A stretch of DNA of 64,000 nucleotides from contig NC_013887.1 of assembly GCF_000025525.1 (NCBI RefSeq), positions 940,729-1,004,728 of the forward strand, given 5' to 3'. This document shows positions 1-64,000 of this stretch, in pieces. Within the stretch, counting starts at the first letter, position 1; every line of letters begins with the position of its first letter. The DNA is from Methanocaldococcus sp. FS406-22 (GTDB lineage: Archaea; AGJL01; Methanococci; Methanococcales; Methanocaldococcaceae). Position numbers and translations under genes: made by a program. The notes beneath the pieces were generated by a model that was given only the letters and a program-made list of their open reading frames with translations, was not told the DNA's origin and made no database searches.

Positions 1-681
1 TTCAATCTTCTCAATTAACTCTGGGAATCTAATTCTTGGACACTGGACAGAACAAGCTCCACATTTTATACAAAGTTCTTTTATTATGTTTGGCCTCCCA
101 TCCAACATCTCTATAGCCCTCGTTGGGCAAGCAGCAGCACAAGTCCCACAACCCATACAGAGGGATTTATTAACAACCTTATAGATAACATCACATCCAC
201 ATGCTTCACTTCCTTTCTCTGCCAATTCAGCATAAGGTTGTAGATATTCCATATCTCCGTTTAATGCAGCGGTTATTACTCCAACAATTGCCTCTGGAGA
301 AGGTGGGCAACCAGGAATTGCTAAATCCACTTTAATAACTTCAGTTAATGGGGAGAACGAGCTATGAACAGGTTTAGATAGCTGATTTCCTTTACAGTAT
401 CTTGTAACTCCACCAGTTGCCGCACAAGCTCCTAAAGCAACAACAATCTTAGCCTTTTTTCTAACCTCTTGAGCTACTTCCAATGAATGGTGGTCATCTA
501 AACATACACTACCTTCAACTAAGGCAATATCACATTCTGGAATTTCTCTTGCATCAGCCAATGTTTGGCAATAAACTAACTCAATTGAGTTTAAGACATC
601 TAAAAGCTTTTCATATGTATCTGCTAAAGAAACTAAACAACCACAACAGCTACATAACTGAACGTGGGCAACTTTAACCAC
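1..681 (-). CDS. frhG: F420-reducing hydrogenase small subunit FrhG, 3' end outside window
   Basis: Small, FeS-carrying subunit of the cytoplasmic F420-reducing [NiFe] hydrogenase. It passes electrons from the FrhA active site toward FrhB. The reading frame runs off the left edge, leaving 227 codons. The N-terminal part shows the cysteine pair of the proximal cluster (QLCSCCGC), then GACAATGG and PGCPPSPE, which are typical of hydrogenase small subunits. Two 4Fe-4S ferredoxin motifs follow ([12 protein letters not shown] and [12 protein letters not shown]). I place the start at a GTG because GAGGTGA lies five bases upstream; an alternative GTG is nine bases earlier. It sits one base after the frhD stop, so translation is probably coupled. 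FrhB is expected just beyond the window. Confidence 0.93.
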
Positions 682-682
682 T

Positions 683-1234
683 TTAATCACCTCTTAACTC
701 TCTAAGAATTATATCCACTGCTTTATCAACTGCCTTTTCAACCTCTTCACTTAAGCCGATATAAACATCCGGCTCTGAGATGTATTTAGCTTGGCAGCCA
801 ACAACTTTAACCTCTATATTGTATTTTTCAGCAACTTCTCTCAATAAAGGAGCTAAAGGCCAGTCATGGGAATCTAATCTATGATATTTTGGATTTGGAA
901 GCTCATCTTTTTTAATTATCTTTATTTCTCCTGGATTTAATCCCCAATCAATCACATCAACAACAATTATCTTTTTTGTTTTAGAGTTTTCATCTATTAA
1001 TGTTAAAACCTGCTGAGGGGCTCCAGCTCCGGCATCAACCAACGCAATTTTTCGCTTTTCTTCATCAGTTAAGATTTTATCTAATTTTTCAATGACATGA
1101 ACGCTAAAGCCATCATCAGCGAATAGTATATTTCCACAGGCTAAGACCATTATCTCTTTTTTTAAATATGAGGGAGTGAAATCAAACAATTCATTATCTT
1201 GGCTTTCTATCTCTGCCTTCATGGTTTCATTCAT
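683..1234 (-). CDS. frhD: F420-hydrogenase maturation protease FrhD
   Basis: HyaD/HybD-type (M52) endopeptidase that trims the C-terminus of a [NiFe]-hydrogenase large subunit after nickel insertion, here presumably FrhA. The 183-residue frame has the family signature [17 protein letters not shown] near residue 32, with the acidic nickel-sensing residues, and the central [10 protein letters not shown] segment. It lies between frhA and frhG in one minus-strand operon. The start ATG has no clear Shine-Dalgarno sequence, and the frhA SECIS hairpin lies about 45 nt upstream, so translation may depend on the folded leader. An internal ATG four codons in is also possible. Confidence 0.9.
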
Positions 1235-1276
1235 TTTAAGTTTTTTAAGATTTTAATTTTAAATCTCAATAGAAGA

Positions 1277-1311
1277 CGCCTCTCGGGTCCCTTTCGGGTT
1301 CCCCTCGAGGC
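1277..1311 (-). promoter_or_regulatory. Archaeal SECIS element of frhA
   Basis: On the minus strand, right after the frhA TAA, the sequence folds into a near-perfect hairpin. It has a GCCTC/GAGGC base, a GAGGG/CCC(G) stem, an asymmetric GAA-versus-A internal loop, a three-pair CCC/GGG stem and a GAAA tetraloop. This is the consensus form of methanococcal SECIS elements, which sit in the 3' UTR and recruit the machinery that reads UGA as selenocysteine. The position and fold agree with the in-frame TGA in frhA. Confidence 0.9.
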
Positions 1312-2544
1312 TTATAACATTTTTCTAACTTCTATAACCTCTTTTGTCTCCTCATCTTTAACTATAACGTGGGTAGCACATGAAGCTCATATGTCATAAG
1401 CTCTCATTATAACTTCAGCATACTGCTGTGGATAGCCTTCAATCGCCTTCTCAACAATTGGGAAGTTCCATGTTGATGCCGCTATAATTCTATAGCTCTT
1501 AATTCTTCCATCCTTTCCAACTTCAGCCATGTGAGTGTTTGTAGCCCTTGGTGCTTCATGAACGCCTATACCAACTCCATCTTTATATTCTGGCTCAACT
1601 CTTGTCTTTCCATTTAAGTTTAGCTCATCTAAAATCTCTAAAGCCCTATAAACAGCCCCAAGGTTTTCTTGAGCCCTTGCTATGTTGATGTCTAAAGCAC
1701 TTCCCCCCTCTCTAAAGTTTCCAAATTTAACCATTCTTGCCCTTGGTCCTCCTTCAGCAGGAACTCCCGCATATAAAGGAATTTGAATTGTTGTTGTTTG
1801 CTTTGCCTCTTCATCTTCGTAGTATCTTTGAGCTGGAATTTCAGTTACATCATTCCAATTTATTGCATATCTATCTCCATAGGTTGTATGTGTAGCTATG
1901 TATGGATATTCATGAGCCCCTAAGTCAGGAATGCCTATCTCTTCCAAGTATCTCTCAATTAGCTCAGTGTATTTTTCATACAACTCATAAGCATCTTTTT
2001 CATACTGTCTTAAGGCATAGTATAGCTTTGATTTAGCTCTCTCTGTTATGTTTGTTCTCATTCCACCAATTACAATGTTTGGTGGGTGAATTCCTTCTCC
2101 CCCTACAATGTCTACAACTAACTGTCCGACTTTTCTCATTCTTTGGATTAATTTTATTAGTTCTATTTTTAGCTCTGTCTCATCTGGTTTTAAGAAGTCA
2201 TCAATTGTTAGTAGGTGGTGTAATGGGTGGGAGTGCAATCTATTTCCAATTCCAACTAACTCTCTTAACAACAAACCATCATCTGGGATTTCGCAGTCAA
2301 TGGCATTTTCTATAGCTTCACATGAAGCAATTCCGTGTGTTGTTTGACAGATTCCACAGATTCTCATAACAGCAATTGGAGCAAACTCTGCTGGCTTGCC
2401 TTTCAACATTGTCTCAAATCCTCTAACTGGAGTTGTGTTTAAATAATATGCCTTATTAACAATTCCCTCATCATCAACCTCTAAAATCAATTTAGCATGT
2501 CCCTCATGTCTGGTTGTAGGGGCAATTTCTATTCTATTTGTCAC
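1312..2544 (-). CDS. frhA: F420-reducing hydrogenase large subunit FrhA, selenocysteine-containing (TGA read through)
   Basis: Catalytic [NiFe] subunit that oxidises H2 for reduction of coenzyme F420. The N-terminal nickel motif RICGICQTTHG is present. The frame then meets TGA at 1387-1389, and translation continues in frame to a TAA at 1312-1314, giving the C-terminal motif DI-U-ASCATHVIV. This matches DPCxxCxxH with selenocysteine in place of the first cysteine. Reading through gives about 410 residues with Sec near 386; stopping at TGA would remove half the nickel ligands. A SECIS follows directly. I prefer the GTG at 2544, five bases after GGAGGTGA, over the TTG at 2559. The protein should be processed by FrhD from the adjacent gene. 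The methanococcal homologue is a known selenoprotein (Fru type). Confidence 0.95.
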
Positions 2545-2882
2545 AAAATTCACCTCCAAAGTAATAAAGCATTAAAAAATTATTTATCTCGTCAACCATC
2601 ATTAGGTTGTTTTATATAAGCTTATATAAGCTAATATCTCTTTAAAAATGCCAATATAGGAATTTAGGTTTTTAAATATGTCATATATCGATTTTTAGTA
2701 ATAAATAGGTAATAAAAAATTATTTTTTGTATGATTAAGTAAATTTTACCTTACTTAAAATTCATTTATTTATATATTTAGTATAAGGGAAATGTCTAAG
2801 GGTTGTCCTATAATTAATATATATAATCAAATATGTTATTGGTTATCCAGAAGTTAAAAAACAGAGATTGGAGGTGGGGTTA
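2545..2882. promoter_or_regulatory. Divergent promoter region with an 18-bp palindrome
   Basis: AT-rich gap between the divergent frhA operon and the roadblock gene. At 2612-2629 there is a perfect palindrome (TTATATAAGCTTATATAA) that doubles as TATA-like elements on both strands. It is a plausible TATA/operator region for the frh operon. A second AT-rich stretch with TATATA-like runs (about 2765-2825) would serve the rightward gene. No ORF with a ribosome-binding site is visible here. Confidence 0.4.
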
Positions 2883-3269
2883 ATGAGAAGTATTGTAAAT
2901 GAGATTAGTAAATTAAAAGGAGTTTGTGGTGTTTTAATAACAAGTAAAGATGGATTATTTTTAGAAGATAACCTAAATGAAAGTGATATTAATAGAGAAT
3001 TTCTTAGTAACCTAATAGGAATAGTGTTTGGTTCAAGTGAAAAGACGGGAGAAGTTTTTAATCAGGCTGTGGATTCGATAGAAATAAATGGGAACAGCTT
3101 GAAAATAAAATTATTTGATGCAGGAAAATATATTCTTGTAGTTATAACAAACAAAGATAGAGATATTGAGAATGAGGTATTGAAGAAATATGCAAACAAA
3201 TTAAGAGAAGAATACGACGATTTGTTAAAAATGCCTTACGAAAAAGACACTATCAAAGTTAATTCTTAA
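2883..3269 (+). CDS. Roadblock/LC7-domain protein
   Basis: Small cytoplasmic protein (128 residues from the ATG at 2883, which follows GGAGGTG by six bases; the longer frame from TTG lacks a ribosome-binding site). The pattern is that of the roadblock/LC7 fold: an N-terminal helix, then GVCGVLITSKDGL, a central helix, a strand pair ending in KYILVVITNKD, and a C-terminal helix. Archaeal members often act with small GTPases such as MglA-like proteins, but no GTPase gene is adjacent, so the partner is unknown. It stands alone between frh and the HmdII gene. Confidence 0.7.
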   Translation: MRSIVNEISKLKGVCGVLITSKDGLFLEDNLNESDINREFLSNLIGIVFGSSEKTGEVFNQAVDSIEINGNSLKIKLFDAGKYILVVITNKDRDIENEVLKKYANKLREEYDDLLKMPYEKDTIKVNS

Positions 3270-3474
3270 ATTACACTACAGTAAGGCTATTTTTGTATTA
3301 TTTTGAGAAATATACAACATATTTCTTTAAAATTTCGATATTCTTTGTAAAATGAAAAAATTTTCTGTTTTCTTTCCAGAATATGGAAATTAAAAATACT
3401 TAAGAATTCAAATAAACTATATTTCCAATTTCCATATATTTCAAAAATAAAAAATAAAAAAAAGGTGATGTATT

Positions 3475-4527
3475 GTGAAAATTTCGGTTTATGGAGCAGG
3501 AAATCAAAAACTCTACTTAGAACAACTGAAAATTCCAGAAAAGTTTGGAGGGGAGCCGCCTTACGGTGGAGCAGGGATGGCAATTCAGTTTGCACAAGCT
3601 GGACATGATGTTGTTTTAGCTGAACCAAATAGAAATATAATGAGTGAAGATTTATGGAAGAAAGTTGAAGATGCTAGAGTTAAGATAGTTAGTGACGATA
3701 TTGAGGCAGCAAAGCATGGAGAAGTTCATATTTTATTTACACCATTTGGTAAATACACCGTAAAGATTGCTAAAAACATCCTCCCTCATGTGCCTCAAAA
3801 TGCTGTTATTTGCAATACTTGCACAATATCCCCAGTAGTTTTGCATAAAATGCTTGCTCAAGAATTAAGGGCAAAGAGAAGAGATGTTGGAATAAGTTCA
3901 TTCCATCCAGCAGGAGTCCCAGGGACTGAAAAACAGAAAGTTTATGTTATTGCAGGTAAGGCATTTGATGGAACAAGCTATGCAACTGATGAGCAAATAA
4001 ATAAGTTGGTTGAATTAGCAAAGAGTATCAACAAAATTCCAAAAGTCATGCCTATGGGGTTAGTTTCACCAGTAGGAGATATGGTTTCAAGTGTTGTTAT
4101 CTCAATAATAGCTTCAATATTGGAATATGAATATAGTGGAAGGAACTACTTAAATATTCCAGAAAAAATGATTGATGACCAAGTTTTATTGGCTCTAACC
4201 TCTTTAGCTGCCCTTGTTTATGCAGGAGGGGTTAAAGAGCTTTTATCAGTTATTGACCCAGAGGCATTAATGATTTCTGCTGAAAATATGTTAATTTGTG
4301 AGGATCAAATTATGTTAAAGAATGCATTAAACATGTTTAAGGATGCCTATGAAAAAGGATGGATTAATGAATATTCAAAAGGAGGGGAAATAAAACCTGT
4401 TAATATGGCTCTACCTTTAGCAACATTCCATATGTATGAGGAAATCAAAAGAATTTTGGGAGAGCATCCTGCAAAAGGTATTGTAAATAGGGCAATAAGA
4501 AGTAGATTTAAACATTATTTAGAATAA
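3475..4527 (+). CDS. HmdII-type paralogue of H2-forming methylene-H4MPT dehydrogenase
   Basis: 350-residue homologue of the [Fe]-hydrogenase Hmd. An N-terminal Rossmann-like start (KISVYGAGNQ) is followed by GGEPPYGGAGMA, and NTCTISP near residue 118 keeps the cysteine expected to ligate the iron of the FeGP cofactor. The C-terminal helical dimer domain is present. As established for the family, true Hmd catalyses H2-dependent F420-linked reduction, whereas HmdII proteins bind FeGP but show little or no hydrogenase activity; one M. jannaschii paralogue was reported to bind prolyl-tRNA synthetase and tRNA. Paralogue assignment rests on divergence from my recollection of Hmd. GTG start after GGTGAT. 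Upstream (3381-3438) is an inverted repeat, ATATGGAAAT...ATTTCCATAT, that may be regulatory. Confidence 0.85.
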   Translation: MKISVYGAGNQKLYLEQLKIPEKFGGEPPYGGAGMAIQFAQAGHDVVLAEPNRNIMSEDLWKKVEDARVKIVSDDIEAAKHGEVHILFTPFGKYTVKIAKNILPHVPQNAVICNTCTISPVVLHKMLAQELRAKRRDVGISSFHPAGVPGTEKQKVYVIAGKAFDGTSYATDEQINKLVELAKSINKIPKVMPMGLVSPVGDMVSSVVISIIASILEYEYSGRNYLNIPEKMIDDQVLLALTSLAALVYAGGVKELLSVIDPEALMISAENMLICEDQIMLKNALNMFKDAYEKGWINEYSKGGEIKPVNMALPLATFHMYEEIKRILGEHPAKGIVNRAIRSRFKHYLE

Positions 4528-4583
4528 TTTTTTAAATTTTGAATCATTAATTTTAAATAATTGTTGTGAATTATATTATAGTT

Positions 4584-4644
4584 TGGCAGATGATGACGTT
4601 TATCCCCGACTGAGCTGTGATGAGTAGCAAGCCGGCTGATGCCA
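4584..4644 (+). ncRNA. C/D-box guide sRNA
   Basis: About 61 nt between HmdII and the lipoprotein gene, closed by TGGCA/TGCCA. Order of boxes: C (ATGATGA, 4590-4596), D' (CTGA, 4610-4613), C' (GTGATGA, 4617-4623), D (CTGA, 4636-4639). Box spacing gives guides of about 12-13 nt, normal for an archaeal dual-guide sRNA acting with L7Ae, Nop5 and fibrillarin. The D' guide (4597-4609) can pair with CGGGGAUAA, which resembles the conserved 23S peptidyl-transferase segment around A2450; that target is inference. Confidence 0.88.
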
Positions 4645-4683
4645 TTTTTCTTTTTTATTTACTATATTGGGGGAGGGAGAATT

Positions 4684-6052
4684 ATGAAAAAGTTTCTTTT
4701 ATTGCCAATTTTGATTGTCACAATAATATTTTCTGGCTGTATTGTAAATAATAATCAAAATGATTTCAATAATTTAATGGAAACGAAAAGTGATATATCT
4801 TCAATAATTTTGGACTTAAATGAGAATAAAGATGAATACATTCTAAAAATCTATTTTGTTGGTGAAAATTCAAGTTTTGTTAAAAAAGAGGGAGTTTTAA
4901 AGGTTGGTATTTATGATGACAAGGACAACCAATTATATTATAAAGAAATATCTGTAGATTTAGATAAATTTAAACATCTATCTTATGGTGATGGAATTTT
5001 ACTAACAATAGAAAAAAATGAAATTAAAAAGAGCTCATCAAACATTGGAAGGATATCCATAGATTTTACCTATGATAATGGAAAAACCGTATGGGTTGAT
5101 ACGCCCATATCTTTATCTTATCTAAATGAAAAAGAAAATATAAATCCACAAACTTCCACAGATGTTTGTTATATGACATACACATGGGAGTACAAAGGAA
5201 AAATTCATTATTTAAATTTGTACATCCCAAAATACCTCTATGATTATTACAAATCCAAAAAAAAGAGAATATATTAGGGATTACTCATATTACGTTTTAG
5301 ACCCTTATGATGATTGGTATTTAAATAGGGTTATCCAAAAAATAGATGAAATTTGCAAAGAAAATAATTATAACGAATATGATAGAATAAATTTAGTTAT
5401 TTCCTTTGTTCAACAGCTTCCTTACGCTTATGACAAGGTTTCTACTGGATATGATGAGTATCCAAGATACCCAATAGAAACTTTGGTTGATTATGGAGGG
5501 GATTGTGAAGATACGTCTATATTAACAGCCGCTTTATTAAAACAGATGGGTTATGATGTTGCATTAATTAGATTCCCAAGACATATGGGGGTTGGAGTAA
5601 ATTTAAAAGGTAGCTATGGATATTACTTTGAATACAATGGAAAAAAATATTTCTATTTGGAAACAACAGATAACGGATGGAAAATTGGGATGCTTCCAGA
5701 TGAATTAAAAAATGAAAAAGCTGAAGTATATCCAATAACTGAAAAACCTATTTATTTATGGGACTGGAAGGGCTATTTATATAATGGCTATGCTGAGATA
5801 ACAGTTAATATAAAAAATGCAGGAAATTTAGAGGGGAAAGTTAAAGTTTATTGTGCATTTGATGCTGGTAATGGATACGTTTACAATCCAACAGAATCTT
5901 CCATATTAACGATAAAACCAGGAGAAGAGAAAGTTGTAAAGCTAAAGCTTAATGTTCCTCATAATAAACAGACAAGGTTAATAGTTGGATTGTTAGATGT
6001 AAACACAGATAAATTGATAGATGTTAAATACTCTGCTGAATTCAAAACATGA
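4684..6052 (+). pseudogene. Lipoprotein with transglutaminase-like domain, split by a one-base frameshift
   Basis: One gene appears as two overlapping frames, 4684-5277 and 5240-6052. The first starts after GGGAGGGAGA with a lipoprotein signal peptide (basic start, hydrophobic core, ending IIFSGC). The second begins inside the same coding region with no ribosome-binding site. The frames meet at a run of eight A (5257-5264); seven A would join them as a 455-residue protein. Near fused residue 274 the motif GGDCEDTS supplies the catalytic Cys, FPRHMGVGV the His and LETTDNG the Asp of a transglutaminase-like fold. The C-terminal 90 residues look like a CARDB-type beta-sandwich. It may be a real frameshift, a sequencing error in the homopolymer, or transcriptional slippage at A8. 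Probable extracytoplasmic peptidase or amidase role; substrate unknown. Confidence 0.8.
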
Positions 6053-6064
6053 AGGGGCTAAAAA

Positions 6065-6995
6065 ATGGATGAGGTAAAAGTAATTGAAATAATCAAAAAA
6101 ACTCTAAAATTTTCTAATGAAAATATTGTAAAAGGCATTGATGATGACTGTGCAGTTATAAAAATTGATGAAAATTTTTATTTAGTTGCTACAACAGATA
6201 TGATGGTTAAAAAAGCCCATATTCCTTCTATCTTATCCCCATACGAAATTGGAGGGAGAATTTTAACTGCGAATGTTTCAGATATTGCATCCATGGGAGC
6301 TAAACCATTGGCATTTTTAATATCAATATCTCTATCTAAGGGAGAAGCTAATGAGAATTTTATTAGAGAGCTTTATTCTGGCTTAGATGATTTTTCTAAG
6401 CTTTATAACTGCCCAGTAGTTGGTGGAGATACAAATAGAGGAAACGAGCTAACATTATCAGGAACTGCTTTTGGAATAACTGACAATCCTATATATCGGG
6501 GAGGGAAAATTGGAGATGATATCTGTGTAACTAATGATTTAGGTAGGGTTTATTGTGCTTTAACTCTATATTATATGCTTAAAGAGAACAAAATTAGCTA
6601 TAGAGAGTTTGAAAAACTTTGCCAAAAATATCCAAAGATTATTGAAAAATTAAGAAAACCTCTTGCAAGGGTTAAAGAAGGATTATTAATGAATAAACTC
6701 ATAAATGGTTGTTGTGACATCTCAGATGGTTTAGGAAAGGAAATAACATATTTCAAAAATTTTGAGATATACAGTGATAAAATTTTTAAGCTTATTCCAG
6801 ACGATGTTATTGAATTTTGTGAAGAATTCAACCTAAACCCAATAAAAGTAGTTTTAAATAGTGGGGAGGAGTTTGAGCTTTTATTTACAACATCCAAGTT
6901 TAATAAAGTGAAAGATTCACTAAAAGGTTATTCAAAGATTTATAAAATTGGTAAAATTATAGAAGAGGGGCAGTTTATTGATGGAGAGGAGTTTT

Positions 6996-7024
<29 letters not shown>
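6065..7024 (+). CDS. thiL: Thiamine-monophosphate kinase ThiL
   Basis: ATP-dependent kinase converting thiamine monophosphate to thiamine pyrophosphate. The 319-residue frame has the ThiL/PurM fold signatures: GIDDDCAVI near residue 24 (Mg/ATP-binding aspartates), LVATTDMMVKKAHIP, the NVSDIASMGAKPL stretch and VVGGDTNRG near residue 119. The DISDGLGKE motif follows the middle. The start follows GAAGGGG. The last 29 bases overlap the archaeosortase-like gene in another frame, which suggests one operon with the genes that follow. Confidence 0.92.
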
Positions 7025-8298
<1,274 letters not shown>

Positions 8299-8308
8299 TG
8301 GTGATGAG

Positions 8309-9325
8309 ATGGATTTTATTGTCATTGATGGAAGTTATTTAGAAGGAGGGGGACAAATTATAAGAACTGCTGTTTCTTTATCAGCTTTAACTCAAAAACC
8401 AGTAAAAATTATTAACATAAGGAAAAAGAGAAAGAATAAAGGTTTAGCTCCTCAACATGTATCTGCAGTTAAAGCAGTTAAAAAACTTTGTAATGCTGAA
8501 GTTTTTGGATTAAACGTTGGCTCAGAAGAATTAACTTTTATACCTTCAAAATTGGCTTCAAAAGATTTTACAATAGATATTGGTACTGCTGGAAGTATAT
8601 CCTTAGTTATACAAACCCTTCTCCCTTTATCATTGGGAATCAACAAAAAATTCACTGTAAAAATAAAGGGAGGGACTGATGTTAAACGTGCTCCTCCAAT
8701 TGATTATATAAAAAATGTAACCTTAAAAATCCTTAGAGATTTTGGAGTATTGACAGAGCTAAAAGTTTTAAAAAGAGGATTTTATCCAGAAGGTGGAGGA
8801 GAAGTTATATTTGAAGTTAAACCATCAAAAGTTAAAAAATTTGATTTAATAGAACATTCTAAAAGTAACTTAGTTGAAGGAATTGCTTATGTGCAAAATT
8901 TAGATGAGAATATAGCAAGAAGAATGAGAAAAAAGGCGGTGGATTTATTAAACAAAGAAAAACTTATGCCCAATATAAAAATAGAATGTTCAAAAGGTAT
9001 TTCTACTGGGGCGGGTATAGTTTTATGGAACGATACTTTGGGAGGAAGTTGTTTAGGAGAAAAAGGACTAAGGGCAGAGATTGTCGCTGAAAGGGCTGTT
9101 AATGAATTATTGAAAGAAAGGGAAAGTGGAATGGCTTTAGATAAATATATGGGAGACCATATAATTCCATTCTTAGCTTTTGGTAAAGGAATAGTGGGGG
9201 TTTCAGAGATAACCAATCACACAAAAACAAACATTTGGGTTGTTAAGCATTTCTTAGATGTAGATTTTGAGATTAAAGAGTATAAAGAAAATAATTGCAA
9301 TGGATTTACTATTGAGGTGGTTTAA
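8309..9325 (+). CDS. rtcA: RNA 3'-terminal phosphate cyclase RtcA
   Basis: Converts RNA 3'-phosphate to 2',3'-cyclic phosphate through a covalent AMP-histidine intermediate. The 338-residue protein begins with the family signature [14 protein letters not shown] (residues 11-24), continues with [12 protein letters not shown] and FYPEGGGEV, and carries the adenylated histidine in [13 protein letters not shown] near residue 282. The start follows GGTGATGAG. Its stop is directly followed by the archease ATG. RNA cyclase next to archease fits a shared role in RNA 3'-end repair or tRNA splicing. Confidence 0.95.
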
Positions 9326-9745
9326 ATGTTCAACTATTTTGAAACTACTGCTGATTTGGGTGTTGAAGCAAAAGGAAAAAGTTTAGAAGAGGCATTTAAA
9401 GAGGGGGCTAAGGGACTTTACAATATTATGGTAGATATTGATAAAGTTGATAAAAAAGAAAAAATAGAGTTTGAAATAGAAGGGGAGGATTTGGAAGAGC
9501 TTTTATACAATTTTCTAAATGAGTTACTTTTTTATACTGATGTTGAAAATCTGGTTTTTAGCGACTTTGATGTAAAAATCGAAAAAGATAATAACGGCTA
9601 TAGGTTAAAATGCACTGCTTATGGAGAAAAGATAAACAAAGAAAAACACAATATAAAAGAGGAGGTTAAAGCAGTAACCTATCACATGATGGAAGTTAAA
9701 CAAGAAGAAGATGGATGGAAGATTAGATACATAGTTGATTTATAG
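9326..9745 (+). CDS. Archease
   Basis: 139-residue small acidic protein. As established, archease accelerates the RNA ligase RtcB by promoting its guanylylation and multiple turnover. The family start [21 protein letters not shown], the metal-site acidic residues, and the C-terminal [12 protein letters not shown] and YIVDL are all present. It is translationally adjacent to rtcA (no gap; GAGGTGG serves as its ribosome-binding site inside the rtcA end). RtcB itself is not in the window. Confidence 0.95.
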
Positions 9746-9789
9746 CCATAGGGAGCTATGCTCTCTATATTAATAAAGGTTTCATCATA

Positions 9790-9903
9790 TATAGTTTTTT
9801 TGCAAAAGTTATTAAAATTAAAAAGGAAAATTTGAACACCTTCCCAAAGGAAGGTGTTCATAAATACCTTATGTATTTCAAAATGTTTTGCAAAAAAACT
9901 ATA
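9790..9903. mobile_element. MITE-like element 1 with 18-bp perfect terminal inverted repeats
   Basis: 114-bp non-coding element between the convergent archease and cbiD genes. The ends are perfect inverted repeats (TATAGTTTTTTTGCAAAA at 9790-9807 and its complement at 9886-9903). The centre holds an 11-bp hairpin, GAACACCTTCC-CAAA-GGAAGGTGTTC (9834-9859), which could also terminate transcription from both sides. Three related elements lie at 12330, 27688 and 31411. The architecture (AT-rich terminal repeats plus central CCAAAGG hairpin) is shared, though the terminal sequences differ. Confidence 0.7.
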
Positions 9904-9904
9904 G

Positions 9905-10981
9905 TTATAAATAACTTCCTAAAACATTTCCTTTCATATCTATAATTATACAGCTGAATTTAATACCTTCCCATCTTTCACTTAACCTTTCAACAACTCT
10001 TTTAGCTATAAGGTTGAAAACATCATTTAAAATTCCTTTTTCCTCTAAAATTTTAATAACTTCCTCTGTTGTGCTAGAAAACAATATTTTTTTTATCGCC
10101 TCTTTGTCATCAATAAATAGAGATGAATAAGCAGCTAATATCTCATTTCTACAATCAGCTACCTTTGAGTGAGTATTATATATCCCCCCAGCCAACTTAA
10201 TTATTTTTCCAGCATGTCCAAAAATTAAAATCTCCCCAACTCCTTTTTCTTTAGCTTTATCAAGCATAAATCCCCAAAAGTTTGAAACCTCAATTATCTC
10301 ATCATCATTGGCATTTAAAAGTTGTTTAGCATATTTGGTTCCAATATTTCCAGGAACAAATATTAGCTTTTTATAACCATTTGCTAATGCAACATCTATT
10401 TGTGGAGCTAAAGAGTTCATATATGCTTCATTTGACATTGGTCTAACAATTCCAGTTGTTCCTAATATAGACAAACCTCCGATGATTCCAAGTTTTGGAT
10501 TCAGTGTTTTTTTAGCCAGTTCTTTGCCTTTTGGTATTGAAATAGTAACTTCAGCAACTTCATCATCATTTAAAAGCTTTAAAAGGTTGTTTCTAATCAT
10601 CTCCTTAGGTTTTGGATTTATAGCTGGCTCTCCTTTCTTTACCTGCAAACCATCTTTTGTAACTATTCCAACTCCTTCTCCACCTTTGATAATAACATCT
10701 TTTTTTCCTTTTTTTAATTCAATCTCTGTAATGATTTCAATTCCGTTTGTTATATCTATATCCTCTCCAGCATCTTTAATAACCACTGCCTTAGCTTTAT
10801 TTCCACATTTTTCAATGTTTTCTATTGGAATAATTAATTTATCACCATTTAAATTCTCAATCTCAACATAATTAAGTTTTTCTCCAAATTTTAAATAATA
10901 AAGGGCTGAATAAGCCCCAGCAACAGCACATGAGCCAGTAGTGTAGCCAAATTTTGATTTTTTCCTAAAATCATAAATCAT
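9905..10981 (-). CDS. cbiD: Cobalt-precorrin-5B C1-methyltransferase CbiD
   Basis: Anaerobic cobalamin (corrin ring) biosynthesis enzyme that methylates C1 of cobalt-precorrin-5B with SAM. The 358-residue frame opens with the family signature FGYTTGSCAVAGAYSAL and has GGEGVGIVTKDGL and the LGTTGIVRPMSNEA segment. The start follows GGGAG. It lies nine bases downstream of the radical SAM gene and is probably co-transcribed. Corrinoids are needed here by the Cdh corrinoid protein and by MetE-type methyl transfer encoded in the same window. Confidence 0.95.
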   Translation of the reverse strand: MIYDFRKKSKFGYTTGSCAVAGAYSALYYLKFGEKLNYVEIENLNGDKLIIPIENIEKCGNKAKAVVIKDAGEDIDITNGIEIITEIELKKGKKDVIIKGGEGVGIVTKDGLQVKKGEPAINPKPKEMIRNNLLKLLNDDEVAEVTISIPKGKELAKKTLNPKLGIIGGLSILGTTGIVRPMSNEAYMNSLAPQIDVALANGYKKLIFVPGNIGTKYAKQLLNANDDEIIEVSNFWGFMLDKAKEKGVGEILIFGHAGKIIKLAGGIYNTHSKVADCRNEILAAYSSLFIDDKEAIKKILFSSTTEEVIKILEEKGILNDVFNLIAKRVVERLSERWEGIKFSCIIIDMKGNVLGSYL

Positions 10982-10990
10982 AATCTCCCA

Positions 10991-12124
10991 TTATCTTTTT
11001 CTTCTTCTCCTAAACTTTAATTTTTTAGTTATTAATGGGATTCTCTCTACTTCTAAAGCATCAGCAGTTGGATAAACCTCTGAGATATAAGCTGAGAATG
11101 TTATAGGAAATCTTTGTCTTTTCATCTCTTCAATAATGTCCTCTAATATAAATGGATTTAAATATATATTTTTATCGATAATTTCAAACTCAATCTCATT
11201 CTCTTCCAAAATCTCAGCCATTTCCTTTAAATCATCCTCATTATCAAAAATCATAATGCCTCTCAATAGCAAGCCATCTTCAGTTATAACCTCATAAGGT
11301 TTGGCTACATTCTTAGCTCTATTTATTAACCTATTTCTCATCTGTATAGCATCTTTTAAAACTGATGGGCAGTAGTTAATAAATAAATCTCCTTTAAATT
11401 CTTTTATAACTTTTAAAGCTGTTTCTTCACTACCAGCAATTGCATTACTCACATCATCCTTTGGCATAAAGCCTCTTTTTTCCAACTCATAATAATTTTC
11501 CTCAGAAAATTCAAGCTCATTTATGTTCATAAATTTGGCAATTCCATCAATTGCCTCAGCCAATTTTAAAATTTCATCTTCCATATTTGGGATTGCTGGA
11601 ATTTCAACCCCAACATCTTCAATGTATTTGTTGCATAAGCTCAATTTTTCACATAAAAGTTTTATATATTCTTCATCATAGCCATAGTTAAAAATCTTTG
11701 TTGGATGCAACCTTATCTCATCTAAACCCGCTTCTTTTAAAAGTTTTAAATTCTCTTCATTTATTGTTTCTGGTGTTGTATATAAGTGGGCATGAAATTC
11801 ATCAAATTCATTCTTTAATGCCTTTAAGAATTTTACAGTTCTATTTATTTTTAATAAAGGATTGCCACCAGTTATTCCAACTCCTTTACTACTACATAGC
11901 TTTGCCTCTTCAATTGCCTCTTCAACAGTTGTTATTAATCTTTCATTTGCATATATGACATCTTTATTCTTTCTTTTTTCAGATAAAGGGCAGTAGTAGC
12001 AGTTGTTATTGCAAATTCCTGTAATGAATAAAACTAATTTTTCCCCTTTAACACACTGCTTACATCCCTCTGGAAGTTTATCAAAATTTTCTTCCAAATA
12101 TTTTTCAATCTCTTCAACGTTCAT
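10991..12124 (-). CDS. Radical SAM protein, pyruvate formate-lyase-activase-like
   Basis: 377-residue cytoplasmic radical SAM enzyme. The cluster motif CNNNCYYC (C-x3-C-x2-C, near residue 38) follows a cysteine pair CKQC near residue 21, and VGITGGNPLL supplies the SAM-binding GG motif. The C-terminal third contains a basic tail (KLKFRRRRKR). Families like this (archaeal COG2108 type) are uncharacterised. Its location directly upstream of cbiD invites a link to corrinoid or another cofactor, but the sequence does not prove it. Start ATG after GGTGAAAAC. Confidence 0.85.
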   Translation of the reverse strand: MNVEEIEKYLEENFDKLPEGCKQCVKGEKLVLFITGICNNNCYYCPLSEKRKNKDVIYANERLITTVEEAIEEAKLCSSKGVGITGGNPLLKINRTVKFLKALKNEFDEFHAHLYTTPETINEENLKLLKEAGLDEIRLHPTKIFNYGYDEEYIKLLCEKLSLCNKYIEDVGVEIPAIPNMEDEILKLAEAIDGIAKFMNINELEFSEENYYELEKRGFMPKDDVSNAIAGSEETALKVIKEFKGDLFINYCPSVLKDAIQMRNRLINRAKNVAKPYEVITEDGLLLRGIMIFDNEDDLKEMAEILEENEIEFEIIDKNIYLNPFILEDIIEEMKRQRFPITFSAYISEVYPTADALEVERIPLITKKLKFRRRRKR

Positions 12125-12181
12125 GTTTTCACCATAAATATTGAGGTAAGTATATATACTTAAAGCTACTTAATATATTTA

Positions 12182-12239
12182 GGCGGATGATGAACGGAGT
12201 AGCTGCTGAGCTATGATGAGTGATGGGCGAACTGACGCC
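12182..12239 (+). ncRNA. C/D-box guide sRNA
   Basis: About 58 nt closed by GGCG/CGCC. Boxes: C (ATGATGA, 12187-12193), D' (CTGA, 12206-12209), C' (ATGATGA, 12213-12219), D (CTGA, 12232-12235). Both guides are 12 nt. The D guide (12220-12231) is complementary to UUCGCCCAUCAC, resembling the 23S segment after the A-loop (helix 92-93); that target is inference. It lies between the radical SAM gene and gatD. Confidence 0.88.
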
Positions 12240-12329
12240 ACTTTTTATTTTTATTTTAACCATATTAATCAATATATTTAAACCTATTTTAATTTTTATA
12301 ATAAAGATTTTTATATTTTTTTGCTTATT

Positions 12330-12439
12330 TTATAGTGTCTTTCAAAACTTTTATAATAATAAGGCATTAATGAATGCCTTCCAAAGGAAGGCATTCAAAT
12401 CTTCCTTAATAAATTTTATTAATTTGAAAGACACTATAA
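12330..12439. mobile_element. MITE-like element 2 with 17-bp perfect terminal inverted repeats
   Basis: 110-bp element just upstream of gatD. The ends are TTATAGTGTCTTTCAAA (12330-12346) and its perfect complement (12423-12439). The centre is an 11-bp hairpin GAATGCCTTCC-AAA-GGAAGGCATTC (12372-12396). The layout matches the element at 9790: similar length, TATAG-type tips and a nearly identical CTTCC(C)AAAGGAAG hairpin core. It occupies the gatD leader and may contribute to its promoter. Confidence 0.7.
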
Positions 12440-12475
12440 TTTCTATGAATCTTAAAAATCACTTAAGGTGAAATA

Positions 12476-13729
12476 ATGGATGTTGGAGATATTATAAGAG
12501 TAGAAACAGATAAAGGGATTTTTGAAGGTATTTTACTACCTTCAACTGACGAAAATGTCATTACAATAAAAATGAAAAATGGATATAACGTTGGAATATT
12601 AAAAGAAAACGTAAAAAATATAGAGATTATTGCTAAAGGGGAAAAGCCAAAGTATGAGTTGCCCCCATTAAACATTGAAAAGAATGAAAAATTAAAAACA
12701 ATCTCTATTTTATCCACTGGAGGAACTGTTGCTTCAAAGGTTGATTATAAAACAGGGGCTGTTCATCCTTCTTTTACAGCTGATGATTTAATTAGAGCTG
12801 TTCCAGAGCTTTTAGATATTGCCAATATAAAAGGAAGAGCTATAATGAATATACTAAGCGAAAATATGAAACCAGAGTATTGGAAAAAGATTGCTGAAGA
12901 GATAAAAAAAGAGATAGAAAATGGGGCTGATGGAATAGTTATAGCTCATGGAACAGATACTATGAGCTATACAGCTTCAGCTCTCTCATTTATGGTTAAG
13001 GCAGATGTTCCTATTGTTCTAGTTGGAGCTCAGAGAAGTAGTGACAGACCTTCATCAGATGCCGCCCTCAATTTAATAAGTGCTGTTTTAGCTGCAAGAG
13101 AGCCAATTAAAGGAGTTTATGTGGTAATGCATGGGGAAAGTGGAGATACATTCTGCTATCTACATAAAGGAGTTAAAGTTAGAAAGTGCCATTCATCAAG
13201 AAGAGATGCGTTTAAATCAATAAATACAGTGCCAGTAGCTAAGATAAATCCATTTACAAAGGAAATTATCTATTTGCAGGAAGTTGAAAAATCAGATAAT
13301 AGCAAAAAGATAGAGATAAACACCAATTTAGAAGAAAAAGTGGCTTTAATAAAAATTTATCCTGGAATGGATGGAGAAATTATTAGATTCTATGTTGATA
13401 AAGGATATAAAGGAATTGTATTAGAGGGGACTGGTTTAGGACATGCTCCAGAGTATATATTTGAAGATATAAAGTATGCGATAGATAAAGGAGTAGTAGT
13501 TGTAATGACAACCCAAACAATCAATGGAAGAGTAAATATGAACGTCTATTCAAATGGAAGAGAATTACAAAAATTAGGAGTTATCGGTTGTGAAGATATG
13601 CCTCCAGAAGTTGCATTAGTTAAATTGATGTATCTCTTAGGAAATCATGAGCCAGAGGAAGTTAAAAAACTAATTAATAAGAATTTAGTTGGAGAAATTG
13701 AATATAGAAGTAGGTTTGATGCATACTAA
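12476..13729 (+). CDS. gatD: Glutamyl-tRNA(Gln) amidotransferase subunit D
   Basis: L-asparaginase-like subunit of the archaeal GatDE complex, which converts Glu-tRNA(Gln) to Gln-tRNA(Gln); GatD releases ammonia from an amide donor. The 417-residue protein has an N-terminal small beta-barrel (residues 1-70), then the asparaginase signature [19 protein letters not shown] from residue 80, and [12 protein letters not shown] near residue 160 with the second catalytic Thr-Asp pair. Start after AAGGTGAAATA. gatE follows 26 bases later, so they form an operon. Confidence 0.97.
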
Positions 13730-13755
13730 TTAATAACAATCAATTTGGTGATAAA

Positions 13756-15651
13756 ATGGAAATTGACTATGAAAAAATAGGATTAAAGGTTGGGTTAGAG
13801 ATTCATCAACAGTTAAATACAAAGAGAAAGTTATTCTGCCACTGTCCTACAATTTTGAGGGATGATGAGCCAGATGGAGAGATTGTTAGAGTTTTAAGGC
13901 CTTCATTGAGTGAGATGGGAGAGGTTGATAGAGCTGCTTTAATTGAGGCAAGGAAAGGGAAGAAGTTTATTTATCAATTTTATAATGACACAACGTGTTT
14001 GGTTGAGTTAGATGAAGAACCTCCACATCCACCAAGTGAAGAGGCTTTAAAGATAGCGTTAGAGGTTGCTTTATTGATGAATATGAATGTGGTTGATGTT
14101 GCATACACAATGAGAAAGATAGTTATTGATGGTTCAAACACTTCTGGATTTCAGAGGACTATATTTTTAGCAAGGGATGGTTATATAGAGACATCTGAAG
14201 GTAAAGTAGGGATAACAAGCTTATGTTTAGAGGAGGATGCGGCAAGAAAGATAGAGGATAGAGGAGATGCAGTTGTTTATAACTTGGATAGGTTGGGAAT
14301 TCCATTGGTTGAGATTTCAACAGCTCCTGACATAAAGACTCCAAAGATGGCTAAAGAGGCAGCGAGAAGAATTGGAGAGATATTGAGAGCTACAGGGAAA
14401 GTTAAGAGAGGTTTAGGGACAATAAGGCAAGATATTAATATATCAATTAAAGATGGGGCAAGAATAGAGGTTAAGGGAGTCCAAGACTTAGACTTAATTG
14501 AAAAGGTTGTAGAGAATGAAGTGATAAGGCAGCTAAACTTATTAAAGATTAGAGATAAATTAAGAGAAAGAAATGCAGAGGTTATTGAAGAAATATTTGA
14601 TGTTACAGAGATATTTAAAGACTGCAAATCAAAGATTATACAAAATGCCTTAAAGAAAAAGAATGGAAAAGTTAAGGCAGTTTTATTAAAGGGTTTTGCA
14701 GGTTTAGTTGGGATGGAAATTCAGCCAGGAAGAAGATTAGGTACTGAGTTCTCTGATAGAGCCAAAGTTATAGCTGGAGTTGGTGGATTGTTCCACACAG
14801 ATGAATTGCCAAAATATGGCATTACAGAGGAAGAGGTTAAAAAACTTAGAGAGTTCGTTAATGCAGATGAACTAGATGCTGTAATTATTGTTGCAGATGA
14901 AGAAAGCAAGGTAGACAAGGCATTAGAGGCAGTAATAGAGAGGGCTAAAGAGGCATTGATTGGAGTTCCAGAGGAAACAAGGAGGGCTTTAGAGGATGGA
15001 AATACATCCTATTTAAGACCTCTACCAGGAGCTGCAAGAATGTATCCTGAAACAGATATACCTCCAATAGTTATAAAGAAAGAGTTTATTGAAGAGATTA
15101 AAGCTAATCTACCAGAACTTCCAGAGGAGAAATTTGAGAGGTTTAAGAATGAGTATAAGTTGAATGATGAATTAGCAAGAAAAATGGTTTTAAGCTATTA
15201 CGTTGATTTATTTGAAGAGCTTTGTAAGAAATTCAAAAATGTTAAGCCAGTTTTAATTGCTACAACTTTAGAGGGAACATTAAAAGAGATTAAAAGAGAA
15301 GGGTATGATATAGACAAATTAGAAGATAGACATTTAGAAGATACATTTAGAGCATTATCTGAAGGAAAAATAGCTAAAGAGGGAATTATTGAAGTTTTAA
15401 AAGGTTTTTGTGAGTATCCAGATAAAAGCATAGATGAGATTTTGGAAATTAAAGGATTGAAGGGCTTATCTAAAGAAGAAGTAGAAAAGATTATTGAAGG
15501 AATTATAAAAGATCACTTAGATGTAGTTAAAGAAAAAGGAGAAAAAGCTTATGGATTTCTAATGGGTAGATGTATGGCAAAATTAAGAGGAAAAGCAGAT
15601 GGAAAGTTAGTTAATGATATATTGAGAGAAAAGCTAAAGGAGTTTATTTAA
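13756..15651 (+). CDS. gatE: Glutamyl-tRNA(Gln) amidotransferase subunit E
   Basis: GatB-family kinase and transamidase subunit that binds tRNA(Gln), phosphorylates the glutamyl group and accepts ammonia from GatD. Signatures: GLKVGLEIHQQLNT (residues 9-22), RPSLSEMGEVD, DGSNTSGFQRT, and the GatE-specific AspRS-like insertion in the middle (about residues 280-410). The C-terminal YqeY-like tail (about 460-631) includes GFLMGRCMAKLRGKADGK. The length of 631 is typical for GatE. Start after GGTGATAAA. A wholly archaeal enzyme. Confidence 0.97.
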   Translation: MEIDYEKIGLKVGLEIHQQLNTKRKLFCHCPTILRDDEPDGEIVRVLRPSLSEMGEVDRAALIEARKGKKFIYQFYNDTTCLVELDEEPPHPPSEEALKIALEVALLMNMNVVDVAYTMRKIVIDGSNTSGFQRTIFLARDGYIETSEGKVGITSLCLEEDAARKIEDRGDAVVYNLDRLGIPLVEISTAPDIKTPKMAKEAARRIGEILRATGKVKRGLGTIRQDINISIKDGARIEVKGVQDLDLIEKVVENEVIRQLNLLKIRDKLRERNAEVIEEIFDVTEIFKDCKSKIIQNALKKKNGKVKAVLLKGFAGLVGMEIQPGRRLGTEFSDRAKVIAGVGGLFHTDELPKYGITEEEVKKLREFVNADELDAVIIVADEESKVDKALEAVIERAKEALIGVPEETRRALEDGNTSYLRPLPGAARMYPETDIPPIVIKKEFIEEIKANLPELPEEKFERFKNEYKLNDELARKMVLSYYVDLFEELCKKFKNVKPVLIATTLEGTLKEIKREGYDIDKLEDRHLEDTFRALSEGKIAKEGIIEVLKGFCEYPDKSIDEILEIKGLKGLSKEEVEKIIEGIIKDHLDVVKEKGEKAYGFLMGRCMAKLRGKADGKLVNDILREKLKEFI

Positions 15652-15702
15652 TACTTTAAATTTCATTTTAAAAATAGTAAAATTAAAATTTTAGGTTAGA
15701 AT

Positions 15703-17427
15703 TTATATTTCTTTTTTAATTTCAATATTTCCTACTTTACTATTTTCGTCTATAATAATTTTTGCTCCATTTTTGTTTTTCTCATCTATGATTATATTTT
15801 CAACATTTGAGTTAGTTATTTCTATTATTGCTCCCCAATTCATTCTTTTTACATGCAAAGTTGTAATATTTGCATTATTTATGTAAATAACTGCATCATA
15901 TCCCATATTTCCATTAATCGTGAGTTTGTTAATTTTTGAATCACCTATAATTAATGTTGAATCTGATTGCATACCTTTTATATAAACCTCTGAAATCTCG
16001 CATCCGTCCCAAATATTTAGTGTCGAATATCCTTTTAAACTATCAGATATCCTTAACTTACTAATGTCTGAAGAGGATATATACATATATGCATTTCCTT
16101 CAACTCTATTTATGCAAAGATTATCAATTTTATTTTTGATAAGGTCTAATATAGCGTATCCTTTTATTGAACTAATATACATATAATCAATTGTATCTTC
16201 TTGACACATAAAGTAACCATTTCCTTCAATATGCTTTGTAACTTTTATAGTATTTACCTTAGAACCCTTTAATTCTAACCAACTATATCCCTTGATACCT
16301 TTAATTTCTAGTGTTCCTATTTCTGGAACTTTAATATGTGTCTCAGAATTTCCTTCAGGTGTTAAAGTTAAGGCATTTATTGAATAAAGATTACCGAGAT
16401 ATAATTTTGAATTCCCATTAACTTTTATTTTCCCGCTAATTGTTCCATTTACATTATATTTACCTACTTTTCCACCACCTTTTATTTTCTCATTAATGTT
16501 TCCAGAAATATATTTTCCGCCAGAAATAATATCTTTTGTAATTTCTCCAAATGCATATCCCCCTATGTATATTTTTAAGTCACTGGCAATTCCACTGTTT
16601 ATCTCTTTATTTGCATCTTCATGTCCATGATGTCCATGTCCTTTAGTTATATTGATTTCCACACTTATCTCATTGTTATTTTCATTTGATTCATTTACTG
16701 AGTTATATTCATCCACTACGATTTTAATTGTATGCTCATATATTCCTCCACCACAGCCATGATGCTGATATTGTTGCTGAGAGTTTGCTCCATGGTTTTG
16801 GTATTGATGCTGATTTTTGCAACCTTTTGATGTTGATATTATATAGTTGAATATAACAGATGTAGTGTCATTTACTCCTAAACCAGATATTGTCTGTTCT
16901 GCTACTTTTTCATCATTGTCGTATAATGCTACTACAAACTGTCCTGCCGATGCATTACCCACATTTTTTATAACTGTAGATATCTTCACTTGGGTATTAT
17001 TTTTACAGCACCCATGTCTGAACTGATTTTGTAGTTGCTGATTCTCTCCACTATTTTGCACATGCTCTTTGCAGTAATGGCAAATTTTAGTTCCATTGGT
17101 GTAGGCAACTATTAAACTTATCGGCGTTAAGTCGGGAAGTTCTTGTTTATCTTGAGGGGTTGATTGCTCTTCAGTTTCATTGGTTTCATTTGTTTTAGGC
17201 TGTGGATTACTGTCATTAATTATCGTGTCGGAATTAGCAGAATCAAATTTTGCTTCTGTTACAAATGCCCCCATTGATTCTTTTTTAATATTTGAAGCTT
17301 CATTTCCAAGGAATTTTGGGCTTTGCTCAACTAATCCCATAGAAACAACAGTCCCTGCAACCATCAAACCTAAAATCAATAAAATAAACTCCAAAGAGAG
17401 TTGTCCCTTTCTTTTAGTGATTATCAT
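15703..17427 (-). CDS. Class III-signal pilin-like protein with His/Cys/Gln-rich region and beta-helix tail
   Basis: 574-residue predicted surface protein. The N-terminus TKRKG|QLSLEFILLILG is a class III (EppA-processed) pilin signal with a Q-x-S-x-E motif and hydrophobic helix. Residues about 100-270 form a CARDB-like beta-sandwich interrupted by unusual patches: ICHYCKEH, RHGCCKN, a Gln/His-rich segment with HHGCGGG, and GHGHHGHED. These look able to bind metal. The C-terminal half repeats short strand-turn units (for example YISSIKGYAILDL, YMYISSSDISKLRIS), as in a right-handed beta-helix or bactofilin-like stack. ATG chosen five bases after GGGTGG. Transcribed away from the + strand pilin operon. 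Possible adhesin, filament tip or metal-binding surface factor. Confidence 0.75.
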   Translation of the reverse strand: MIITKRKGQLSLEFILLILGLMVAGTVVSMGLVEQSPKFLGNEASNIKKESMGAFVTEAKFDSANSDTIINDSNPQPKTNETNETEEQSTPQDKQELPDLTPISLIVAYTNGTKICHYCKEHVQNSGENQQLQNQFRHGCCKNNTQVKISTVIKNVGNASAGQFVVALYDNDEKVAEQTISGLGVNDTTSVIFNYIISTSKGCKNQHQYQNHGANSQQQYQHHGCGGGIYEHTIKIVVDEYNSVNESNENNNEISVEINITKGHGHHGHEDANKEINSGIASDLKIYIGGYAFGEITKDIISGGKYISGNINEKIKGGGKVGKYNVNGTISGKIKVNGNSKLYLGNLYSINALTLTPEGNSETHIKVPEIGTLEIKGIKGYSWLELKGSKVNTIKVTKHIEGNGYFMCQEDTIDYMYISSIKGYAILDLIKNKIDNLCINRVEGNAYMYISSSDISKLRISDSLKGYSTLNIWDGCEISEVYIKGMQSDSTLIIGDSKINKLTINGNMGYDAVIYINNANITTLHVKRMNWGAIIEITNSNVENIIIDEKNKNGAKIIIDENSKVGNIEIKKEI

Positions 17428-17528
17428 ATAAACCACCCAAATAGAACCATTTATATTATCATATATCTTTTTAGTCTTTTATATAGCTTTTTTCTTCTTC
17501 TAAGGTATTAACAACTTACTAAATATTA

Positions 17529-18404
17529 TTATTCGATTTTTTTGGTGTAATATGTCACATACTTCCCATTAATCCAACTATTTTTTATGATTATAGTTAT
17601 AGGATTATTTCCAGAGTAATTGTTAAAATCAGGATATCCCTCAAGATTATCAATTTCACTATTTTCAATTGTGAGTATTATCTCTCCAGAGGTTCTTTCT
17701 AAATTATTAATGTCAAACGTTGATATATTAGTGTTAGATATATAAATCTCAGCATCTGTTTTCTTACCTCCTCCACTAATTTCAAAATTTACTCCATCGA
17801 CACCTTTGATATATTTAATGTCTCTAATCGTAATTATCTGGGGTAGTGGAATTCCCTTTACAATAAATTTCACATATATGCCTTCAGGGATTATTTTAAC
17901 ATTGTATATTTCCAGAGTATGTTTTCCCTGAGCCCAAAACTCAATATTTGGATAATCTACCACACCATCTACAAAATAGACTATATATTTTTCATCAGGG
18001 CTACCTTTAGGTTTAATTATTAGAGTATTTCCCCCCCGAGTTGTAATATCCACATTATCCGTATATCGGATATCTCCATAAGAGTTGTAATCTAAATTTG
18101 ATGGAGGAGCCTCACCAACAAATAGAATTCTTGCAAATCCTGAAATATTGTTGGACTCATTAACTAACCCTGAACTTTCGTTATTTGGGGTTGTTGTATT
18201 TGTAGTGCCTGATATTGCGACATTTTCAATACCATTTATCGCTCCAAATCCTTTATATGTTATTTTTTTAGTACTGTATGTTGAATTTCCAAGAAATTTA
18301 GTAATTCCTGCTGAATTAGCTACGTAGGATGATACAATCACTCCAATTAATATAATTCCAAAAATTAAAAGTATAAATTCAAGTGAGATTTGGGCTTTCT
18401 TCAT
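17529..18404 (-). CDS. Class III-signal pilin-like surface protein
   Basis: 291 residues starting MKKA|QISLEFILLIFG, a canonical class III pilin signal with cleavage before Gln. The ATG follows GGGGTGA by five bases; the longer upstream frame is hydrophobic leader translation without a ribosome-binding site. The body is Asn/Thr-rich with several N-x-S/T sequons and alternating strand patterns resembling the tail of the adjacent 574-residue protein, so both may come from duplication. It lies head-to-head with the + strand pilin operon, separated by about 150 nt of AT-rich promoter. Confidence 0.72.
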   Translation of the reverse strand: MKKAQISLEFILLIFGIILIGVIVSSYVANSAGITKFLGNSTYSTKKITYKGFGAINGIENVAISGTTNTTTPNNESSGLVNESNNISGFARILFVGEAPPSNLDYNSYGDIRYTDNVDITTRGGNTLIIKPKGSPDEKYIVYFVDGVVDYPNIEFWAQGKHTLEIYNVKIIPEGIYVKFIVKGIPLPQIITIRDIKYIKGVDGVNFEISGGGKKTDAEIYISNTNISTFDINNLERTSGEIILTIENSEIDNLEGYPDFNNYSGNNPITIIIKNSWINGKYVTYYTKKIE

Positions 18405-18555
18405 AATTTCACCCCAAGTATATAATAATGTCGAAATATACAAATATAATAATTTCAATGAGAAATATAAACATGTTAGTGCCATATATTTATTATATGT
18501 ATTGCAACTACTATATAAATATAAAATAAGCCAAATAACAAAAAAGAGGTTCAAT
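18405..18555. promoter_or_regulatory. Divergent promoter region of the pilin locus
   Basis: 151 nt between two divergent pilin-like genes, nearly all A/T. It contains TATA-like runs such as TATATAAATATAA (about 18513-18525), suitable for the rightward operon, and TATATTTGTATATTTCG on the minus strand near 18430-18446 for the leftward gene. No other feature is visible. Boundaries of individual elements are not certain. Confidence 0.35.
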
Positions 18556-19008
18556 ATGTACAAAGACAAAATAATAAAAAAAAGGGGGCAGTTATCTATT
18601 GATTTTATACTTGCAGTATTATTTTTAATGCTGGTTTCGGTGTTTATTTATTACAATGTACTTACATTCACAAATAACACTACAGATGCTTTGATAGTTG
18701 ATAGGATGTATAGTATTGCGGATACATTTGAAAACTATGCAATCCTCTCCTATACAAAAAATGAAACAATAGTTTTAAAATTAAAACCTATTGGTGATTT
18801 AGGGTATACAATACATGTTTCGGATAAGATTATTAATGTAAATTTTGAAACCTTTGTTATATTTGCCCCAACAGATAACGGTGTTGTAATTTCTGGAGAT
18901 ACTGTAAATAATGCTCCTGTTGATATAGGGAAAAATATAAGCATAACTGCAACCATTGGAAAAAATAATGTAACAATACGTAAGGAGTTGATAATAAACA
19001 TAACATAA
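18556..19008 (+). CDS. Class III-signal pilin-like protein, first gene of the surface operon
   Basis: 150 residues with the N-terminus [23 protein letters not shown], a class III pilin signal in which Asp replaces the usual Glu at +5. After the hydrophobic helix the protein is a compact beta-rich domain ending [12 protein letters not shown]. The ATG follows AGAGGT by five bases. The next gene starts 14 bases after the stop. The same short domain pattern is often seen in archaeal pilins that form or cap filaments; the exact role is unknown. Confidence 0.75.
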
Positions 19009-19022
19009 ATTTGGTGACCATT

Positions 19023-22000
19023 ATGAAAATTTTAAAGCTTCTAATGCCAGTAATTATCCTTATTGCAATCTCAATGGTAAATGGTTATATTATTGTTATA
19101 CATCCCAACACTATGAACATAACCAACAGTTCTGGAGTTTATAATACAAATTCCAGTATTATTGCATACAATGTAAACGACACTTTAACATTTGAAGCTT
19201 TAGCTCCAAATTCTGTAGCTCAGGATATACTAAACAATGGGGTTGTTAAGTGGGATTTCGGTGACTTGAGTGAGACGAATTATGGGTCTAATAAAATAGT
19301 TACTCATAAATATACATTTCCATTTCCTTACCCAGTAGCATGGTGTGGCTATCTAAATAATACAGGATATTCAAAAGCTTTAACTTACAATTGGCTTGTT
19401 GTTGGAGATGTAGCAAACACTAAATATATATTCAACGGTAGTCCTTCAAATTCAAAAACAAGTTGGGATGTTTATTATAATGCTTCAAATAACACTGTTG
19501 TAATAAAATACTATTCAGAAACTACAGTAAACACTGAATTTAATGGTTTAAGTGTAGACACAACTCCAGTGATTGTAAATGTCAGCAGAGATGATATTGT
19601 AGAGGGGGATACTGTTAAATTTAATTTTTCAGTTAGTAGAAATATAATATTCTGTGTGTGGAGTTTTGGAGATGGAACATTTTCTTTTGAAAGGTCTCCG
19701 GAGCACACGTATAGTGAAGCAGGATTTTACTACCCAAGAGTTTTGGTTATTGACGATTCTGGAAGGGTGATGGTTGGTTATTTAGATGAAGGAATTAAGG
19801 TAAATAGACCAAGAGGAGGATATATATACTGGGTTACTGGCCCAAGCCACTATAATGGGGAGGCATATACTTATGTTTATAACAGCTCTGGAGACGATAA
19901 CGATAATAGGGGAAACGCCTACACTAATCCATACAAAATAACCTACAAAGTTAATGACACTATAAAATTCGAAATGAGTGGAGCTTGGGGATTATATTGG
20001 AAGTGGGATTTTGGAGATGGAACAGAGACAGCTTATACATTTAAATCATATTTCACTCCATCATATCATCAATATAAATTTCCATTTATGTGGCCGTTCT
20101 TTTGGATGAGTTATGGAGCAGGAAGTTGGTGGAAATCAGATACTTTAAACTTCATAGTAGTTGGTGATGTGGGAAATACAAGATATAATTTTTATCCTTC
20201 ACCTACTCATGATAAAACTTCATATGATTATGAATATAATAGAGAAAACCACACTGTTAATCTATACTATTACTCAGATGTGATTTCAACACCAAAATTA
20301 AATGTAAAATTAAAAGATGGGTATTACATTGATATAACAGCGACTGCTGATAAAACTGAAGTTAATGTAAATGAAAATGTTAAATTTGACTGCTCTCCTT
20401 ATGGGAATCCAATATTTATAATGTGGTGTTTTGGAGATGGAACCTGTTCATTTGAAAAAAGTCCTACTCATAGATATTCTTCACGTGGATTGTATTACCC
20501 TCACGTGCTTATTGTAGATGAAAATGGAAATATTGAGGTTGGAATCCCCCCACCAATTGGAGTGGGAGGTTACAGTAGCTATCCTCAAATTTATGCTTCT
20601 CCTACAATAGCACCTACTAATTATCCAATTAATATAACAATAGTCGAGCCTGTATCATGGACATACTTATGGCACCATATATATTTTGGAGATGGTAGCA
20701 GTACTTGGATAAAACCTAAACGTTCTCCTTATACTTTCAATCATATCTATACTTCAGAAGGGGTTTATCAAATATATATGAGTGTATCTACTGCACAAAA
20801 CATGAAAATAGTATATATAATTGACAATAGAAACCCAATAGCTAAACTCTATGTTTATCCAAATCCTGCAAGTTATAAAGATACCATTGTATTTAATCCA
20901 ATAAATAGCTACGACCCAGATGCAGGCAGAGCTATTCCAGAATATAATTACTATGGTAAGGTAATTGGATACTATAATATACCCTCAACCTCTCCAATGG
21001 CAAAAATTTATGGATTCAATTTAACAGTTTATGATTCCTCTGGAAATATTGTATGGAATTACTCATCAAATGAATTAACCACCATATCTAAAAGTTTCCC
21101 TATAGGGAATTACACTGCCAAATTAGTAGTTTGGGATGGAATGGGGGGAATTAACTCAACAACTGTTAAGTTTAGTGTAATAAATAGACCACCAGTAGCT
21201 CAATTTAAGTATTATCCAAATGTTCCTGAACCTAATGAGGATGTAACATTTGTTTCACAATCTTACGACCCTGAAGGTGAAATTGCATATTATACCTGGA
21301 ACTTTGGGGATGGGACGGTTGTTAATACTACAGAATCAATAATACACCATAAATATACAAATCCAGGTTACTACACTGTTACTTTAACCGTCTTTGACAA
21401 ATATAATGCAAGTGCTTCAATATCTAAACAAATATTAGTAGCTGGGATATTAGCTAACTTTACATATGAAATAAATGGTAGCACTGTAAAATTTGAAGAT
21501 AAGTCATATGTAGCTCCTGGAAAAATTGTTAGCTGGTATTGGAATTTTGGAGATGGTAGTACATCAACGGAACGAAATCCTATTCATACATACAATAAGG
21601 AAGGAGCATATTTTGTAACCTTAACTGTTAAAAGTGATACAAACTTAACAGATAGTGTAACAAAGATTGTTATAGTCTCACCTACTCCAAAATATCCTCC
21701 AGTTGCTGACTTTACATATATAATAAATGGAACTACAGTAGAGTTTAATGCATCTAAATCGTATGATAAAGATGGACATATTGTCGAATATATCTGGAAC
21801 TTTGGAGATGGAAATATAACAACTACAACAAGCCCTATTACAATTCACAAATATGAAAAAGAGGGAGTATATGCAGTTACTTTGACAGTTATAGATAATG
21901 ATGGGCTTTCAGATTCAAGAACTAAATTAATAAATGTAGGAAAATCGTTCATTCATAGTGTCCCAATACCGCCATATATTGAAATATTAGTTATTATTTC

Positions 22001-22043
22001 AACATTGTTCTGCTTCTTACAAATTATAAGGGGATTAAAATGA
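19023..22043 (+). CDS. Giant PKD-repeat surface protein with C-terminal PIP-like sorting tail
   Basis: About 1006 residues. An N-terminal signal peptide ([21 protein letters not shown]) is followed by at least seven PKD-type beta-sandwich repeats, recognised by F-G-D-G cores: [56 protein letters not shown] and [10 protein letters not shown]. The end is [28 protein letters not shown]: a short Pro motif, one hydrophobic helix and a basic tip, the architecture of archaeosortase substrates. The ATG at 19023 lies five bases after GGTGA; TTG 19011 is weaker. Many N-x-S/T sequons suggest glycosylation. The stop overlaps the next pilin gene (ATGA), and an archaeosortase follows two genes on. Confidence 0.85.
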
Positions 22044-22267
22044 TATTTAGAAAAACAACATCTAATAGGGCACAATTATCTTTAGAATTGGCGTTATTGT
22101 TGGGAGTCATTGTAGTTGTAGCGTCTATGGTTGGATTTTATTATCTAAAATCAGTTACAAGAGGTTCTACAACATCAGAAAGTATTTCAAAAAATATAAC
22201 ATTAGTCGCAAAGAATAAGGCATTGGATATCATATATAAAGTTAAGAGGGCATTGAATGGGCAATAA
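22040..22267 (+). CDS. Small class III pilin subunit
   Basis: 75-residue protein with a textbook class III signal, [21 protein letters not shown], leaving a mature peptide of about 64 residues. That is the size of methanococcal major pilins, which are among the smallest known. The mature tail is Ser/Thr/Lys-rich ([13 protein letters not shown]). It overlaps the end of the PKD gene by four bases and the archaeosortase start by eleven, so translation is coupled. Good candidate for the main structural subunit of a filament to which the PKD protein belongs. Confidence 0.8.
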
Positions 22268-22721
22268 AAACATCATATACATAATTAGATTTTTAATATA
22301 TTTTTTTATGTTTTATTGTATCTTAAAAATGTTAGAAGGAAGTATAATGGATTTATTAACAATAGCTCTTTCCAAACTTTTAAATTTGAATTTTTACAAA
22401 AATGCAATTATTGTAGGGAATGGTATTATAGAAATTAGCTCACCATGCACATGTTCGTTAGAAATGGCTTTATTTTTAGGTTATATATTTGGAACGCCAG
22501 GTGTTCCTGTTAAATATAAAATCTCATATTCAGTATTGGGGCTTTTAATTATCACTATTTCGAATATTTTGAGGATAATCTTAATAATACATTATTCAAA
22601 TATATTGAATTATAACATTGTTCATGATGTCATAAGCTTTATTATCTTTCCAATAGCTTTGCTGCTAAACTGGCTTTGGATATATTTATTAAAAATAAAG
22701 AAAATAATCATGTTCAAGTGA
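22257..22721 (+). CDS. Archaeosortase of the surface operon
   Basis: 154-residue multi-pass membrane protein with the archaeosortase triad: Cys64/Cys66 in SSPCTCSLE, Arg106 in NILRI and His123 in VHDV. It is shorter than many family members but has the core helices. It is embedded between a pilin gene and a DUF2341-type pilin-like gene, two genes after a protein bearing a Pro-motif/helix/basic tail. The simplest reading is a dedicated transpeptidase for that tail. Similar methanogen systems have been named by family (for example ArtD with PIP-CTERM); the exact subfamily here is my inference. The start ATG lies inside the preceding gene with no strong ribosome-binding site. Confidence 0.8.
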
Positions 22722-22729
22722 GGGATAGG

Positions 22730-24586
22730 ATGTTTAAAAAAATTATCTCAAAAAGAGGATATATATTCACTTATGAGGCAATAATAATTGCCTTCATCTT
22801 CTTGAGTATTTTTTATATAGGGTACATGGTCTATAGCCATAATATGCTCACAGCATTAGAGGAAAAGAAAGATACTGAAAAGTTCCATAAAGCATTATTG
22901 CTAAAAGACTTTTATTTAAAAAAATATGAATTTCCTGGAAACTATAACAGTAGTTATATAGAGAACTTTACCAAAGAACTGAATATTGAAGAAAAAACAT
23001 TTGATCCGATAAACAACTTCAGTGAAGTGAATGGTAGTTTTTACTATATAATATATCCAAATATCTACGATGAAATGTTGGATAATATAAGTGGAGAGTA
23101 TAACAACTTTTCATTAAAGAAGATAACACTCGAATACAATGATAGTGGTAAGATTATTGATTATTATATATATTCAAATGTATATAAGAATTACAATATT
23201 CCGAGTAGTTTTACAAATGATGTAGTATGCTTTAAAGAAAACCTCTACATTCCAAAAATAACTGGTGTTAGTCATGGAACTTCTTTATATCTTTATGGAT
23301 GTAATGGTGACCATATATACTTTAAAGTTGATAAACCAGTTGTTTCAGCATCTGCAAAAATTATTATAAAGAATAAAAATCCTTTTATAAATTGGGAGAA
23401 TTGGAAGTATGCATCCCCTATATTAATAGTGAATAGTTTAGATACTCCTTTACAGGATTATGACGTAAAAGTGGTGTTTGATTCTCAAACATATATAAAA
23501 GAAGGAGAAATGAGAAACGACTGTGGAGATGTAAGATTTGTCGATGAAAATGGAAATCCTTTAAGTTATTGGATAGAGCCAAACACTATAAATACAACCC
23601 ATACAGTAGCATGGGTAAGAGTGAATTTAGGTCCAAATGAGCATAAAATAATTTACATGCTTTATGGAAATCCAAATGCAGAATCAGCTGCCGATGGAGA
23701 AAATACTTTCCCATTATTTTTCGATGATTTTTCAGAAGGAAACTTGAATAAATGGAATCATAACTTCAACAACCCACTGTTTATAAACGACACTTATGAA
23801 AATGGAATAAACTATACATATTTAAGTTTGGATTACAATTATTATAACCCTGAAAATCCTAACGAATATGAGTTTTATATTGCAACGAAGTCTCAGTATC
23901 CAACAAACTATTCGGTAAGATTCCGTGCAAATTTCCACAAAAGATATGAAGAGTGGGGAGGGTTCTATTATGGGGATAATAATAAGTTTAATAGAGAAAT
24001 TATATCAAACTATCACTGGGGAGGAGAATGGCTAAGGGTTGAATCTTCAATATGGGATCAGGATCATATTAGTTATATAGTTCTGCAGAATCCAGATTTG
24101 TATGGTAACTGGCACACTTATGAAATTCAAAGAAATGGAGGAAGTTCAGTTAATTTTATAATTGATGATAAAATATATAAAACAATATACTCAAACATAT
24201 ACACATTGGGATGTAATGTATCATTTTATGCGAGAGAGTATGATAGCACTACAAAGTATGGATACTATCCTGTTCCTGAATCTGAACAGAATGGAAATAT
24301 AAGCATTGATTGGGTGTTTGTTAGACCATATTATGAACCAGAACCAAATGTAACTTTATTATCATCTAATGTAGTATTTTCCGTAAATGGATACGTATAT
24401 GAAAAACCATTAACTTCAATTCTTAAGCCTATAGATATAACTCCAAACTTAAAAACGGGAATAAATGAGATAAGGATTCTAAGTTCTCCACTACCTGTAG
24501 AATTTTTAATAGAGACTGCTGAAGAAAGTAATTTTTACTATGTAACTTTAGCTCCTGAAAATGTCACCATTATGGTGAAACCATGA
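22730..24586 (+). CDS. Pilin-like protein with DUF2341-type lectin-like domain
   Basis: 618 residues. The N-terminus [26 protein letters not shown] is a class III-like pilin signal with Tyr at +1 and Glu at +6, followed by a long helix. From about residue 225 the motif [11 protein letters not shown]...[23 protein letters not shown] and [27 protein letters not shown] is typical of DUF2341. It is followed by FFDDF and a concanavalin-like sandwich (KWNHNF...YLSLDYNYY). ATG 22730 is preceded by GAGGGATAGG; the longer frame starts inside the archaeosortase. Suggests a carbohydrate- or surface-binding minor pilin. Confidence 0.78.
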
Positions 24587-25116
24587 TTAATAGCATAGAT
24601 TTGGCTATTGGAACAGCAATTCTACTTATTGGAATGGCATATTGGACAGTATCTGTTGTAGAACATAACAACAACTATGTTGATATTATAAAATCTGATT
24701 ACGTTTTTGATAAAGGAATAAGCACAATGGAACATTTATCGGAAGATGGAACCCTACAAGATGCTGTTCTTCTATATTATTTCAACAAAACTAATGAAGC
24801 TAAGGAACTTTTAGAAGAAAGGATCCCATTCAAAAACTATTTACTTTATATAGACAACCATCTTCTAATAAATAAATCTGCTGGAGAGAATCATAAAGAT
24901 GTATATATTTTAGCTGTCTTAACTTTAAACAGAAGTGAAGGGTGGTATGTTATATATGGTAACGAAAATGATATAAATATTTCAAAGGAAAGATTTATGG
25001 ATTATGATGAAGCATACAACTATCAAAAGTATGTAAATTATGAAATCCATATGCCAGTTTATCTATCAAAAAATATAACCTCATCAAGAGTTGAATTATA
25101 CATCTTTGAGAACTAA
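24583..25116 (+). CDS. Small pilin-like membrane-anchored protein of the surface operon
   Basis: 177 residues. A single N-terminal hydrophobic segment ([23 protein letters not shown]) is followed by an extracytoplasmic domain of mixed alpha/beta character with several N-x-S/T sequons. The Q-S-E cleavage motif is absent; the pattern resembles minor pilins or assembly proteins rather than a secreted enzyme. The ATG overlaps the previous stop (ATGA) and the next gene begins 12 bases after its stop. No function recognised. Confidence 0.65.
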
Positions 25117-25128
25117 AAGGGGATTGTT

Positions 25129-26742
25129 ATGTACTTCTCACAAAATGCAATAGTTTTAGTTATGCTAATGTTTGTAATATCTTCGGTGTTCTATGCAACT
25201 ATCAACTACAAAACAAAGGCTATAGAAGATGAGATGAATATAAAAAAAGAAAGTTTATATGAGAAAAATTTAGTTAATACTTTAAATAGGAATATAGATA
25301 AAATCGTTGAAGATGCCTTTGTGAATGCAAGCTATACGATAATGAAAGAAAGGAAGTTTTTTGACAATTCCTATGATGCAATTATGTATATAACTACATA
25401 TATAAAAAATGGAATAAATAAATCATTAGAATGTGTAGATGAAAAATCATCAAACATATCTTACAATGTTACGTCTGTTAAGATTTATCCAACTGGTGAT
25501 CCTTTACTCATACACCTTTACTGTGAGGTGGATCTACAATATAAAAAGAAACTAAATAATGGGGAGTTAATTGCCTTAAAACCTATAACTATTGACAAAG
25601 ACATAAAATTATCAAGAATTCCAGACCCTTATGTCTATTTGAACAAGTTTTATTATGTATGGCATAATGCTGTAACTGTAACGTTAACTGGATTTAATGA
25701 TAACGACTATCATATATTTTATATAGAATTAAATAAATCTAATTTCCACTATGACCACATGTATAATCCTCAATCACATACAGAGTTGAGAGTAGTGGGA
25801 TGGAATTCAACAAGTAGTAGATGGAATATTGTCTTACCATATTGGGTACAAACGTGGAGAAAAGGTAGTGATGAAATTTCTATAATATGGGTTAGAGCAA
25901 GTAGAAACGAACTATTTAATGGAAATCAACTAAAAATTTTTTACAATTCTACAACCCCAATTGATAGGCAAAATCCCGATGCAACGTTTATATTATTTGA
26001 CGATTTTGATTATTTCAATCCAAATGTATGGGATTCTGTTGGAGAGTTTTTAATAAACAATAGTAACATTACAGTTATAGCTGGGGCTGGGTCAAGTGTA
26101 TATACAAAACAAACTTATGGAACTGGATATGAGTTAATGTTTAGGGCTAATTTCACTCCAGTTCATGCTCAGGTAGTTGGGTTTTTTACTCCGTTGAGTG
26201 ATACTAATGGTATTGGATGGGAGGTATATGATTGGGGAAGTGGTGCTAAACTATATACAAGAGTCAATAATACTGACGAAGGGTTAAGTGAGGTTCCAAA
26301 TGGGGATAAATATCTAAACAAATTTTATATTTATGATATACTTAGAGACAAATTAGATGGGGATATCACTTTTTACATATTAAATGATACACTAAATCCC
26401 GAATATACTAAAACGTATACTGCTGTAGATAACAGAATAAATTACCCAATATCTATAAATGCACTTCCTCCATCTGGAGAAACATCAAACACCAATGTTA
26501 CAGTAGATTGGATACTTTTAAAAGACATAAACAACATAGAAGTTCTAAATATTGGATCTGAAGAAAGTGTAGATTATTATAAAGAAGAAAAACCAAAAAC
26601 TTTCACTGGAACTATATACTATGGAAACCCCGCCCAATACACATTAGTTTATAATGGTTCTTACTCTATAATCGGTCTATATACAAATAAAACAGATAGT
26701 TGGGGTTCAGTAGGTTATAAGCCAATTATAGAAGAAAACTAA
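25129..26742 (+). CDS. Pilin-like protein with DUF2341-type domain, last gene of the surface operon
   Basis: 537 residues with an N-terminal hydrophobic helix (NAIVLVMLMFVISSVFYATI) and a pilin-like amphipathic helix after it. A DUF2341-like region follows, including VRASRNELFNGNQLKIFYNST and TFILFDDFDYFNPNVWDSVG, and then a lectin-like sandwich (YGTGYELMFRANF). The C-terminal PKTFTGTIYYGN... forms a last strand set. It is paralogous in layout to the 618-residue protein two genes upstream. AAAGGGG is its ribosome-binding site. The operon ends here, facing metE tail to tail with only two bases between the stops. Confidence 0.75.
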   Translation: MYFSQNAIVLVMLMFVISSVFYATINYKTKAIEDEMNIKKESLYEKNLVNTLNRNIDKIVEDAFVNASYTIMKERKFFDNSYDAIMYITTYIKNGINKSLECVDEKSSNISYNVTSVKIYPTGDPLLIHLYCEVDLQYKKKLNNGELIALKPITIDKDIKLSRIPDPYVYLNKFYYVWHNAVTVTLTGFNDNDYHIFYIELNKSNFHYDHMYNPQSHTELRVVGWNSTSSRWNIVLPYWVQTWRKGSDEISIIWVRASRNELFNGNQLKIFYNSTTPIDRQNPDATFILFDDFDYFNPNVWDSVGEFLINNSNITVIAGAGSSVYTKQTYGTGYELMFRANFTPVHAQVVGFFTPLSDTNGIGWEVYDWGSGAKLYTRVNNTDEGLSEVPNGDKYLNKFYIYDILRDKLDGDITFYILNDTLNPEYTKTYTAVDNRINYPISINALPPSGETSNTNVTVDWILLKDINNIEVLNIGSEESVDYYKEEKPKTFTGTIYYGNPAQYTLVYNGSYSIIGLYTNKTDSWGSVGYKPIIEEN

Positions 26743-26744
26743 TT

Positions 26745-27671
26745 TTATATTTTTATAAGTTTAGACGCCTCAACCATATTTTTTAACTTATTAAAAGCTA
26801 CATCTATTGGTAACAACCTCATACCACAATCTGGGTCTATTAAAATATTTTCAGATAAATTTTTATTCAATTTTTCGTTGTTTTTTAGTATTTCAATGCC
26901 CTCTTCTATTAAGCTCTTTATCTCTTCAACACTTTCAACCTTTTTAACTTTTGTATTTATACAACCAAAGCCTACTTTCTTTTCTATACTCTCTAAGATA
27001 TTCAAATTTTTTCTATTTGAGGCAAATTCATGGTCTAATATATCTACGTTGAATCTATTAAGCTCATCAATAATATTATGTACATCTCCACAAACATGCA
27101 TGGCAAAGGTTATATTTAAACCCTCAACTATAATATCTATAGCCTTCTTAGCAACCTCAAAATCATATAAACCAGTTGATAGTATTGGCTCATCAATCTG
27201 TATTATTGGGACATGGTTTTTTATTGCCTCAATTTCTCTCCTAAGGGCTTTGGCAATATCATAGATTAGATTTTCATCCCTATTATCTGAGTAATAGCTC
27301 TCAACTCTAACAGAACTTGCTATAGTGCAAGGCCCTGTTATAATGCCCTTAACTTCAACGTTAGGGTTGAGTTTTTTAGCTACGCTCTTAGCATATAAGA
27401 TATCCTTTAATGTTATTGGTTTTATAAATTCTACCCTACCAACAACTCTCTTTCCATCAAAGCCATACATGTTGTTTGTGAAAATCTCAACCATATCTCC
27501 TCTAACTTGCCCATCACTTATAATATCAATTCCAGCCTTAACTTGGTCTTTAACAGCCCTCTCAATGGCATATTTATATTCATCATACAATCCAAAAGCT
27601 TTTTTAACTTTATCTAAGAATGTTTCTTCTTTTTTAACCACTGGATAACTACCAACAACAGTTGTTATCAT
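26745..27671 (-). CDS. metE: Archaeal MetE-type methionine synthase (corrinoid-dependent core)
   Basis: 308 residues matching only the C-terminal catalytic half of cobalamin-independent MetE. Zinc-ligand motifs are visible: MHVCGDVHN, GCINTKVKKVE and IDPDCGMRLLP. In methanogens this short form uses methylcobalamin or a methylated corrinoid protein rather than methyl-tetrahydrofolate, as shown for the Methanothermobacter enzyme. The start ITTVVGSYPVVKKEETF is conserved. I chose ATG 27671, five bases after GGTGA, in preference to the far upstream start at 27743, which lies in the element described at 27688. Confidence 0.9.
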   Translation of the reverse strand: MITTVVGSYPVVKKEETFLDKVKKAFGLYDEYKYAIERAVKDQVKAGIDIISDGQVRGDMVEIFTNNMYGFDGKRVVGRVEFIKPITLKDILYAKSVAKKLNPNVEVKGIITGPCTIASSVRVESYYSDNRDENLIYDIAKALRREIEAIKNHVPIIQIDEPILSTGLYDFEVAKKAIDIIVEGLNITFAMHVCGDVHNIIDELNRFNVDILDHEFASNRKNLNILESIEKKVGFGCINTKVKKVESVEEIKSLIEEGIEILKNNEKLNKNLSENILIDPDCGMRLLPIDVAFNKLKNMVEASKLIKI

Positions 27672-27687
27672 AAACATCACCAAGAGT

Positions 27688-27783
27688 TTTAGGACTTTTA
27701 CAGAAATATAATTTTTATAATGAAAATTAATGCCCAAAGGCATCTAAGTTCCAAGTTAATATATAAACTGTGAAAGTCCTAAA
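27688..27783. mobile_element. MITE-like element 3 upstream of metE and nob1
   Basis: 96-bp element in the divergent metE/nob1 intergenic region. Terminal inverted repeats are TTTAGGACTTTTACAG (27688-27703) and CTGTGAAAGTCCTAAA (27768-27783), 15 of 16 matching. The centre hairpin is ATGCC-CAAA-GGCAT (27730-27743). Its right half, ATATAAACTGTGAAAGT, recurs exactly at 31471. It lies 16 bases upstream of the metE start and probably carries promoter sequence. Confidence 0.6.
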
Positions 27784-27837
27784 TTTATAATTAAAATTAA
27801 CCTTAAAAATTATTTAACATTTTATAGGAGTGAAATT

Positions 27838-28341
27838 ATGAAACCTAAAGTGTTAGATGCTTCAGCTATCATCCACGGATATAACCCAGTTATAGAGGAG
27901 GGAGAGCATTACACAACCCCAGAGGTTTTAGAAGAGATTGAATCCATGAAAATCATTGTTGAACAAGCTTTAAGTTTTGGAAAATTAAAGATAATGAGTC
28001 CAGATGAAGAGAGTATAAAAAAGGTTGAAGAGATAGTTAAAAAAACTGGAGATGCATTATCTCAACAAGATATTGGTATCTTAGCCTTAGCTTTAAATTT
28101 AAACGCCATACTATATACTGACGATTACGGCATTCAAAATGTTGCCAAAAAATTAAATATCGAAGTTAAAGGTATTGCCTTTAAACCAACAGATAAGGAT
28201 TTTGTTTGGAGGAAGGTTTGTGAGGGTTGTAAAAAGCTCTATCCAGCAGATTATGATGCTGATGTTTGTGAGATTTGTGGTAGCCCTTTAAAAAGAAAAA
28301 TGGTTAAATCAAGATTAAAAAAGAAAAGGAAGAGAGTATGA
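27838..28341 (+). CDS. nob1: Ribosome maturation endonuclease Nob1
   Basis: 167-residue PIN-domain nuclease plus zinc ribbon that trims the 3' end of 16S rRNA. The PIN active-site aspartates are visible in KVLDASAII (Asp7) and in the YTDDYG segment near residue 100. The zinc ribbon is CEGC...CEIC (residues about 125-145), followed by a basic tail (KRKMVKSRLKKKRKRV) for RNA contact. The start follows TAGGAGTGA. It overlaps the next gene by four bases. Confidence 0.92.
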   Translation: MKPKVLDASAIIHGYNPVIEEGEHYTTPEVLEEIESMKIIVEQALSFGKLKIMSPDEESIKKVEEIVKKTGDALSQQDIGILALALNLNAILYTDDYGIQNVAKKLNIEVKGIAFKPTDKDFVWRKVCEGCKKLYPADYDADVCEICGSPLKRKMVKSRLKKKRKRV

Positions 28342-28715
28342 AAAAGTTAAGAGCTAAAACAAAAGAAGAATTGATTGAAAAGATTAAAAACTGTGAAAAT
28401 GAGGAAGAGATTTATATAAACTTAGAGCTAAATAGGGATGTAGCTATAGCTTTGTTAGAAAGCTGCGAACCAAAGAAGATATATCTACCAAAATCAAAAT
28501 ATAAAAGAAGCTCAAAAAAGATTATAAAGGCTTTGGAAGGAGTTGATGTTGAAGTTATTCCAATAAAGCCAAAGACTGGAAGACCTACAAACGTAGATAA
28601 GATTGTTAAAAAGTATCTGGACAAAACACCTAAGGAAATTGCTGAAATTACTGGTATAAACTTAAAAACCGTCGAATATCACTATTATAAGCTGAAAAAG
28701 AAAGAGAAACAGTGA
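28338..28715 (+). CDS. DUF1699-like protein with C-terminal helix-turn-helix
   Basis: 125 residues. The N-terminal part (LRAKTKEELIEKIKNCENEEEIYINLELNRDVAIALLESC) has the pattern of the archaeal DUF1699 family. The C-terminal 45 residues (GRPTNVDKIVKKYLDKTPKEIAEITGINLKTVEYHYYKLK) read as a classical helix-turn-helix. A DNA- or RNA-binding role is likely. It overlaps nob1 and is followed by trmJ after one base, so it lies within a ribosome/tRNA maturation operon. Function not established. Confidence 0.75.
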   Translation: MKKLRAKTKEELIEKIKNCENEEEIYINLELNRDVAIALLESCEPKKIYLPKSKYKRSSKKIIKALEGVDVEVIPIKPKTGRPTNVDKIVKKYLDKTPKEIAEITGINLKTVEYHYYKLKKKEKQ

Positions 28716-28716
28716 T

Positions 28717-29403
28717 ATGATGATTTCTGTCATCTTAGTTAACCCAAAATACAGTGGAAATGTTGGTAGTATAGCAAGGGTTATGATGAATTTTGGATTT
28801 GAAGAGCTTAGAATAGTTGGAGATAGAAGTATAATAAATAATGAAGCCTATATGATGGCTGTCCATGCAAGAGAGATTTTAGACAATGCCAAATTCTACA
28901 AAACCTTTGATGAGGCAATAGAGGATTTAGATTTTGTTATAGCAACCTCTGGAGCAAGAGGAGGAGATAGAAACTTAAAAAGAGTTCCAATAACACCAAA
29001 AGAGTTGGCAGATAAAATCTTAGAGGTTAAAGGAAATGTAGGAATTGTTTTTGGTAGAGAGGATGACGGGTTAAGGAATGAGGAGATAGATAAATGTGAT
29101 TTATTAGTTTCAATACCAACATCTGAAAAGTATCCAATTATGAATTTATCCCATGCAGTTGCAGTTATCTTATATGAGATTTATGCAAAAAAGGTTGGAA
29201 ATAAGTTTTTAGATATAAATATGAGAGAGGCTTCAAAGGAAGATAAAGAGCTATTAATAAAAAAGTTTAATGAATTTATAGACAAAAATGAGAAAATCCC
29301 AGAGCATAAAAAAGAACTCTGCAAAATAATCTTTAAGAGATTGGTTAATAGGGCATTTATAAGTGGAAAGGAGGCATGGACTTTAATGAGTGCATTTAAG
29401 TAA
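28717..29403 (+). CDS. trmJ: tRNA 2'-O-methyltransferase of the TrmJ/SpoU family
   Basis: 228-residue knotted SPOUT methyltransferase. Motif 1 (VNPKYSGNVGSIARVMMNFGF), motif 2 (GIVFGREDDGLRNEEI) and motif 3 (IPTSEKYPIMNLSHAVAVILYE) are intact, with the SAM-binding trefoil knot. Archaeal members methylate the ribose of cytidine 32 in tRNA, so this function is assigned by family. A second ATG three bases later is equally possible. It shares an operon with nob1. Confidence 0.88.
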   Translation: MMISVILVNPKYSGNVGSIARVMMNFGFEELRIVGDRSIINNEAYMMAVHAREILDNAKFYKTFDEAIEDLDFVIATSGARGGDRNLKRVPITPKELADKILEVKGNVGIVFGREDDGLRNEEIDKCDLLVSIPTSEKYPIMNLSHAVAVILYEIYAKKVGNKFLDINMREASKEDKELLIKKFNEFIDKNEKIPEHKKELCKIIFKRLVNRAFISGKEAWTLMSAFK

Positions 29404-29423
29404 AATTAAGGGAGGGAAAGAAC

Positions 29424-31408
<1,985 letters not shown>

Positions 31409-31410
31409 CT

Positions 31411-31492
31411 ATACAATATAAAGGACTGTTGCGTATATGATGTCTTTGGCATCAATAGTATTTTTATAATATATAAACTGTGAAAGTTCTAA
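31411..31492. mobile_element. MITE-like element 4, degenerate
   Basis: The right end ATATAAACTGTGAAAGT (31471-31487) is identical to the right end of the element at 27688. The centre is a hairpin ATGATGTC-TTT-GGCATCAAT (about 31438-31456) with the same CCAAAGG-type core read from the other strand. The left end (AAGGACTGTTGCGTATAT) matches the expected inverted repeat only partly. This looks like a decayed copy. It lies upstream of the aminotransferase gene, next to the paired inverted repeats at 31494 and 31569. Confidence 0.45.
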
Positions 31493-31493
31493 A

Positions 31494-31586
31494 AAAATAG
31501 AACTCTATTTTAAGAGTAAAGTTTATATACTACCAAAATAATGGTAAATTACACCTAAAATGTCACACAAAATAGAGTTCTATTTT
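31494..31586 (+). promoter_or_regulatory. Aminotransferase promoter flanked by a pair of 18-bp inverted repeats
   Basis: AAAATAGAACTCTATTTT at 31494-31511 and its exact reverse complement at 31569-31586 bracket a TATA box (TTTATATA near 31523) just upstream of the aminotransferase ATG at 31598. Each copy is itself nearly palindromic, as expected for a dimeric repressor operator, and the second copy would cover the early transcript. Operator function is inference; an inverted-repeat mobile element is the alternative. Confidence 0.45.
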
Positions 31587-31597
31587 GAGATGAAAAC

Positions 31598-32896
31598 ATG
31601 AGGAATCCCATAATAGATGTAGGAGCTAAGGAATTGAGCTATGAAATTAGAGAGATTGTAGATGTGGCCAAAAAAATAGAGGAGTTTGGAATAAACATAA
31701 CATGGGAAAATATAGGAGACCCTGTAGCTAAAGGAGAAAAAATCCCAGACTGGATTAAAGATATTATAGCAGAGATAGTTAAAAACGACAACTCCTATGC
31801 TTACTGCCCTACTAAGGGTTTAGTTGAAACGAGAGAATTCTTAGCTGAACAGACAAACAAAAGAGGAGGAGTTCAGATAACTGCTGAAGACATCATATTC
31901 TTTAATGGATTAGGAGATGCCATAGCAAAGATTTATGGTTTATTAAAAAGGCAGATTAGGGTTATAAACCCCTCTCCATCATACTCAACCCATTCTTCTG
32001 CAGAGGCATCTCACGCTGGCTCTCTTCCAGTAACATACTTCTTAGACCCTTACAATTATTGGTATCCAGATATTGATGATTTGGAGAAGAGGATTAAATA
32101 CAACCCAGCAGTTAGTGGGATTTTAGTTATAAATCCTGATAACCCAACTGGAGCAGTATATCCAAAAAAAATCTTAGATGAAATTGTTGATTTAGCTAAT
32201 GAATACGATTTATTCATTATCTGCGATGAAATATACTGTAACTTAGTTTATAATGGAAGGAAACAGCATTTGCTGTGTGAGGTTATAGATGATGTCTGCG
32301 GTTTATCATTAAAGGGCATATCAAAAGAGCTCCCATGGCCAGGGGCAAGATGTGGATGGATAGAGGTTTATAACGCTGATAAGGATGAGGAATTTAAAAG
32401 ATATGTTGAAAGCATTTACAAAGCCAAGTTGATAGAGGTTTGTTCCACTACTCTACCTCAAATGGCAATTCCAAGGATAATGGGGCATAGAAATTATAAA
32501 AAATATTTAAATGAGAGGAATAAGTTCTTTGAAAAAAGGTCAAACACTGCTTATAAAAAATTAAAGGATTTAGAGGGTATTATAGCAAACAGAACCAATG
32601 GAGCTTTCTATATGTCTGTTGTATTTGAAGACAGCTATTTAAATGGGAATAACTCAATAAAAATAGAGAATGAAAAACTAAAAGAGTTTATAGAAAACCA
32701 AATAAAAGATGCATCTATAGATAAGAAGTTTGTTTATTATTTATTGGCTTCAACTGGTATCTGTGTTGTTCCTCTAACCTCATTCTGCTCTCAACTTAAT
32801 GGATTTAGAGTTACTTTGTTGGAGAGGGATGATGAAAAGTTTGAGTGGATATTTGATACCTTAGCAGAAAAAATAGATGAATTTTTAAAGAATTAA
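31598..32896 (+). CDS. Class I/II PLP-dependent aminotransferase
   Basis: 432 residues of fold-type I aminotransferase. Motifs: NGLGDAIAKIYGLL (PLP phosphate region), NPDNPTGAVYPKKILDEIV, IICDEIYCNLVYNG (Asp and Tyr contacting PLP), and GISKELPWPGARCGWIEVY with the Schiff-base lysine near residue 248. It is longer than the common AspC type and has an unusual C-terminal insertion. The substrate cannot be read from sequence; alanine or aspartate transamination is possible. A strong inverted-repeat pair in its promoter suggests regulation. Confidence 0.88.
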   Translation: MRNPIIDVGAKELSYEIREIVDVAKKIEEFGINITWENIGDPVAKGEKIPDWIKDIIAEIVKNDNSYAYCPTKGLVETREFLAEQTNKRGGVQITAEDIIFFNGLGDAIAKIYGLLKRQIRVINPSPSYSTHSSAEASHAGSLPVTYFLDPYNYWYPDIDDLEKRIKYNPAVSGILVINPDNPTGAVYPKKILDEIVDLANEYDLFIICDEIYCNLVYNGRKQHLLCEVIDDVCGLSLKGISKELPWPGARCGWIEVYNADKDEEFKRYVESIYKAKLIEVCSTTLPQMAIPRIMGHRNYKKYLNERNKFFEKRSNTAYKKLKDLEGIIANRTNGAFYMSVVFEDSYLNGNNSIKIENEKLKEFIENQIKDASIDKKFVYYLLASTGICVVPLTSFCSQLNGFRVTLLERDDEKFEWIFDTLAEKIDEFLKN

Positions 32897-33207
32897 TCTC
32901 TCAAATGCCTATAAAACCATGGTTCTTCATAATTTTTTAAATTTCTGACATAGGGGCAATCTTTTGGAAAAACACCGGCTAAAATGCCTTCCATTACAGT
33001 TAAACATCCGTGTTTAAATCTATCTTTATAAACTTTACATAACTTAGTTTCTGGGTCTAAATGTTCGCAATATATTACCTCAACACCTTTCTCTGTCTTA
33101 TAGGCATGCAATATACAACATCTCCCACATCTCTCACATAACTCATCTGGAAATAACTCTTCACTTATTTTTATCGCTCTATCTTTTTTAAACCTCAATG
33201 TATGCAA
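32893..33207 (-). CDS. Cysteine-cluster (YkgJ-like) metal- or FeS-binding protein
   Basis: About 104 residues with CERCGRCCILH, a later CEHLDPETKLCKVY and HGCLTV: the Cys pattern of the YkgJ/UPF0153 zinc or iron-sulfur cluster family. The proposed start TTG at 33207 follows GAGGG by five bases; the longer frame to 33282 also begins with TTG and overlaps a TATA-like TTTATATA (about 33259-33268), so I regard it as promoter. The gene is tail to tail with the aminotransferase with a four-base overlap. Function unknown. Confidence 0.65.
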   Translation of the reverse strand: MHTLRFKKDRAIKISEELFPDELCERCGRCCILHAYKTEKGVEVIYCEHLDPETKLCKVYKDRFKHGCLTVMEGILAGVFPKDCPYVRNLKNYEEPWFYRHLRD

Positions 33208-33343
33208 ATTATCCCTCTTTGTAAGGTAGATAAAAATTGGATTAAAAACTGTCAAAGTAATATATAAAGATTTTGATGACAATTGTTAAATATTACTCAC
33301 ACCATTAGAATATCTAAAAATAAATTTTTATTGGGGGATTTTT

Positions 33344-34627
33344 ATGTTCATGAGAGAAATTGAATTAAGAGGGCATATTATTGATAGCTTAATCCTACCA
33401 AAGGTTTTCGATAAAATTTTGGATATGGGTGGAGATTATAAAGTTTTGGAGTTTGAGATTGGTAAGAGGAAGATAGACCCAAGTTATGCAAAGATATTGG
33501 TTATTGGAAGGGATGAGAAGCATGTAGATGAAATTTTAAATGAGTTGAGAGATTTAGGAGCTGAAATTCCAGAGATTGAAGAGGTTGAGTTACAACCAGC
33601 TGAGAAAGATATGGTTTTACCAGAGGGATTTTATTCAACTACCAATCATAAAACCTTTATTAGATTTAAAGGAAAGTGGATAGAGGTAGAGAATCAAAAA
33701 ATGGATGGGGCTATCGTAGTTTATCCAGATGAAATGAGGGCTGAGGTAAAGACAATTAGAAATATCAAAAAAGGAGATTTGGTCGTTGTTGGGCATAAGG
33801 GAGTTAGGGTTATTCCTCCAGAGAAGCCAAGAGAAGCTGGAGGACTATTTGAATTTATGAAATCAGATGCATCCTCAGAGAAGCCAAAGGAAACAATTAT
33901 TAGGAGGATAGCCAAAGAGATGTATGAAATTAGGGAAAAATATAGAAAAACTGGAGAAGGAGGAATTGTAGTTGTTGCAGGGCCAGCTATAATTCACACA
34001 GGAGCTGGATGGGCTTTGGCTAAGCTTATTAGGATGGGTTATGTTCAAGCTTTATTTGCTGGAAATGCATTAGCTACTCACGATATAGAGAGCGTTTTAT
34101 ATGGCACATCCTTAGGGGTTGATTTAAAGACAGGAAGAAGTGTTCCAGGAGGGCATAGCCATCACTTAAGGGCTATAAATACAATAATGAGGGCTGGGAG
34201 TATAAAGAATGCTGTAGAGCAGGGAATTTTAAAAGAGGGAGTTATGTATGAGTGTATAAAAAACAACATCCCCTATGTCTTAGCTGGAAGTATAAGAGAT
34301 GACGGGCCGTTACCAGATGTTATTACCGATGTTGTTAAAGCTCAGGAAATGATGAGGGAACTTTTAAAAGGAAAGGATATGGTTCTAATGCTATCTACTA
34401 TGCTACACTCAATAGCTACTGGGAATTTGTTGCCTTCATGGGTTAAAACTATCTGCGTTGATATAAATCCAGCAGTTGTAACAAAGCTGATGGATAGAGG
34501 GACTTCTCAAGCTTTAGGAGTGGTTACTGATGTTGGTGTCTTTTTACCAATGTTGGTTGAAGAATTGGAAAAATTAGAGAAAGAAAATAAAAAAGAAGGA
34601 AATAGAGGAGGAGAGGATGAGAACTGA
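33344..34627 (+). CDS. LOR/SDH-type bifunctional family protein (archaeal ornithine cyclodeaminase-like)
   Basis: 427-residue protein of the archaeal TIGR00300/LOR-SDH family. The N-terminal ACT-like half begins [21 protein letters not shown] middle linker ([14 protein letters not shown]) and a C-terminal Rossmann domain ([47 protein letters not shown]) follow. Related methanogen and cyanobacterial proteins have been described as ornithine cyclodeaminases or arginine-metabolism enzymes, so NAD-dependent amino-acid chemistry is likely; the reaction is not proven here. RBS TTGGGGGAT. Overlaps the next gene by 11 bases. Confidence 0.8.
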
Positions 34628-35258
34628 ATATTCAAAAGATTTGATAAGAAAGGGGATTTCAACTATCTCTCAATTAAAAAAAGCTAAGGTAAAGGTAGAG
34701 AAAGCTGATAAAAAAATATCTTACAAAGATGCAAAGCCAGGAAAGATAGATGTTGGTGAGTTTAAAAAGGCAGTTTATTTGTTGATTGAGGCGGATGACT
34801 TCTTATATAAAAAAGCTCCAAAACATGAATTAAATGAAGAGGAAGCTAAAGAATTCTGCAAACTAATTATAAAATGCCAAGAGCATTTAAATAAAGTTCT
34901 ATCTAACTTTGGATTTGAGTTTGAAGAAAAGGAGATTAGTGAAGATGCGTTATACATTGTCTCAAATAAAAAGTTATTCAGAAAGCTTAAAAACAAAAAT
35001 CCTAATTTAAAAGTTGTATGCACTGAGGGAATGTTGGATATAGAGGATATGAAAGCCATTGGAGTTCCAGAAAAAGCTTTGGAAGGATTGAAGAAAAAGG
35101 TTGAAATAGCAAGGAAGAATGTTGAGAGATTTATAGAGAAGTATAAACCAGATAAGATTTTTGTTGTGGTTGAGGATGATAAAGATGAACTCCTCTATTT
35201 GAGAGCTAAAAATCTTTATAATGCTGAAAAATTAGATGCTGATGAAATTTTAGATTAA
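34617..35258 (+). CDS. Conserved archaeal protein of unknown function
   Basis: 213-residue acidic/lysine-rich cytoplasmic protein. Visible features: a helical N-terminal half ([26 protein letters not shown]), a central [26 protein letters not shown] segment, and a C-terminal coiled helix ([24 protein letters not shown]). No catalytic motif or metal cluster is recognised. It is probably the counterpart of an uncharacterised gene found between the same neighbours in M. jannaschii. The start overlaps the LOR/SDH gene, and 2-phosphoglycerate kinase follows 14 bases later. Confidence 0.75.
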
Positions 35259-35272
35259 ATTTCGGTGGAATA

Positions 35273-36202
35273 ATGAATTTGCAGAATGATATTATTGTGA
35301 GGGGAAAATCCTATGAGATGCCATTTTCAAAGGGTATTTTAGCAAGGTCTTTAACTGCTGCAGGTTTAAAACCAAGTATTGCCTATAGAATAGCTTGGGA
35401 CATCTATGAAATGCTAAAAAAAGAGAATATCAGAGTTATAGATAAAGCTGATTTGAGGAGAAGAGTTTATTATTACCTAATTTCAAAAAATTACGATGAA
35501 GTTGCTAAAAAATATCTACTATGGAGAATGGTCTTAGATAGGAGGCCAATAGTTATCCTAATTGGTGGAGCGAGTGGGGTTGGAACTTCAACTATTGCCT
35601 TTGAGATTGCCTCAAGATTGGGGATTCCAAGCGTTATTGGAACTGATTCCATAAGGGAGATTATGAGGAAAGTCATATCAAGAGATTTAATTCCAACTCT
35701 CTATGAATCAAGTTATACAGCCTGGAAGGTTTTGAGGGATGATGAGGGCAACAAATACATTAAAGGGTTTGAGAGGCACTCTGAGGCAGTATTAACTGGG
35801 GTGGAGGGGCTTATAGATAGATGTTTGGTTGAAGGGCAGAGTGTAATTATTGAGGGAACTCACTTAATTCCAACATTATTAAAGGATAAATATTTGGAGA
35901 ACTCTCACATCGTCTTTATTATGCTAACAATTTATAATGAGGAGTTACATAAAATGAGGTTCTATGCAAGGGGAAGGGTTTCGAGGAGACCTACTGAGAG
36001 GTATCTAAAATACTTTAAAATCATTAGAATGATAAACGATTATATGGTTGAAACGGCAAAGAAAAAAGGTGTCCCAGTTGTTGAGAACATAAATATTAGT
36101 GAAACTGTTGATAAGTGCCTAAATATAATTACTGAGAGATTAAAAACAATGATTGAGTTGGAGGGTTTGAGTGAGGAAGATATGTTAGAGGAAAATTTAT
36201 AA
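35273..36202 (+). CDS. pgk2: 2-phosphoglycerate kinase
   Basis: 309-residue P-loop kinase making 2,3-bisphosphoglycerate, the first step to cyclic 2,3-diphosphoglycerate, a thermoprotectant of methanogens. The N-terminal ATP-cone-like segment (VRGKSYEMPFSKGILARSL) is followed by a Walker A IVILIGGASGVGTSTIAFEIA from about residue 92, IIEGTHLIPTLL and the Arg-rich RFYARGRVSRRPTERYL lid. Start after TTCGGTGG. Family assignment is clear; the gene symbol is descriptive. Confidence 0.9.
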   Translation: MNLQNDIIVRGKSYEMPFSKGILARSLTAAGLKPSIAYRIAWDIYEMLKKENIRVIDKADLRRRVYYYLISKNYDEVAKKYLLWRMVLDRRPIVILIGGASGVGTSTIAFEIASRLGIPSVIGTDSIREIMRKVISRDLIPTLYESSYTAWKVLRDDEGNKYIKGFERHSEAVLTGVEGLIDRCLVEGQSVIIEGTHLIPTLLKDKYLENSHIVFIMLTIYNEELHKMRFYARGRVSRRPTERYLKYFKIIRMINDYMVETAKKKGVPVVENINISETVDKCLNIITERLKTMIELEGLSEEDMLEENL

Positions 36203-36217
36203 CAGAAAGATGATAAA

Positions 36218-36557
36218 ATGAACAAAAATATTTTTATTGAAGTTCTTTTAATTTCTATCGTTATAATTTTTGGAATCTACTTTAATTTATCAAATTTTAG
36301 TTTTAAAGAGATAGAAATAAATAAAAGCACGATTCTGGATATTTAAAAATAAAGAAGCATTTAAGGAGTTTTACAATAAAATGCTCAAAGAATATGGAAA
36401 TAAATCCTATACTGATGAAAATCCAAAACTCAAATATTACAATATATCCAGAACAGTGGATTTTTCAGTGGAGAAGTATGATAATGATGTTGTTTTAGTT
36501 AAAGAGCATATAAAATATAAAAAGGATATTGTGAAAATAAATGTTTCTATGGGTTAA
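36218..36557 (+). pseudogene. Small membrane-anchored protein gene with frameshift
   Basis: ATG 36218 opens a 42-residue frame with a hydrophobic start (NIFIEVLLISIVIIFGIYF) that ends at TAA 36344-36346. The +1 frame from just before that stop is open to TAA 36555-36557 (WIFKNKEAFKEFYNKML ... VSMG) with good codon use but no start of its own. Joined by a one-base change near 36330-36345, the two would form a protein of about 112 residues: a membrane anchor plus a small soluble domain. It ends four bases before trkH. Decay or a sequencing error are both possible; no family recognised. Confidence 0.6.
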
Positions 36558-36560
36558 AAT

Positions 36561-38000
36561 ATGGGGATTTGCAGACTAACAAAAAAAGATATTGAGGGGA
36601 TTTTTCACATTTTGGGAGGCATTATACAAATTATTGGAGTGTTTACATTAGTCCCTTGCATAGTTTCAATATATTATGATGAGAATACTCTTTTAGATTT
36701 TTTAATTCCAGGGCTGTTTTTTACTATTTTTGGTTTTATTTTAAAAAGGATTACCAAGCCAAGAGTTTTAAAATTACATCATACTATGGTTGCTTCTGCA
36801 TTATCCTGGTTAATTGCCTCTTTTATAGGGGCCATACCTTTATACTTATCCATACATTATTTTTCTTATGTTGATGCAGTTTATGAAAGCATGTCTGCCT
36901 GGACAACAACAGGAATGACTTTAATTCCAAATGTTGAAGTTTTACCAAAATCTATTTTATTTTGGAGGAGCTTTCAGCAGTGGATTGGTGGAGTTGGGAT
37001 ATTGGTTTTATCAGCATTAGTTTTAGCAAGGTCTGGGACTGTTGCATATTTGTTATATACATCTGAGGCAAGACAGGAGAGAATAATGCCAAGTGCCATA
37101 GGAACAATAAAAACCATCATTTGGATTTATGTTCTATATACTATTTTAGGAGTTCTTTTATTGTATTTATCTGGATTAAGTTTTTGGGATGCTTTAAATT
37201 TGACGATGACAGGTATTAGTACTGGAGGAATGAGTATAAGCAATTATAGCTTTCCATATAACGATTTCGCTAAAATTGTTATGATTGGTATAATGATGGT
37301 TGGAGGAGTTATCTCCTTTTCTATTCACCATAGAATATTAACTGGGAAGTATTTTAATGATATTCAAACAAAGTATGCGTTAATTATCATACCAATCATT
37401 TCTATAATTATCTCAATAAAAGATAAAGTTCCAATAATTGATTCTCTTTTTACTGTAGTTTCAGCAATGACATCAACTGGATTCACCACTATAAATATAG
37501 GCAATCTTTCAGCTCTATCTCTATTTTTAATCATCTTTTTAATGCTGATTGGTGGAGGAGCAGGAACAACAACTGGAGGGGTTAAGATAATAAGATTTTT
37601 AGTTATACTAAAAGCCCTCTGGTATGAAATAAAAGAAATTATATATCCAAAATCAGCTGTAATCCATGAACACCTTAATGGTATTGATTTAGATTATAAT
37701 ATAGTTAGAGAAGCATTTGTCGTATTCTTTTTATACTGTTTATCTTCGTTCTTAACAGCTTTAATATTTATAGCTTTGGGATATAGCCCTTATGATTCAA
37801 TATTCGATGCCATTTCTTTTACTTCAAATATAGGCATATCTTTGGGAGTGGTTACCTTAAAAACTCCAATAATTGGAAAAATAGCTGGAATTATAGCTAT
37901 GTGGATTGGTAGATTAGAAATCATCCCAGTACTTGTTTTATTTGCCACATTGTATTTAAATTTAGAAAAAACTATTAATAAGCGAAAGAAAACCCATTAA
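36561..38000 (+). CDS. trkH: Trk-type potassium uptake membrane subunit TrkH
   Basis: 479-residue K+ channel-like transporter with about ten membrane helices and four pore loops. The filter segments are visible in order: SAWTTTGMTL, TGISTGGMSI, SAMTSTGFTTIN and FTSNIGISLGV, along with the AGTTTGGVKIIR turn typical of TrkH/KtrB. It needs a cytoplasmic TrkA/RCK regulator, which is not in the window. It starts four bases after the frameshifted gene. Stop followed by the AT-rich flank of CRISPR array 1. Confidence 0.93.
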   Translation: MGICRLTKKDIEGIFHILGGIIQIIGVFTLVPCIVSIYYDENTLLDFLIPGLFFTIFGFILKRITKPRVLKLHHTMVASALSWLIASFIGAIPLYLSIHYFSYVDAVYESMSAWTTTGMTLIPNVEVLPKSILFWRSFQQWIGGVGILVLSALVLARSGTVAYLLYTSEARQERIMPSAIGTIKTIIWIYVLYTILGVLLLYLSGLSFWDALNLTMTGISTGGMSISNYSFPYNDFAKIVMIGIMMVGGVISFSIHHRILTGKYFNDIQTKYALIIIPIISIIISIKDKVPIIDSLFTVVSAMTSTGFTTINIGNLSALSLFLIIFLMLIGGGAGTTTGGVKIIRFLVILKALWYEIKEIIYPKSAVIHEHLNGIDLDYNIVREAFVVFFLYCLSSFLTALIFIALGYSPYDSIFDAISFTSNIGISLGVVTLKTPIIGKIAGIIAMWIGRLEIIPVLVLFATLYLNLEKTINKRKKTH

Positions 38001-38179
38001 AACTTTTTAGAATTAGAATTTTTTATTACTTTTTAATACTAGTTGAAAAATTTTCTCGGGATTTTTTCTCTTTTAGTATTACTAATTTAAATAGTTTATT
38101 ATATATTTAAATGTGTGAGTATTACTAAGTAGAAGATAAAAATAGCTTTTTAATTTTTTGATTTTAATGGTTTAAAAAG

Positions 38180-38625
38180 AGAATATCCTCCAAGAGGTCT
38201 GATTTTAACTCAAAATTACTTGAAGAATATAACCTTAAAGTTAGCATGTTTCCATCCTCCAAGAGGTCTGATTTTAACATTTTTAAAGGAGATGTAAGGA
38301 TTACGGCACGAAAACAATTTCCATCCTCCTCCAAGAGGTCTGATTTTAACATAGATGATGTTCCTTCTGGAATGCCACAAGATATATTTGAGTTTCCATC
38401 CTCCAAGAGGTCTGATTTTAACCATTTTAGAAAATTATTTACTAATCTTTTAGCTTATAAGTTTCCATCCTCCAAGAGGTCTTATTTTAACTATTCAAGA
38501 AATAATAAAGAGGAGTTTGAGACACTAGTTTCCATCCTCCAAGAGGTCTTATTTTAACTTGCTCGGGGTGAAAGAATGAAGTTAGATGTAATAAGTTTCC
38601 ATCCTCCAAGAGGTCTTATTTTAAC
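38180..38625 (-). CRISPR. CRISPR array 1, 7 repeats and 6 spacers
   Basis: Repeats (minus-strand sense) begin GTTAAAAT(A/C)AGACC and end GGATGGAAA(C) around the core CTCTTGGAGG. Plus-strand positions: 38180, 38248, 38318, 38392, 38461, 38528, 38595; about 30-31 nt each with spacers of about 36-41 nt. The leader is on the right (38626-38921), so the array runs leftward and the oldest repeat is at 38180, which is degenerate at its end. The repeat at 38318 has an internal three-base insertion. The three leader-proximal repeats have AAAATAAGACC and the older ones AAAATCAGACC. No cas genes are in the window. Confidence 0.97.
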
Positions 38626-38921
38626 AGGGCAATCATTCACAATTAATTTTTTATTGTTCTTCTAATATTTAAGCTTTTCGGAACCATATTTTTCTAAGGG
38701 CAAATAACTACCTTTATTTATAAACCCAACGCTATATAAGCTTTTCCATCATCAATAAAATAGAGCATTTTTATCTTTCTAAATTTGAAGATTCGACTTA
38801 TTAGTTAGAGAATTCTTATTTAGCCAATTATCCAATCTTAAATTTTAAAAATCTGAATAATTTAATTAACATAAATATTTAAAATAATCAAATCACTATA
38901 CCCTTAGAAATTAAATAAAAA
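38626..38921 (-). promoter_or_regulatory. CRISPR leader of array 1
   Basis: Non-coding AT-rich sequence of about 296 nt immediately upstream (minus sense) of array 1. It aligns along its length with the leader of array 2 (63028-63322). Shared blocks include AATTTCTAAGGGT, AATTTAAGATTGGATAAT, AATCTTCAAATTTAGAAA, GGGTTTATAAATAAA, CCCTTAGAAAAATAT and TGTGAATGATTGCCCT at the repeat border. The TTTATAAATAAA block can serve as the TATA box for pre-crRNA. The rest of the gap to cdhE (38922-38975) holds nothing recognisable. Confidence 0.85.
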
Positions 38922-38975
38922 CCCTCTAAATAAGAAAATTTAGATTTTAAAATAATTAAAATTAAATAATGTGAT

Positions 38976-40442
38976 TTATGTGGTTTGGTTCTTCTCCTTC
39001 CATTCTTTTAATATCTTATTCCAGTTTTTCCTTAAGAAGTCACCAACTTGGGACGAATCTCTTGTTCCAACAACACAGGTCCAACCAGTTTTATCTTCAA
39101 TATCTCCCCTTGTAGAAGCTGCTAATGCTGGTAATATTATTATCCTATGGCTAACTTTATCAGCGATTCCTGTTTCTTCAATTAATTTTTTGGCGTTTTC
39201 ACCATTATACTGCCCTCCTGCAACTGAGACATCAACTGCCCTTCCTCCTGTGTCCATCACTAATAGCCAGCAGGTAACGTTATCTTTCTCAAAGTCTCCT
39301 GTAACTGTATAGAATGTTAATGAAAAGTTAGTTGTTAATATAACTGGGCTGTTCTCATCTGGATTACCGATTGGATACAATCCTGGCTCAACTGCTTGTG
39401 GTTTTCTTGGGTCAGTGTAGATGCACTGTCTCAATGTTAATACTGGCATTAGCTCCCATATATCTGTTCCATGCATAATTAAGGCATCTGCATATCTATT
39501 CATCAACGTATTGGCTATTGTAGCTTCAAACATCTTAGCTACAACCTCTTTATCCTCAAAAAATCCAGATATTGGGCATTCATTATTTAAAGCGTAATAA
39601 TAAGCGTTAATTGGCAAATTCAATATTGGAAAGCCTAAGTATTTATCCTCCTTCTCAATGGCACTTCTTCTAATCATCACATTCAAATCTAATGTTTCAG
39701 CAATATTCTCTGGGTAAGTGTGAGGTTCTAAAACCAAATCTTCAATACCATTAGCTAAGCACTTTGCAGCCATGTTCTTTAAATCTTTAACATTATTTGA
39801 TGATAACACCAAAACAACATCTTTTTTAAGCTCTTTAATGGCTTTTATGAAGTCATTTAATGTCTCTTTTGTTGCAGCATAAACCATTGGTTTTGATTTA
39901 ACAACCTTTAAAGCTTCTTTTATAACCTCTGGATTTAGGGAGGCGATACAGATAGGCATCTTTGTTTCTTTCTCAACTATCTCTATAGCTTTTTTGAATT
40001 TCTCAACATCTCCGGAAGCATTTCTTATAACAATAAAGTCTAATTTTAGTTTTTCTCCGGTTCTTTCAAATACAAAGTTCTCTATCTCTTTAGCCCTATT
40101 TTTAATTTCTTCTTCACTCAACTCATCGCTAATATCAATACCAATTGGTGTAGGGTTGAAGAACGATAACTGATATCTATACATTACTTCGTCTCCACCC
40201 ATAACTGCCTTTCTTTCTTCATTTCCAAACCATACTTCCTTTACAGGTGGAGAGATGAGCTCTATAATCTTCTTTTTATTTTTTTCAAATTTTGGTGTAT
40301 TTAGAATTGGACATTGGTCAATTGTAACTTCTTTCTCCAACAATTTTGTAGCAAATGCCATACAAGATGGCTGACCACATTTTTTACAGTTTGTTTTTGG
40401 TAATAACTTATAAATATCCATTGCACTAACTTTTTTAGGCAT
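38976..40442 (-). CDS. cdhE: Acetyl-CoA decarbonylase/synthase corrinoid-FeS large subunit (gamma)
   Basis: 488-residue subunit of the Wood-Ljungdahl corrinoid protein, which carries the methyl group between tetrahydromethanopterin and the acetyl-CoA synthase. The N-terminal 4Fe-4S motif CKKCGQPSCMAFATKLLEKEVTIDQC (from residue 18) and the TIM-barrel body with RQCIYTDPRKPQAVEPGLYPIGNPDEN are visible. The C-terminal corrinoid-binding domain includes KVSHRIIILPALAASTRG. Start after AAAGGTGAT. It is co-transcribed with cdhD upstream, 26 bases apart. Confidence 0.95.
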   Translation of the reverse strand: MPKKVSAMDIYKLLPKTNCKKCGQPSCMAFATKLLEKEVTIDQCPILNTPKFEKNKKKIIELISPPVKEVWFGNEERKAVMGGDEVMYRYQLSFFNPTPIGIDISDELSEEEIKNRAKEIENFVFERTGEKLKLDFIVIRNASGDVEKFKKAIEIVEKETKMPICIASLNPEVIKEALKVVKSKPMVYAATKETLNDFIKAIKELKKDVVLVLSSNNVKDLKNMAAKCLANGIEDLVLEPHTYPENIAETLDLNVMIRRSAIEKEDKYLGFPILNLPINAYYYALNNECPISGFFEDKEVVAKMFEATIANTLMNRYADALIMHGTDIWELMPVLTLRQCIYTDPRKPQAVEPGLYPIGNPDENSPVILTTNFSLTFYTVTGDFEKDNVTCWLLVMDTGGRAVDVSVAGGQYNGENAKKLIEETGIADKVSHRIIILPALAASTRGDIEDKTGWTCVVGTRDSSQVGDFLRKNWNKILKEWKEKNQTT

Positions 40443-40468
40443 TTTATCACCTTTAAATTAATAAAAAT

Positions 40469-41659
40469 TTATGCTTTTGCTGTAATCCACTCGTAGTTAT
40501 TGGTGTTTAGCTTAACCTCTCCAGGTTTAGTCGTTAGTGTTTTTCCAATCTCTTTTAGGGTTTTAACTGATATTGGATTGAGCATCATGAACAAATCAAC
40601 TCCACACATCATCATTGTAATTCCAGTTGTTATCTCCCATAATGGTAATCTATACTCTCTTGGTCCCCACTCTTTGTTGGCCATCCATGCCTCTCTTGCT
40701 CCAATAGCATTTGTTGTTCCAGAAGACATTGGCATATTAACTAATTCATCCCCTTTCAATCCATTCAACCTCAATCTAACCATCGCATTAATCGAAAACT
40801 CTATTCCATAACCTAAAGCACATGTTGTTGGATCCATAACTATCCTATTTGGGTCTAAACCAGCTTCAACTAACTTTCTATTTAAATCTCTTGCCATGTT
40901 TGGATCCATAATACTCCATGCCAATACATTATGGTCGTATTTCATAGCTGCATCAACAATTTTTTTATAATCCAACTCCAAGTTTGCTGAAGCTAATAAA
41001 CATCTATCTCCTTCTGCAACTTCAGCACACGCCTCTAAAACTAACGGGTCTTTTTGAGGATTTCCACTACCTCCAATAACAAATGGAACGTCAACTGCCT
41101 GCAATAAATCTTCCATTAATTTTGCAGCTTCTTTTGGGCTCTTATCTTTAATTTTTGGGTCTGTTGAAATGTGGTGGATTGTTATCATATCTGCCCCAAA
41201 TTCTTTAACACACTTCTTTGCCCATTCGCATGGGTCTTCCATAACATCTTGGAAAAATTCTCTAATTGGTTTTGGTAGTCCAGGCATTGGGATATCGAAT
41301 ATATCGAATGTAACAACTGGAGGGTTTGGTTGTGGTTCTTCAAATCTGTATAAAGCTTTTTGCCCTCCGATTTTTACAACTTTTCCTCTTCCTCCCTCTG
41401 ATTTTGGTTTTCCAAATTGGACTTCTCTTATATAACCCGGATATTTTTCAACTGGAGGTTCCCAATCTAACTCTGGGACATCTTTAATTTCTATAATTCC
41501 TTCGTCAGCTAATTTCTCTTTTATTGATGGTGTTTGAGGGATAACTATTGGCGGAGCTGATGGAATATTTATGATTAATTCATCTGCTGTAATTGTTATG
41601 TTTTCAATTTCAATTCTACCAACTTTTTCGATGATTTTTATTAAAGCATTTAAATCCAT
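40469..41659 (-). CDS. cdhD: Acetyl-CoA decarbonylase/synthase corrinoid-FeS small subunit (delta)
   Basis: 396-residue TIM-barrel partner of CdhE in the corrinoid iron-sulfur protein. Motifs: PVVTFDIFDIPMPGLPKPIREFF, ADMITIHHISTDPKI, VPFVIGGSGNPQKDP, RIVMDPTTCALGYGIEFSIN. ATG 41659 lies after GGGTGAGG; the extra ten residues in the longest frame are upstream leader. First gene of the two-gene cdhDE operon; the other Cdh subunits are not in this window. Confidence 0.94.
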   Translation of the reverse strand: MDLNALIKIIEKVGRIEIENITITADELIINIPSAPPIVIPQTPSIKEKLADEGIIEIKDVPELDWEPPVEKYPGYIREVQFGKPKSEGGRGKVVKIGGQKALYRFEEPQPNPPVVTFDIFDIPMPGLPKPIREFFQDVMEDPCEWAKKCVKEFGADMITIHHISTDPKIKDKSPKEAAKLMEDLLQAVDVPFVIGGSGNPQKDPLVLEACAEVAEGDRCLLASANLELDYKKIVDAAMKYDHNVLAWSIMDPNMARDLNRKLVEAGLDPNRIVMDPTTCALGYGIEFSINAMVRLRLNGLKGDELVNMPMSSGTTNAIGAREAWMANKEWGPREYRLPLWEITTGITMMMCGVDLFMMLNPISVKTLKEIGKTLTTKPGEVKLNTNNYEWITAKA

Positions 41660-41859
41660 AACCTCACCCAATCTGTCATTATAAATCATTATAGATTAAA
41701 ATTAAGTTATTGCAAAACTTCATATATAAACATTATTATTTCAATTTCTTAAAGGAAAATTTTCAAAAAATAAAGAATATTTTAGTTTATCTTAAGATTG
41801 CCAAAGGATATTTGTTATTAGATATCTTAATAGCTACATCATAATTTGTATGAAAAACT

Positions 41860-41867
41860 TTTATATA
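41860..41867 (+). promoter_or_regulatory. TATA box of the tRNA-Sec gene
   Basis: TTTATATA about 40 nt upstream of the tRNA 5' end, in an AT-rich stretch. This is the right kind of element for archaeal RNA polymerase and would leave a leader of about 15 nt for RNase P to remove. The rest of the 41660-41902 gap shows only AT-rich sequence. Confidence 0.5.
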
Positions 41868-41902
41868 TTTTTGGTGTCTATCAATAATACTACTCATTAT
41901 GT

Positions 41903-41991
41903 GGCGCGGGGTACCGGGCTTGGTAGCCCGGGGCGGACTTCAGATCCGTCGAGGGCGAGAGCCCTCGGGGTTCGATTCCCCCCCTGCGCCG
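41903..41991 (+). tRNA. tRNA-Sec (UCA)
   Basis: Folds as an archaeal selenocysteine tRNA: a 9-bp acceptor stem (GGCGCGGGG with CCCCTGCGCC), a 7-bp D stem closed by a tight loop (CCGGGCT-TGGT-AGCCCGG), anticodon loop CTTCAGA with anticodon TCA at 41940-41942, a long variable arm (CGAGGGC-GAGA-GCCCTCG) and T arm GGGGTTCGATTCCCC. The discriminator is G; CCA is not encoded. It is charged with serine, then converted through phosphoserine (PstK, SepSecS) in archaea. It decodes the frhA TGA in this window. Confidence 0.97.
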
Positions 41992-42010
41992 TTATATTTT
42001 TTGTGAGATT

Positions 42011-42922
42011 ATGGAAAAAGTATATTCAAAATTTGGGAGAATTGAAGATTTAAAAGAAATTATTTCTGGATTGGCTGATTTTACGGGAATTATTAGAATA
42101 GATAATGCTCTTTTATATTATATTAACTCAAAACTTATCTCATCAAAGCTAAATGGTAGAGAAAAAAGTTTAGAGGAGATATTTTCACAAATTCCAGAGG
42201 AATTTTTGATAGAGATTTATCAAGGGAATGAAGAGGAAGTGAAAACTGCTCTTAGAAATTTTAAACCAGATAAGCCCATTGTTGAAATTTCTAAGCTAAG
42301 TTTGGTTTTTGAAGATGAAGTTATTTTGAATTCTTATAATGATATATTCAAATATTTAACTTACATAAATAAAGTTATTTTTATGCCAAAAAGATTCAAA
42401 AATGAAAAGGCAGTGATTATTTACAAAAACAAAAAAGAAGTTTTTGCCGTATATTTTGGAAAGAAAACATTGTTTGGAAAAAGAGCAATTAGCAAACTAA
42501 AAACAACATTTGCCGTGAGTGAGATAAGTGCAAAAATTGAGAGAACATCTGATAAAGAGTTAAATTCTTTAAAAAATCAATACCCCAAAGGCGTTTTATT
42601 GTTTGGAGAATCAATTAATGATGTTGTTAAGAAGATAACAGCCCAGAAAAAACCAGAGATTTTAGAAAATGCCTCATTAATTGATGCCCTATCTTACGGA
42701 ACATGTTTAATTAAGATTGAAGGCAGTGAAATCGGATACATTATAGCTAAAGATGGAAAGCCAGTGTATGCATTTTTAAATGAATATGATGGAGATAAAA
42801 GCTACAGATTGCTAAAGAGTATGTGTATAGTTGAAGATGTTAAATATTACATTTATAAGTTATCAAAAGAGGAGTATGATATGTTTAAATCATTTGAAGA
42901 AAATAGGATAACAACATCTTAA
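42011..42922 (+). CDS. DUF2226-like archaeal protein
   Basis: 303-residue cytoplasmic protein. An N-terminal segment ([34 protein letters not shown]) and a C-terminal one ([32 protein letters not shown]) resemble a duplicated PilZ/DUF2226-like sensor half, with a lysine-rich linker between. It lies just after tRNA-Sec and is tail to tail with the marker-9 gene, overlapping by four bases. No enzymatic motif. Function unknown. Confidence 0.7.
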
Positions 42923-43386
42923 TCTTTGTCTATCATTTTTATAGCCATTTCATAGGCTTTCTTTAAATCCCCAGTTTCTAAGATGCATTTTTCAGCAATA
43001 TCTTTTGGAATACCTTTTTTAACAAAGACATCTACTGCCTCTTTAAAAAACTGACTATTTTTTATAATTTCCTCAGCAAGCTCTTTTTTTAGCTCCATGT
43101 ATTCATCAGGGCTTATGTTATTTTTAGCAAGCTCATAATCTCTATAAGGGCAAGGTTTTGTTATTTTGCAACACCACACTAAACTACCAAAGCAAGTGTT
43201 TTCCCCTAAGCCGAGTTTTGTTCTTTTTCCAAACTCTTCTTTTATTCTTATAAACTCCTCTGGAGACATTTTCAATATAGCTAAAGCTTTATGGATAGGA
43301 CAGTATTTTATAGGAGGACAGCAGAAGGCTAAACCTCTCAAATCTCCTCCTCTACATATATGTGAAGGAGCATTCTCCCAGCCCAT
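42919..43386 (-). CDS. Methanogenesis marker 9-type cysteine-rich protein
   Basis: 155 residues beginning [34 protein letters not shown], which matches the methanogenesis-marker-9 signature found in nearly all methanogens. More cysteines follow ([22 protein letters not shown]), together suggesting an FeS or other metal cluster. The C-terminal third reads as a UBA-like helix bundle ([26 protein letters not shown]). Start after AAGGTGAAATT, four bases past arfB; co-transcribed with it. The role in methanogenesis is not established. Confidence 0.82.
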
Positions 43387-43390
43387 AATT

Positions 43391-44086
43391 TCACCTTATC
43401 ATTTCTTTTATTTTTTCAATAACTTTATCAATACTTTCTTTTAGAATTTTCTCTCCAAGTTCTTTATCTAACTTAACTCCAAACTTTTCAACGACTTTTG
43501 CCTCTTCATCTATTGCTTTATTGTTTTCTCTTGCCTCTTTTAATCCGACCATACCAACCTCTGGGTATTTGTTAAAGTTGTTGTGCTCTTTCAAAGTTTC
43601 TTTATCAGCTTTAGCTATCCCCATAACATAACCAACAGAAACCTCCTCAGTTGAGGCGTGAGTAAAGGTTATATTTATCATCTCAACCTTTACATCAAAC
43701 TCATACTCCAAATCTTTTAAAAAACTTTCAACTAATACATTCCCTCCATGACAATTGACTATCAAAAACTTCTCTATACCAATTTTCTTACCCTCATTTA
43801 TCAAAAACCTCAAATAGCTATAAACATCCTCTGGTTTGTTGTGAATGCCGTGTTTAACATACTCATATTCAGTTGATGGAATAACAACTCCCAAAAACTT
43901 AGCTCCAGTTAAAATAGATGCCTTTAAAGCTATATAGGAGGCTATCTTTATATCAGTGTCTATTGGCAAAACAGCTCCATGGTTTTCTAAGAACGAGCCA
44001 AGGGCTATAATTCCTATTTTATGAACTTTTTCGTTCAATATATTGCCAGATGATAATCTAAGTTGCATGTTATCCCAATATATCAT
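43391..44086 (-). CDS. arfB: FAPy deformylase ArfB (creatininase family)
   Basis: 231-residue metal-dependent amidohydrolase that removes the formyl group from the FAPy intermediate after ArfA, in archaeal riboflavin and F420 biosynthesis. Creatininase-fold metal ligands are visible: [20 protein letters not shown] (Glu, His, Asp), NCHGGNVLV and the [12 protein letters not shown] segment. The close M. jannaschii homologue was shown to have this activity. The start could also be ATG 44068 (MQLRLS). First gene of a two-gene operon with the marker-9 gene. Confidence 0.85.
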
Positions 44087-44171
44087 TAAATCTCATACAT
44101 AAAGGTTATATTACACATTTTATATTTAAATATAAATATTCTCTCATCATGTTAGAAATTGGTGGTGATTT

Positions 44172-47100
44172 ATGAACTTAAATAATTTCTATGAATCTAC
44201 AATCAATGGAGTATTTTTCCAATATTGTTTTGAAGCTGGTTTATTATATAAAAATGCTAAGTGCTATGAAGTTGAGGGAGTAGGCATTTATGATGAGTAT
44301 TATGATGACTGTAGGAAATATTATAGAGGTCCAAAATCTAAATTAGATGTGAAATACTATTCCAACATACTACAATTCTATAAAGATTTGGATTATCACA
44401 CTACAACGTTCAAATCTATAAAGGATGTGATAGAAGAGAATTTAGAAGATATATTAAAAGATTTTAAAAAATATTATTCTACTAAAGAAAGCTCATTCAC
44501 GGAGAAAATCTCAAATGCTAACGAATTAATTTCTAATTTAGAATATACAAATCTGTATATTATTTTATACTCCGCCTTACATACTTCGATGGTATTTATT
44601 GAGGCAATTAATAAACATTTCCCAAACAAAAATTTAGAAATATGGTGTGATATTGGGATTAAAGATGATATTGAATACTTAAAACCAGATATTATAATTG
44701 TGGATGAAGATGAAACTGAAAATGAAGCTAAAAATTTTTTAGCTGTTGGGGACTTAAAAGCTCCAAAACAACTCTTAAATGCCTTAAATATGGGAGATAT
44801 ATTTAACGAAAATATGAATTTGATAACAGTTAATGAAGGAAAATTTTTGGAAAAACTACATATCCCAGAATACGTTACTCCATCTCATTTTATGCATATT
44901 GCCAATACTCAAAATAAACTCTTTAAAATTATGAGATACGCTAAAAAACTCAAAGTTCAAAAAATCTATTGGATTACTCCACTAAAAATATATTACTATG
45001 ACAATAGTGATAAATTACAATATGAATTGCTCAAATTTCATGAGGAGCTTATTAACAAATTATCAAAAAATGAATATTTTGAACGTAATGAGCGTTTTGG
45101 TATTTTAGATTATAAAAAACATCTTAGTAGTGGAGATTACTACATTAAAAAAGAAGACGGGAAATTAATTATTGGAAATGATGTCATTGGGTATATAAAA
45201 GAATATAAGGGTTTTAGCAAAATAAAATTAAAACCTTACAAAATTCGTTCTGATGAAGCAACTTTGTTATTATCAAGAGGTTTCCATAGATATAAATTTA
45301 GTGAATTGTTAAATAGTGATGATGATATTATAATAAATGCTTCAGGGCAGGGAGTTGGTAAGAACTCTGTTTTAGAGGATTACTTAAAAAGCACTAATGC
45401 CAAAATATTATTAATCACTCCGAGAAAAATTATCATCAATGAGATGTTTAATAGACTAAATGGTCTAAGAAGAAATAACGATGAAAAACTCAAAGTTGCA
45501 AAGTGTTATAGAAAAGAGAGATTAGAATTTACCACCAAAAACAGAGTTCATGCATATAAAATCTATGATGCAGAGAATAGTAGTGATAAGTTCTTTAAAC
45601 TTATATCTGAAAATTATGATGCCATATTAACAACTTCACAAACTTTGAGATTTATATTAACAAAAATTAACCAGATAAACACAGAAATTAAATATGTAGA
45701 TGATTTAAAAAATAAATTAGAGTATAAAAAATTAAAAAATAGATTATTCGATGCCGAGAAAATGTTAGCATATAAAAAATTTTTCCAATATTTTGATTTG
45801 ATAGTTATAGATGAATATTCTGCCAATCCAGATGATGTCAAATCATCAATTTTAGAGTTAATTGTTGTCTTAAACGAACTAAAAAGAGCATTTCCAGAAG
45901 AAAAATTTGCTAAAATTGTTATAACAGATGCAAGCTTAACGGACTTAGAAGGTTTTGTAGATCAACTACAAAGATTTGTAAAGAAATATAGTAATGGGGA
46001 AAGAGTATTTTATGATAAGATAACGATGGATGTTAAACCCAACTTATATACCACTATCAAAAGAGAAGATATTACTATCAACGGCAACGAGATTTATGTT
46101 GAAGATATTTTAATAAATGATTATTTAAAAAAGGAAGAGGATATTACCACTATTAAAAACAAAATAACACAGAGCACCAAATTACAATATTACCACAATA
46201 ATTTTGAGATAGATAACTTATCAATTTCAGTGTTTAAAGTGCATTTTAAACTACCTTTAACTTTATATATCCACAATAGTGAAATAGTAGAGGTTAATAG
46301 GAAAGAGGATTTATTGGAAAAATTTGCTAAGAAGATTATTGAACACTGTAAAAATACTTTAAAAGATAGGTTTGATGAGGCAATATTAAATGGGGAGGTA
46401 GTGTTTTATTGTGATAATATAATGCTATGCGATGTTTTAGAAAGAGAATTAATTAAAGAGTATGGTAATAGGGATTTGTTTGTTGTATTGCACTCTCAAA
46501 CTGATGCTGAAAGAATTACAAAAAAATTAAAAGATAAAGATATGAAAATAAATATTATTGGAACGTCATCTTTAGCTTATGGAGTCTCATTAGAAAAGCA
46601 TAAATTTTTGTTTATAATCCCACCATATCCAGAATCGGGATGGGAATCCACATTTTATAAAGATGTTAGACACATTGAAAAGATAAGACAGGTTATAAAT
46701 AGACTGAGAGGGTCTAAAATAAAAAGTGTCTATATTAACGCATTGGATTTTATATTTTGTGATGAAAATGAAGATAAGAATATAAAAGTTAGATATAGGT
46801 ACTATGACATTAAATCAACGTTTAAAAATATTATATTAAATGATAATGTTGTTATAAAACCGCAATGTGTGTATTTACCTTTACAAACATGGAACAGATT
46901 GTTATTCAATAATTATGATAAAAAATCAGAATATAAGTTGCTAAGCTCATACATTTTTGCAGTTGAGTTTTTTGCACAAATTAGAAGTGCATTATTACAG
47001 TGTGGTTTCAAAGTTAATGATTTCGTAAATGTAAATGTGAAGGATTTGTCAATACTATCTAATTTATATTTAGTAACTTCACCAATGCTTACTCCATTTC

Positions 47101-47783
47101 AGATAAAGAATATAAAATTGTTTGTTGGTTATGATGCAGTCGGAGGAATAGTTCATTTAAAAAGGTTAGTCGATTATTGTTTATACATATTAAATGAATG
47201 TTGTGAAAATCCAGATTTAACAATGCCTAAGGGAATATCACTATTAGCTTACGTAATTCTGAAAGAACTAAATGTTAAAGAATGTAAAGATGGAGATATT
47301 AAAGTAAATTTAGATGGGAAAATTAGATTATATAAAAAAGCTGAAATTCATAAAATCATTGATGAAAAGTTTAAGAGCAGTAAGTTGAATGAGAAAGATT
47401 TTGTTAATGACATTTTATCTAAAGTATATAGGGAAGTTTTGAAAAATTGTAATATTATAATGACATTATATCTATTTAATGCATTATTCGATGATAAAGA
47501 GTTAGTTTCTGAATTATACCCATTTATGCATGCTTTAATACCACCATTATTGAATGTGGATGTTGGAAATTGTATAAACAAATGCATTGTTAAACTAACT
47601 ATTGAGGATAAAGATTTTGATGAACGTAAAAAAAGTATTGGTATTTTGACAACACATCCATTACTATCGAGAAAAGACGATAAATTGGTAATGAAATTGA
47701 TAAGAGAGATTTGTTATACACATTGTATTTGTGAAAATCAACTTCCAATACCGAGATTAAATAAGTTAGTTGAGTCTGGCTAA
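44172..47783 (+). CDS. Nuclease-helicase fusion: PD-(D/E)XK domain plus SF2 helicase
   Basis: 1203 residues. In the N-terminal 250 residues, a PD-(D/E)XK-like site is visible (KPDIIIVDE, Asp173; AVGDLKAPK, Asp194 and Lys196). The helicase core has Walker A SGQGVGKNS (Lys397), motif Ia ILLITPRKIIINEM, Walker B LIVIDEYS (Asp547-Glu548), a TDAS motif III, and a C-terminal RecA domain with HSQTDAERI, GTSSLAYGVSLEK (motif V) and QVINRLRGS (motif VI). The remaining 350 residues are a helical domain of unknown type. Start after GGTGGTGATTT. It ends four bases from the convergent split gene. Nuclease plus helicase plus an unknown partner suggests anti-plasmid/virus defence or a plasmid-type replication origin protein; neither is shown. 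Confidence 0.8.
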   Translation: MNLNNFYESTINGVFFQYCFEAGLLYKNAKCYEVEGVGIYDEYYDDCRKYYRGPKSKLDVKYYSNILQFYKDLDYHTTTFKSIKDVIEENLEDILKDFKKYYSTKESSFTEKISNANELISNLEYTNLYIILYSALHTSMVFIEAINKHFPNKNLEIWCDIGIKDDIEYLKPDIIIVDEDETENEAKNFLAVGDLKAPKQLLNALNMGDIFNENMNLITVNEGKFLEKLHIPEYVTPSHFMHIANTQNKLFKIMRYAKKLKVQKIYWITPLKIYYYDNSDKLQYELLKFHEELINKLSKNEYFERNERFGILDYKKHLSSGDYYIKKEDGKLIIGNDVIGYIKEYKGFSKIKLKPYKIRSDEATLLLSRGFHRYKFSELLNSDDDIIINASGQGVGKNSVLEDYLKSTNAKILLITPRKIIINEMFNRLNGLRRNNDEKLKVAKCYRKERLEFTTKNRVHAYKIYDAENSSDKFFKLISENYDAILTTSQTLRFILTKINQINTEIKYVDDLKNKLEYKKLKNRLFDAEKMLAYKKFFQYFDLIVIDEYSANPDDVKSSILELIVVLNELKRAFPEEKFAKIVITDASLTDLEGFVDQLQRFVKKYSNGERVFYDKITMDVKPNLYTTIKREDITINGNEIYVEDILINDYLKKEEDITTIKNKITQSTKLQYYHNNFEIDNLSISVFKVHFKLPLTLYIHNSEIVEVNRKEDLLEKFAKKIIEHCKNTLKDRFDEAILNGEVVFYCDNIMLCDVLERELIKEYGNRDLFVVLHSQTDAERITKKLKDKDMKINIIGTSSLAYGVSLEKHKFLFIIPPYPESGWESTFYKDVRHIEKIRQVINRLRGSKIKSVYINALDFIFCDENEDKNIKVRYRYYDIKSTFKNIILNDNVVIKPQCVYLPLQTWNRLLFNNYDKKSEYKLLSSYIFAVEFFAQIRSALLQCGFKVNDFVNVNVKDLSILSNLYLVTSPMLTPFQIKNIKLFVGYDAVGGIVHLKRLVDYCLYILNECCENPDLTMPKGISLLAYVILKELNVKECKDGDIKVNLDGKIRLYKKAEIHKIIDEKFKSSKLNEKDFVNDILSKVYREVLKNCNIIMTLYLFNALFDDKELVSELYPFMHALIPPLLNVDVGNCINKCIVKLTIEDKDFDERKKSIGILTTHPLLSRKDDKLVMKLIREICYTHCICENQLPIPRLNKLVESG

Positions 47784-47787
47784 TTGC

Positions 47788-49065
47788 TTATTTATTATTT
47801 ATTAGCTTACCCCCACACAATAAACAAATTGCTTTTATTCTTTTTTCAACAGCATCTGGATTTATTATTCTTTTTAATCCAACTACTGATGGAAAGTCAT
47901 CGTCTTCTGAAAAGACATAAGTCATCTTTAAAATATTTTCTACAACATCGTTTAGAGTGCATTTCCAACGTGCAATTTGAGTGTAGATTCTATGTTTATT
48001 TTTAGCCCTAAGCACCCCTGCAATAAACATGCTGTTTAATCCTTCAACAACACAAAAATGTTTTTTATCGTCAGTCTTTTCATCACAACTGTAAATACTT
48101 TTTTCTAAAACTATATAAACATTTTTGTCTTCTAATAATTTTTTACCAAAATATTCTTTTATAATTGTATTAATGTTTTTAATCATTTCTTCTGCTTCTT
48201 CAATACCTTTAACTCTATAAACCTCTAATAATACATTTTTGTGGGGTTCAACCCATTTTTTTAATTTTTTCTTTGCATATTTGGATAGTTTTAATTTATC
48301 TCCATCTTCTTCCAATGGTGTTGGTATTATGATGTAGTTTAATTCACCATTTAACAAACTTTTAATTTCAAAATAAGCTATTTTTTCTGATTTTCCTTCA
48401 AACTCAAATTCCCTATTGTATTGTGTAATATAACATAAATCAACATTTTTGCATATATTATTAATTGCGAATTCATAAGGATATAAGGATGAGTATAAGT
48501 TTCTTTCCTTTGGCAAATATGATTTTTTGAATACTCCACAAATATTTGGAATATCATTAATTTTGTTATTTGCCATTGTAAGAACAGTAGGTATTGATAT
48601 AAGATACTTTTCTCTTTTTTTAACATCTTCCCCAACTTCAATATACACAAACGGATATGCTATATCCCCATCTTCATAGAGTTTAAACACATCCAATTTG
48701 TAGTATTTTCCATTAAAAGATTCAAATATATAGTCTAACTTTTTACATGCTTCATCTAAATTATCAAAACATTCATTGGCATAATTTAAAAACTCATTAA
48801 ATTTACTATTTGACTTATACCCCAATATTCCTCTATCATAATTTTCTAAAAATTGTATTTGAACTCTTTCACTACCTAAAATCTCCTTCATTTGATAGTA
48901 TAAATCGTGTATTGTGGTTTTATCGTTAGATTTCTTTGGTGGCAAATTAACAACAATGTAATAATGCTCATCGTTCTTCTTTATGCAATTGTAAATATCC
49001 AATGCCAAATATAGTGCGGCTATTGCAGTCCTCACTTCATCTATTTCTTTATTATCATTTATATG
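47788..49065 (-). pseudogene. C-terminal half of large accessory protein, separated by an IS-derived insertion
   Basis: 425 codons from CAT at 49065-49063 to TAA at 47788, continuing in frame from the upstream fragment ending at TAC 49406-49404. The open frame can be extended rightward only by reading into the inserted element (GEGFKPSALLKKLRPLGRRVC), which is not real protein. Visible content: FVYIEVGEDVKKREKYLISIP, FKKSYLPKERNLYSSLYPYE, FEGKSEKIAYFEIKSLL, NVYIVLEKSIYSCDE and FVVEGLNSMFIAGVLRA-like strands, a mixed alpha/beta domain with no motif I can name. A remote PIWI-like fold was considered but no catalytic residues stand out. It lacks its own start, so it is probably silent unless re-initiation occurs. 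Confidence 0.7.
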
Positions 49066-49403
49066 ACATACTCTCCGCCCTAAAGGGCGGAGTTTCTTTA
49101 GGAGAGCAGAGGGTTTAAAACCCTCACCCTCCATGGGTTGCCAAGCCCACTATCCCTACCCCTTTCGGGGTTCGGGACTACCTTTTCCCAACTTAACGTC
49201 CCCAGCGGTGGGATTTTCGAGACTGAAGTTTCTGCTTCAGGTAGCGAAATCTTTGATTTCGCCTGAATCCCACCCATAATAACGTGGACTGGGGACAATC
49301 GTTAGATTCTAACTTCGAATATATAAAAATTACGCTTGTCCCACCCACCTCCCCTAATTCATCACCGCCCTAAAGGGCGGTGCTTTCTTAGCGACAATTA
49401 ATG
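49066..49403 (-). mobile_element. Non-autonomous IS200/IS605-type element inserted in the accessory gene
   Basis: 338 bp with no transposase. On the minus strand it begins immediately after the tetranucleotide TTAC (49407-49404), a known IS608-type target. A subterminal hairpin CCGCCCTTTAGGGCGG is present near the left end (about 49367-49382) and again near the right end (about 49076-49091). No target duplication is seen, apart from CAT at both borders, which makes the exact edges ambiguous by three bases. The interior is a GC-rich folded stretch (about 49098-49300) that resembles the tnpB 3' end plus RNA-coding tail of such elements, including a remnant frame with EAETSVSKIPPLGTLSWE. Possible guide (omega-like) RNA remnant. 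Confidence 0.72.
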
Positions 49404-50774
49404 GTAAGATTTATAACCATTTTCGTATAATTTGGATATATCAATATAATATACATTAACTTCATCATAAAGTAGCTTACTACCAACCAATAATTCAAGT
49501 GCAAAATAATTAATGTGTTTTTCATTAATAACTGAGTTATTAAACCTTATATCGGCATTTATGAAAATAAAGTGTGCCTTTTTAAATTTATCTAAGGTTT
49601 TATCAATATAAAACCTACCTTTAGATTTTCGTCTATTGCTATCAAACATATATGGTGTATAATATTCACCCAATTGCTTCACAGCTTCAATAAATACTTT
49701 CTTACGGAGTGTCATTATTTCTTTTTGTAAATTCTTATTAACATTTTTATCAGATTTTCCTCCGTCCTCATTAGAGTTTATGCTCTCAATAACTTTAATG
49801 TATGCTTCTGCATAGTCGTCCAATACGGTTTTAATATCTTCATCACATAAATCTGTGTATGTAAAATCTTTGATAAGATTAGCAATATACATTTTAATCT
49901 CATCATCTCCATGAACATACATTTTTAATAGATAGTATAAAGGACCATATCCAAAACCTCCCCCATACAACCCAACGGACAATTTTATAGCATTTTCATT
50001 TTTATTTAATATTCTACCTATTTTTATTGAAAATGGTAGTGTTGGAGGTGAGTTTGCCTTGTATGTTTTCTTAAGCATTTCAAAGCTATCTTTTACTACT
50101 TTATCAACATTATTCTTGTTTTCATTAATATACTTTTTAATATATTCATCAACTAACACTTTATAATTTTTATAAATTTTATTATTTTTCCATTCTTTTT
50201 CATCTTTAATAATATTTTCATGCAACCATATTACAAATTCTACGAAATCTTTAACATCTTTATTGGTTATATTGTTAAGTTCTTTTTTTAGATGTTCTAA
50301 GGCTAATGACTCTAAATCACTAACTAAATCTTTATCAACTATTACTGTATTACATTTTGAAAGTTCAGATTGTTTCATTTTTTTATATTTAACTTTTAAT
50401 TCCTTTTTATGAGGATATACTTTATTTAGTTTATCAAATTCATCAATAACTAAGCTTATTGTACCAATTTTGTGAGTAGATAAAATCTTTTCAAACCTAC
50501 TATTTTTAAATTCGTGTTTAACAATATCTATAATGTCGTTATTATTATCTAATTTATTTAAATATCCAATCCAATTTACTATTAATTCTGGTATTATATC
50601 TTTATTAACAACCTTGCCTATCAAATCGTTAAATTTTGCAAATGGGAAGAGAAAAACCTCTTCACCATATTTCAATGAGTATGAATCTATTTGATTATCC
50701 AATTCTTTCAATAATTTTAACAATAACTTTTCATATTCCCCTCCAATAACAACCTTTCCGGTTGGACTTGTCAT
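49398..50774 (-). CDS. N-terminal half of large accessory protein (truncated by insertion)
   Basis: 458 codons from ATG 50774, with GGTGAAATT as ribosome-binding site, to a TAA at 49398 supplied by the inserted element. Up to codon 457 the protein is original. The region shows long helical stretches, a KSNSxxGxxKIG-like hydrophobic core (IGTISLVIDEFDKLN), a Gly-rich turn GLYGGGFGYGPLYYLLKM and a basic end (RRKSKGRFYIDKTLDKFKKAHFIFI). No known family recognised. Removal of the element would give an 882-residue protein ending at 47788. It is convergent with the nuclease-helicase. The truncated product may still be made. Confidence 0.65.
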   Translation of the reverse strand: MTSPTGKVVIGGEYEKLLLKLLKELDNQIDSYSLKYGEEVFLFPFAKFNDLIGKVVNKDIIPELIVNWIGYLNKLDNNNDIIDIVKHEFKNSRFEKILSTHKIGTISLVIDEFDKLNKVYPHKKELKVKYKKMKQSELSKCNTVIVDKDLVSDLESLALEHLKKELNNITNKDVKDFVEFVIWLHENIIKDEKEWKNNKIYKNYKVLVDEYIKKYINENKNNVDKVVKDSFEMLKKTYKANSPPTLPFSIKIGRILNKNENAIKLSVGLYGGGFGYGPLYYLLKMYVHGDDEIKMYIANLIKDFTYTDLCDEDIKTVLDDYAEAYIKVIESINSNEDGGKSDKNVNKNLQKEIMTLRKKVFIEAVKQLGEYYTPYMFDSNRRKSKGRFYIDKTLDKFKKAHFIFINADIRFNNSVINEKHINYFALELLVGSKLLYDEVNVYYIDISKLYENGYKSYH

Positions 50775-50952
50775 AATTTCACCATTTGTAGTTTGATATT
50801 CACACCAACAATAATTTAATTTTGAAAAATTAGAAATATAGACTCCTATCCCAATAATAACAAAGTAATATCAAAATGGTGGATGTTCTGTTAAATACAG
50901 TTCTATTTAAGAATATCATTATTTAAAAATTTCAAAATTAAAATAAAAAGAA

Positions 50953-51126
50953 TTATCCAACTTTATTTTTATTTTTTAAAGCTCTCTTTAACATCCTTCT
51001 ATACTTTCCCCACCTATCCTCTAAAGAAAATTTTGGAGGTTTTGGAATTACGGTTTTTTCTCCACACTTTGGGCAGATTTCTTTTAAAGTGTAAGTTCCA
51101 CATTTTGGGCATTTTTTCATTCTCAT
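50953..51126 (-). CDS. nop10: Ribosome biogenesis protein Nop10
   Basis: 57-residue H/ACA RNP protein that works with Cbf5, Gar1 and L7Ae in rRNA pseudouridylation. Zinc ribbon MKKCPKCGTYTLKEICPKCGEKT is followed by IPKPPKFSLEDRWGKYRRMLKRALK, the conserved helix that contacts Cbf5. The start is uncertain among GTG 51135, ATG 51126 and ATG 51120. It follows the aIF2alpha stop within 16 bases, a common archaeal pairing. Confidence 0.92.
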   Translation of the reverse strand: MRMKKCPKCGTYTLKEICPKCGEKTVIPKPPKFSLEDRWGKYRRMLKRALKNKNKVG

Positions 51127-51141
51127 CTCTACCACTTATTT

Positions 51142-51933
51142 TTATTTCTTACTTTCTCTATAGTAAGTTCCTTCTCCACCGAGTTTTTTAATTGTTGCTA
51201 TTGCCTTTTCACAAACCTTCTTTAAAACCTCTTCTCCACTCTTGTAATCAGGGGCTATAACTAAGACCCTATACTTTGGAGCTCCTATGTAGGTTATCTT
51301 AACCTCAACATCCTCATAAGGGTTGGCTTTTAAAGCGGTTGTTAATGCTTTCTTTATTTGTTTAATTCCATCTGGGGCATAGGATTTCATCTCAATGATT
51401 CCCTCAACTTCAACGTTTGTTAATTCTATACTCTCCTTAGCAACCTCATACAAAACATTTTTCCATTCTTCACTTATTTCCAAATCATCTAAAACTTCTT
51501 TTCCTTCAATAACCATTGTTTCAAAGGCATTGTACAGTTCTCCAAACTCATCCTCCAACAAGTAGCCAACCTCTTCCCAAGCCTCATCTAAGCTCTTACC
51601 CAATTTTTCAGCGGCTCTTTCAAGCATCTTTGAAGCTCTTTGGAATCTCTTCCATTCTTGAACTTTTGCCCTTTTTTGCTGGTCAGTAACTCTCTTTAAA
51701 GATAAATCTATATGCCCTTTCCTCTCATCAACTCTTAAAACCTTTGCTACAACTCTCTGCCCAACCTTAACGTGGTCTCTAATGTTTTTAACCCATCCAG
51801 ATGTAACCTCAGAGATGTGAATCATTCCCTCCTTTCCTGGATATTCTAAAAGCTCTACAAATGCTCCATAAGGTTTAACGTCTTTTACAGTCCCTATGAC
51901 TATATCTCCTTCTTCTGGAAATTCTCTTCTCAT
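51142..51933 (-). CDS. Translation initiation factor aIF2 alpha subunit
   Basis: 263-residue subunit of the trimeric initiator-tRNA-binding factor. Residues 1-85 form an S1 RNA-binding domain (GDIVIGTVKDVKPYGAFVELLEYPGKEGMIHISEVTSGWVKNI), then a helical domain and a C-terminal alpha/beta domain (YEDVEVKITYIGAPKYRVLVIAPDYKSGEE) that binds the gamma subunit. ATG 51933 follows GAGGTG by six bases. Operon with nop10. Confidence 0.95.
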   Translation of the reverse strand: MRREFPEEGDIVIGTVKDVKPYGAFVELLEYPGKEGMIHISEVTSGWVKNIRDHVKVGQRVVAKVLRVDERKGHIDLSLKRVTDQQKRAKVQEWKRFQRASKMLERAAEKLGKSLDEAWEEVGYLLEDEFGELYNAFETMVIEGKEVLDDLEISEEWKNVLYEVAKESIELTNVEVEGIIEMKSYAPDGIKQIKKALTTALKANPYEDVEVKITYIGAPKYRVLVIAPDYKSGEEVLKKVCEKAIATIKKLGGEGTYYRESKK

Positions 51934-52194
51934 AATAAACACCTCATAAAATTAAATTCTGTTTCTTTAAAATTAATTATGATGTAGTGATATAAAAAGA
52001 TTGAATTGATGAATTTGCTTTTTTATTATTTGAGTTTAAGAGATATATATTACTTAGGTTTATTTCCAAACTTTATTTATAGATTTGGATAATAAAATTT
52101 AAGTTTTTAATTTACTTAAAGTAATACTCAATTCATCGAAAGTATTATAAAGGTTGAGGTAGAAAGTAGGATTATGAAAAATGAGGTGAAATTT

Positions 52195-52677
52195 ATGAGT
52201 GAAGAGATAAAGGTCATTGATGTAAAAATATTTCCACACAGGTATTTAAAGGCAGAGACAACAGAAAAGGTGTTAAATGAGATTTACGATTTGGATGGAA
52301 TTGTTAGGGTTATAGTTCATGGACAGCCATTGCCAAAGACTGTTCCATTCGGCCCTGCAAGAGGTTTACCAGTAAATCATCAAGATAGAAAAGTTATTAA
52401 GGTTAAAGGCGAAGAGATGGAGTTGAGGGTTAAAGTTGGGGAAATAATTATAACAGTTGAAGGGGAAAAACTTGAAAAGATAATGGATGGAATAGAAGAG
52501 ATATGTAAAAGGAATTTTCCTTATGGATATGATATATATGTTGGGGCATTCACCAAAATAAAACCAACTGTAACTGATTATATGAAGTATGGAGATGTTA
52601 GCGGAATAGACCCAAGATTAATTGGTATGGTAGATGCATCAGCAAGGTTAAAAGACTCTGTAAAGATGATAAAATAA
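52195..52677 (+). CDS. mcrD: McrD-type methyl-coenzyme M reductase accessory protein
   Basis: 160 residues of the McrD family, encoded in most mcr operons and implicated in assembly or F430 handling of methyl-CoM reductase. Signature: IFPHRYLKAETTEKVLNEIYDLDGIVRVIVHGQPLPKTVPFGPARGLPVNH, then FPYGYDIYVGAFTKIKPTVTDYMKYGD. ATG 52195 follows GAGGTGAAATTT; the longer frame from 52174 lacks a ribosome-binding site. No mcr structural genes are in the window, so this copy stands apart from the operon. It is convergent with a three-gene set (52697-54826) that may be functionally related. Confidence 0.88.
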   Translation: MSEEIKVIDVKIFPHRYLKAETTEKVLNEIYDLDGIVRVIVHGQPLPKTVPFGPARGLPVNHQDRKVIKVKGEEMELRVKVGEIIITVEGEKLEKIMDGIEEICKRNFPYGYDIYVGAFTKIKPTVTDYMKYGDVSGIDPRLIGMVDASARLKDSVKMIK

Positions 52678-52696
52678 ATAATTAAAAAAATTTTAT

Positions 52697-53341
52697 TTAG
52701 AATACTTTCAAATCAATGCCTTCTATATAAACTCTTTTTCCTTCAACTTGCACAACCACTCCAGAATGAACCTTTTGCATCATGCAGTGTTTTGGTATAA
52801 ATTTTACGGTTTTTCCAACCTCTGGCACTTTTCCCTCCACAATGCCCTCAAATGCAACAACTATCGCTATACCAACATCTTTATACTCTATTTTTTCTCC
52901 AGTTATCCTATGGCACGGCCCCACTACGTGGATTATGTATAAACCATGATATTCATCGATTATCTTAGCAAAGTGTGGAATTGAACAGCCTAAAGGTCTA
53001 TATCTTATATAATCTCCAACTTTAAGCTCTTTTTTATCCATAATTAATAGTGTTTCCCTACAAGAGCATTCATTTGGTAGAGGTTTTAATAGAAAATCTG
53101 CCTCATATCCATCAATAACTCCAATGTATTTTTCCTGTTTTTTAATTTCTCCTTTAATCTTTAAAATCTCTTTTAATTTTTCATAGTTTTCTTTATATCT
53201 ATCTCTAAGCAAAAATGGGCAGTCCTCTAATTTTACATCTTTATTCAATAATGCCTCGGCAAATAAATCACATCTCTTATAGCCACAAGCTCCACAATTG
53301 AATCCTGGAAGATATTTGGTAATTTCGTTTACTTCAACCAT
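52697..53341 (-). CDS. Cysteine-rich 4Fe-4S-motif protein, partner of GTPase and ABC genes
   Basis: 214 residues. The N-terminus carries [33 protein letters not shown], the same 4Fe-4S pattern seen in CdhE and other corrinoid-handling proteins. Later segments hold [21 protein letters not shown] and GPCHRIT plus KHCMMQKVH, four cysteine-containing loops that could complete a cluster or metal site. ATG 53341 follows GGGGAG. It overlaps nothing but begins two bases after the GTPase stop. Likely the redox or scaffold component of a metallo-maturation set; function unknown. Confidence 0.7.
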
Positions 53342-53342
53342 T

Positions 53343-54044
53343 TTACTCCCCTTCATACTCCATAAATCCATCTATTCTTCTTAAAATTCCTCTATGATAC
53401 TTTTTACCAACCCTTGTCTCTCCAACACATAAAGTGCAAATACATAGTGGAGCGTTATGTCTCAACTCCTCATTTTCCAAATTTTTAATATCTTTGCTTT
53501 CAATGATTTCTTTCGCTATCTCAACACATCCCTGACCCGTAAGTCCATTAACTTCATAGATTCTACAATTTGGGTTCATCTCTAAAACTCTTTCTCTAAA
53601 AACCTCCCTTTCAGCTTGAGAGATGATATCTCCTTTTGTAATAACAACAATATCTGCACTCGTCAAGAACGGCCCTACTTTTCTTGGTGTGTTCGGCCCT
53701 GAAGTAGCATCAATGACACATATCCCCAAGCTATTTTTTGTGTAAGGGGCACATCTATGACAGAGACCAGCGGTTTCTATAAGCAGGATATCTCCCTTAT
53801 CCTTAGCCCATTCAACCATCTCTTCAAAGTTGTATATTGCAAAGTGGTCTGGACACATATCTTTACTTAATCCAACCAAAACTGGGACTCCTAATTTTTT
53901 ATACCTAATATCATCGTCAGTATATAAACAGTCGATTTTTACAACAACGGGTTTGTATCCTTCATTAATTAAGGTTTTTATTGTATGAATAAGTACAGAT
54001 GTCTTTCCAGCTCCAGGAGTTCCTGCAACTATAGCCACTTTCAT
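53343..54044 (-). CDS. HypB/CooC-like P-loop GTPase
   Basis: 233 residues. Walker [21 protein letters not shown] (from residue 3), a metal-ligand-like [36 protein letters not shown] with cysteine pair, and VVITKGD for guanine recognition. This is the pattern of HypB/UreG/CooC nickel- or cofactor-delivery GTPases, but two extra cysteine motifs (CHRC, and [13 protein letters not shown] near residue 205) are unusual. It overlaps the ABC stop (ATGA) and precedes the FeS protein. Probably one unit with both; substrate not known. Confidence 0.78.
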
Positions 54045-54826
54045 TCTTTCACCATTAAACTTACATCTTCATAAGTTAATCTCTCTCCTAACCTAATTTT
54101 TTCTCTTAGAGAGAGTAGCCAATTATCAACCTCATTTATTCTTCTTGCAATCTCCTTCTCTTCTTCAGTAGTCTCTATAATCTTCTGCATTCCACCATTT
54201 CTCATTACTATCCTTCTATCAGTCATTAAAGCTAAAACTGGGTCGTGGGTTATAACTAAGACGATCTTTCCATATCCAGCTAATAATTTTAAAGCTTCAT
54301 GCTTCTTTATTCCAGCATTTTCAATCTCGTCTATTAAAACTATAGGAGAGTCGCTTATAACAGCCACATCAGCAACCATTAAACTTCTTGACTGTCCTCC
54401 ACTTAAGATTGTTAAATTATAATCTTTTTTTATTGGCTCTCCAGTTAGTTTATTTGCTAATTTTAAGACTTCATCAACAATATTTTCTCTATAAACTCCT
54501 CTACTCTTTGCATGCATTAAAATAAACTCTTCTACAGTCATATCAGCTAAAAAATTCATGTTTTGGGATAGTTGGGCAATCCTTCTCTTTTTTGGGTCTC
54601 TTCTCATCTCTATTGGAGGGACTTCTCCATTAACTAAAATCTTTCTTTTTGATATAGTATCTCCTTGGGCTAACTGCTCTATATCGCTAATTAAGTTGGA
54701 TTTTCCACTGCCTGTAGGTCCAACAACGCCAACTATCTCCCCTCTTTTTATTGTAACTTCTTTTACTGGCTCTGGGTTACCGTTCTTGTCATAACCACCA
54801 ATAATTGTTATCTCCTTAATCTCCAT
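54041..54826 (-). CDS. ABC-type ATPase without membrane partner
   Basis: 261 residues with the ABC fold: [20 protein letters not shown] (Walker A), [17 protein letters not shown] (signature), [13 protein letters not shown] (Walker B) and [12 protein letters not shown] (H-loop). No permease or binding protein lies nearby, so a soluble role is more likely, as in AtwA-type ATPases that activate methyl-CoM reductase. Start after GGATGGGAAT. First of a three-gene operon: ABC, GTPase, FeS protein. Confidence 0.8.
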
Positions 54827-55045
54827 ATTCCCATCCTGAAATGTTGATTTTTCTTATAAGAAAAATTGATGCATATGTTCATATGATAAGGTTATTTACA
54901 ATTACTATTAGATAAACAGTTTTATATAATTTTTGATTTTTTGCAGAATAGTTTAATCCATTAATTTATTAATCTAAATTTATAAATACAAATTGTAAAA
55001 AAAGGTAAACTGTCCTTTATCATTTAATTTAAATTTTAATAAAAA

Positions 55046-55169
55046 AAGTGTATCTACCCTTGGAAAACCGTGGCCTTCATTGAAGCCATAACGGCTACTC
55101 GGCACGGCCGCCGTGTGGGTAGAATGCCGAGGTGGTTTCATCCCCTGCGGAAGGTCACCACCCGGGACA
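55046..55169 (-). ncRNA. GC-rich structured ncRNA, possible H/ACA-type guide
   Basis: About 124 nt, strikingly GC-rich in an AT-rich gap. Minus-strand reading: a 5' hairpin (GGTGG/CCACC) whose top has UGA opposite GAUGA, a kink-turn-like pair; then TCTACCC pairing with GGGTAGA near the 3' end, followed by U-ACA and a T7 run (terminator). Inside is CCGT/ACGG with TTCA/TGAA. Upstream, ATATATATCA centres about 26 nt from the presumed start, a fitting TATA box. An ACA box and kink turn favour an H/ACA guide; strand and class remain uncertain. The SRP RNA and RNase P signatures are absent. Confidence 0.5.
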
Positions 55170-55209
55170 ATATATTAATTTATGCATAAATGATATATAT
55201 TTTTTGCTA

Positions 55210-56124
55210 TTACTTCTCAAGCCAGCCAAAGTATTTTTCTATTATATACCAAGCCCCTTGTGGAGGAATTAAGCCAATTTCTGTTATTATAGCATCTATA
55301 TATTTAGCTGGTGTTACATCAAATGCAGGGTTCCTTATCTTTATGCCTTTGTATTTATCTTCAAATGTTGTTACTTCCTCTGGGCTCCTTTCTTCTATTT
55401 CAATTAACTCTCCAACTATGGTTTTTGGGTGAAACTTATATGTCTCAGCAGCTGTTAGAAAAGGCACTCTGCTCTCATTGGCAATTAAAGCAATTTGAGA
55501 AGTTCCTATTTTATTTACAAGGCAGCCGTTTGCTGTTATGGCATCAGCCCCAACAACGACAATATCTATCTCTTTTATAAAATACCTGACTGCAGAATCA
55601 ACTATTAAAGTGACATCAATACCATAATCGTAGAGAGTTTTTGCCGTTATGTATCCTTGATTTCTTGGTCTTGTTTCAGTGCAGAAAACCTTGATATCTT
55701 TTCCTTCATCATAGGCAGTTTTTATAACGCTTATCGCTGCTTCAGAATTGCAGTGAGTTAAAATTGTGTCTCCATCCTTTATTCTATTAGCTCCAAACTT
55801 TCCTATATTCTCAATGGCTTTTAGTGAGGAGTTTATAAATTCGTCAGCCCTCTCTATAACTTTTTCTTTTGGATTCTCTTCATTTAATCCCTTTAATACA
55901 TACTTTACAGCATTTGGTAGAGAAACAGCTGTAGGTCTTGCTGATATTAATATATTTCCTGCCTCTTTCATTTTATTTTTGAATTCTTCTTCACTTAAAT
56001 TGCTGATTTTTAAAGCATATTCTTTTAATGCCTTAGCTGCAGCTCTTCCTATTCTCCCCGCCCCCCTAATCTCCATATTTTTGATTTTTTCATAGGTTTC
56101 TTTTATAATGTCCATTTCACTCAT
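55210..56124 (-). CDS. Ribose-1,5-bisphosphate isomerase (aIF2B/IF-2BII family)
   Basis: 304-residue protein of the eIF2B-alpha/beta/delta-related family. In archaea with the AMP pathway this member converts ribose-1,5-bisphosphate to ribulose-1,5-bisphosphate for RuBisCO. Family marks: MEIRGAGRIGRAAAKAL, ILTHCNSEAAISV (catalytic Cys near residue 127), TETRPRNQGYITA and VVGADAITANGCLVNKIGTSQIA. ATG 56124 follows GGTG by six bases. Older annotation as a translation factor subunit is possible but less likely. RuBisCO is not in the window. Confidence 0.83.
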   Translation of the reverse strand: MSEMDIIKETYEKIKNMEIRGAGRIGRAAAKALKEYALKISNLSEEEFKNKMKEAGNILISARPTAVSLPNAVKYVLKGLNEENPKEKVIERADEFINSSLKAIENIGKFGANRIKDGDTILTHCNSEAAISVIKTAYDEGKDIKVFCTETRPRNQGYITAKTLYDYGIDVTLIVDSAVRYFIKEIDIVVVGADAITANGCLVNKIGTSQIALIANESRVPFLTAAETYKFHPKTIVGELIEIEERSPEEVTTFEDKYKGIKIRNPAFDVTPAKYIDAIITEIGLIPPQGAWYIIEKYFGWLEK

Positions 56125-56212
56125 TTTAAACACCAAATTTTATTTTATATTATCTTCCTTAATAAATGTTTGTTAATTTTAAAAGATATTATATTTTTCA
56201 TCAAAATAAAAA

Positions 56213-59212
56213 TTATTGAGGTTCAATCTTCTCCAATTCCCTCATTAATTTTATTGTCTCTTTTATTATATAAACAACTTTGTAAATATGCTCTAATTCA
56301 TCAATTGTTAATTTTCTTCCTTTTCTGCCTTTTAGATATTTTTCTATAACTTTATAGCCACCGATTTTAAACTCCCAAACGTTTTCATCAATTCCTAATA
56401 AAATTGTTTCTTTGTTTATTTTAACTCCTTTTTTCTTTTTATCATATTTTACACTTTCAACTTTTAGATTGTTTCCTTCAATGTCAATGTCTTGAGTTGG
56501 GATATTTTTCATTAAGTGGAGTTCAACCAACTTTTTCCCAATCTCTTTGTATTTTTCAAAGGTTTCTTTATCATATAAAGGAATTCTTGGGAAATCTATC
56601 TTTAAAAATTCTTTGTATTTCTCCCTATATTTTGGGTCGTGTAAGATTGCATAAATATAATAAAGGAAATCCTCTGGTGTTGCGTTGTATTTCTGTTTGA
56701 TTAATTTTAGGACATTTTCTTTAATGTTTGGAACTTTTTGAATTTCTTTGGTTATTTTGTTTTCAATGTATTGGTAGAGTGGGAAAATATAAACTCCTTC
56801 TCTTGTAGCAGAAGATAACAAACATCTATCCGTAATTTTGTCAGTAATAAGTGTATAATTGAATTCTTTTAGATTGGATGATGATATTTGCCTAACTGAT
56901 GCCAAACCAATATTTTCTCCTAAAATAAAATGTTTCATAGTGTCAAATAAAGCCCTCTGTAATAGATGATTGTCATAATACACATATCTAATGTCAAACG
57001 GTCTATAAAGAATTTTCATTATTTTTTCTTCTTTAAATTCTCCATCTCTTCTGGCTTTTTTTATCCTTTCAGACGGTTTCCATGCAGAAGTATCATTTAA
57101 TTTATACTTCTCCTGTATTTTTTCAATTGAAACATTTGGATTTAAAATGTCTTTTATAATTGACTTTATTTTTTCTTTTTCAAATTGTATTAATGCATCA
57201 TCCTTACCTGAAACAATACCACTTCCATAAATCTTAAAAATATCCGTTAATTTCAAAAACTTATTATATTCATCTTCCAAACTCAAATCCTTAGGAACAA
57301 AGAAATAATATGGTTCTTTTGGTTTTAACTCTTTCCATTCAACGGTTTTAATTGTATTGTTTTCTAAAAACTCATATTTATCTTCTCTCTTAGTTAAACC
57401 AGCATCATGAACAATTGAGTAATAATAAACCTTACAATCCTCTGCTTTATGTTTTCCTTCTCTCAACTTAACAAAAATCCCAATACAAACCCCTTGCTGA
57501 ATATCAAAGACATTTTCATCCTTCTCTCCTCTTCTAACATTCCCATGCAAATTTAAAATATAAATCTCATCAAAAACCTCCATTAAACACTGTCTCATCC
57601 TTCTATGCACTAAACCATCCAAATAAGAATTATTTGTTATAAATCCAACGATTCCCTTTCCATTCTGTTCAATCTTCCACTGTGCAAATCTAATAAATTT
57701 AACATACTCATCCTGTAAAGCTCCCTTCTTTTTCTCCTTCTCAACTCCCAAACCTAATAAATAATCCTTCATTAACTCATGTATCCATCCCTCACTTGCT
57801 CTAACTTCATAAGGAGGATTTCCAATAACTGCAAAGATATTAACCTCTTTCTTAACTTTATCTGCCTCTTCCCTCTCTTTATCCAAAATCCTCTCAAAAA
57901 GCCCTGACTGTTTTGGACTTCTCATTAAATCCAAAGCATTTGTTAAATAGACGTTAAACCTCTCTTCCCCTCTTAAAGTTATGTGCCAGTTGTGTAAAAG
58001 CATAGATAGCTTTAAATGAGCAACCAAATAAGGAGATATTAAAATTTCAAATCCATAAATATTCTTTAACAACCTCTCTTTTAAATAAACATGGAACAAA
58101 GTATGTTTAACATTCTTATGCACTCTTTCCAAAACAGTTGCTAAAAATGTCCCTGTCCCTGTTGCTGGGTCTAAAATCCTAACATTCTCATCATGCAACC
58201 TCTTTCCAAATCTATCCTTCAAAATCTCATCAACTGAATTAACTATAAACTCAACAACTGGCAAAGGTGTGTAATAAACTCCCTTGCTCTTTCTAAGTTC
58301 TGGGTTGTAGCTTGCTAAAAAGTCCTCATAGAAGTGCAAAAACGCATCCTCTTTTCCAACAATCTTAAAGCTATCTTCTATCTTCCTAATATCAATGTTA
58401 TTTAATATAGTTATTATCTCATCAACAATCCAATCTAAATAATCTGGCAAATCAGAAGCAATATGTTTAAAAATTTCATGGATAACTCTCAACGACTTAG
58501 GAATTCCTTTAAAAGCAACCTTCTCCTTTGTTAATTCTCCTTCGATATTAAACCTCGCCATAAACAAACCATAAACTATTGTTTGAGCATAGGCATCAGC
58601 AAACTCCTCTTTTTTCATATCGCTTATTAAATGCTCTTTAAACGCCTCATACAAAGCTTTAATCTCTTCATTTTCATCTAAATTCTCTAATATTGCATCT
58701 CTCAACAATCTTGCCCTCTTTGCCAAAAACTCTGCCAATTTTGTTGGCTCTTTAATCTCTGGAGTGGATAGGGATAAAAATCTCTCAATCAATCTTTCAA
58801 ACTTCTCAATATTTGCCTCAATTAAATTTAAATTATCATCTAAGATAACAACATCCTCAACCTTCTCTCCATATTGATACAAAATAAACTCCTTATAGTT
58901 TGTTAAAATTAAGTTCTCTATATTCTCTTTATACCTCTCTAACTGCTCTTTATCTCTCCCCGACAATTTATGCAAATCAACATCTATGTTTTTTGTCTCA
59001 ATATATCCAACAATCTTTCCTTTACCTTTTATTTTAAAGTCCGGAGCTCCAAAATCCTCTCTCCCTGACTCATGGATTACTTTAACATCACAACCATTTA
59101 AAATATTTTTTAAAAGCTCTTCCAATGGAGTTCTAAAAGAATACTCACTAAACTCTCCCTCGTTATAAATCTCTCTAACTTCTTTAGCATAATTTTTTAA
59201 AACTGCCTTCAT
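56213..59212 (-). CDS. Single-chain type IIG/ISP-like restriction-modification enzyme
   Basis: 999 residues. The N-terminal nuclease domain has GAPDFKIKGKGKIVGYIETKNID (Asp58, Glu72, Lys74; PD-(D/E)XK). A helical linker follows. The methyltransferase core has motif I ILDPATGTGTFLATVLERV and motif IV AVIGNPPYEVRAS, the N6-adenine type. The last 400 residues are a target-recognition-like region (DIRYVYYDNHLLQRALFDTMKHFI). The fusion of restriction and modification in one chain is as in type IIG/ISP. No separate specificity gene is nearby. Start after GGGATATT. Codon use fits its neighbours. Confidence 0.9.
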   Translation of the reverse strand: MKAVLKNYAKEVREIYNEGEFSEYSFRTPLEELLKNILNGCDVKVIHESGREDFGAPDFKIKGKGKIVGYIETKNIDVDLHKLSGRDKEQLERYKENIENLILTNYKEFILYQYGEKVEDVVILDDNLNLIEANIEKFERLIERFLSLSTPEIKEPTKLAEFLAKRARLLRDAILENLDENEEIKALYEAFKEHLISDMKKEEFADAYAQTIVYGLFMARFNIEGELTKEKVAFKGIPKSLRVIHEIFKHIASDLPDYLDWIVDEIITILNNIDIRKIEDSFKIVGKEDAFLHFYEDFLASYNPELRKSKGVYYTPLPVVEFIVNSVDEILKDRFGKRLHDENVRILDPATGTGTFLATVLERVHKNVKHTLFHVYLKERLLKNIYGFEILISPYLVAHLKLSMLLHNWHITLRGEERFNVYLTNALDLMRSPKQSGLFERILDKEREEADKVKKEVNIFAVIGNPPYEVRASEGWIHELMKDYLLGLGVEKEKKKGALQDEYVKFIRFAQWKIEQNGKGIVGFITNNSYLDGLVHRRMRQCLMEVFDEIYILNLHGNVRRGEKDENVFDIQQGVCIGIFVKLREGKHKAEDCKVYYYSIVHDAGLTKREDKYEFLENNTIKTVEWKELKPKEPYYFFVPKDLSLEDEYNKFLKLTDIFKIYGSGIVSGKDDALIQFEKEKIKSIIKDILNPNVSIEKIQEKYKLNDTSAWKPSERIKKARRDGEFKEEKIMKILYRPFDIRYVYYDNHLLQRALFDTMKHFILGENIGLASVRQISSSNLKEFNYTLITDKITDRCLLSSATREGVYIFPLYQYIENKITKEIQKVPNIKENVLKLIKQKYNATPEDFLYYIYAILHDPKYREKYKEFLKIDFPRIPLYDKETFEKYKEIGKKLVELHLMKNIPTQDIDIEGNNLKVESVKYDKKKKGVKINKETILLGIDENVWEFKIGGYKVIEKYLKGRKGRKLTIDELEHIYKVVYIIKETIKLMRELEKIEPQ

Positions 59213-59280
59213 AATATCCCAATATCTATTTTATTTGCTATAGTTTTATTCCAATTTCATTATTTATTAATTTTAATCCT

Positions 59281-60087
59281 TCATAGTTCATTGTAACATC
59301 TCATCAACAAAACGGCATCATATTCTAACATTGGACTTTCACATATAACAGTTCCAGAGGCATCAAAATCCTTTAAAACTTTTAAAACATCCCTATAATT
59401 AAAATTAGATTCTTTTAAAGGTAAATGCCTCCTTTCCCCTCCCTTTCCATACTCTATTCCAGACAAATGGATATGCATATCTTTTATAGCCTCTTTTCCT
59501 AAAACACCCTCAACCTTTTCAAGGATTTTATAAAAAGAGTTGTAATCATTTATAACTCCCCTACTTCTTGCATAGATATGAGAGAAATCTATACATGGCA
59601 GAATATCCAATTCAAAACAAAGTTTTAAAGTCTCATCAACATCTCCAAATTGTGTAGTTTTTCCAGTAGTTTCTGGTCTTAGCATAACATTTAAATTTAA
59701 ATCCTCTAACTTATCTAAAATCCTCTGAATATTTGATTTAATTCTATTATAGGCCACTTCCTTGCTCCTTTTTAAATAATATCCCGGATGAAAAACCAAA
59801 TTTCTCCCACAGTTATTTAAAACCTTTGCAGTTTTAATAATCCTCCTTATGCTGTTCTCTATCTTTATCTCCTCATTAGCATTGAGATTTATATAATGGG
59901 GAGCATGGGCAGAGAAGATAATATCTCCCCCATACTCTTTTAGCTTTTTGGCATAATCCTCCTTCATATAAACTCCTTTAACAAACTCCAACTCCATAGC
60001 TCCTAAGTTTAGCTTTCTTAAAACATCAACACCCTTAAATTCATCCTCTGCAGATATTGGAACTCCAGCAGTGCCAAATATCAACAT
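59281..60087 (-). CDS. Endonuclease IV-like (AP endonuclease 2 family) TIM-barrel protein
   Basis: 268-residue TIM barrel. Metal-ligand motifs are visible in order: FSAHAPHYINLN, LVFHPGYYLK, VMLRPETTGKTTQFGD, CIDFSHIYARSRG, DMHIHLSGIEYG and TVICESPML. These His, Glu and Asp residues match the trinuclear zinc site of endonuclease IV, so AP-site cleavage in DNA repair is plausible; archaeal proteins of this group can also be sugar isomerase-like. ATG 60087 preferred over GTG 60096. Followed upstream by trmI in a minus-strand series. Confidence 0.8.
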   Translation of the reverse strand: MLIFGTAGVPISAEDEFKGVDVLRKLNLGAMELEFVKGVYMKEDYAKKLKEYGGDIIFSAHAPHYINLNANEEIKIENSIRRIIKTAKVLNNCGRNLVFHPGYYLKRSKEVAYNRIKSNIQRILDKLEDLNLNVMLRPETTGKTTQFGDVDETLKLCFELDILPCIDFSHIYARSRGVINDYNSFYKILEKVEGVLGKEAIKDMHIHLSGIEYGKGGERRHLPLKESNFNYRDVLKVLKDFDASGTVICESPMLEYDAVLLMRCYNEL

Positions 60088-60103
60088 AAGAACCACATTT
60101 TAT

Positions 60104-60952
60104 TTATTCTTCCTTCTTTTCGTTATCAACTGATTCTGGAGGAACTCTTGCAACCGTTATATAGCCAGTATGTCCAATCATCCTTGTTGATGGCCTAACG
60201 CCTTTTTCAGAGACCTCAATCTCCCTCTCAATAATCTCATAGGTATGGATGTCCCAAAATCCTTCTTCTTTAAGCTTTTCTACAGTTTTTTTAACTTGCT
60301 CTATGTATGGGAGGTAAGTAACTATCCTCCCCCTCTTTTTATTCAAAGCCTTTTTTGCGTTCTCTACAACGTTCCAAGGGTCTGGTAAATCTAAGACAAT
60401 AACATCAACATCCTTCTCATCTATCTTCTCCCTAACATCACCAATTTTTTGTATAACATTAAATAACCCATCTTCAATCTCAATTTCATCCTCATCATCA
60501 AATTCTTCATCTAAACCAATAATTTTCTGCCCTTTCCTTATAGCCCCAACTCTCAGCAGATTTTTTCGTGCAACCTTGGCAAACTCTGGTCTTATGTCGT
60601 AAGTTATAACCTTTCCAGTCTTACCAACAGCATTTGATAGATACATAGTTAAAGCTCCAGAGCCAGTCCCAGCCTCAACTACTGTCTCCCCCTCTCTAAT
60701 TCCAGCCCTTGCAATAATAAATCCAATATCCTTTGGTAATAGTGTTGTTACTGTTCTCTTCATCCTCTTTAAAACATCAAATAATGTTGGTTCAACCAAA
60801 TAAAATCTATGTCCTTTATGGGATTTTAGCTCAACTCCCTCCTCAACATCTTTCATATCAATAACTCCCAAATCAGTCCCAAACTTCTCAACATTCTTTT
60901 TTAATAAATACCTCTTCCCTCTCTCATCCACTAACAATTTATAGGCAAACAT
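60104..60952 (-). CDS. trmI: tRNA (adenine-N1)-methyltransferase TrmI
   Basis: 282-residue SAM methyltransferase forming m1A at positions 57/58 of archaeal tRNA. N-terminal beta domain (residues 1-75), then motif I VVEAGTGSGALTMYLSNAVG, ITYDIRPEFAKVARKNLLRVG, and motif IV VIVLDLPDPWNVVENAKKAL. A charged acidic insertion (LDEEFDDEDEIEIEDGLFN, near 155-175) is typical of methanococcal members. The C-terminus IGHTGYITVARVP is conserved. Start after GTGAT, four bases past rnhB; operon with it. Confidence 0.93.
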   Translation of the reverse strand: MFAYKLLVDERGKRYLLKKNVEKFGTDLGVIDMKDVEEGVELKSHKGHRFYLVEPTLFDVLKRMKRTVTTLLPKDIGFIIARAGIREGETVVEAGTGSGALTMYLSNAVGKTGKVITYDIRPEFAKVARKNLLRVGAIRKGQKIIGLDEEFDDEDEIEIEDGLFNVIQKIGDVREKIDEKDVDVIVLDLPDPWNVVENAKKALNKKRGRIVTYLPYIEQVKKTVEKLKEEGFWDIHTYEIIEREIEVSEKGVRPSTRMIGHTGYITVARVPPESVDNEKKEE

Positions 60953-60956
60953 GGTA

Positions 60957-61649
60957 TCACTCTATAATTAGCTTTGTTTGTTTTGATTTTTCTAATATTC
61001 TTTTACATGTTTTCCAATGAGTTCTTGCAATATCTGGAAGTTTTTTGTGTTTTTTAAAGTAGTTCTCAAGAAATTTTATAGTCTTTGGGTCTGATGGATA
61101 ACCGCTCCCAATATCTCCATAAATCTTTTTGTAGTTATCTATTATTTCATCCCTCTCTGCTTTAGCTATTATTGAGGCAGCTGAAACTACCGAATATTTG
61201 GCATCTGCCTTATGTTCAGCTATAATTTTGACATTTAAATTTCTTTCTTTAATTATATTATCCAGTTTTTCTTTAAAATCATTTTCAAATTTTTTGGCAT
61301 TTGTACTACACGCATCTAAGTAGATTTCAATCTTTTCATCTTTTATACCTAATTTTTCTATCAAATTTTCGGCAACCTTAGAAAATGCATTGATTTCAAT
61401 TTCATTTAAGTTTATGGTGCTCATCAATTGGTTTATTTTCTCTGCCTCTAAGATGAGTTTTTCCACATATCCTAAATCTTCAAGTAACTTCTTTAAATAA
61501 GCTCTTTTATTTTTAGTTAGTTCCTTACTATCTCTAACTCCCAATTTTTTTAACTCTTCTTCTTTATCTTTTTCAATTGCAAAGGCACAAACAACCATAG
61601 GCCCTAAAACGGGCCCCCTACCTGCTTCATCAATACCTATGACTATCAT
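60957..61649 (-). CDS. rnhB: Ribonuclease HII
   Basis: 230-residue RNase HII that removes RNA primers and misincorporated ribonucleotides. Signature IGIDEAGRGPVLGPMVVCA (Asp5, Glu6), IYLDACSTNAKKF, AEHKADAKYSVVSAASIIAKAERD and GSGYPSDPKT. The GRG loop and all four acidic residues are present. Start after GAGGTGTAGTC. It is the first gene of the rnhB-trmI series; upstream lie two tandem hairpins. Confidence 0.95.
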   Translation of the reverse strand: MIVIGIDEAGRGPVLGPMVVCAFAIEKDKEEELKKLGVRDSKELTKNKRAYLKKLLEDLGYVEKLILEAEKINQLMSTINLNEIEINAFSKVAENLIEKLGIKDEKIEIYLDACSTNAKKFENDFKEKLDNIIKERNLNVKIIAEHKADAKYSVVSAASIIAKAERDEIIDNYKKIYGDIGSGYPSDPKTIKFLENYFKKHKKLPDIARTHWKTCKRILEKSKQTKLIIE

Positions 61650-61677
61650 GACTACACCTCATATTCAAATCTACGAG

Positions 61678-61740
61678 GCATTGCCGAGCGAAGCGAGGCA
61701 ATGCATCTGGGGTATACCAATAGGGGGTTTCCCCCTATGG
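61678..61740. repeat. Two tandem GC-rich hairpins upstream of rnhB and purP
   Basis: Hairpin one: GCATTGCC / GGCAATGC (61678-61704), 8 bp with an 11-nt loop. Hairpin two: CCAATAGGGGG-TTT-CCCCCTATGG (61717-61740), about 10 bp with one bulged A. They stand in a 221-nt divergent gap whose remaining sequence is AT-rich and carries a TATA-like CATTTTATATGC (about 61809-61820) for purP. They might be a small RNA, an IS-end remnant or a terminator pair; I cannot decide. Confidence 0.4.
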
Positions 61741-61870
61741 ATAGGAAATAGATTTCTGCCCATAAGCTTATTGCTATATAATAATTTCTACTTAGTTTAA
61801 GCAGTAAGCATTTTATATGCTTTTTTAAAGAATTATTAAATACTACAAAAAACCTAATTGGGTGAAATAA

Positions 61871-62956
61871 ATGATTTCAAATGATGAGATTTTAGAGATT
61901 TTTGATAAATACAACAAAGATGAGATAACAATAGCAACCTTAGGGAGCCATACATCTTTACATATTTTAAAAGGGGCGAAGTTAGAGGGCTTTTCTACTG
62001 TCTGTATAACTATGAAGGGTAGGGATGTTCCATACAAGAGGTTTAAAGTTGCTGATAAATTTATATACGTTGATAACTTCTCTGACATAAAGAATGAGGA
62101 AATTCAAGAGAAGTTGAGAGAGTTAAATGCTATTGTTGTGCCTCACGGCTCTTTTATTGCATACTGTGGTTTGGACAATGTGGAAAACAATTTTTTAGTC
62201 CCAATGTTTGGGAATAGAAGAATATTAAGATGGGAGTCTGAGAGGAGTTTAGAAGGCAAGTTGTTGAGAGAAGCAGGGTTAAGAGTTCCTAAGAAGTATG
62301 AAAGCCCAGAAGATATTGATACAACAGTAATTGTTAAATTCCCTGGAGCAAGAGGAGGAAGAGGCTATTTTATAGCATCATCAACAGAAGAGTTTTATAA
62401 AAAGGCTGAAGATTTAAAGAAGAGAGGAATATTAACCGATGAAGATATAGCTAATGCCCATATAGAGGAGTATGTTGTTGGAACTAACTTCTGTATACAT
62501 TATTTCTACTCCCCACTGAAAGATGAAGTTGAGTTAATGGGAATGGATAGAAGATATGAGAGTAATATAGATGGGTTGGTTAGAATTCCAGCAAAAGACC
62601 AATTAGAGATGAATATAAACCCAAGCTATGTTATTACTGGAAACATCCCAGTTGTCATTAGAGAGAGCTTATTACCTCAAGTATTTGAGATGGGAGATAA
62701 GCTGGTTGCTAAGGCTAAAGAGTTAGTCCCTCCTGGTATGATAGGGCCTTTCTGCTTGCAAAGCTTGTGTAATGAAAACCTTGAGTTGGTTGTATTTGAA
62801 ATGAGTGCAAGGATTGATGGTGGAACGAACAGCTTTATGAATGGTAGTCCTTACTCCTTCCTATACAACGGTGAGCCGTTGAGTATGGGACAGAGAATAG
62901 CAAGAGAGATAAAAATGGCTTTACAGTTAGATATGGTTGATAGGATTATTTCTTAA
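61871..62956 (+). CDS. purP: FAICAR synthetase PurP
   Basis: 361-residue ATP-grasp enzyme that formylates AICAR with free formate and ATP in archaeal purine biosynthesis, replacing the folate-dependent PurH step. Hallmarks: TLGSHTSLHILKGAKLEGFSTV (residues 20-41), NRRILRWESERSLEGKLLREAGL, VKFPGARGGRGYFIASSTEE, IEEYVVGTNFCIHYFYS and EMSARIDGGTNSFMNGSPY. ATG after GGGTGAAATA. It is a single gene followed by the CRISPR leader. Confidence 0.95.
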   Translation: MISNDEILEIFDKYNKDEITIATLGSHTSLHILKGAKLEGFSTVCITMKGRDVPYKRFKVADKFIYVDNFSDIKNEEIQEKLRELNAIVVPHGSFIAYCGLDNVENNFLVPMFGNRRILRWESERSLEGKLLREAGLRVPKKYESPEDIDTTVIVKFPGARGGRGYFIASSTEEFYKKAEDLKKRGILTDEDIANAHIEEYVVGTNFCIHYFYSPLKDEVELMGMDRRYESNIDGLVRIPAKDQLEMNINPSYVITGNIPVVIRESLLPQVFEMGDKLVAKAKELVPPGMIGPFCLQSLCNENLELVVFEMSARIDGGTNSFMNGSPYSFLYNGEPLSMGQRIAREIKMALQLDMVDRIIS

Positions 62957-63027
62957 ATATTATCTTACTGAATAGAGGTATAATTAAAAATAGCTAATTA
63001 AAAACCTTTATCTTTTTGCTTAAAAGA

Positions 63028-63322
63028 TTTTTATTTAATTTCTAAGGGTCTGTTGGTTTAATCATTTGGAATATTTATGTTTATTGAATTATTTGGATTT
63101 TTAAAATTTAAGATTGGATAATAAGTTAAATAAAAATTCCCCAACCAATAAGTTAAATCTTCAAATTTAGAAAAATAAAAATACTTAATTTAACTAAAAG
63201 AGAAAGATTTAAATATTAGTGGGTTTATAAATAAAAATAGCCATCTACCCTTAGAAAAATATAGTGCCGAAAAGTATAAATATTAGAAAAATAATAAAAA
63301 ATAGATTGTGAATGATTGCCCT
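63028..63322 (+). promoter_or_regulatory. CRISPR leader of array 2
   Basis: About 295 nt of non-coding AT-rich DNA just before array 2. It matches the array 1 leader in blocks and in overall spacing, ending with the same TGTGAATGATTGCCCT. GGGTTTATAAATAAA (about 63221-63235) is a shared TATA-like element. The stretch 62957-63027 after purP holds nothing recognisable. Confidence 0.85.
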
Positions 63323-63895
63323 GTTAAAATAAGACCGATTCGGTATGGAAACGTTCAGACAATTGCGGGTTGGAAATGAGTGCGGGTGTGGTTAAAATAA
63401 GACCGATTCGGTATGGAAACTTGCAAGAAGCAATTCCAGACAACTCTTCATTTGCATCTTTGGTTAAAATAAGACCGATTCGGTATGGAAACTGGCTATC
63501 TCTTTTAGTTCGTCTTCAGTATATGTGTTAAAATAAGACCGATTCGGTATGGAAACTGGCTATCTCTTTTAGTTCGTCTTCAGTATATGTGTTAAAATAA
63601 GACCGATTCGGTATGGAAACTGCATAGACCCATACCCAACAGTCTTTATTCGCCTTAAATGGTTAAAATAAGACCGATTCGGTATGAAAACTTTATTGTA
63701 TAGTTTTTTTTAATTTACCTCTCGTCGTAGGTTAAAATAAGACCGATTCGGTATGGAAACGCAAAGTGTTTCAAAATCTTTAATACCATTTTTAATTAGT
63801 TAAAATAAGACCGATTCGGTATGGAAACTTGTATTTGAATGATTTTCTAAATCCAATGCTTGTGAGTTAAAATCAGACCGATGCGGTATAGAACT
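63323..63895 (+). CRISPR. CRISPR array 2, 9 repeats and 8 spacers
   Basis: 30-nt repeats GTTAAAATAAGACC...GGTATGGAAAC at 63323, 63391, 63463, 63527, 63591, 63662, 63731, 63799 and 63866; spacers 34-42 nt. The leader is on the left, so transcription is rightward. The last repeat is degenerate (AAAATCAGACCGATGCGG...ATAGAAC), marking the distal end. The repeat at 63662 has one substitution (GTATGAAAAC). Spacers 3 and 4 (63493-63526 and 63557-63590) are identical 34-mers. No cas genes in the window. Confidence 0.97.
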
Positions 63896-64000
63896 CCTGA
63901 TATATTCAAAAAATGAATGGATTTATTATTTCTAAAACACATTTTATTGATTTAACTATGAAAAATAGTTTAAAAACTTTTTTCAGAATTTATTAAAAAA

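Follow-up and report, generated by a model that had tools for sequence, protein, structure and literature searches.

What could a pilin-like surface protein do with dense clusters of histidine and cysteine? The question is raised by a gene of Methanocaldococcus sp. FS406-22 that lies in a stretch of 64,000 nucleotides of its genome (contig NC_013887.1, positions 940,729 to 1,004,728; hereafter the window). An initial annotation, made from the sequence of the window, placed five patches rich in His, Cys or Gln within a beta-sandwich of the 574-residue product, called their density unusual and proposed that they could bind metals or electron carriers at the cell surface. Here we ask where these patches lie on the protein fold, whether they occur in relatives and which function agrees best with their conservation.

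Results

Domain architecture and location of the patches

The gene is read from the minus strand of the window and its product starts MIITKRKGQLSLEFILLILG. The gene and the parts of its product are:

15703..17427, minus strand: gene for the 574-residue pilin-like protein with a class III signal (translation, Pfam)
17326..17427, minus strand: residues 1–34, class III signal peptide (KRKGQLSLEF) and pilin helix (PF04021, model)
17140..17325, minus strand: residues 35–96, low-confidence linker (model)
16642..17139, minus strand: residues 97–262, CARDB (Ig-like) domain with two insertions (PF07705, fold)
16996..17088, minus strand: residues 114–144, A-B loop insertion, KICHYCKEHVQNSGENQQLQNQFRHGCCKNN (alignment)
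16744..16824, minus strand: residues 202–228, E-F loop insertion, GCKNQHQYQNHGANSQQQYQHHGCGGG (alignment)
16615..16641, minus strand: residues 263–271, GHGHHGHED, straight after strand G (alignment)
15706..16602, minus strand: residues 276–574, C-terminal domain, beta-helix from about residue 331 (model, block means of pLDDT 75–98)

The class III signal peptide scores 26.7 bits with PF04021 against a Pfam cut-off of 23.7 and is followed by a hydrophobic helix at residues 12–34, which appears in the full-length model with low to middling confidence. From this signal we infer that the protein is located at the cell surface, and it is probably part of the Methanocaldococcus type IV pilus system. 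The two closest relatives diverge most strongly in residues 56–96 of the linker (29% identity).

That the patches sit within a beta-sandwich proved correct. PF07705 (CARDB) scores 46.4 bits against a cut-off of 22.7, and the fold matches the CARDB structures 3idu, 2l0d and 2kl6 (Z 10.9–11.6, the highest value to 3idu; rmsd 2.8–3.4; 106 residues aligned). Of these, 3idu and 2kl6 represent PF1109 of Pyrococcus furiosus and 2l0d represents MA_4588 of Methanosarcina acetivorans. All three share the fold, but unlike the 574-residue protein they have no insertions. Specifically, chain residues 20–71 and 75–106 of 2l0d match profile positions 52–104 and 136–167, which leaves no room for an E-F insertion (profile 105–135) and only about 20 residues before strand B. 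Short A-B and E-F loops are typical of the solved CARDB domains and of the other members that we read, and the 574-residue protein departs from this. The insertions mark a variant of CARDB and do not exclude the protein from the family.

All five segments named in the initial annotation are present: HYCKEH at residues 117–122, HGCCKN at 138–143, a Gln/His-rich run at 206–223, HHGCGGG at 222–228 and GHGHHGHED at 263–271. Four of them fall into the two CARDB insertions, HYCKEH and HGCCKN into A-B, and the Gln/His run and HHGCGGG into E-F. The fifth lies outside both, directly after G, the last CARDB strand. Residues 113–272 (160 residues) contain 12 His and 6 Cys, and 15 Gln against an expectation of about 2. 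The background composition, computed over 51 ORFs of 150 residues or more that were listed mechanically for the window, is 1.5% His, 1.3% Cys and 1.4% Gln. For a segment picked after the fact, 18 His and Cys in 160 residues against 2.9% give a binomial tail of 1.1e-6. The density is indeed unusual, being the highest for any 160-residue segment in the 51 ORFs, albeit narrowly: an ORF truncated at the start of the window reaches 17, compared with 18 here. The seven other ORFs of the genome with a class III signal, six of them short (68–149 residues), contain 0–1 His and 0–2 Cys each.

A wider survey of CARDB gave about a hundred matches in 30 of 36 genomes, and 27 of 30 loci could be read, one of them being the 574-residue protein itself. 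The 26 other translations read from these roughly one hundred listed matches have 0–3 His and 0–2 Cys, and insertions of the A-B or E-F type were found in none of the 26.

AlphaFold2 models were built with three sequences, for the CARDB domain alone and for the full length. The strands comprise residues 100–109, 139/145–155, 161–170, 173–183, 188–197, 230–239 and 253–260. In the domain model the block means of pLDDT are 85–91 for strands B to E and 58–67 for F and G; in the full-length model the CARDB strand blocks reach about 37–75 and the C-terminal beta-helix 75–98 from residue 331. Successive strands connected by short loops run in opposite directions, which should place the A-B loop, the E-F loop and the end of strand G at one pole of the domain. 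This pole would be opposite the entry of the linker and next to the C-terminal domain. Clustering of the patches, for which structure prediction had been proposed as a check, is thus supported by strand order, while the inserted loops themselves have pLDDT below 50 in both models. The best-ranked structures for the C-terminal part in VIA-align are GH87-type and related beta-helices (Z 12–14); these matches were taken to reflect a common beta-helix arrangement, and no catalytic role is claimed. No fold in BFVD matched at E 0.001 or below.

Relatives with and without the insertions

Within the genus, the whole-protein search matched 11 of 14 genomes. Six of these have the insertions (the source genome G000, G001, G003, G007, G008 and G013) and five do not (G002, G004, G005, G006 and G011); a model of the A-B insertion found no match in the latter. 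Behind the pilin start, the insertion-free versions continue with a PKD-type region, with beta repeats or with four plain CARDB domains. The insertions are therefore dispensable for the general function of this pilin. The protein with four plain CARDB repeats, with 2 His and no Cys, is encoded at the syntenic position in Methanocaldococcus G011 (L029:8377-9879).

Over 36 genomes of the order the A-B model matched seven at E 0.01, the six of the same genus and G022. The latter belongs to another family and has the class III signal together with both insertions. In all seven genomes the sequence next to the A-B insertion aligns to the CARDB domain of the 574-residue protein. With E up to 1 the model matched 12 of the 36; the five additional matches have E values of 0.16–0.9, several contain stops, and they are taken as chance. 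The searches at the order and phylum levels covered the same 36 genomes, and the phylum added none. In a wider genome collection the single-protein search gave no confirmed relative and the alignment search gave three loci, and no relatives were found in viral contigs and plasmids. Absence of the patches from all homologues, which had been named as evidence against the metal proposal, was not observed: both insertions occur in pilin-type proteins of six other genomes of the order. Our results indicate that the protein is a real, conserved variant of the CARDB pilin-type proteins. The insertions are probably a working part of it, to judge by their occurrence in the sequences of several relatives.

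Profile support differs among the seven proteins. PF04021 is above its cut-off in five of the six relatives and below it in G003 (19.1 bits). PF07705 is above its cut-off in three of seven (G000, G001 and G008), weak in G003 (17.4 bits) and G022 (11.1 bits) and without a match in G007 and G013. The assignment of CARDB in G003, G007, G013 and G022 rests on alignment to the 574-residue protein (38–53% identity over the region).

Conservation within the loops

Conservation was measured on an alignment of all seven proteins and on five representatives (G000, G003, G007, G008 and G022), with the close relatives G001 and G013 omitted. The best conserved stretch of the domain is the A-B core, with the consensus VQNxGExxxLxNxFRHG. 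Mean pairwise identity among the representatives is 0.62 for the A-B core (residues 121–139); strands B-E have 0.35, F-G 0.41 and the E-F loop 0.30. In the seven-row alignment the values are 0.58, 0.41, 0.48 and 0.37, respectively. The top 12 of 156 windows of 19 columns all start within residues 116–128. It is important to note that these values are biased in favour of the A-B core by G022, which was retrieved with the A-B model. Five residues, N125, G127, L132, H138 and G139, are invariant in all seven proteins. C141 is found in six of seven, C116 in five, and H117 aligns with a His in five. Most of the remaining His and Cys positions differ among the homologues, as do the E-F loops, which vary greatly in length and sequence.

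The enrichment itself persists. In each of the seven proteins, which include the close and hence not independent pairs G000/G001 and G007/G013, His and Cys are more frequent in the two loops than in the rest of the protein (odds ratio 6.6–20, p 1.3e-3 to 5e-8). This is true also of the E-F loop alone (p 0.03 to 4e-5, seven of seven), which was not used by itself for picking homologues; six of the seven proteins came from the whole-protein search. The motif CxxC occurs six times in four of the seven proteins, always inside the A-B, E-F or post-G patches. Three proteins have no CxxC at all and two have no Cys in the E-F loop. After strand G the 574-residue protein has HGHHGH where G007 and G013 have GCNNCNG (CNNC), and a counterpart of GHGHHGHED is present, in shortened form, only in the nearest relative.

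Mosaic structure of the gene

Identity between relatives changes sharply inside the gene at two pairs of loci, namely between 15703-17427 and L021 and between L027 and L030. DNA identity of G000 and G001 is 0.55–0.79 in the first part of the gene, up to about residue 222, and 0.85–0.97 from there through the neighbouring gene of 631 residues; the genes on the other side are likewise diverged (0.58–0.84). By segment, it is 0.75 in strands B-E, 0.90 in the E-F insertion and 0.97 in F-G, which places the change at or near the E-F insertion. G007 and G013 are 0.95–0.98 identical up to about residue 294 and 0.50–0.63 in the C-terminal domain, after which identity recovers downstream; the closest match to the C-terminal domain of G013 is the one in G008 (54%). 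Sharp changes of this kind inside a pilin gene suggest recombination, as far as can be read from the sequences, and the gene looks like a mosaic between close relatives. The insertions are nearly identical across the G007/G013 exchange and so do not depend on one particular C-terminal domain.

Repeated or mobile DNA was considered as a source of the insertions and rejected, because only short or imperfect repeats were found. No second copy of the A-B insertion was found in the own genome at E 1 with the A-B model. The A-B and E-F insertions resemble each other (QNxGxN ... HG), and we do not claim an internal duplication, since this shared motif is too short for proof.

Genomic neighbourhood

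Several other genes of the cluster lie close to the pilin gene:

17529..18404, minus strand: 291-residue protein with a class III signal (PF04021, 33.7 bits)
19011..22043, plus strand: PKD-repeat protein with a PIP-CTERM sorting signal (profile matches)
22257..22721, plus strand: archaeosortase D (TIGR04175, 6.8e-64)
22676..24586, plus strand: DUF2341 protein (Pfam)
25129..26742, plus strand: second DUF2341 protein (Pfam)

Makarova et al. (2016, PMC4858521) propose that in the clade 1 type IV pilus of Methanococci the DUF2341 proteins are adhesins of the pilus tip, and they regard class III-signal proteins outside the major pilin families as most likely minor pilins. The 574-residue protein shares the class III signal with these and has two DUF2341 genes nearby; it differs in having CARDB, which the main text of that paper does not mention. 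Together with these proposals, the content of the cluster makes a minor pilin or adhesin the natural reading. The genome has matches to PF06847 (prepilin-peptidase type) and to the secretion ATPase PF00437, both outside the window; none of its pilus assembly ATPase matches falls inside.

Other features of the window were noted in passing. With its PIP-CTERM signal, the PKD protein just upstream of archaeosortase D (19011-22721) seems to form a dedicated sorting pair with it next to the pilin genes, and no paper on archaeosortase with PIP-CTERM was found in the open-licence literature. Between these two genes, at about 22064-22144 on the plus strand, there is a short class III-signal frame (94-residue open frame). 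A second exosortase/archaeosortase-like membrane protein (6978-7517; PF09721, 7.4e-13) lies away from this pair. Three large ORFs at 44172-50774 (1203, 448 and 458 residues), the first helicase-like by eye, possibly belong to an integrated element, and a 999-residue ORF at 56213-59212 resembles by eye a fused restriction-modification enzyme (NPPYE motif).

Discussion

Our best explanation, which we hold tentatively and at slightly less than an even chance, is that the protein is a modular minor pilin or adhesin with a conserved head, rich in His, Cys and Gln, at one pole of CARDB, most likely metal-binding and used for attachment. The N-terminal helix, behind its recognised signal, would anchor the protein in the filament or the membrane, and the CARDB domain and the beta-helix, whose folds come from the models, would project outward. 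The two insertions and the stretch after strand G would together make up a head at one pole of CARDB, rich in His, Cys, Gln and Asn. His and Cys from neighbouring loops may bind a transition metal or a metal-bearing surface, which is the most likely chemistry for such a head. The bound metal might also hold the loose loops in place at high temperature and secure the joint where CARDB meets the beta-helix. Attachment to a surface or to other cells would be the likely job, as suggested by the architecture of the protein and by the DUF2341 and PKD surface proteins encoded nearby. CARDB domains have been described as adhesion domains in an earlier report (PMC5244752).

How good is the case for metal? 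Binding by the loops is plausible. A metal site is favoured by the exchange of ligands between HGHHGH and CNNC after strand G, by the confinement of CxxC to the patches and by the invariant H138. It is weakened because most His and Cys are variable and the other invariant residues (N125, G127, L132 and G139) are not typical ligands. A weak profile match to TRASH (PF24273) covers about C116–K142 of the A-B region (E 0.019). TRASH domains bind metal. We rejected the assignment, as the score is 15.6 bits against a cut-off of 27 and none of the six homologues matches; this lack of reproduction and the low confidence of the loops weaken the metal site further. G008 matches a zinc ribbon weakly (E 0.0072; 16.5 bits, cut-off 27), and profile searches with the other five homologues gave no match to any metal domain. 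The proposal of metal-binding patches is supported in part: the His/Cys-rich insertions recur in six genomes, and no family of metal sites is reproduced across the homologues. A precedent for metal on a CARDB domain, leaving aside its place on the fold, is 3idu, which is titled as being in complex with di-metal ions. A PDB search with the A-B insertion alone gave a single match (E 1.7). In the open-licence literature no paper was found that combines a class III signal peptide with histidine richness; for histidine-rich or metal-binding archaeal pilins it offered only work apparently on haloarchaeal metal resistance, and for Methanocaldococcus with CARDB only work apparently on acidophilic archaea.

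Given the variable Cys and the invariant Asn, Gly and Leu, the main rival is a recognition loop pinned by disulfides. Disulfides C116–C141 and C203–C225 might pin the bases of the loops, the partner being a glycan, a pilus subunit or a cell, and His would be incidental. We regard this as possible, though doubtful. In its favour, the two Cys that bound the E-F loop come and go together, being present in G000, G001, G007 and G013 and missing in G008 and G022; G003 has Cys near both ends of this loop, off the aligned positions, and the A-B loop has Cys near both ends in five of seven proteins. The most invariant A-B residues, next to H138, are Asn, Gly and Leu. Makarova et al. (PMC4858521) also expect disulfides from the conserved Cys of pilus-system proteins in Thermoproteales. 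On the other hand, the A-B pair is incomplete in G003, which lacks C141, and in G022, which lacks C116, and neither H138 nor the high content of His and Gln is explained. Moreover, hydrothermal fluids are reducing, which we also count against disulfides. Taken together, the loop head is probably either metal-binding or disulfide-pinned.

The loops could also be variable surface decoration under diversifying selection, for example through recognition by viruses or partners, in which case the richness in His and Cys would be low-complexity drift. The turnover of the E-F loops agrees with this, and so do the shifts of identity, at or near the E-F insertion in one pair and just past CARDB in the other. 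Among known archaeal proteins, the hypervariable Ig proteins called VARTIG, described from Thermococcales (Makarova et al. 2021, PMC8416519), share an Ig/CARDB-type domain and exchange by recombination; those are large proteins of variable islands, whereas here we have a pilin-type protein with a single CARDB. Decoration would not lead one to expect an A-B core more conserved than any other part of the domain, or enrichment kept by all seven proteins despite turnover of sequence, and we consider it unlikely. A role of the patches in electron transfer or in the binding of redox carriers at the surface found no support and is very improbable. Its only basis is the content of His and Cys and the occurrence of CxxC in four proteins, while the haem motif of c-type cytochromes, CxxCH, is absent from the protein, its six relatives and every open frame of at least 100 residues in the window, and a single CARDB domain provides no repeated array.

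A more specific version of the metal-binding head can be imagined, in which it grips metal or metal sulfide and the protein is a mineral-specific adhesin that holds vent methanogens to chimney walls, with exchangeable beta-helices tuning the target. We see this as a long shot.

Conclusions

If the metal-binding head is real, it would be a new way in which the common CARDB fold can be given a binding site. Should the loops be plain disulfide-pinned recognition loops, they would still be a useful marker of a mosaic adhesin. Methanocaldococcus villosus has been observed sticking to black smoker material; the authors ascribe the contact to flagella and describe the recognition of solids by archaeal cells as unclear (PMC5871681). 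Our data show no tie of the pilin with a His/Cys-rich loop head to M. villosus or to minerals; it is a concrete, testable further candidate for such contacts with solids.

What the first reader, a model, noticed from the sequence alone, without database searches (positions are those of the whole stretch)
44172..47783. Uncharacterised nuclease-helicase fusion in an accessory island
A PD-(D/E)XK-like site ahead of a complete SF2 helicase core with a distinct TDAS/NRLRGS pattern, and a 350-residue C-terminal domain with no recognisable match. The architecture resembles defence or replication-origin helicases but does not fit a named family by eye.
Basis: partly seen in the sequence, partly recalled or inferred. 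Interest (0 to 1): 0.68.

Follow-up and report, generated by a model that had tools for sequence, protein, structure and literature searches.

The report
Archaeal two-gene nuclease-helicase module
In a heat-loving methane-making archaeon we find an undescribed DNA-cutting motor protein that normally works with a second large protein, apparently a mobile two-gene immune module shared with other hot-vent archaea, whose partner gene was recently broken here by a small jumping element.

Summary
In detail: 44172-47783 is one intact 1203-residue ORF with a PD-(D/E)XK site (PD172-173, D194-x-K196), an SF2 helicase core and an unmatched C-terminal region. The genus is Methanocaldococcus. The protein is half of an undescribed two-gene module. 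Relatives (20-32% identity) occur in one other Methanocaldococcus and in eight genomes that gene content suggests are Thermococcales. In those nine genomes a 727-947-residue partner gene sits directly upstream; in the window the partner is convergent, 4 bp away, and split by a 341-bp IS605-type MITE inserted after TTAC, with four other identical copies in the genome. The whole island is this module: in eight sister species its two flanking genes are adjacent. In the other Methanocaldococcus the module lies beside a DUF499 ATPase / N6-methyltransferase / helicase defence cluster. Pfam, NCBIfam, PHROGs, PADLOC and PDB sequence searches find no specific family. Best explanation: a restriction-like, two-component archaeal defence module in which the partner selects targets and the motor-nuclease destroys DNA; it may be inactive in this strain. 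Defence is inferred by association only. Both structure models were largely low-confidence; only the first RecA-like helicase domain was usable. A PIWI-like partner is not supported by sequence.

The parts
44172..47783 (+). Nuclease-helicase protein, 1203 aa (the finding)
   Evidence: Intact ORF; 10-member family alignment A6
44685..44759 (+). PD-(D/E)XK active-site motif, residues 172-196 (PD...GDLK)
   Evidence: Invariant in all 10 members
44916..44942 (+). KxxKxxxYA helix, residues 249-257, resembling the QxxxY motif of RecB/HsdR-type nucleases
   Evidence: Invariant K, K, Y, A; the resemblance is from own knowledge
45339..45365 (+). Helicase motif I (Walker A), residues 390-398, ASGQGVGKN
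   Evidence: Asn in 7 of 9 members with a P-loop
45798..45815 (+). Helicase motif II (Walker B), residues 543-548, LIVIDE
45921..45944 (+). Helicase motif III, residues 584-591, ITDASLTD
46557..46595 (+). Helicase motif V, residues 796-808, IGTSSLAYGVSLE
46677..46712 (+). Helicase motif VI, residues 836-847, EKIRQVINRLRG
46752..47780 (+). C-terminal region, residues 861-1203, no recognised fold
   Evidence: Conserved in the family, no Pfam match
47788..49134 (-). 3' part of the partner gene (448-aa ORF; its first 24 residues come from the MITE)
   Evidence: z about 5 against the intact 947-aa partner of L005, controls 0.4-2.6
49063..49403 (-). 341-bp IS605-type MITE inserted after TTAC, interrupting the partner gene
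   Evidence: Four other identical copies in the genome, ends set by five copies; parent element with TnpA and TnpB; fold z -8.0; sub-threshold Rfam sot0042 and HgcC matches
49398..50774 (-). 5' part of the partner gene (458-aa ORF; its last codons come from the MITE)
   Evidence: z 4.8 against the intact 947-aa partner of L005, controls 1.1-2.3
44087..50950 (.). Inserted island: the two-gene module and the MITE, between the creatininase-like gene (43391-44086) and the zinc-ribbon gene upstream of aIF2-alpha
   Evidence: The two neighbours are adjacent in 8 of 13 sister species

Best explanation
The ORF is the nuclease-motor subunit of an undescribed two-gene archaeal module. Shown: it has an N-terminal PD-(D/E)XK-type motif, an SF2 helicase core and a conserved C-terminal region; it is paired with a large partner protein in every genome where it was found; the pair is a discrete, patchily distributed insertion; in its relatives it evolves under purifying selection. 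Inferred: the module is a restriction-like immune system. The partner recognises foreign nucleic acid, or a structure formed by it, and recruits the nuclease-helicase, which moves along the DNA by ATP hydrolysis and cuts it, as HsdR does for Type I restriction enzymes or Cas3 for Cascade. In this genome the partner gene was recently split by a MITE, so the module is probably inactive here or runs without an intact partner, while the motor gene has not yet decayed.
For: Full-length family of 10 with invariant nuclease residues and conserved helicase motifs. Partner directly upstream on the same strand in nine genomes: eight with 4-17 bp overlap, one with a 10-bp gap. In the window the two halves of the partner lie 4 bp from the 3' end of the motor gene. 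Discrete insertion with eight empty sites. Patchy: 2 of 14 Methanocaldococcus genomes, 8 convincing members among 115 genomes of the second phylum, no other partner among 394 archaeal genomes. In L005/L003 the module follows a DUF499 ATPase, an N6-methyltransferase and an SNF2-NOV_C helicase on the same strand, the set described as a BREX-related defence system (PMC12839542). dN/dS 0.11-0.14 for the motor and 0.09-0.22 for the partner.
Against: No phenotype is known. The other loci show no obvious defence neighbours in the stretches read (not searched systematically). No PADLOC match for motor or partner. Walker A has Asn at the usual Ser/Thr, and one relative (L027) lost the P-loop in frame, so ATPase activity is not certain in every member. 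The partner's fold is unknown, and the window halves match the intact partner only weakly.
Confidence: 0.6

Rival explanations
1. A DNA-repair or recombination module: the nuclease-helicase processes the host's own damaged or stalled DNA and the partner is a loader. It is accessory rather than a defence system.
For: Purifying selection on both genes; several copies lie beside housekeeping genes such as infB with no obvious defence neighbours.
Against: Patchy, found as an insertion with empty sites in close relatives, and next to a DUF499/methyltransferase/helicase defence cluster in the other Methanocaldococcus.
Confidence: 0.15
2. Cargo or replication genes of an integrated mobile element, the helicase serving element replication.
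Against: No integrase, relaxase or replication gene recognised in the island, which holds only the two genes and the MITE; no relative in plasmid or phage records or found in the viral contig scans; no PF02399 match in this genome.
Confidence: 0.07
3. An archaeal analogue of the bacterial pPIWI-RE systems: the partner is a very divergent MID-PIWI (Argonaute-like) protein that uses a guide strand or senses RNA-DNA hybrids, and the fused nuclease-helicase destroys the marked DNA.
For: pPIWI-RE operons combine a PIWI module with a restriction-type nuclease and an SF2 helicase (PMC3702460). In the low-confidence partner model the order of elements at about residues 688-829 (three strands, helix, strand, helix, strand) fits an RNase H-like fold, after a stretch resembling a Rossmann-like region.
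Against: No Piwi or pPIWI-RE match for any of 9 partners; hhalign against an Argonaute alignment gives probability 0.1%; the model has mean pLDDT 36.6 and its fold search found no Argonaute among the 50 matches listed.
Confidence: 0.12
4. A remnant: the module is dead in this genome and the intact motor ORF is a gene that has not yet decayed.
For: The partner is split by a MITE identical to four other copies, hence recent.
Against: The motor ORF is intact over 1203 codons; the partner halves could still be made as two chains. This concerns this strain only, not the family.
Confidence: 0.6

Closest known systems
Type I restriction subunit HsdR
   Same: N-terminal PD-(D/E)XK nuclease, SF2 motor, C-terminal region in one chain of about 1000-1200 residues, working with a large partner (own knowledge)
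   Different: No Pfam match to any HsdR domain; no methyltransferase or specificity subunit in the island; partner unrelated by Pfam
Bacterial pPIWI-RE three-gene systems (PMC3702460)
   Same: Restriction-type nuclease, SF2 helicase and a large third component without a methylase
   Different: Nuclease and helicase fused; no conserved Cys cluster of a DinG helicase seen; partner shows no PIWI match; archaeal
Hachiman (HamA nuclease and HamB helicase)
   Same: Nuclease plus SF2 helicase, two genes (own knowledge)
   Different: Nuclease is fused to the helicase and the second protein is 727-947 residues; no PADLOC or Pfam Hachiman match
Cas3 helicase-nucleases
   Same: SF2 motor plus nuclease recruited to DNA; weak Cas3 matches in PADLOC (E about 0.01-0.04)
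   Different: PD-(D/E)XK-type instead of HD nuclease; no Cascade genes in the island; its own unrelated partner
DUF499-centred BREX-related (BR) systems (PMC12839542)
   Same: Encoded beside the module in the other Methanocaldococcus; includes a helicase with a C-terminal NOV_C domain
   Different: Separate genes; the module occurs without them in the window and in the eight other genomes, in the stretches read

Membership tests
SF2 helicase | Motifs I, II, III, V, VI and a RecA-like core | tested here: met
   Motifs conserved in 10 members except motif I in L027; ResIII/DEAD matches in single members, the window protein itself sub-threshold; SF2 structures match the modelled core
SF2 helicase | Ser/Thr after the Walker A lysine | tested here: not met
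   Asn in the window protein and 6 others, Thr in 2, motif deleted in 1
PD-(D/E)XK nuclease | PD ... (D/E)-x-K active site on successive strands | tested here: met
   P172 D173, D194-x-K196 invariant in 10 of 10; strands at 173-177 and 189-192 in the model, but at low confidence
PD-(D/E)XK nuclease | Match to a known nuclease family or structure | tested here: not met
   No Pfam match; the N-terminal profile matches no nuclease in PDB sequences
Type I restriction (HsdR) | HsdR family match and accompanying HsdM/HsdS | tested here: not met
   No match; none in the island
Hachiman | HamA and HamB family matches | tested here: not met
   PADLOC and Pfam negative for motor and partner
pPIWI-RE system | Partner with a PIWI-RE or Piwi domain | tested here: not met
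   No Pfam match in 9 partners; hhalign to Argonautes 0.1%
pPIWI-RE system | DinG-type helicase with iron-binding cysteines | tested here: not met
   No invariant or nearly invariant cysteine in the family alignment
Origin-binding (Herpes_ori_bp) helicase | Match to PF02399 | tested here: not met
   No match in this genome at E <= 10; no hit in hmmscan
Plasmid or virus replication initiator | Occurrence on plasmids or viruses | tested here: not met
   No relative in 72,556 plasmid or 50,697 phage records; viral contig scans by short patterns found none
Antiviral defence system | Protection against viruses or plasmids | not testable with these tools
   Only association: discrete, patchy insertion and neighbourhood of the L005 copy

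The most novel reading that the evidence does not exclude
The partner is a very divergent PIWI/MID protein, and the module is an archaeal guide-directed or hybrid-sensing restriction system in which nuclease and helicase are one chain, a design parallel to the bacterial pPIWI-RE operons.
Probability: 0.12. Interest if true: 0.82.

Novelty: new variant of a known kind. Interest (0 to 1): 0.57.

Why it matters
Archaeal immunity beyond CRISPR and restriction-modification is poorly charted; a recent survey of 7747 archaeal genomes calls for archaeal-specific systems to be uncovered (PMC12988326). This is a compact two-gene candidate conserved between Methanocaldococcus and a second phylum, probably Thermococcales, absent from the family libraries searched, with intact copies in genomes whose presumed relatives include genetically tractable species. 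It predicts specific catalytic residues and a partner dependence that can be tested directly, and offers a natural partner-knockout: a MITE of a TnpB-type transposon has recently split the partner gene in this genome.

Tried and rejected
Scans of viral and genome contigs by short peptide patterns found only the JAMOTQ010000062 copy. Plasmid and phage tblastn: nothing. Structure prediction of the motor (2 sequences) and partner (3 sequences) gave mean pLDDT 34 and 37; only residues ~386-600 of the motor are usable, and the partner's fold search is uninformative. PIWI test by hhalign: negative. G132 and G390 helicase matches are other SF2 proteins without the partner; G390 sits in a CRISPR-like gene set. 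The G194 match and the weak G082 match were not treated as members. The gene beside the G441 copy proved accessory itself and gave no clean empty-site test. A chance resemblance of partner motifs to PolB motifs B and C was dropped for wrong spacing. Profile A7 does not detect the window's partner halves; their relationship rests on pairwise z-scores, position and the split frame.

Full report
Observation. The ORF at 44172-47783 is real, intact and single-copy. The genus is Methanocaldococcus: the nearest relative, G011, is a same-genus genome and its contig is the MAG contig JAMOTQ010000062, titled Methanocaldococcus sp.. Pfam, PADLOC, NCBIfam, PHROGs and PDB sequence searches with the window protein give nothing specific. 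A two-sequence profile reached more distant relatives, and a four-sequence profile brought the family to ten.

Anatomy. In the ten-member alignment P172-D173, G193-D194-x-K196 and K249xxK252xxxY256A257 are invariant, the pattern of a PD-(D/E)XK nuclease followed by a QxxxY-like helix (the last comparison from own knowledge). The helicase motifs are conserved. Walker A ends GKN in seven members, GKT in two, and is deleted in L027. No cysteine is invariant or nearly invariant, which speaks against a DinG-type iron-sulphur helicase. Single members match ResIII or DEAD. The modelled first RecA-like domain matches MDA5, RIG-I and Brr2 structures. The C-terminal ~350 residues are conserved but unassigned.

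The partner. In nine genomes a 727-947-residue gene lies directly upstream on the same strand, in eight with 4-17 bp overlap and in L005 with a 10-bp gap. In the window the motor is convergent with two minus-strand ORFs of 458 and 448 residues. These align to the N- and C-terminal parts of the L005 partner with z about 5, against 0.4-2.6 for control proteins. The window's own partner is not found by the family profile, so this homology is moderate; it is strengthened by position and by the frame. The 341 bp between them is a mobile element: five identical copies in this genome all follow TTAC. A related full-length element carries a TnpA of 142 residues and a TnpB of 408 residues whose C-terminal coding sequence matches the MITE. 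Both junctions fall on codon boundaries of the same frame, so the empty site would read through as about 881 residues. The MITE folds far better than shuffles (z -8.0) and has sub-threshold matches to sot0042 and HgcC RNAs, consistent with a TnpB guide-RNA scaffold; that last step is inference.

Island. The island lies between a creatininase-like gene and a short zinc-ribbon gene (Nop10-like, own reading) upstream of aIF2-alpha. In eight of thirteen sister species these two neighbours are adjacent, including in G011, whose own copy of the module sits elsewhere. The module is thus an insertion consisting of the two genes and the later MITE.

Distribution. 2 of 14 Methanocaldococcus genomes, none of the other Methanococci-like genomes of the phylum, 8 convincing members among 115 genomes of the second phylum (a ninth, weak match in G082 is not counted), five of them in genus g10. 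Profiles of motor and partner over 394 archaeal genomes add no further pair. dN/dS in close pairs is 0.11-0.14 for the motor and 0.09-0.22 for the partner, so both proteins are maintained. Between G102 and G422 the motor is much less diverged (dS 0.03) than the partner (dS 0.22), which suggests local recombination.

Neighbourhood. In the other Methanocaldococcus the module follows, on the same strand, a DUF1156 methyltransferase, a DUF499 ATPase and an SNF2-NOV_C helicase. That tripartite set is described as a BREX-related defence system (PMC12839542). The other loci lie beside infB, a diphthine-synthase-like gene or histidine genes, without obvious defence neighbours in the stretches read; I did not run a systematic family search on them.

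Mechanism. Best supported: a restriction-like module. The partner, the less conserved and presumably sensing component, recognises foreign DNA or a structure on it; the nuclease-helicase moves along and cuts. Shown: composition, pairing, insertion, selection. Inferred: defence, division of labour, DNA as substrate. With the partner split, this strain's module is probably inactive.

Comparison. The architecture works like HsdR with a dedicated partner, or like the nuclease and helicase of pPIWI-RE operons fused (PMC3702460), but it meets the family tests of neither. I rate it a new variant of a known kind, the nuclease-helicase defence systems. I found no paper describing it in six full-text searches of the held library, which misses most subscription journals.

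Noticed in passing
window 49063-49403: Protein-less 341-bp IS605-type MITE, five identical copies in the genome, all after TTAC; strongly folded, with sub-threshold sot0042/HgcC Rfam matches, consistent with a TnpB guide-RNA scaffold mobilised without its proteins.
   Followed up: partly
L019 (G000:C1:1029000-1033000): Related full-length element with TnpA (142 aa) and TnpB (408 aa), shortly after a 225-aa ORF that looks like Cas6.
   Followed up: partly
L027 8419-11364: Relative of the motor protein that has lost a stretch including the P-loop in frame, while the closely related L043 copy keeps it.
   Followed up: partly
window 38248-38625: CRISPR array (six repeats matching CRISPR-DR39, RF01358).
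   Followed up: no
window 41903-41991: tRNA-Sec gene between the acetyl-CoA decarbonylase/synthase-like genes and the ORF at 42011.
   Followed up: no
L027/L043 pair: Motor gene far less diverged (dS 0.03) than the adjacent partner gene (dS 0.22) between two genomes, suggesting local recombination.
   Followed up: no
L046 11177-11989: 270-aa gene beside one copy of the module, itself present in only 12 of 61 genomes of the genus and without a Pfam match.
   Followed up: partly
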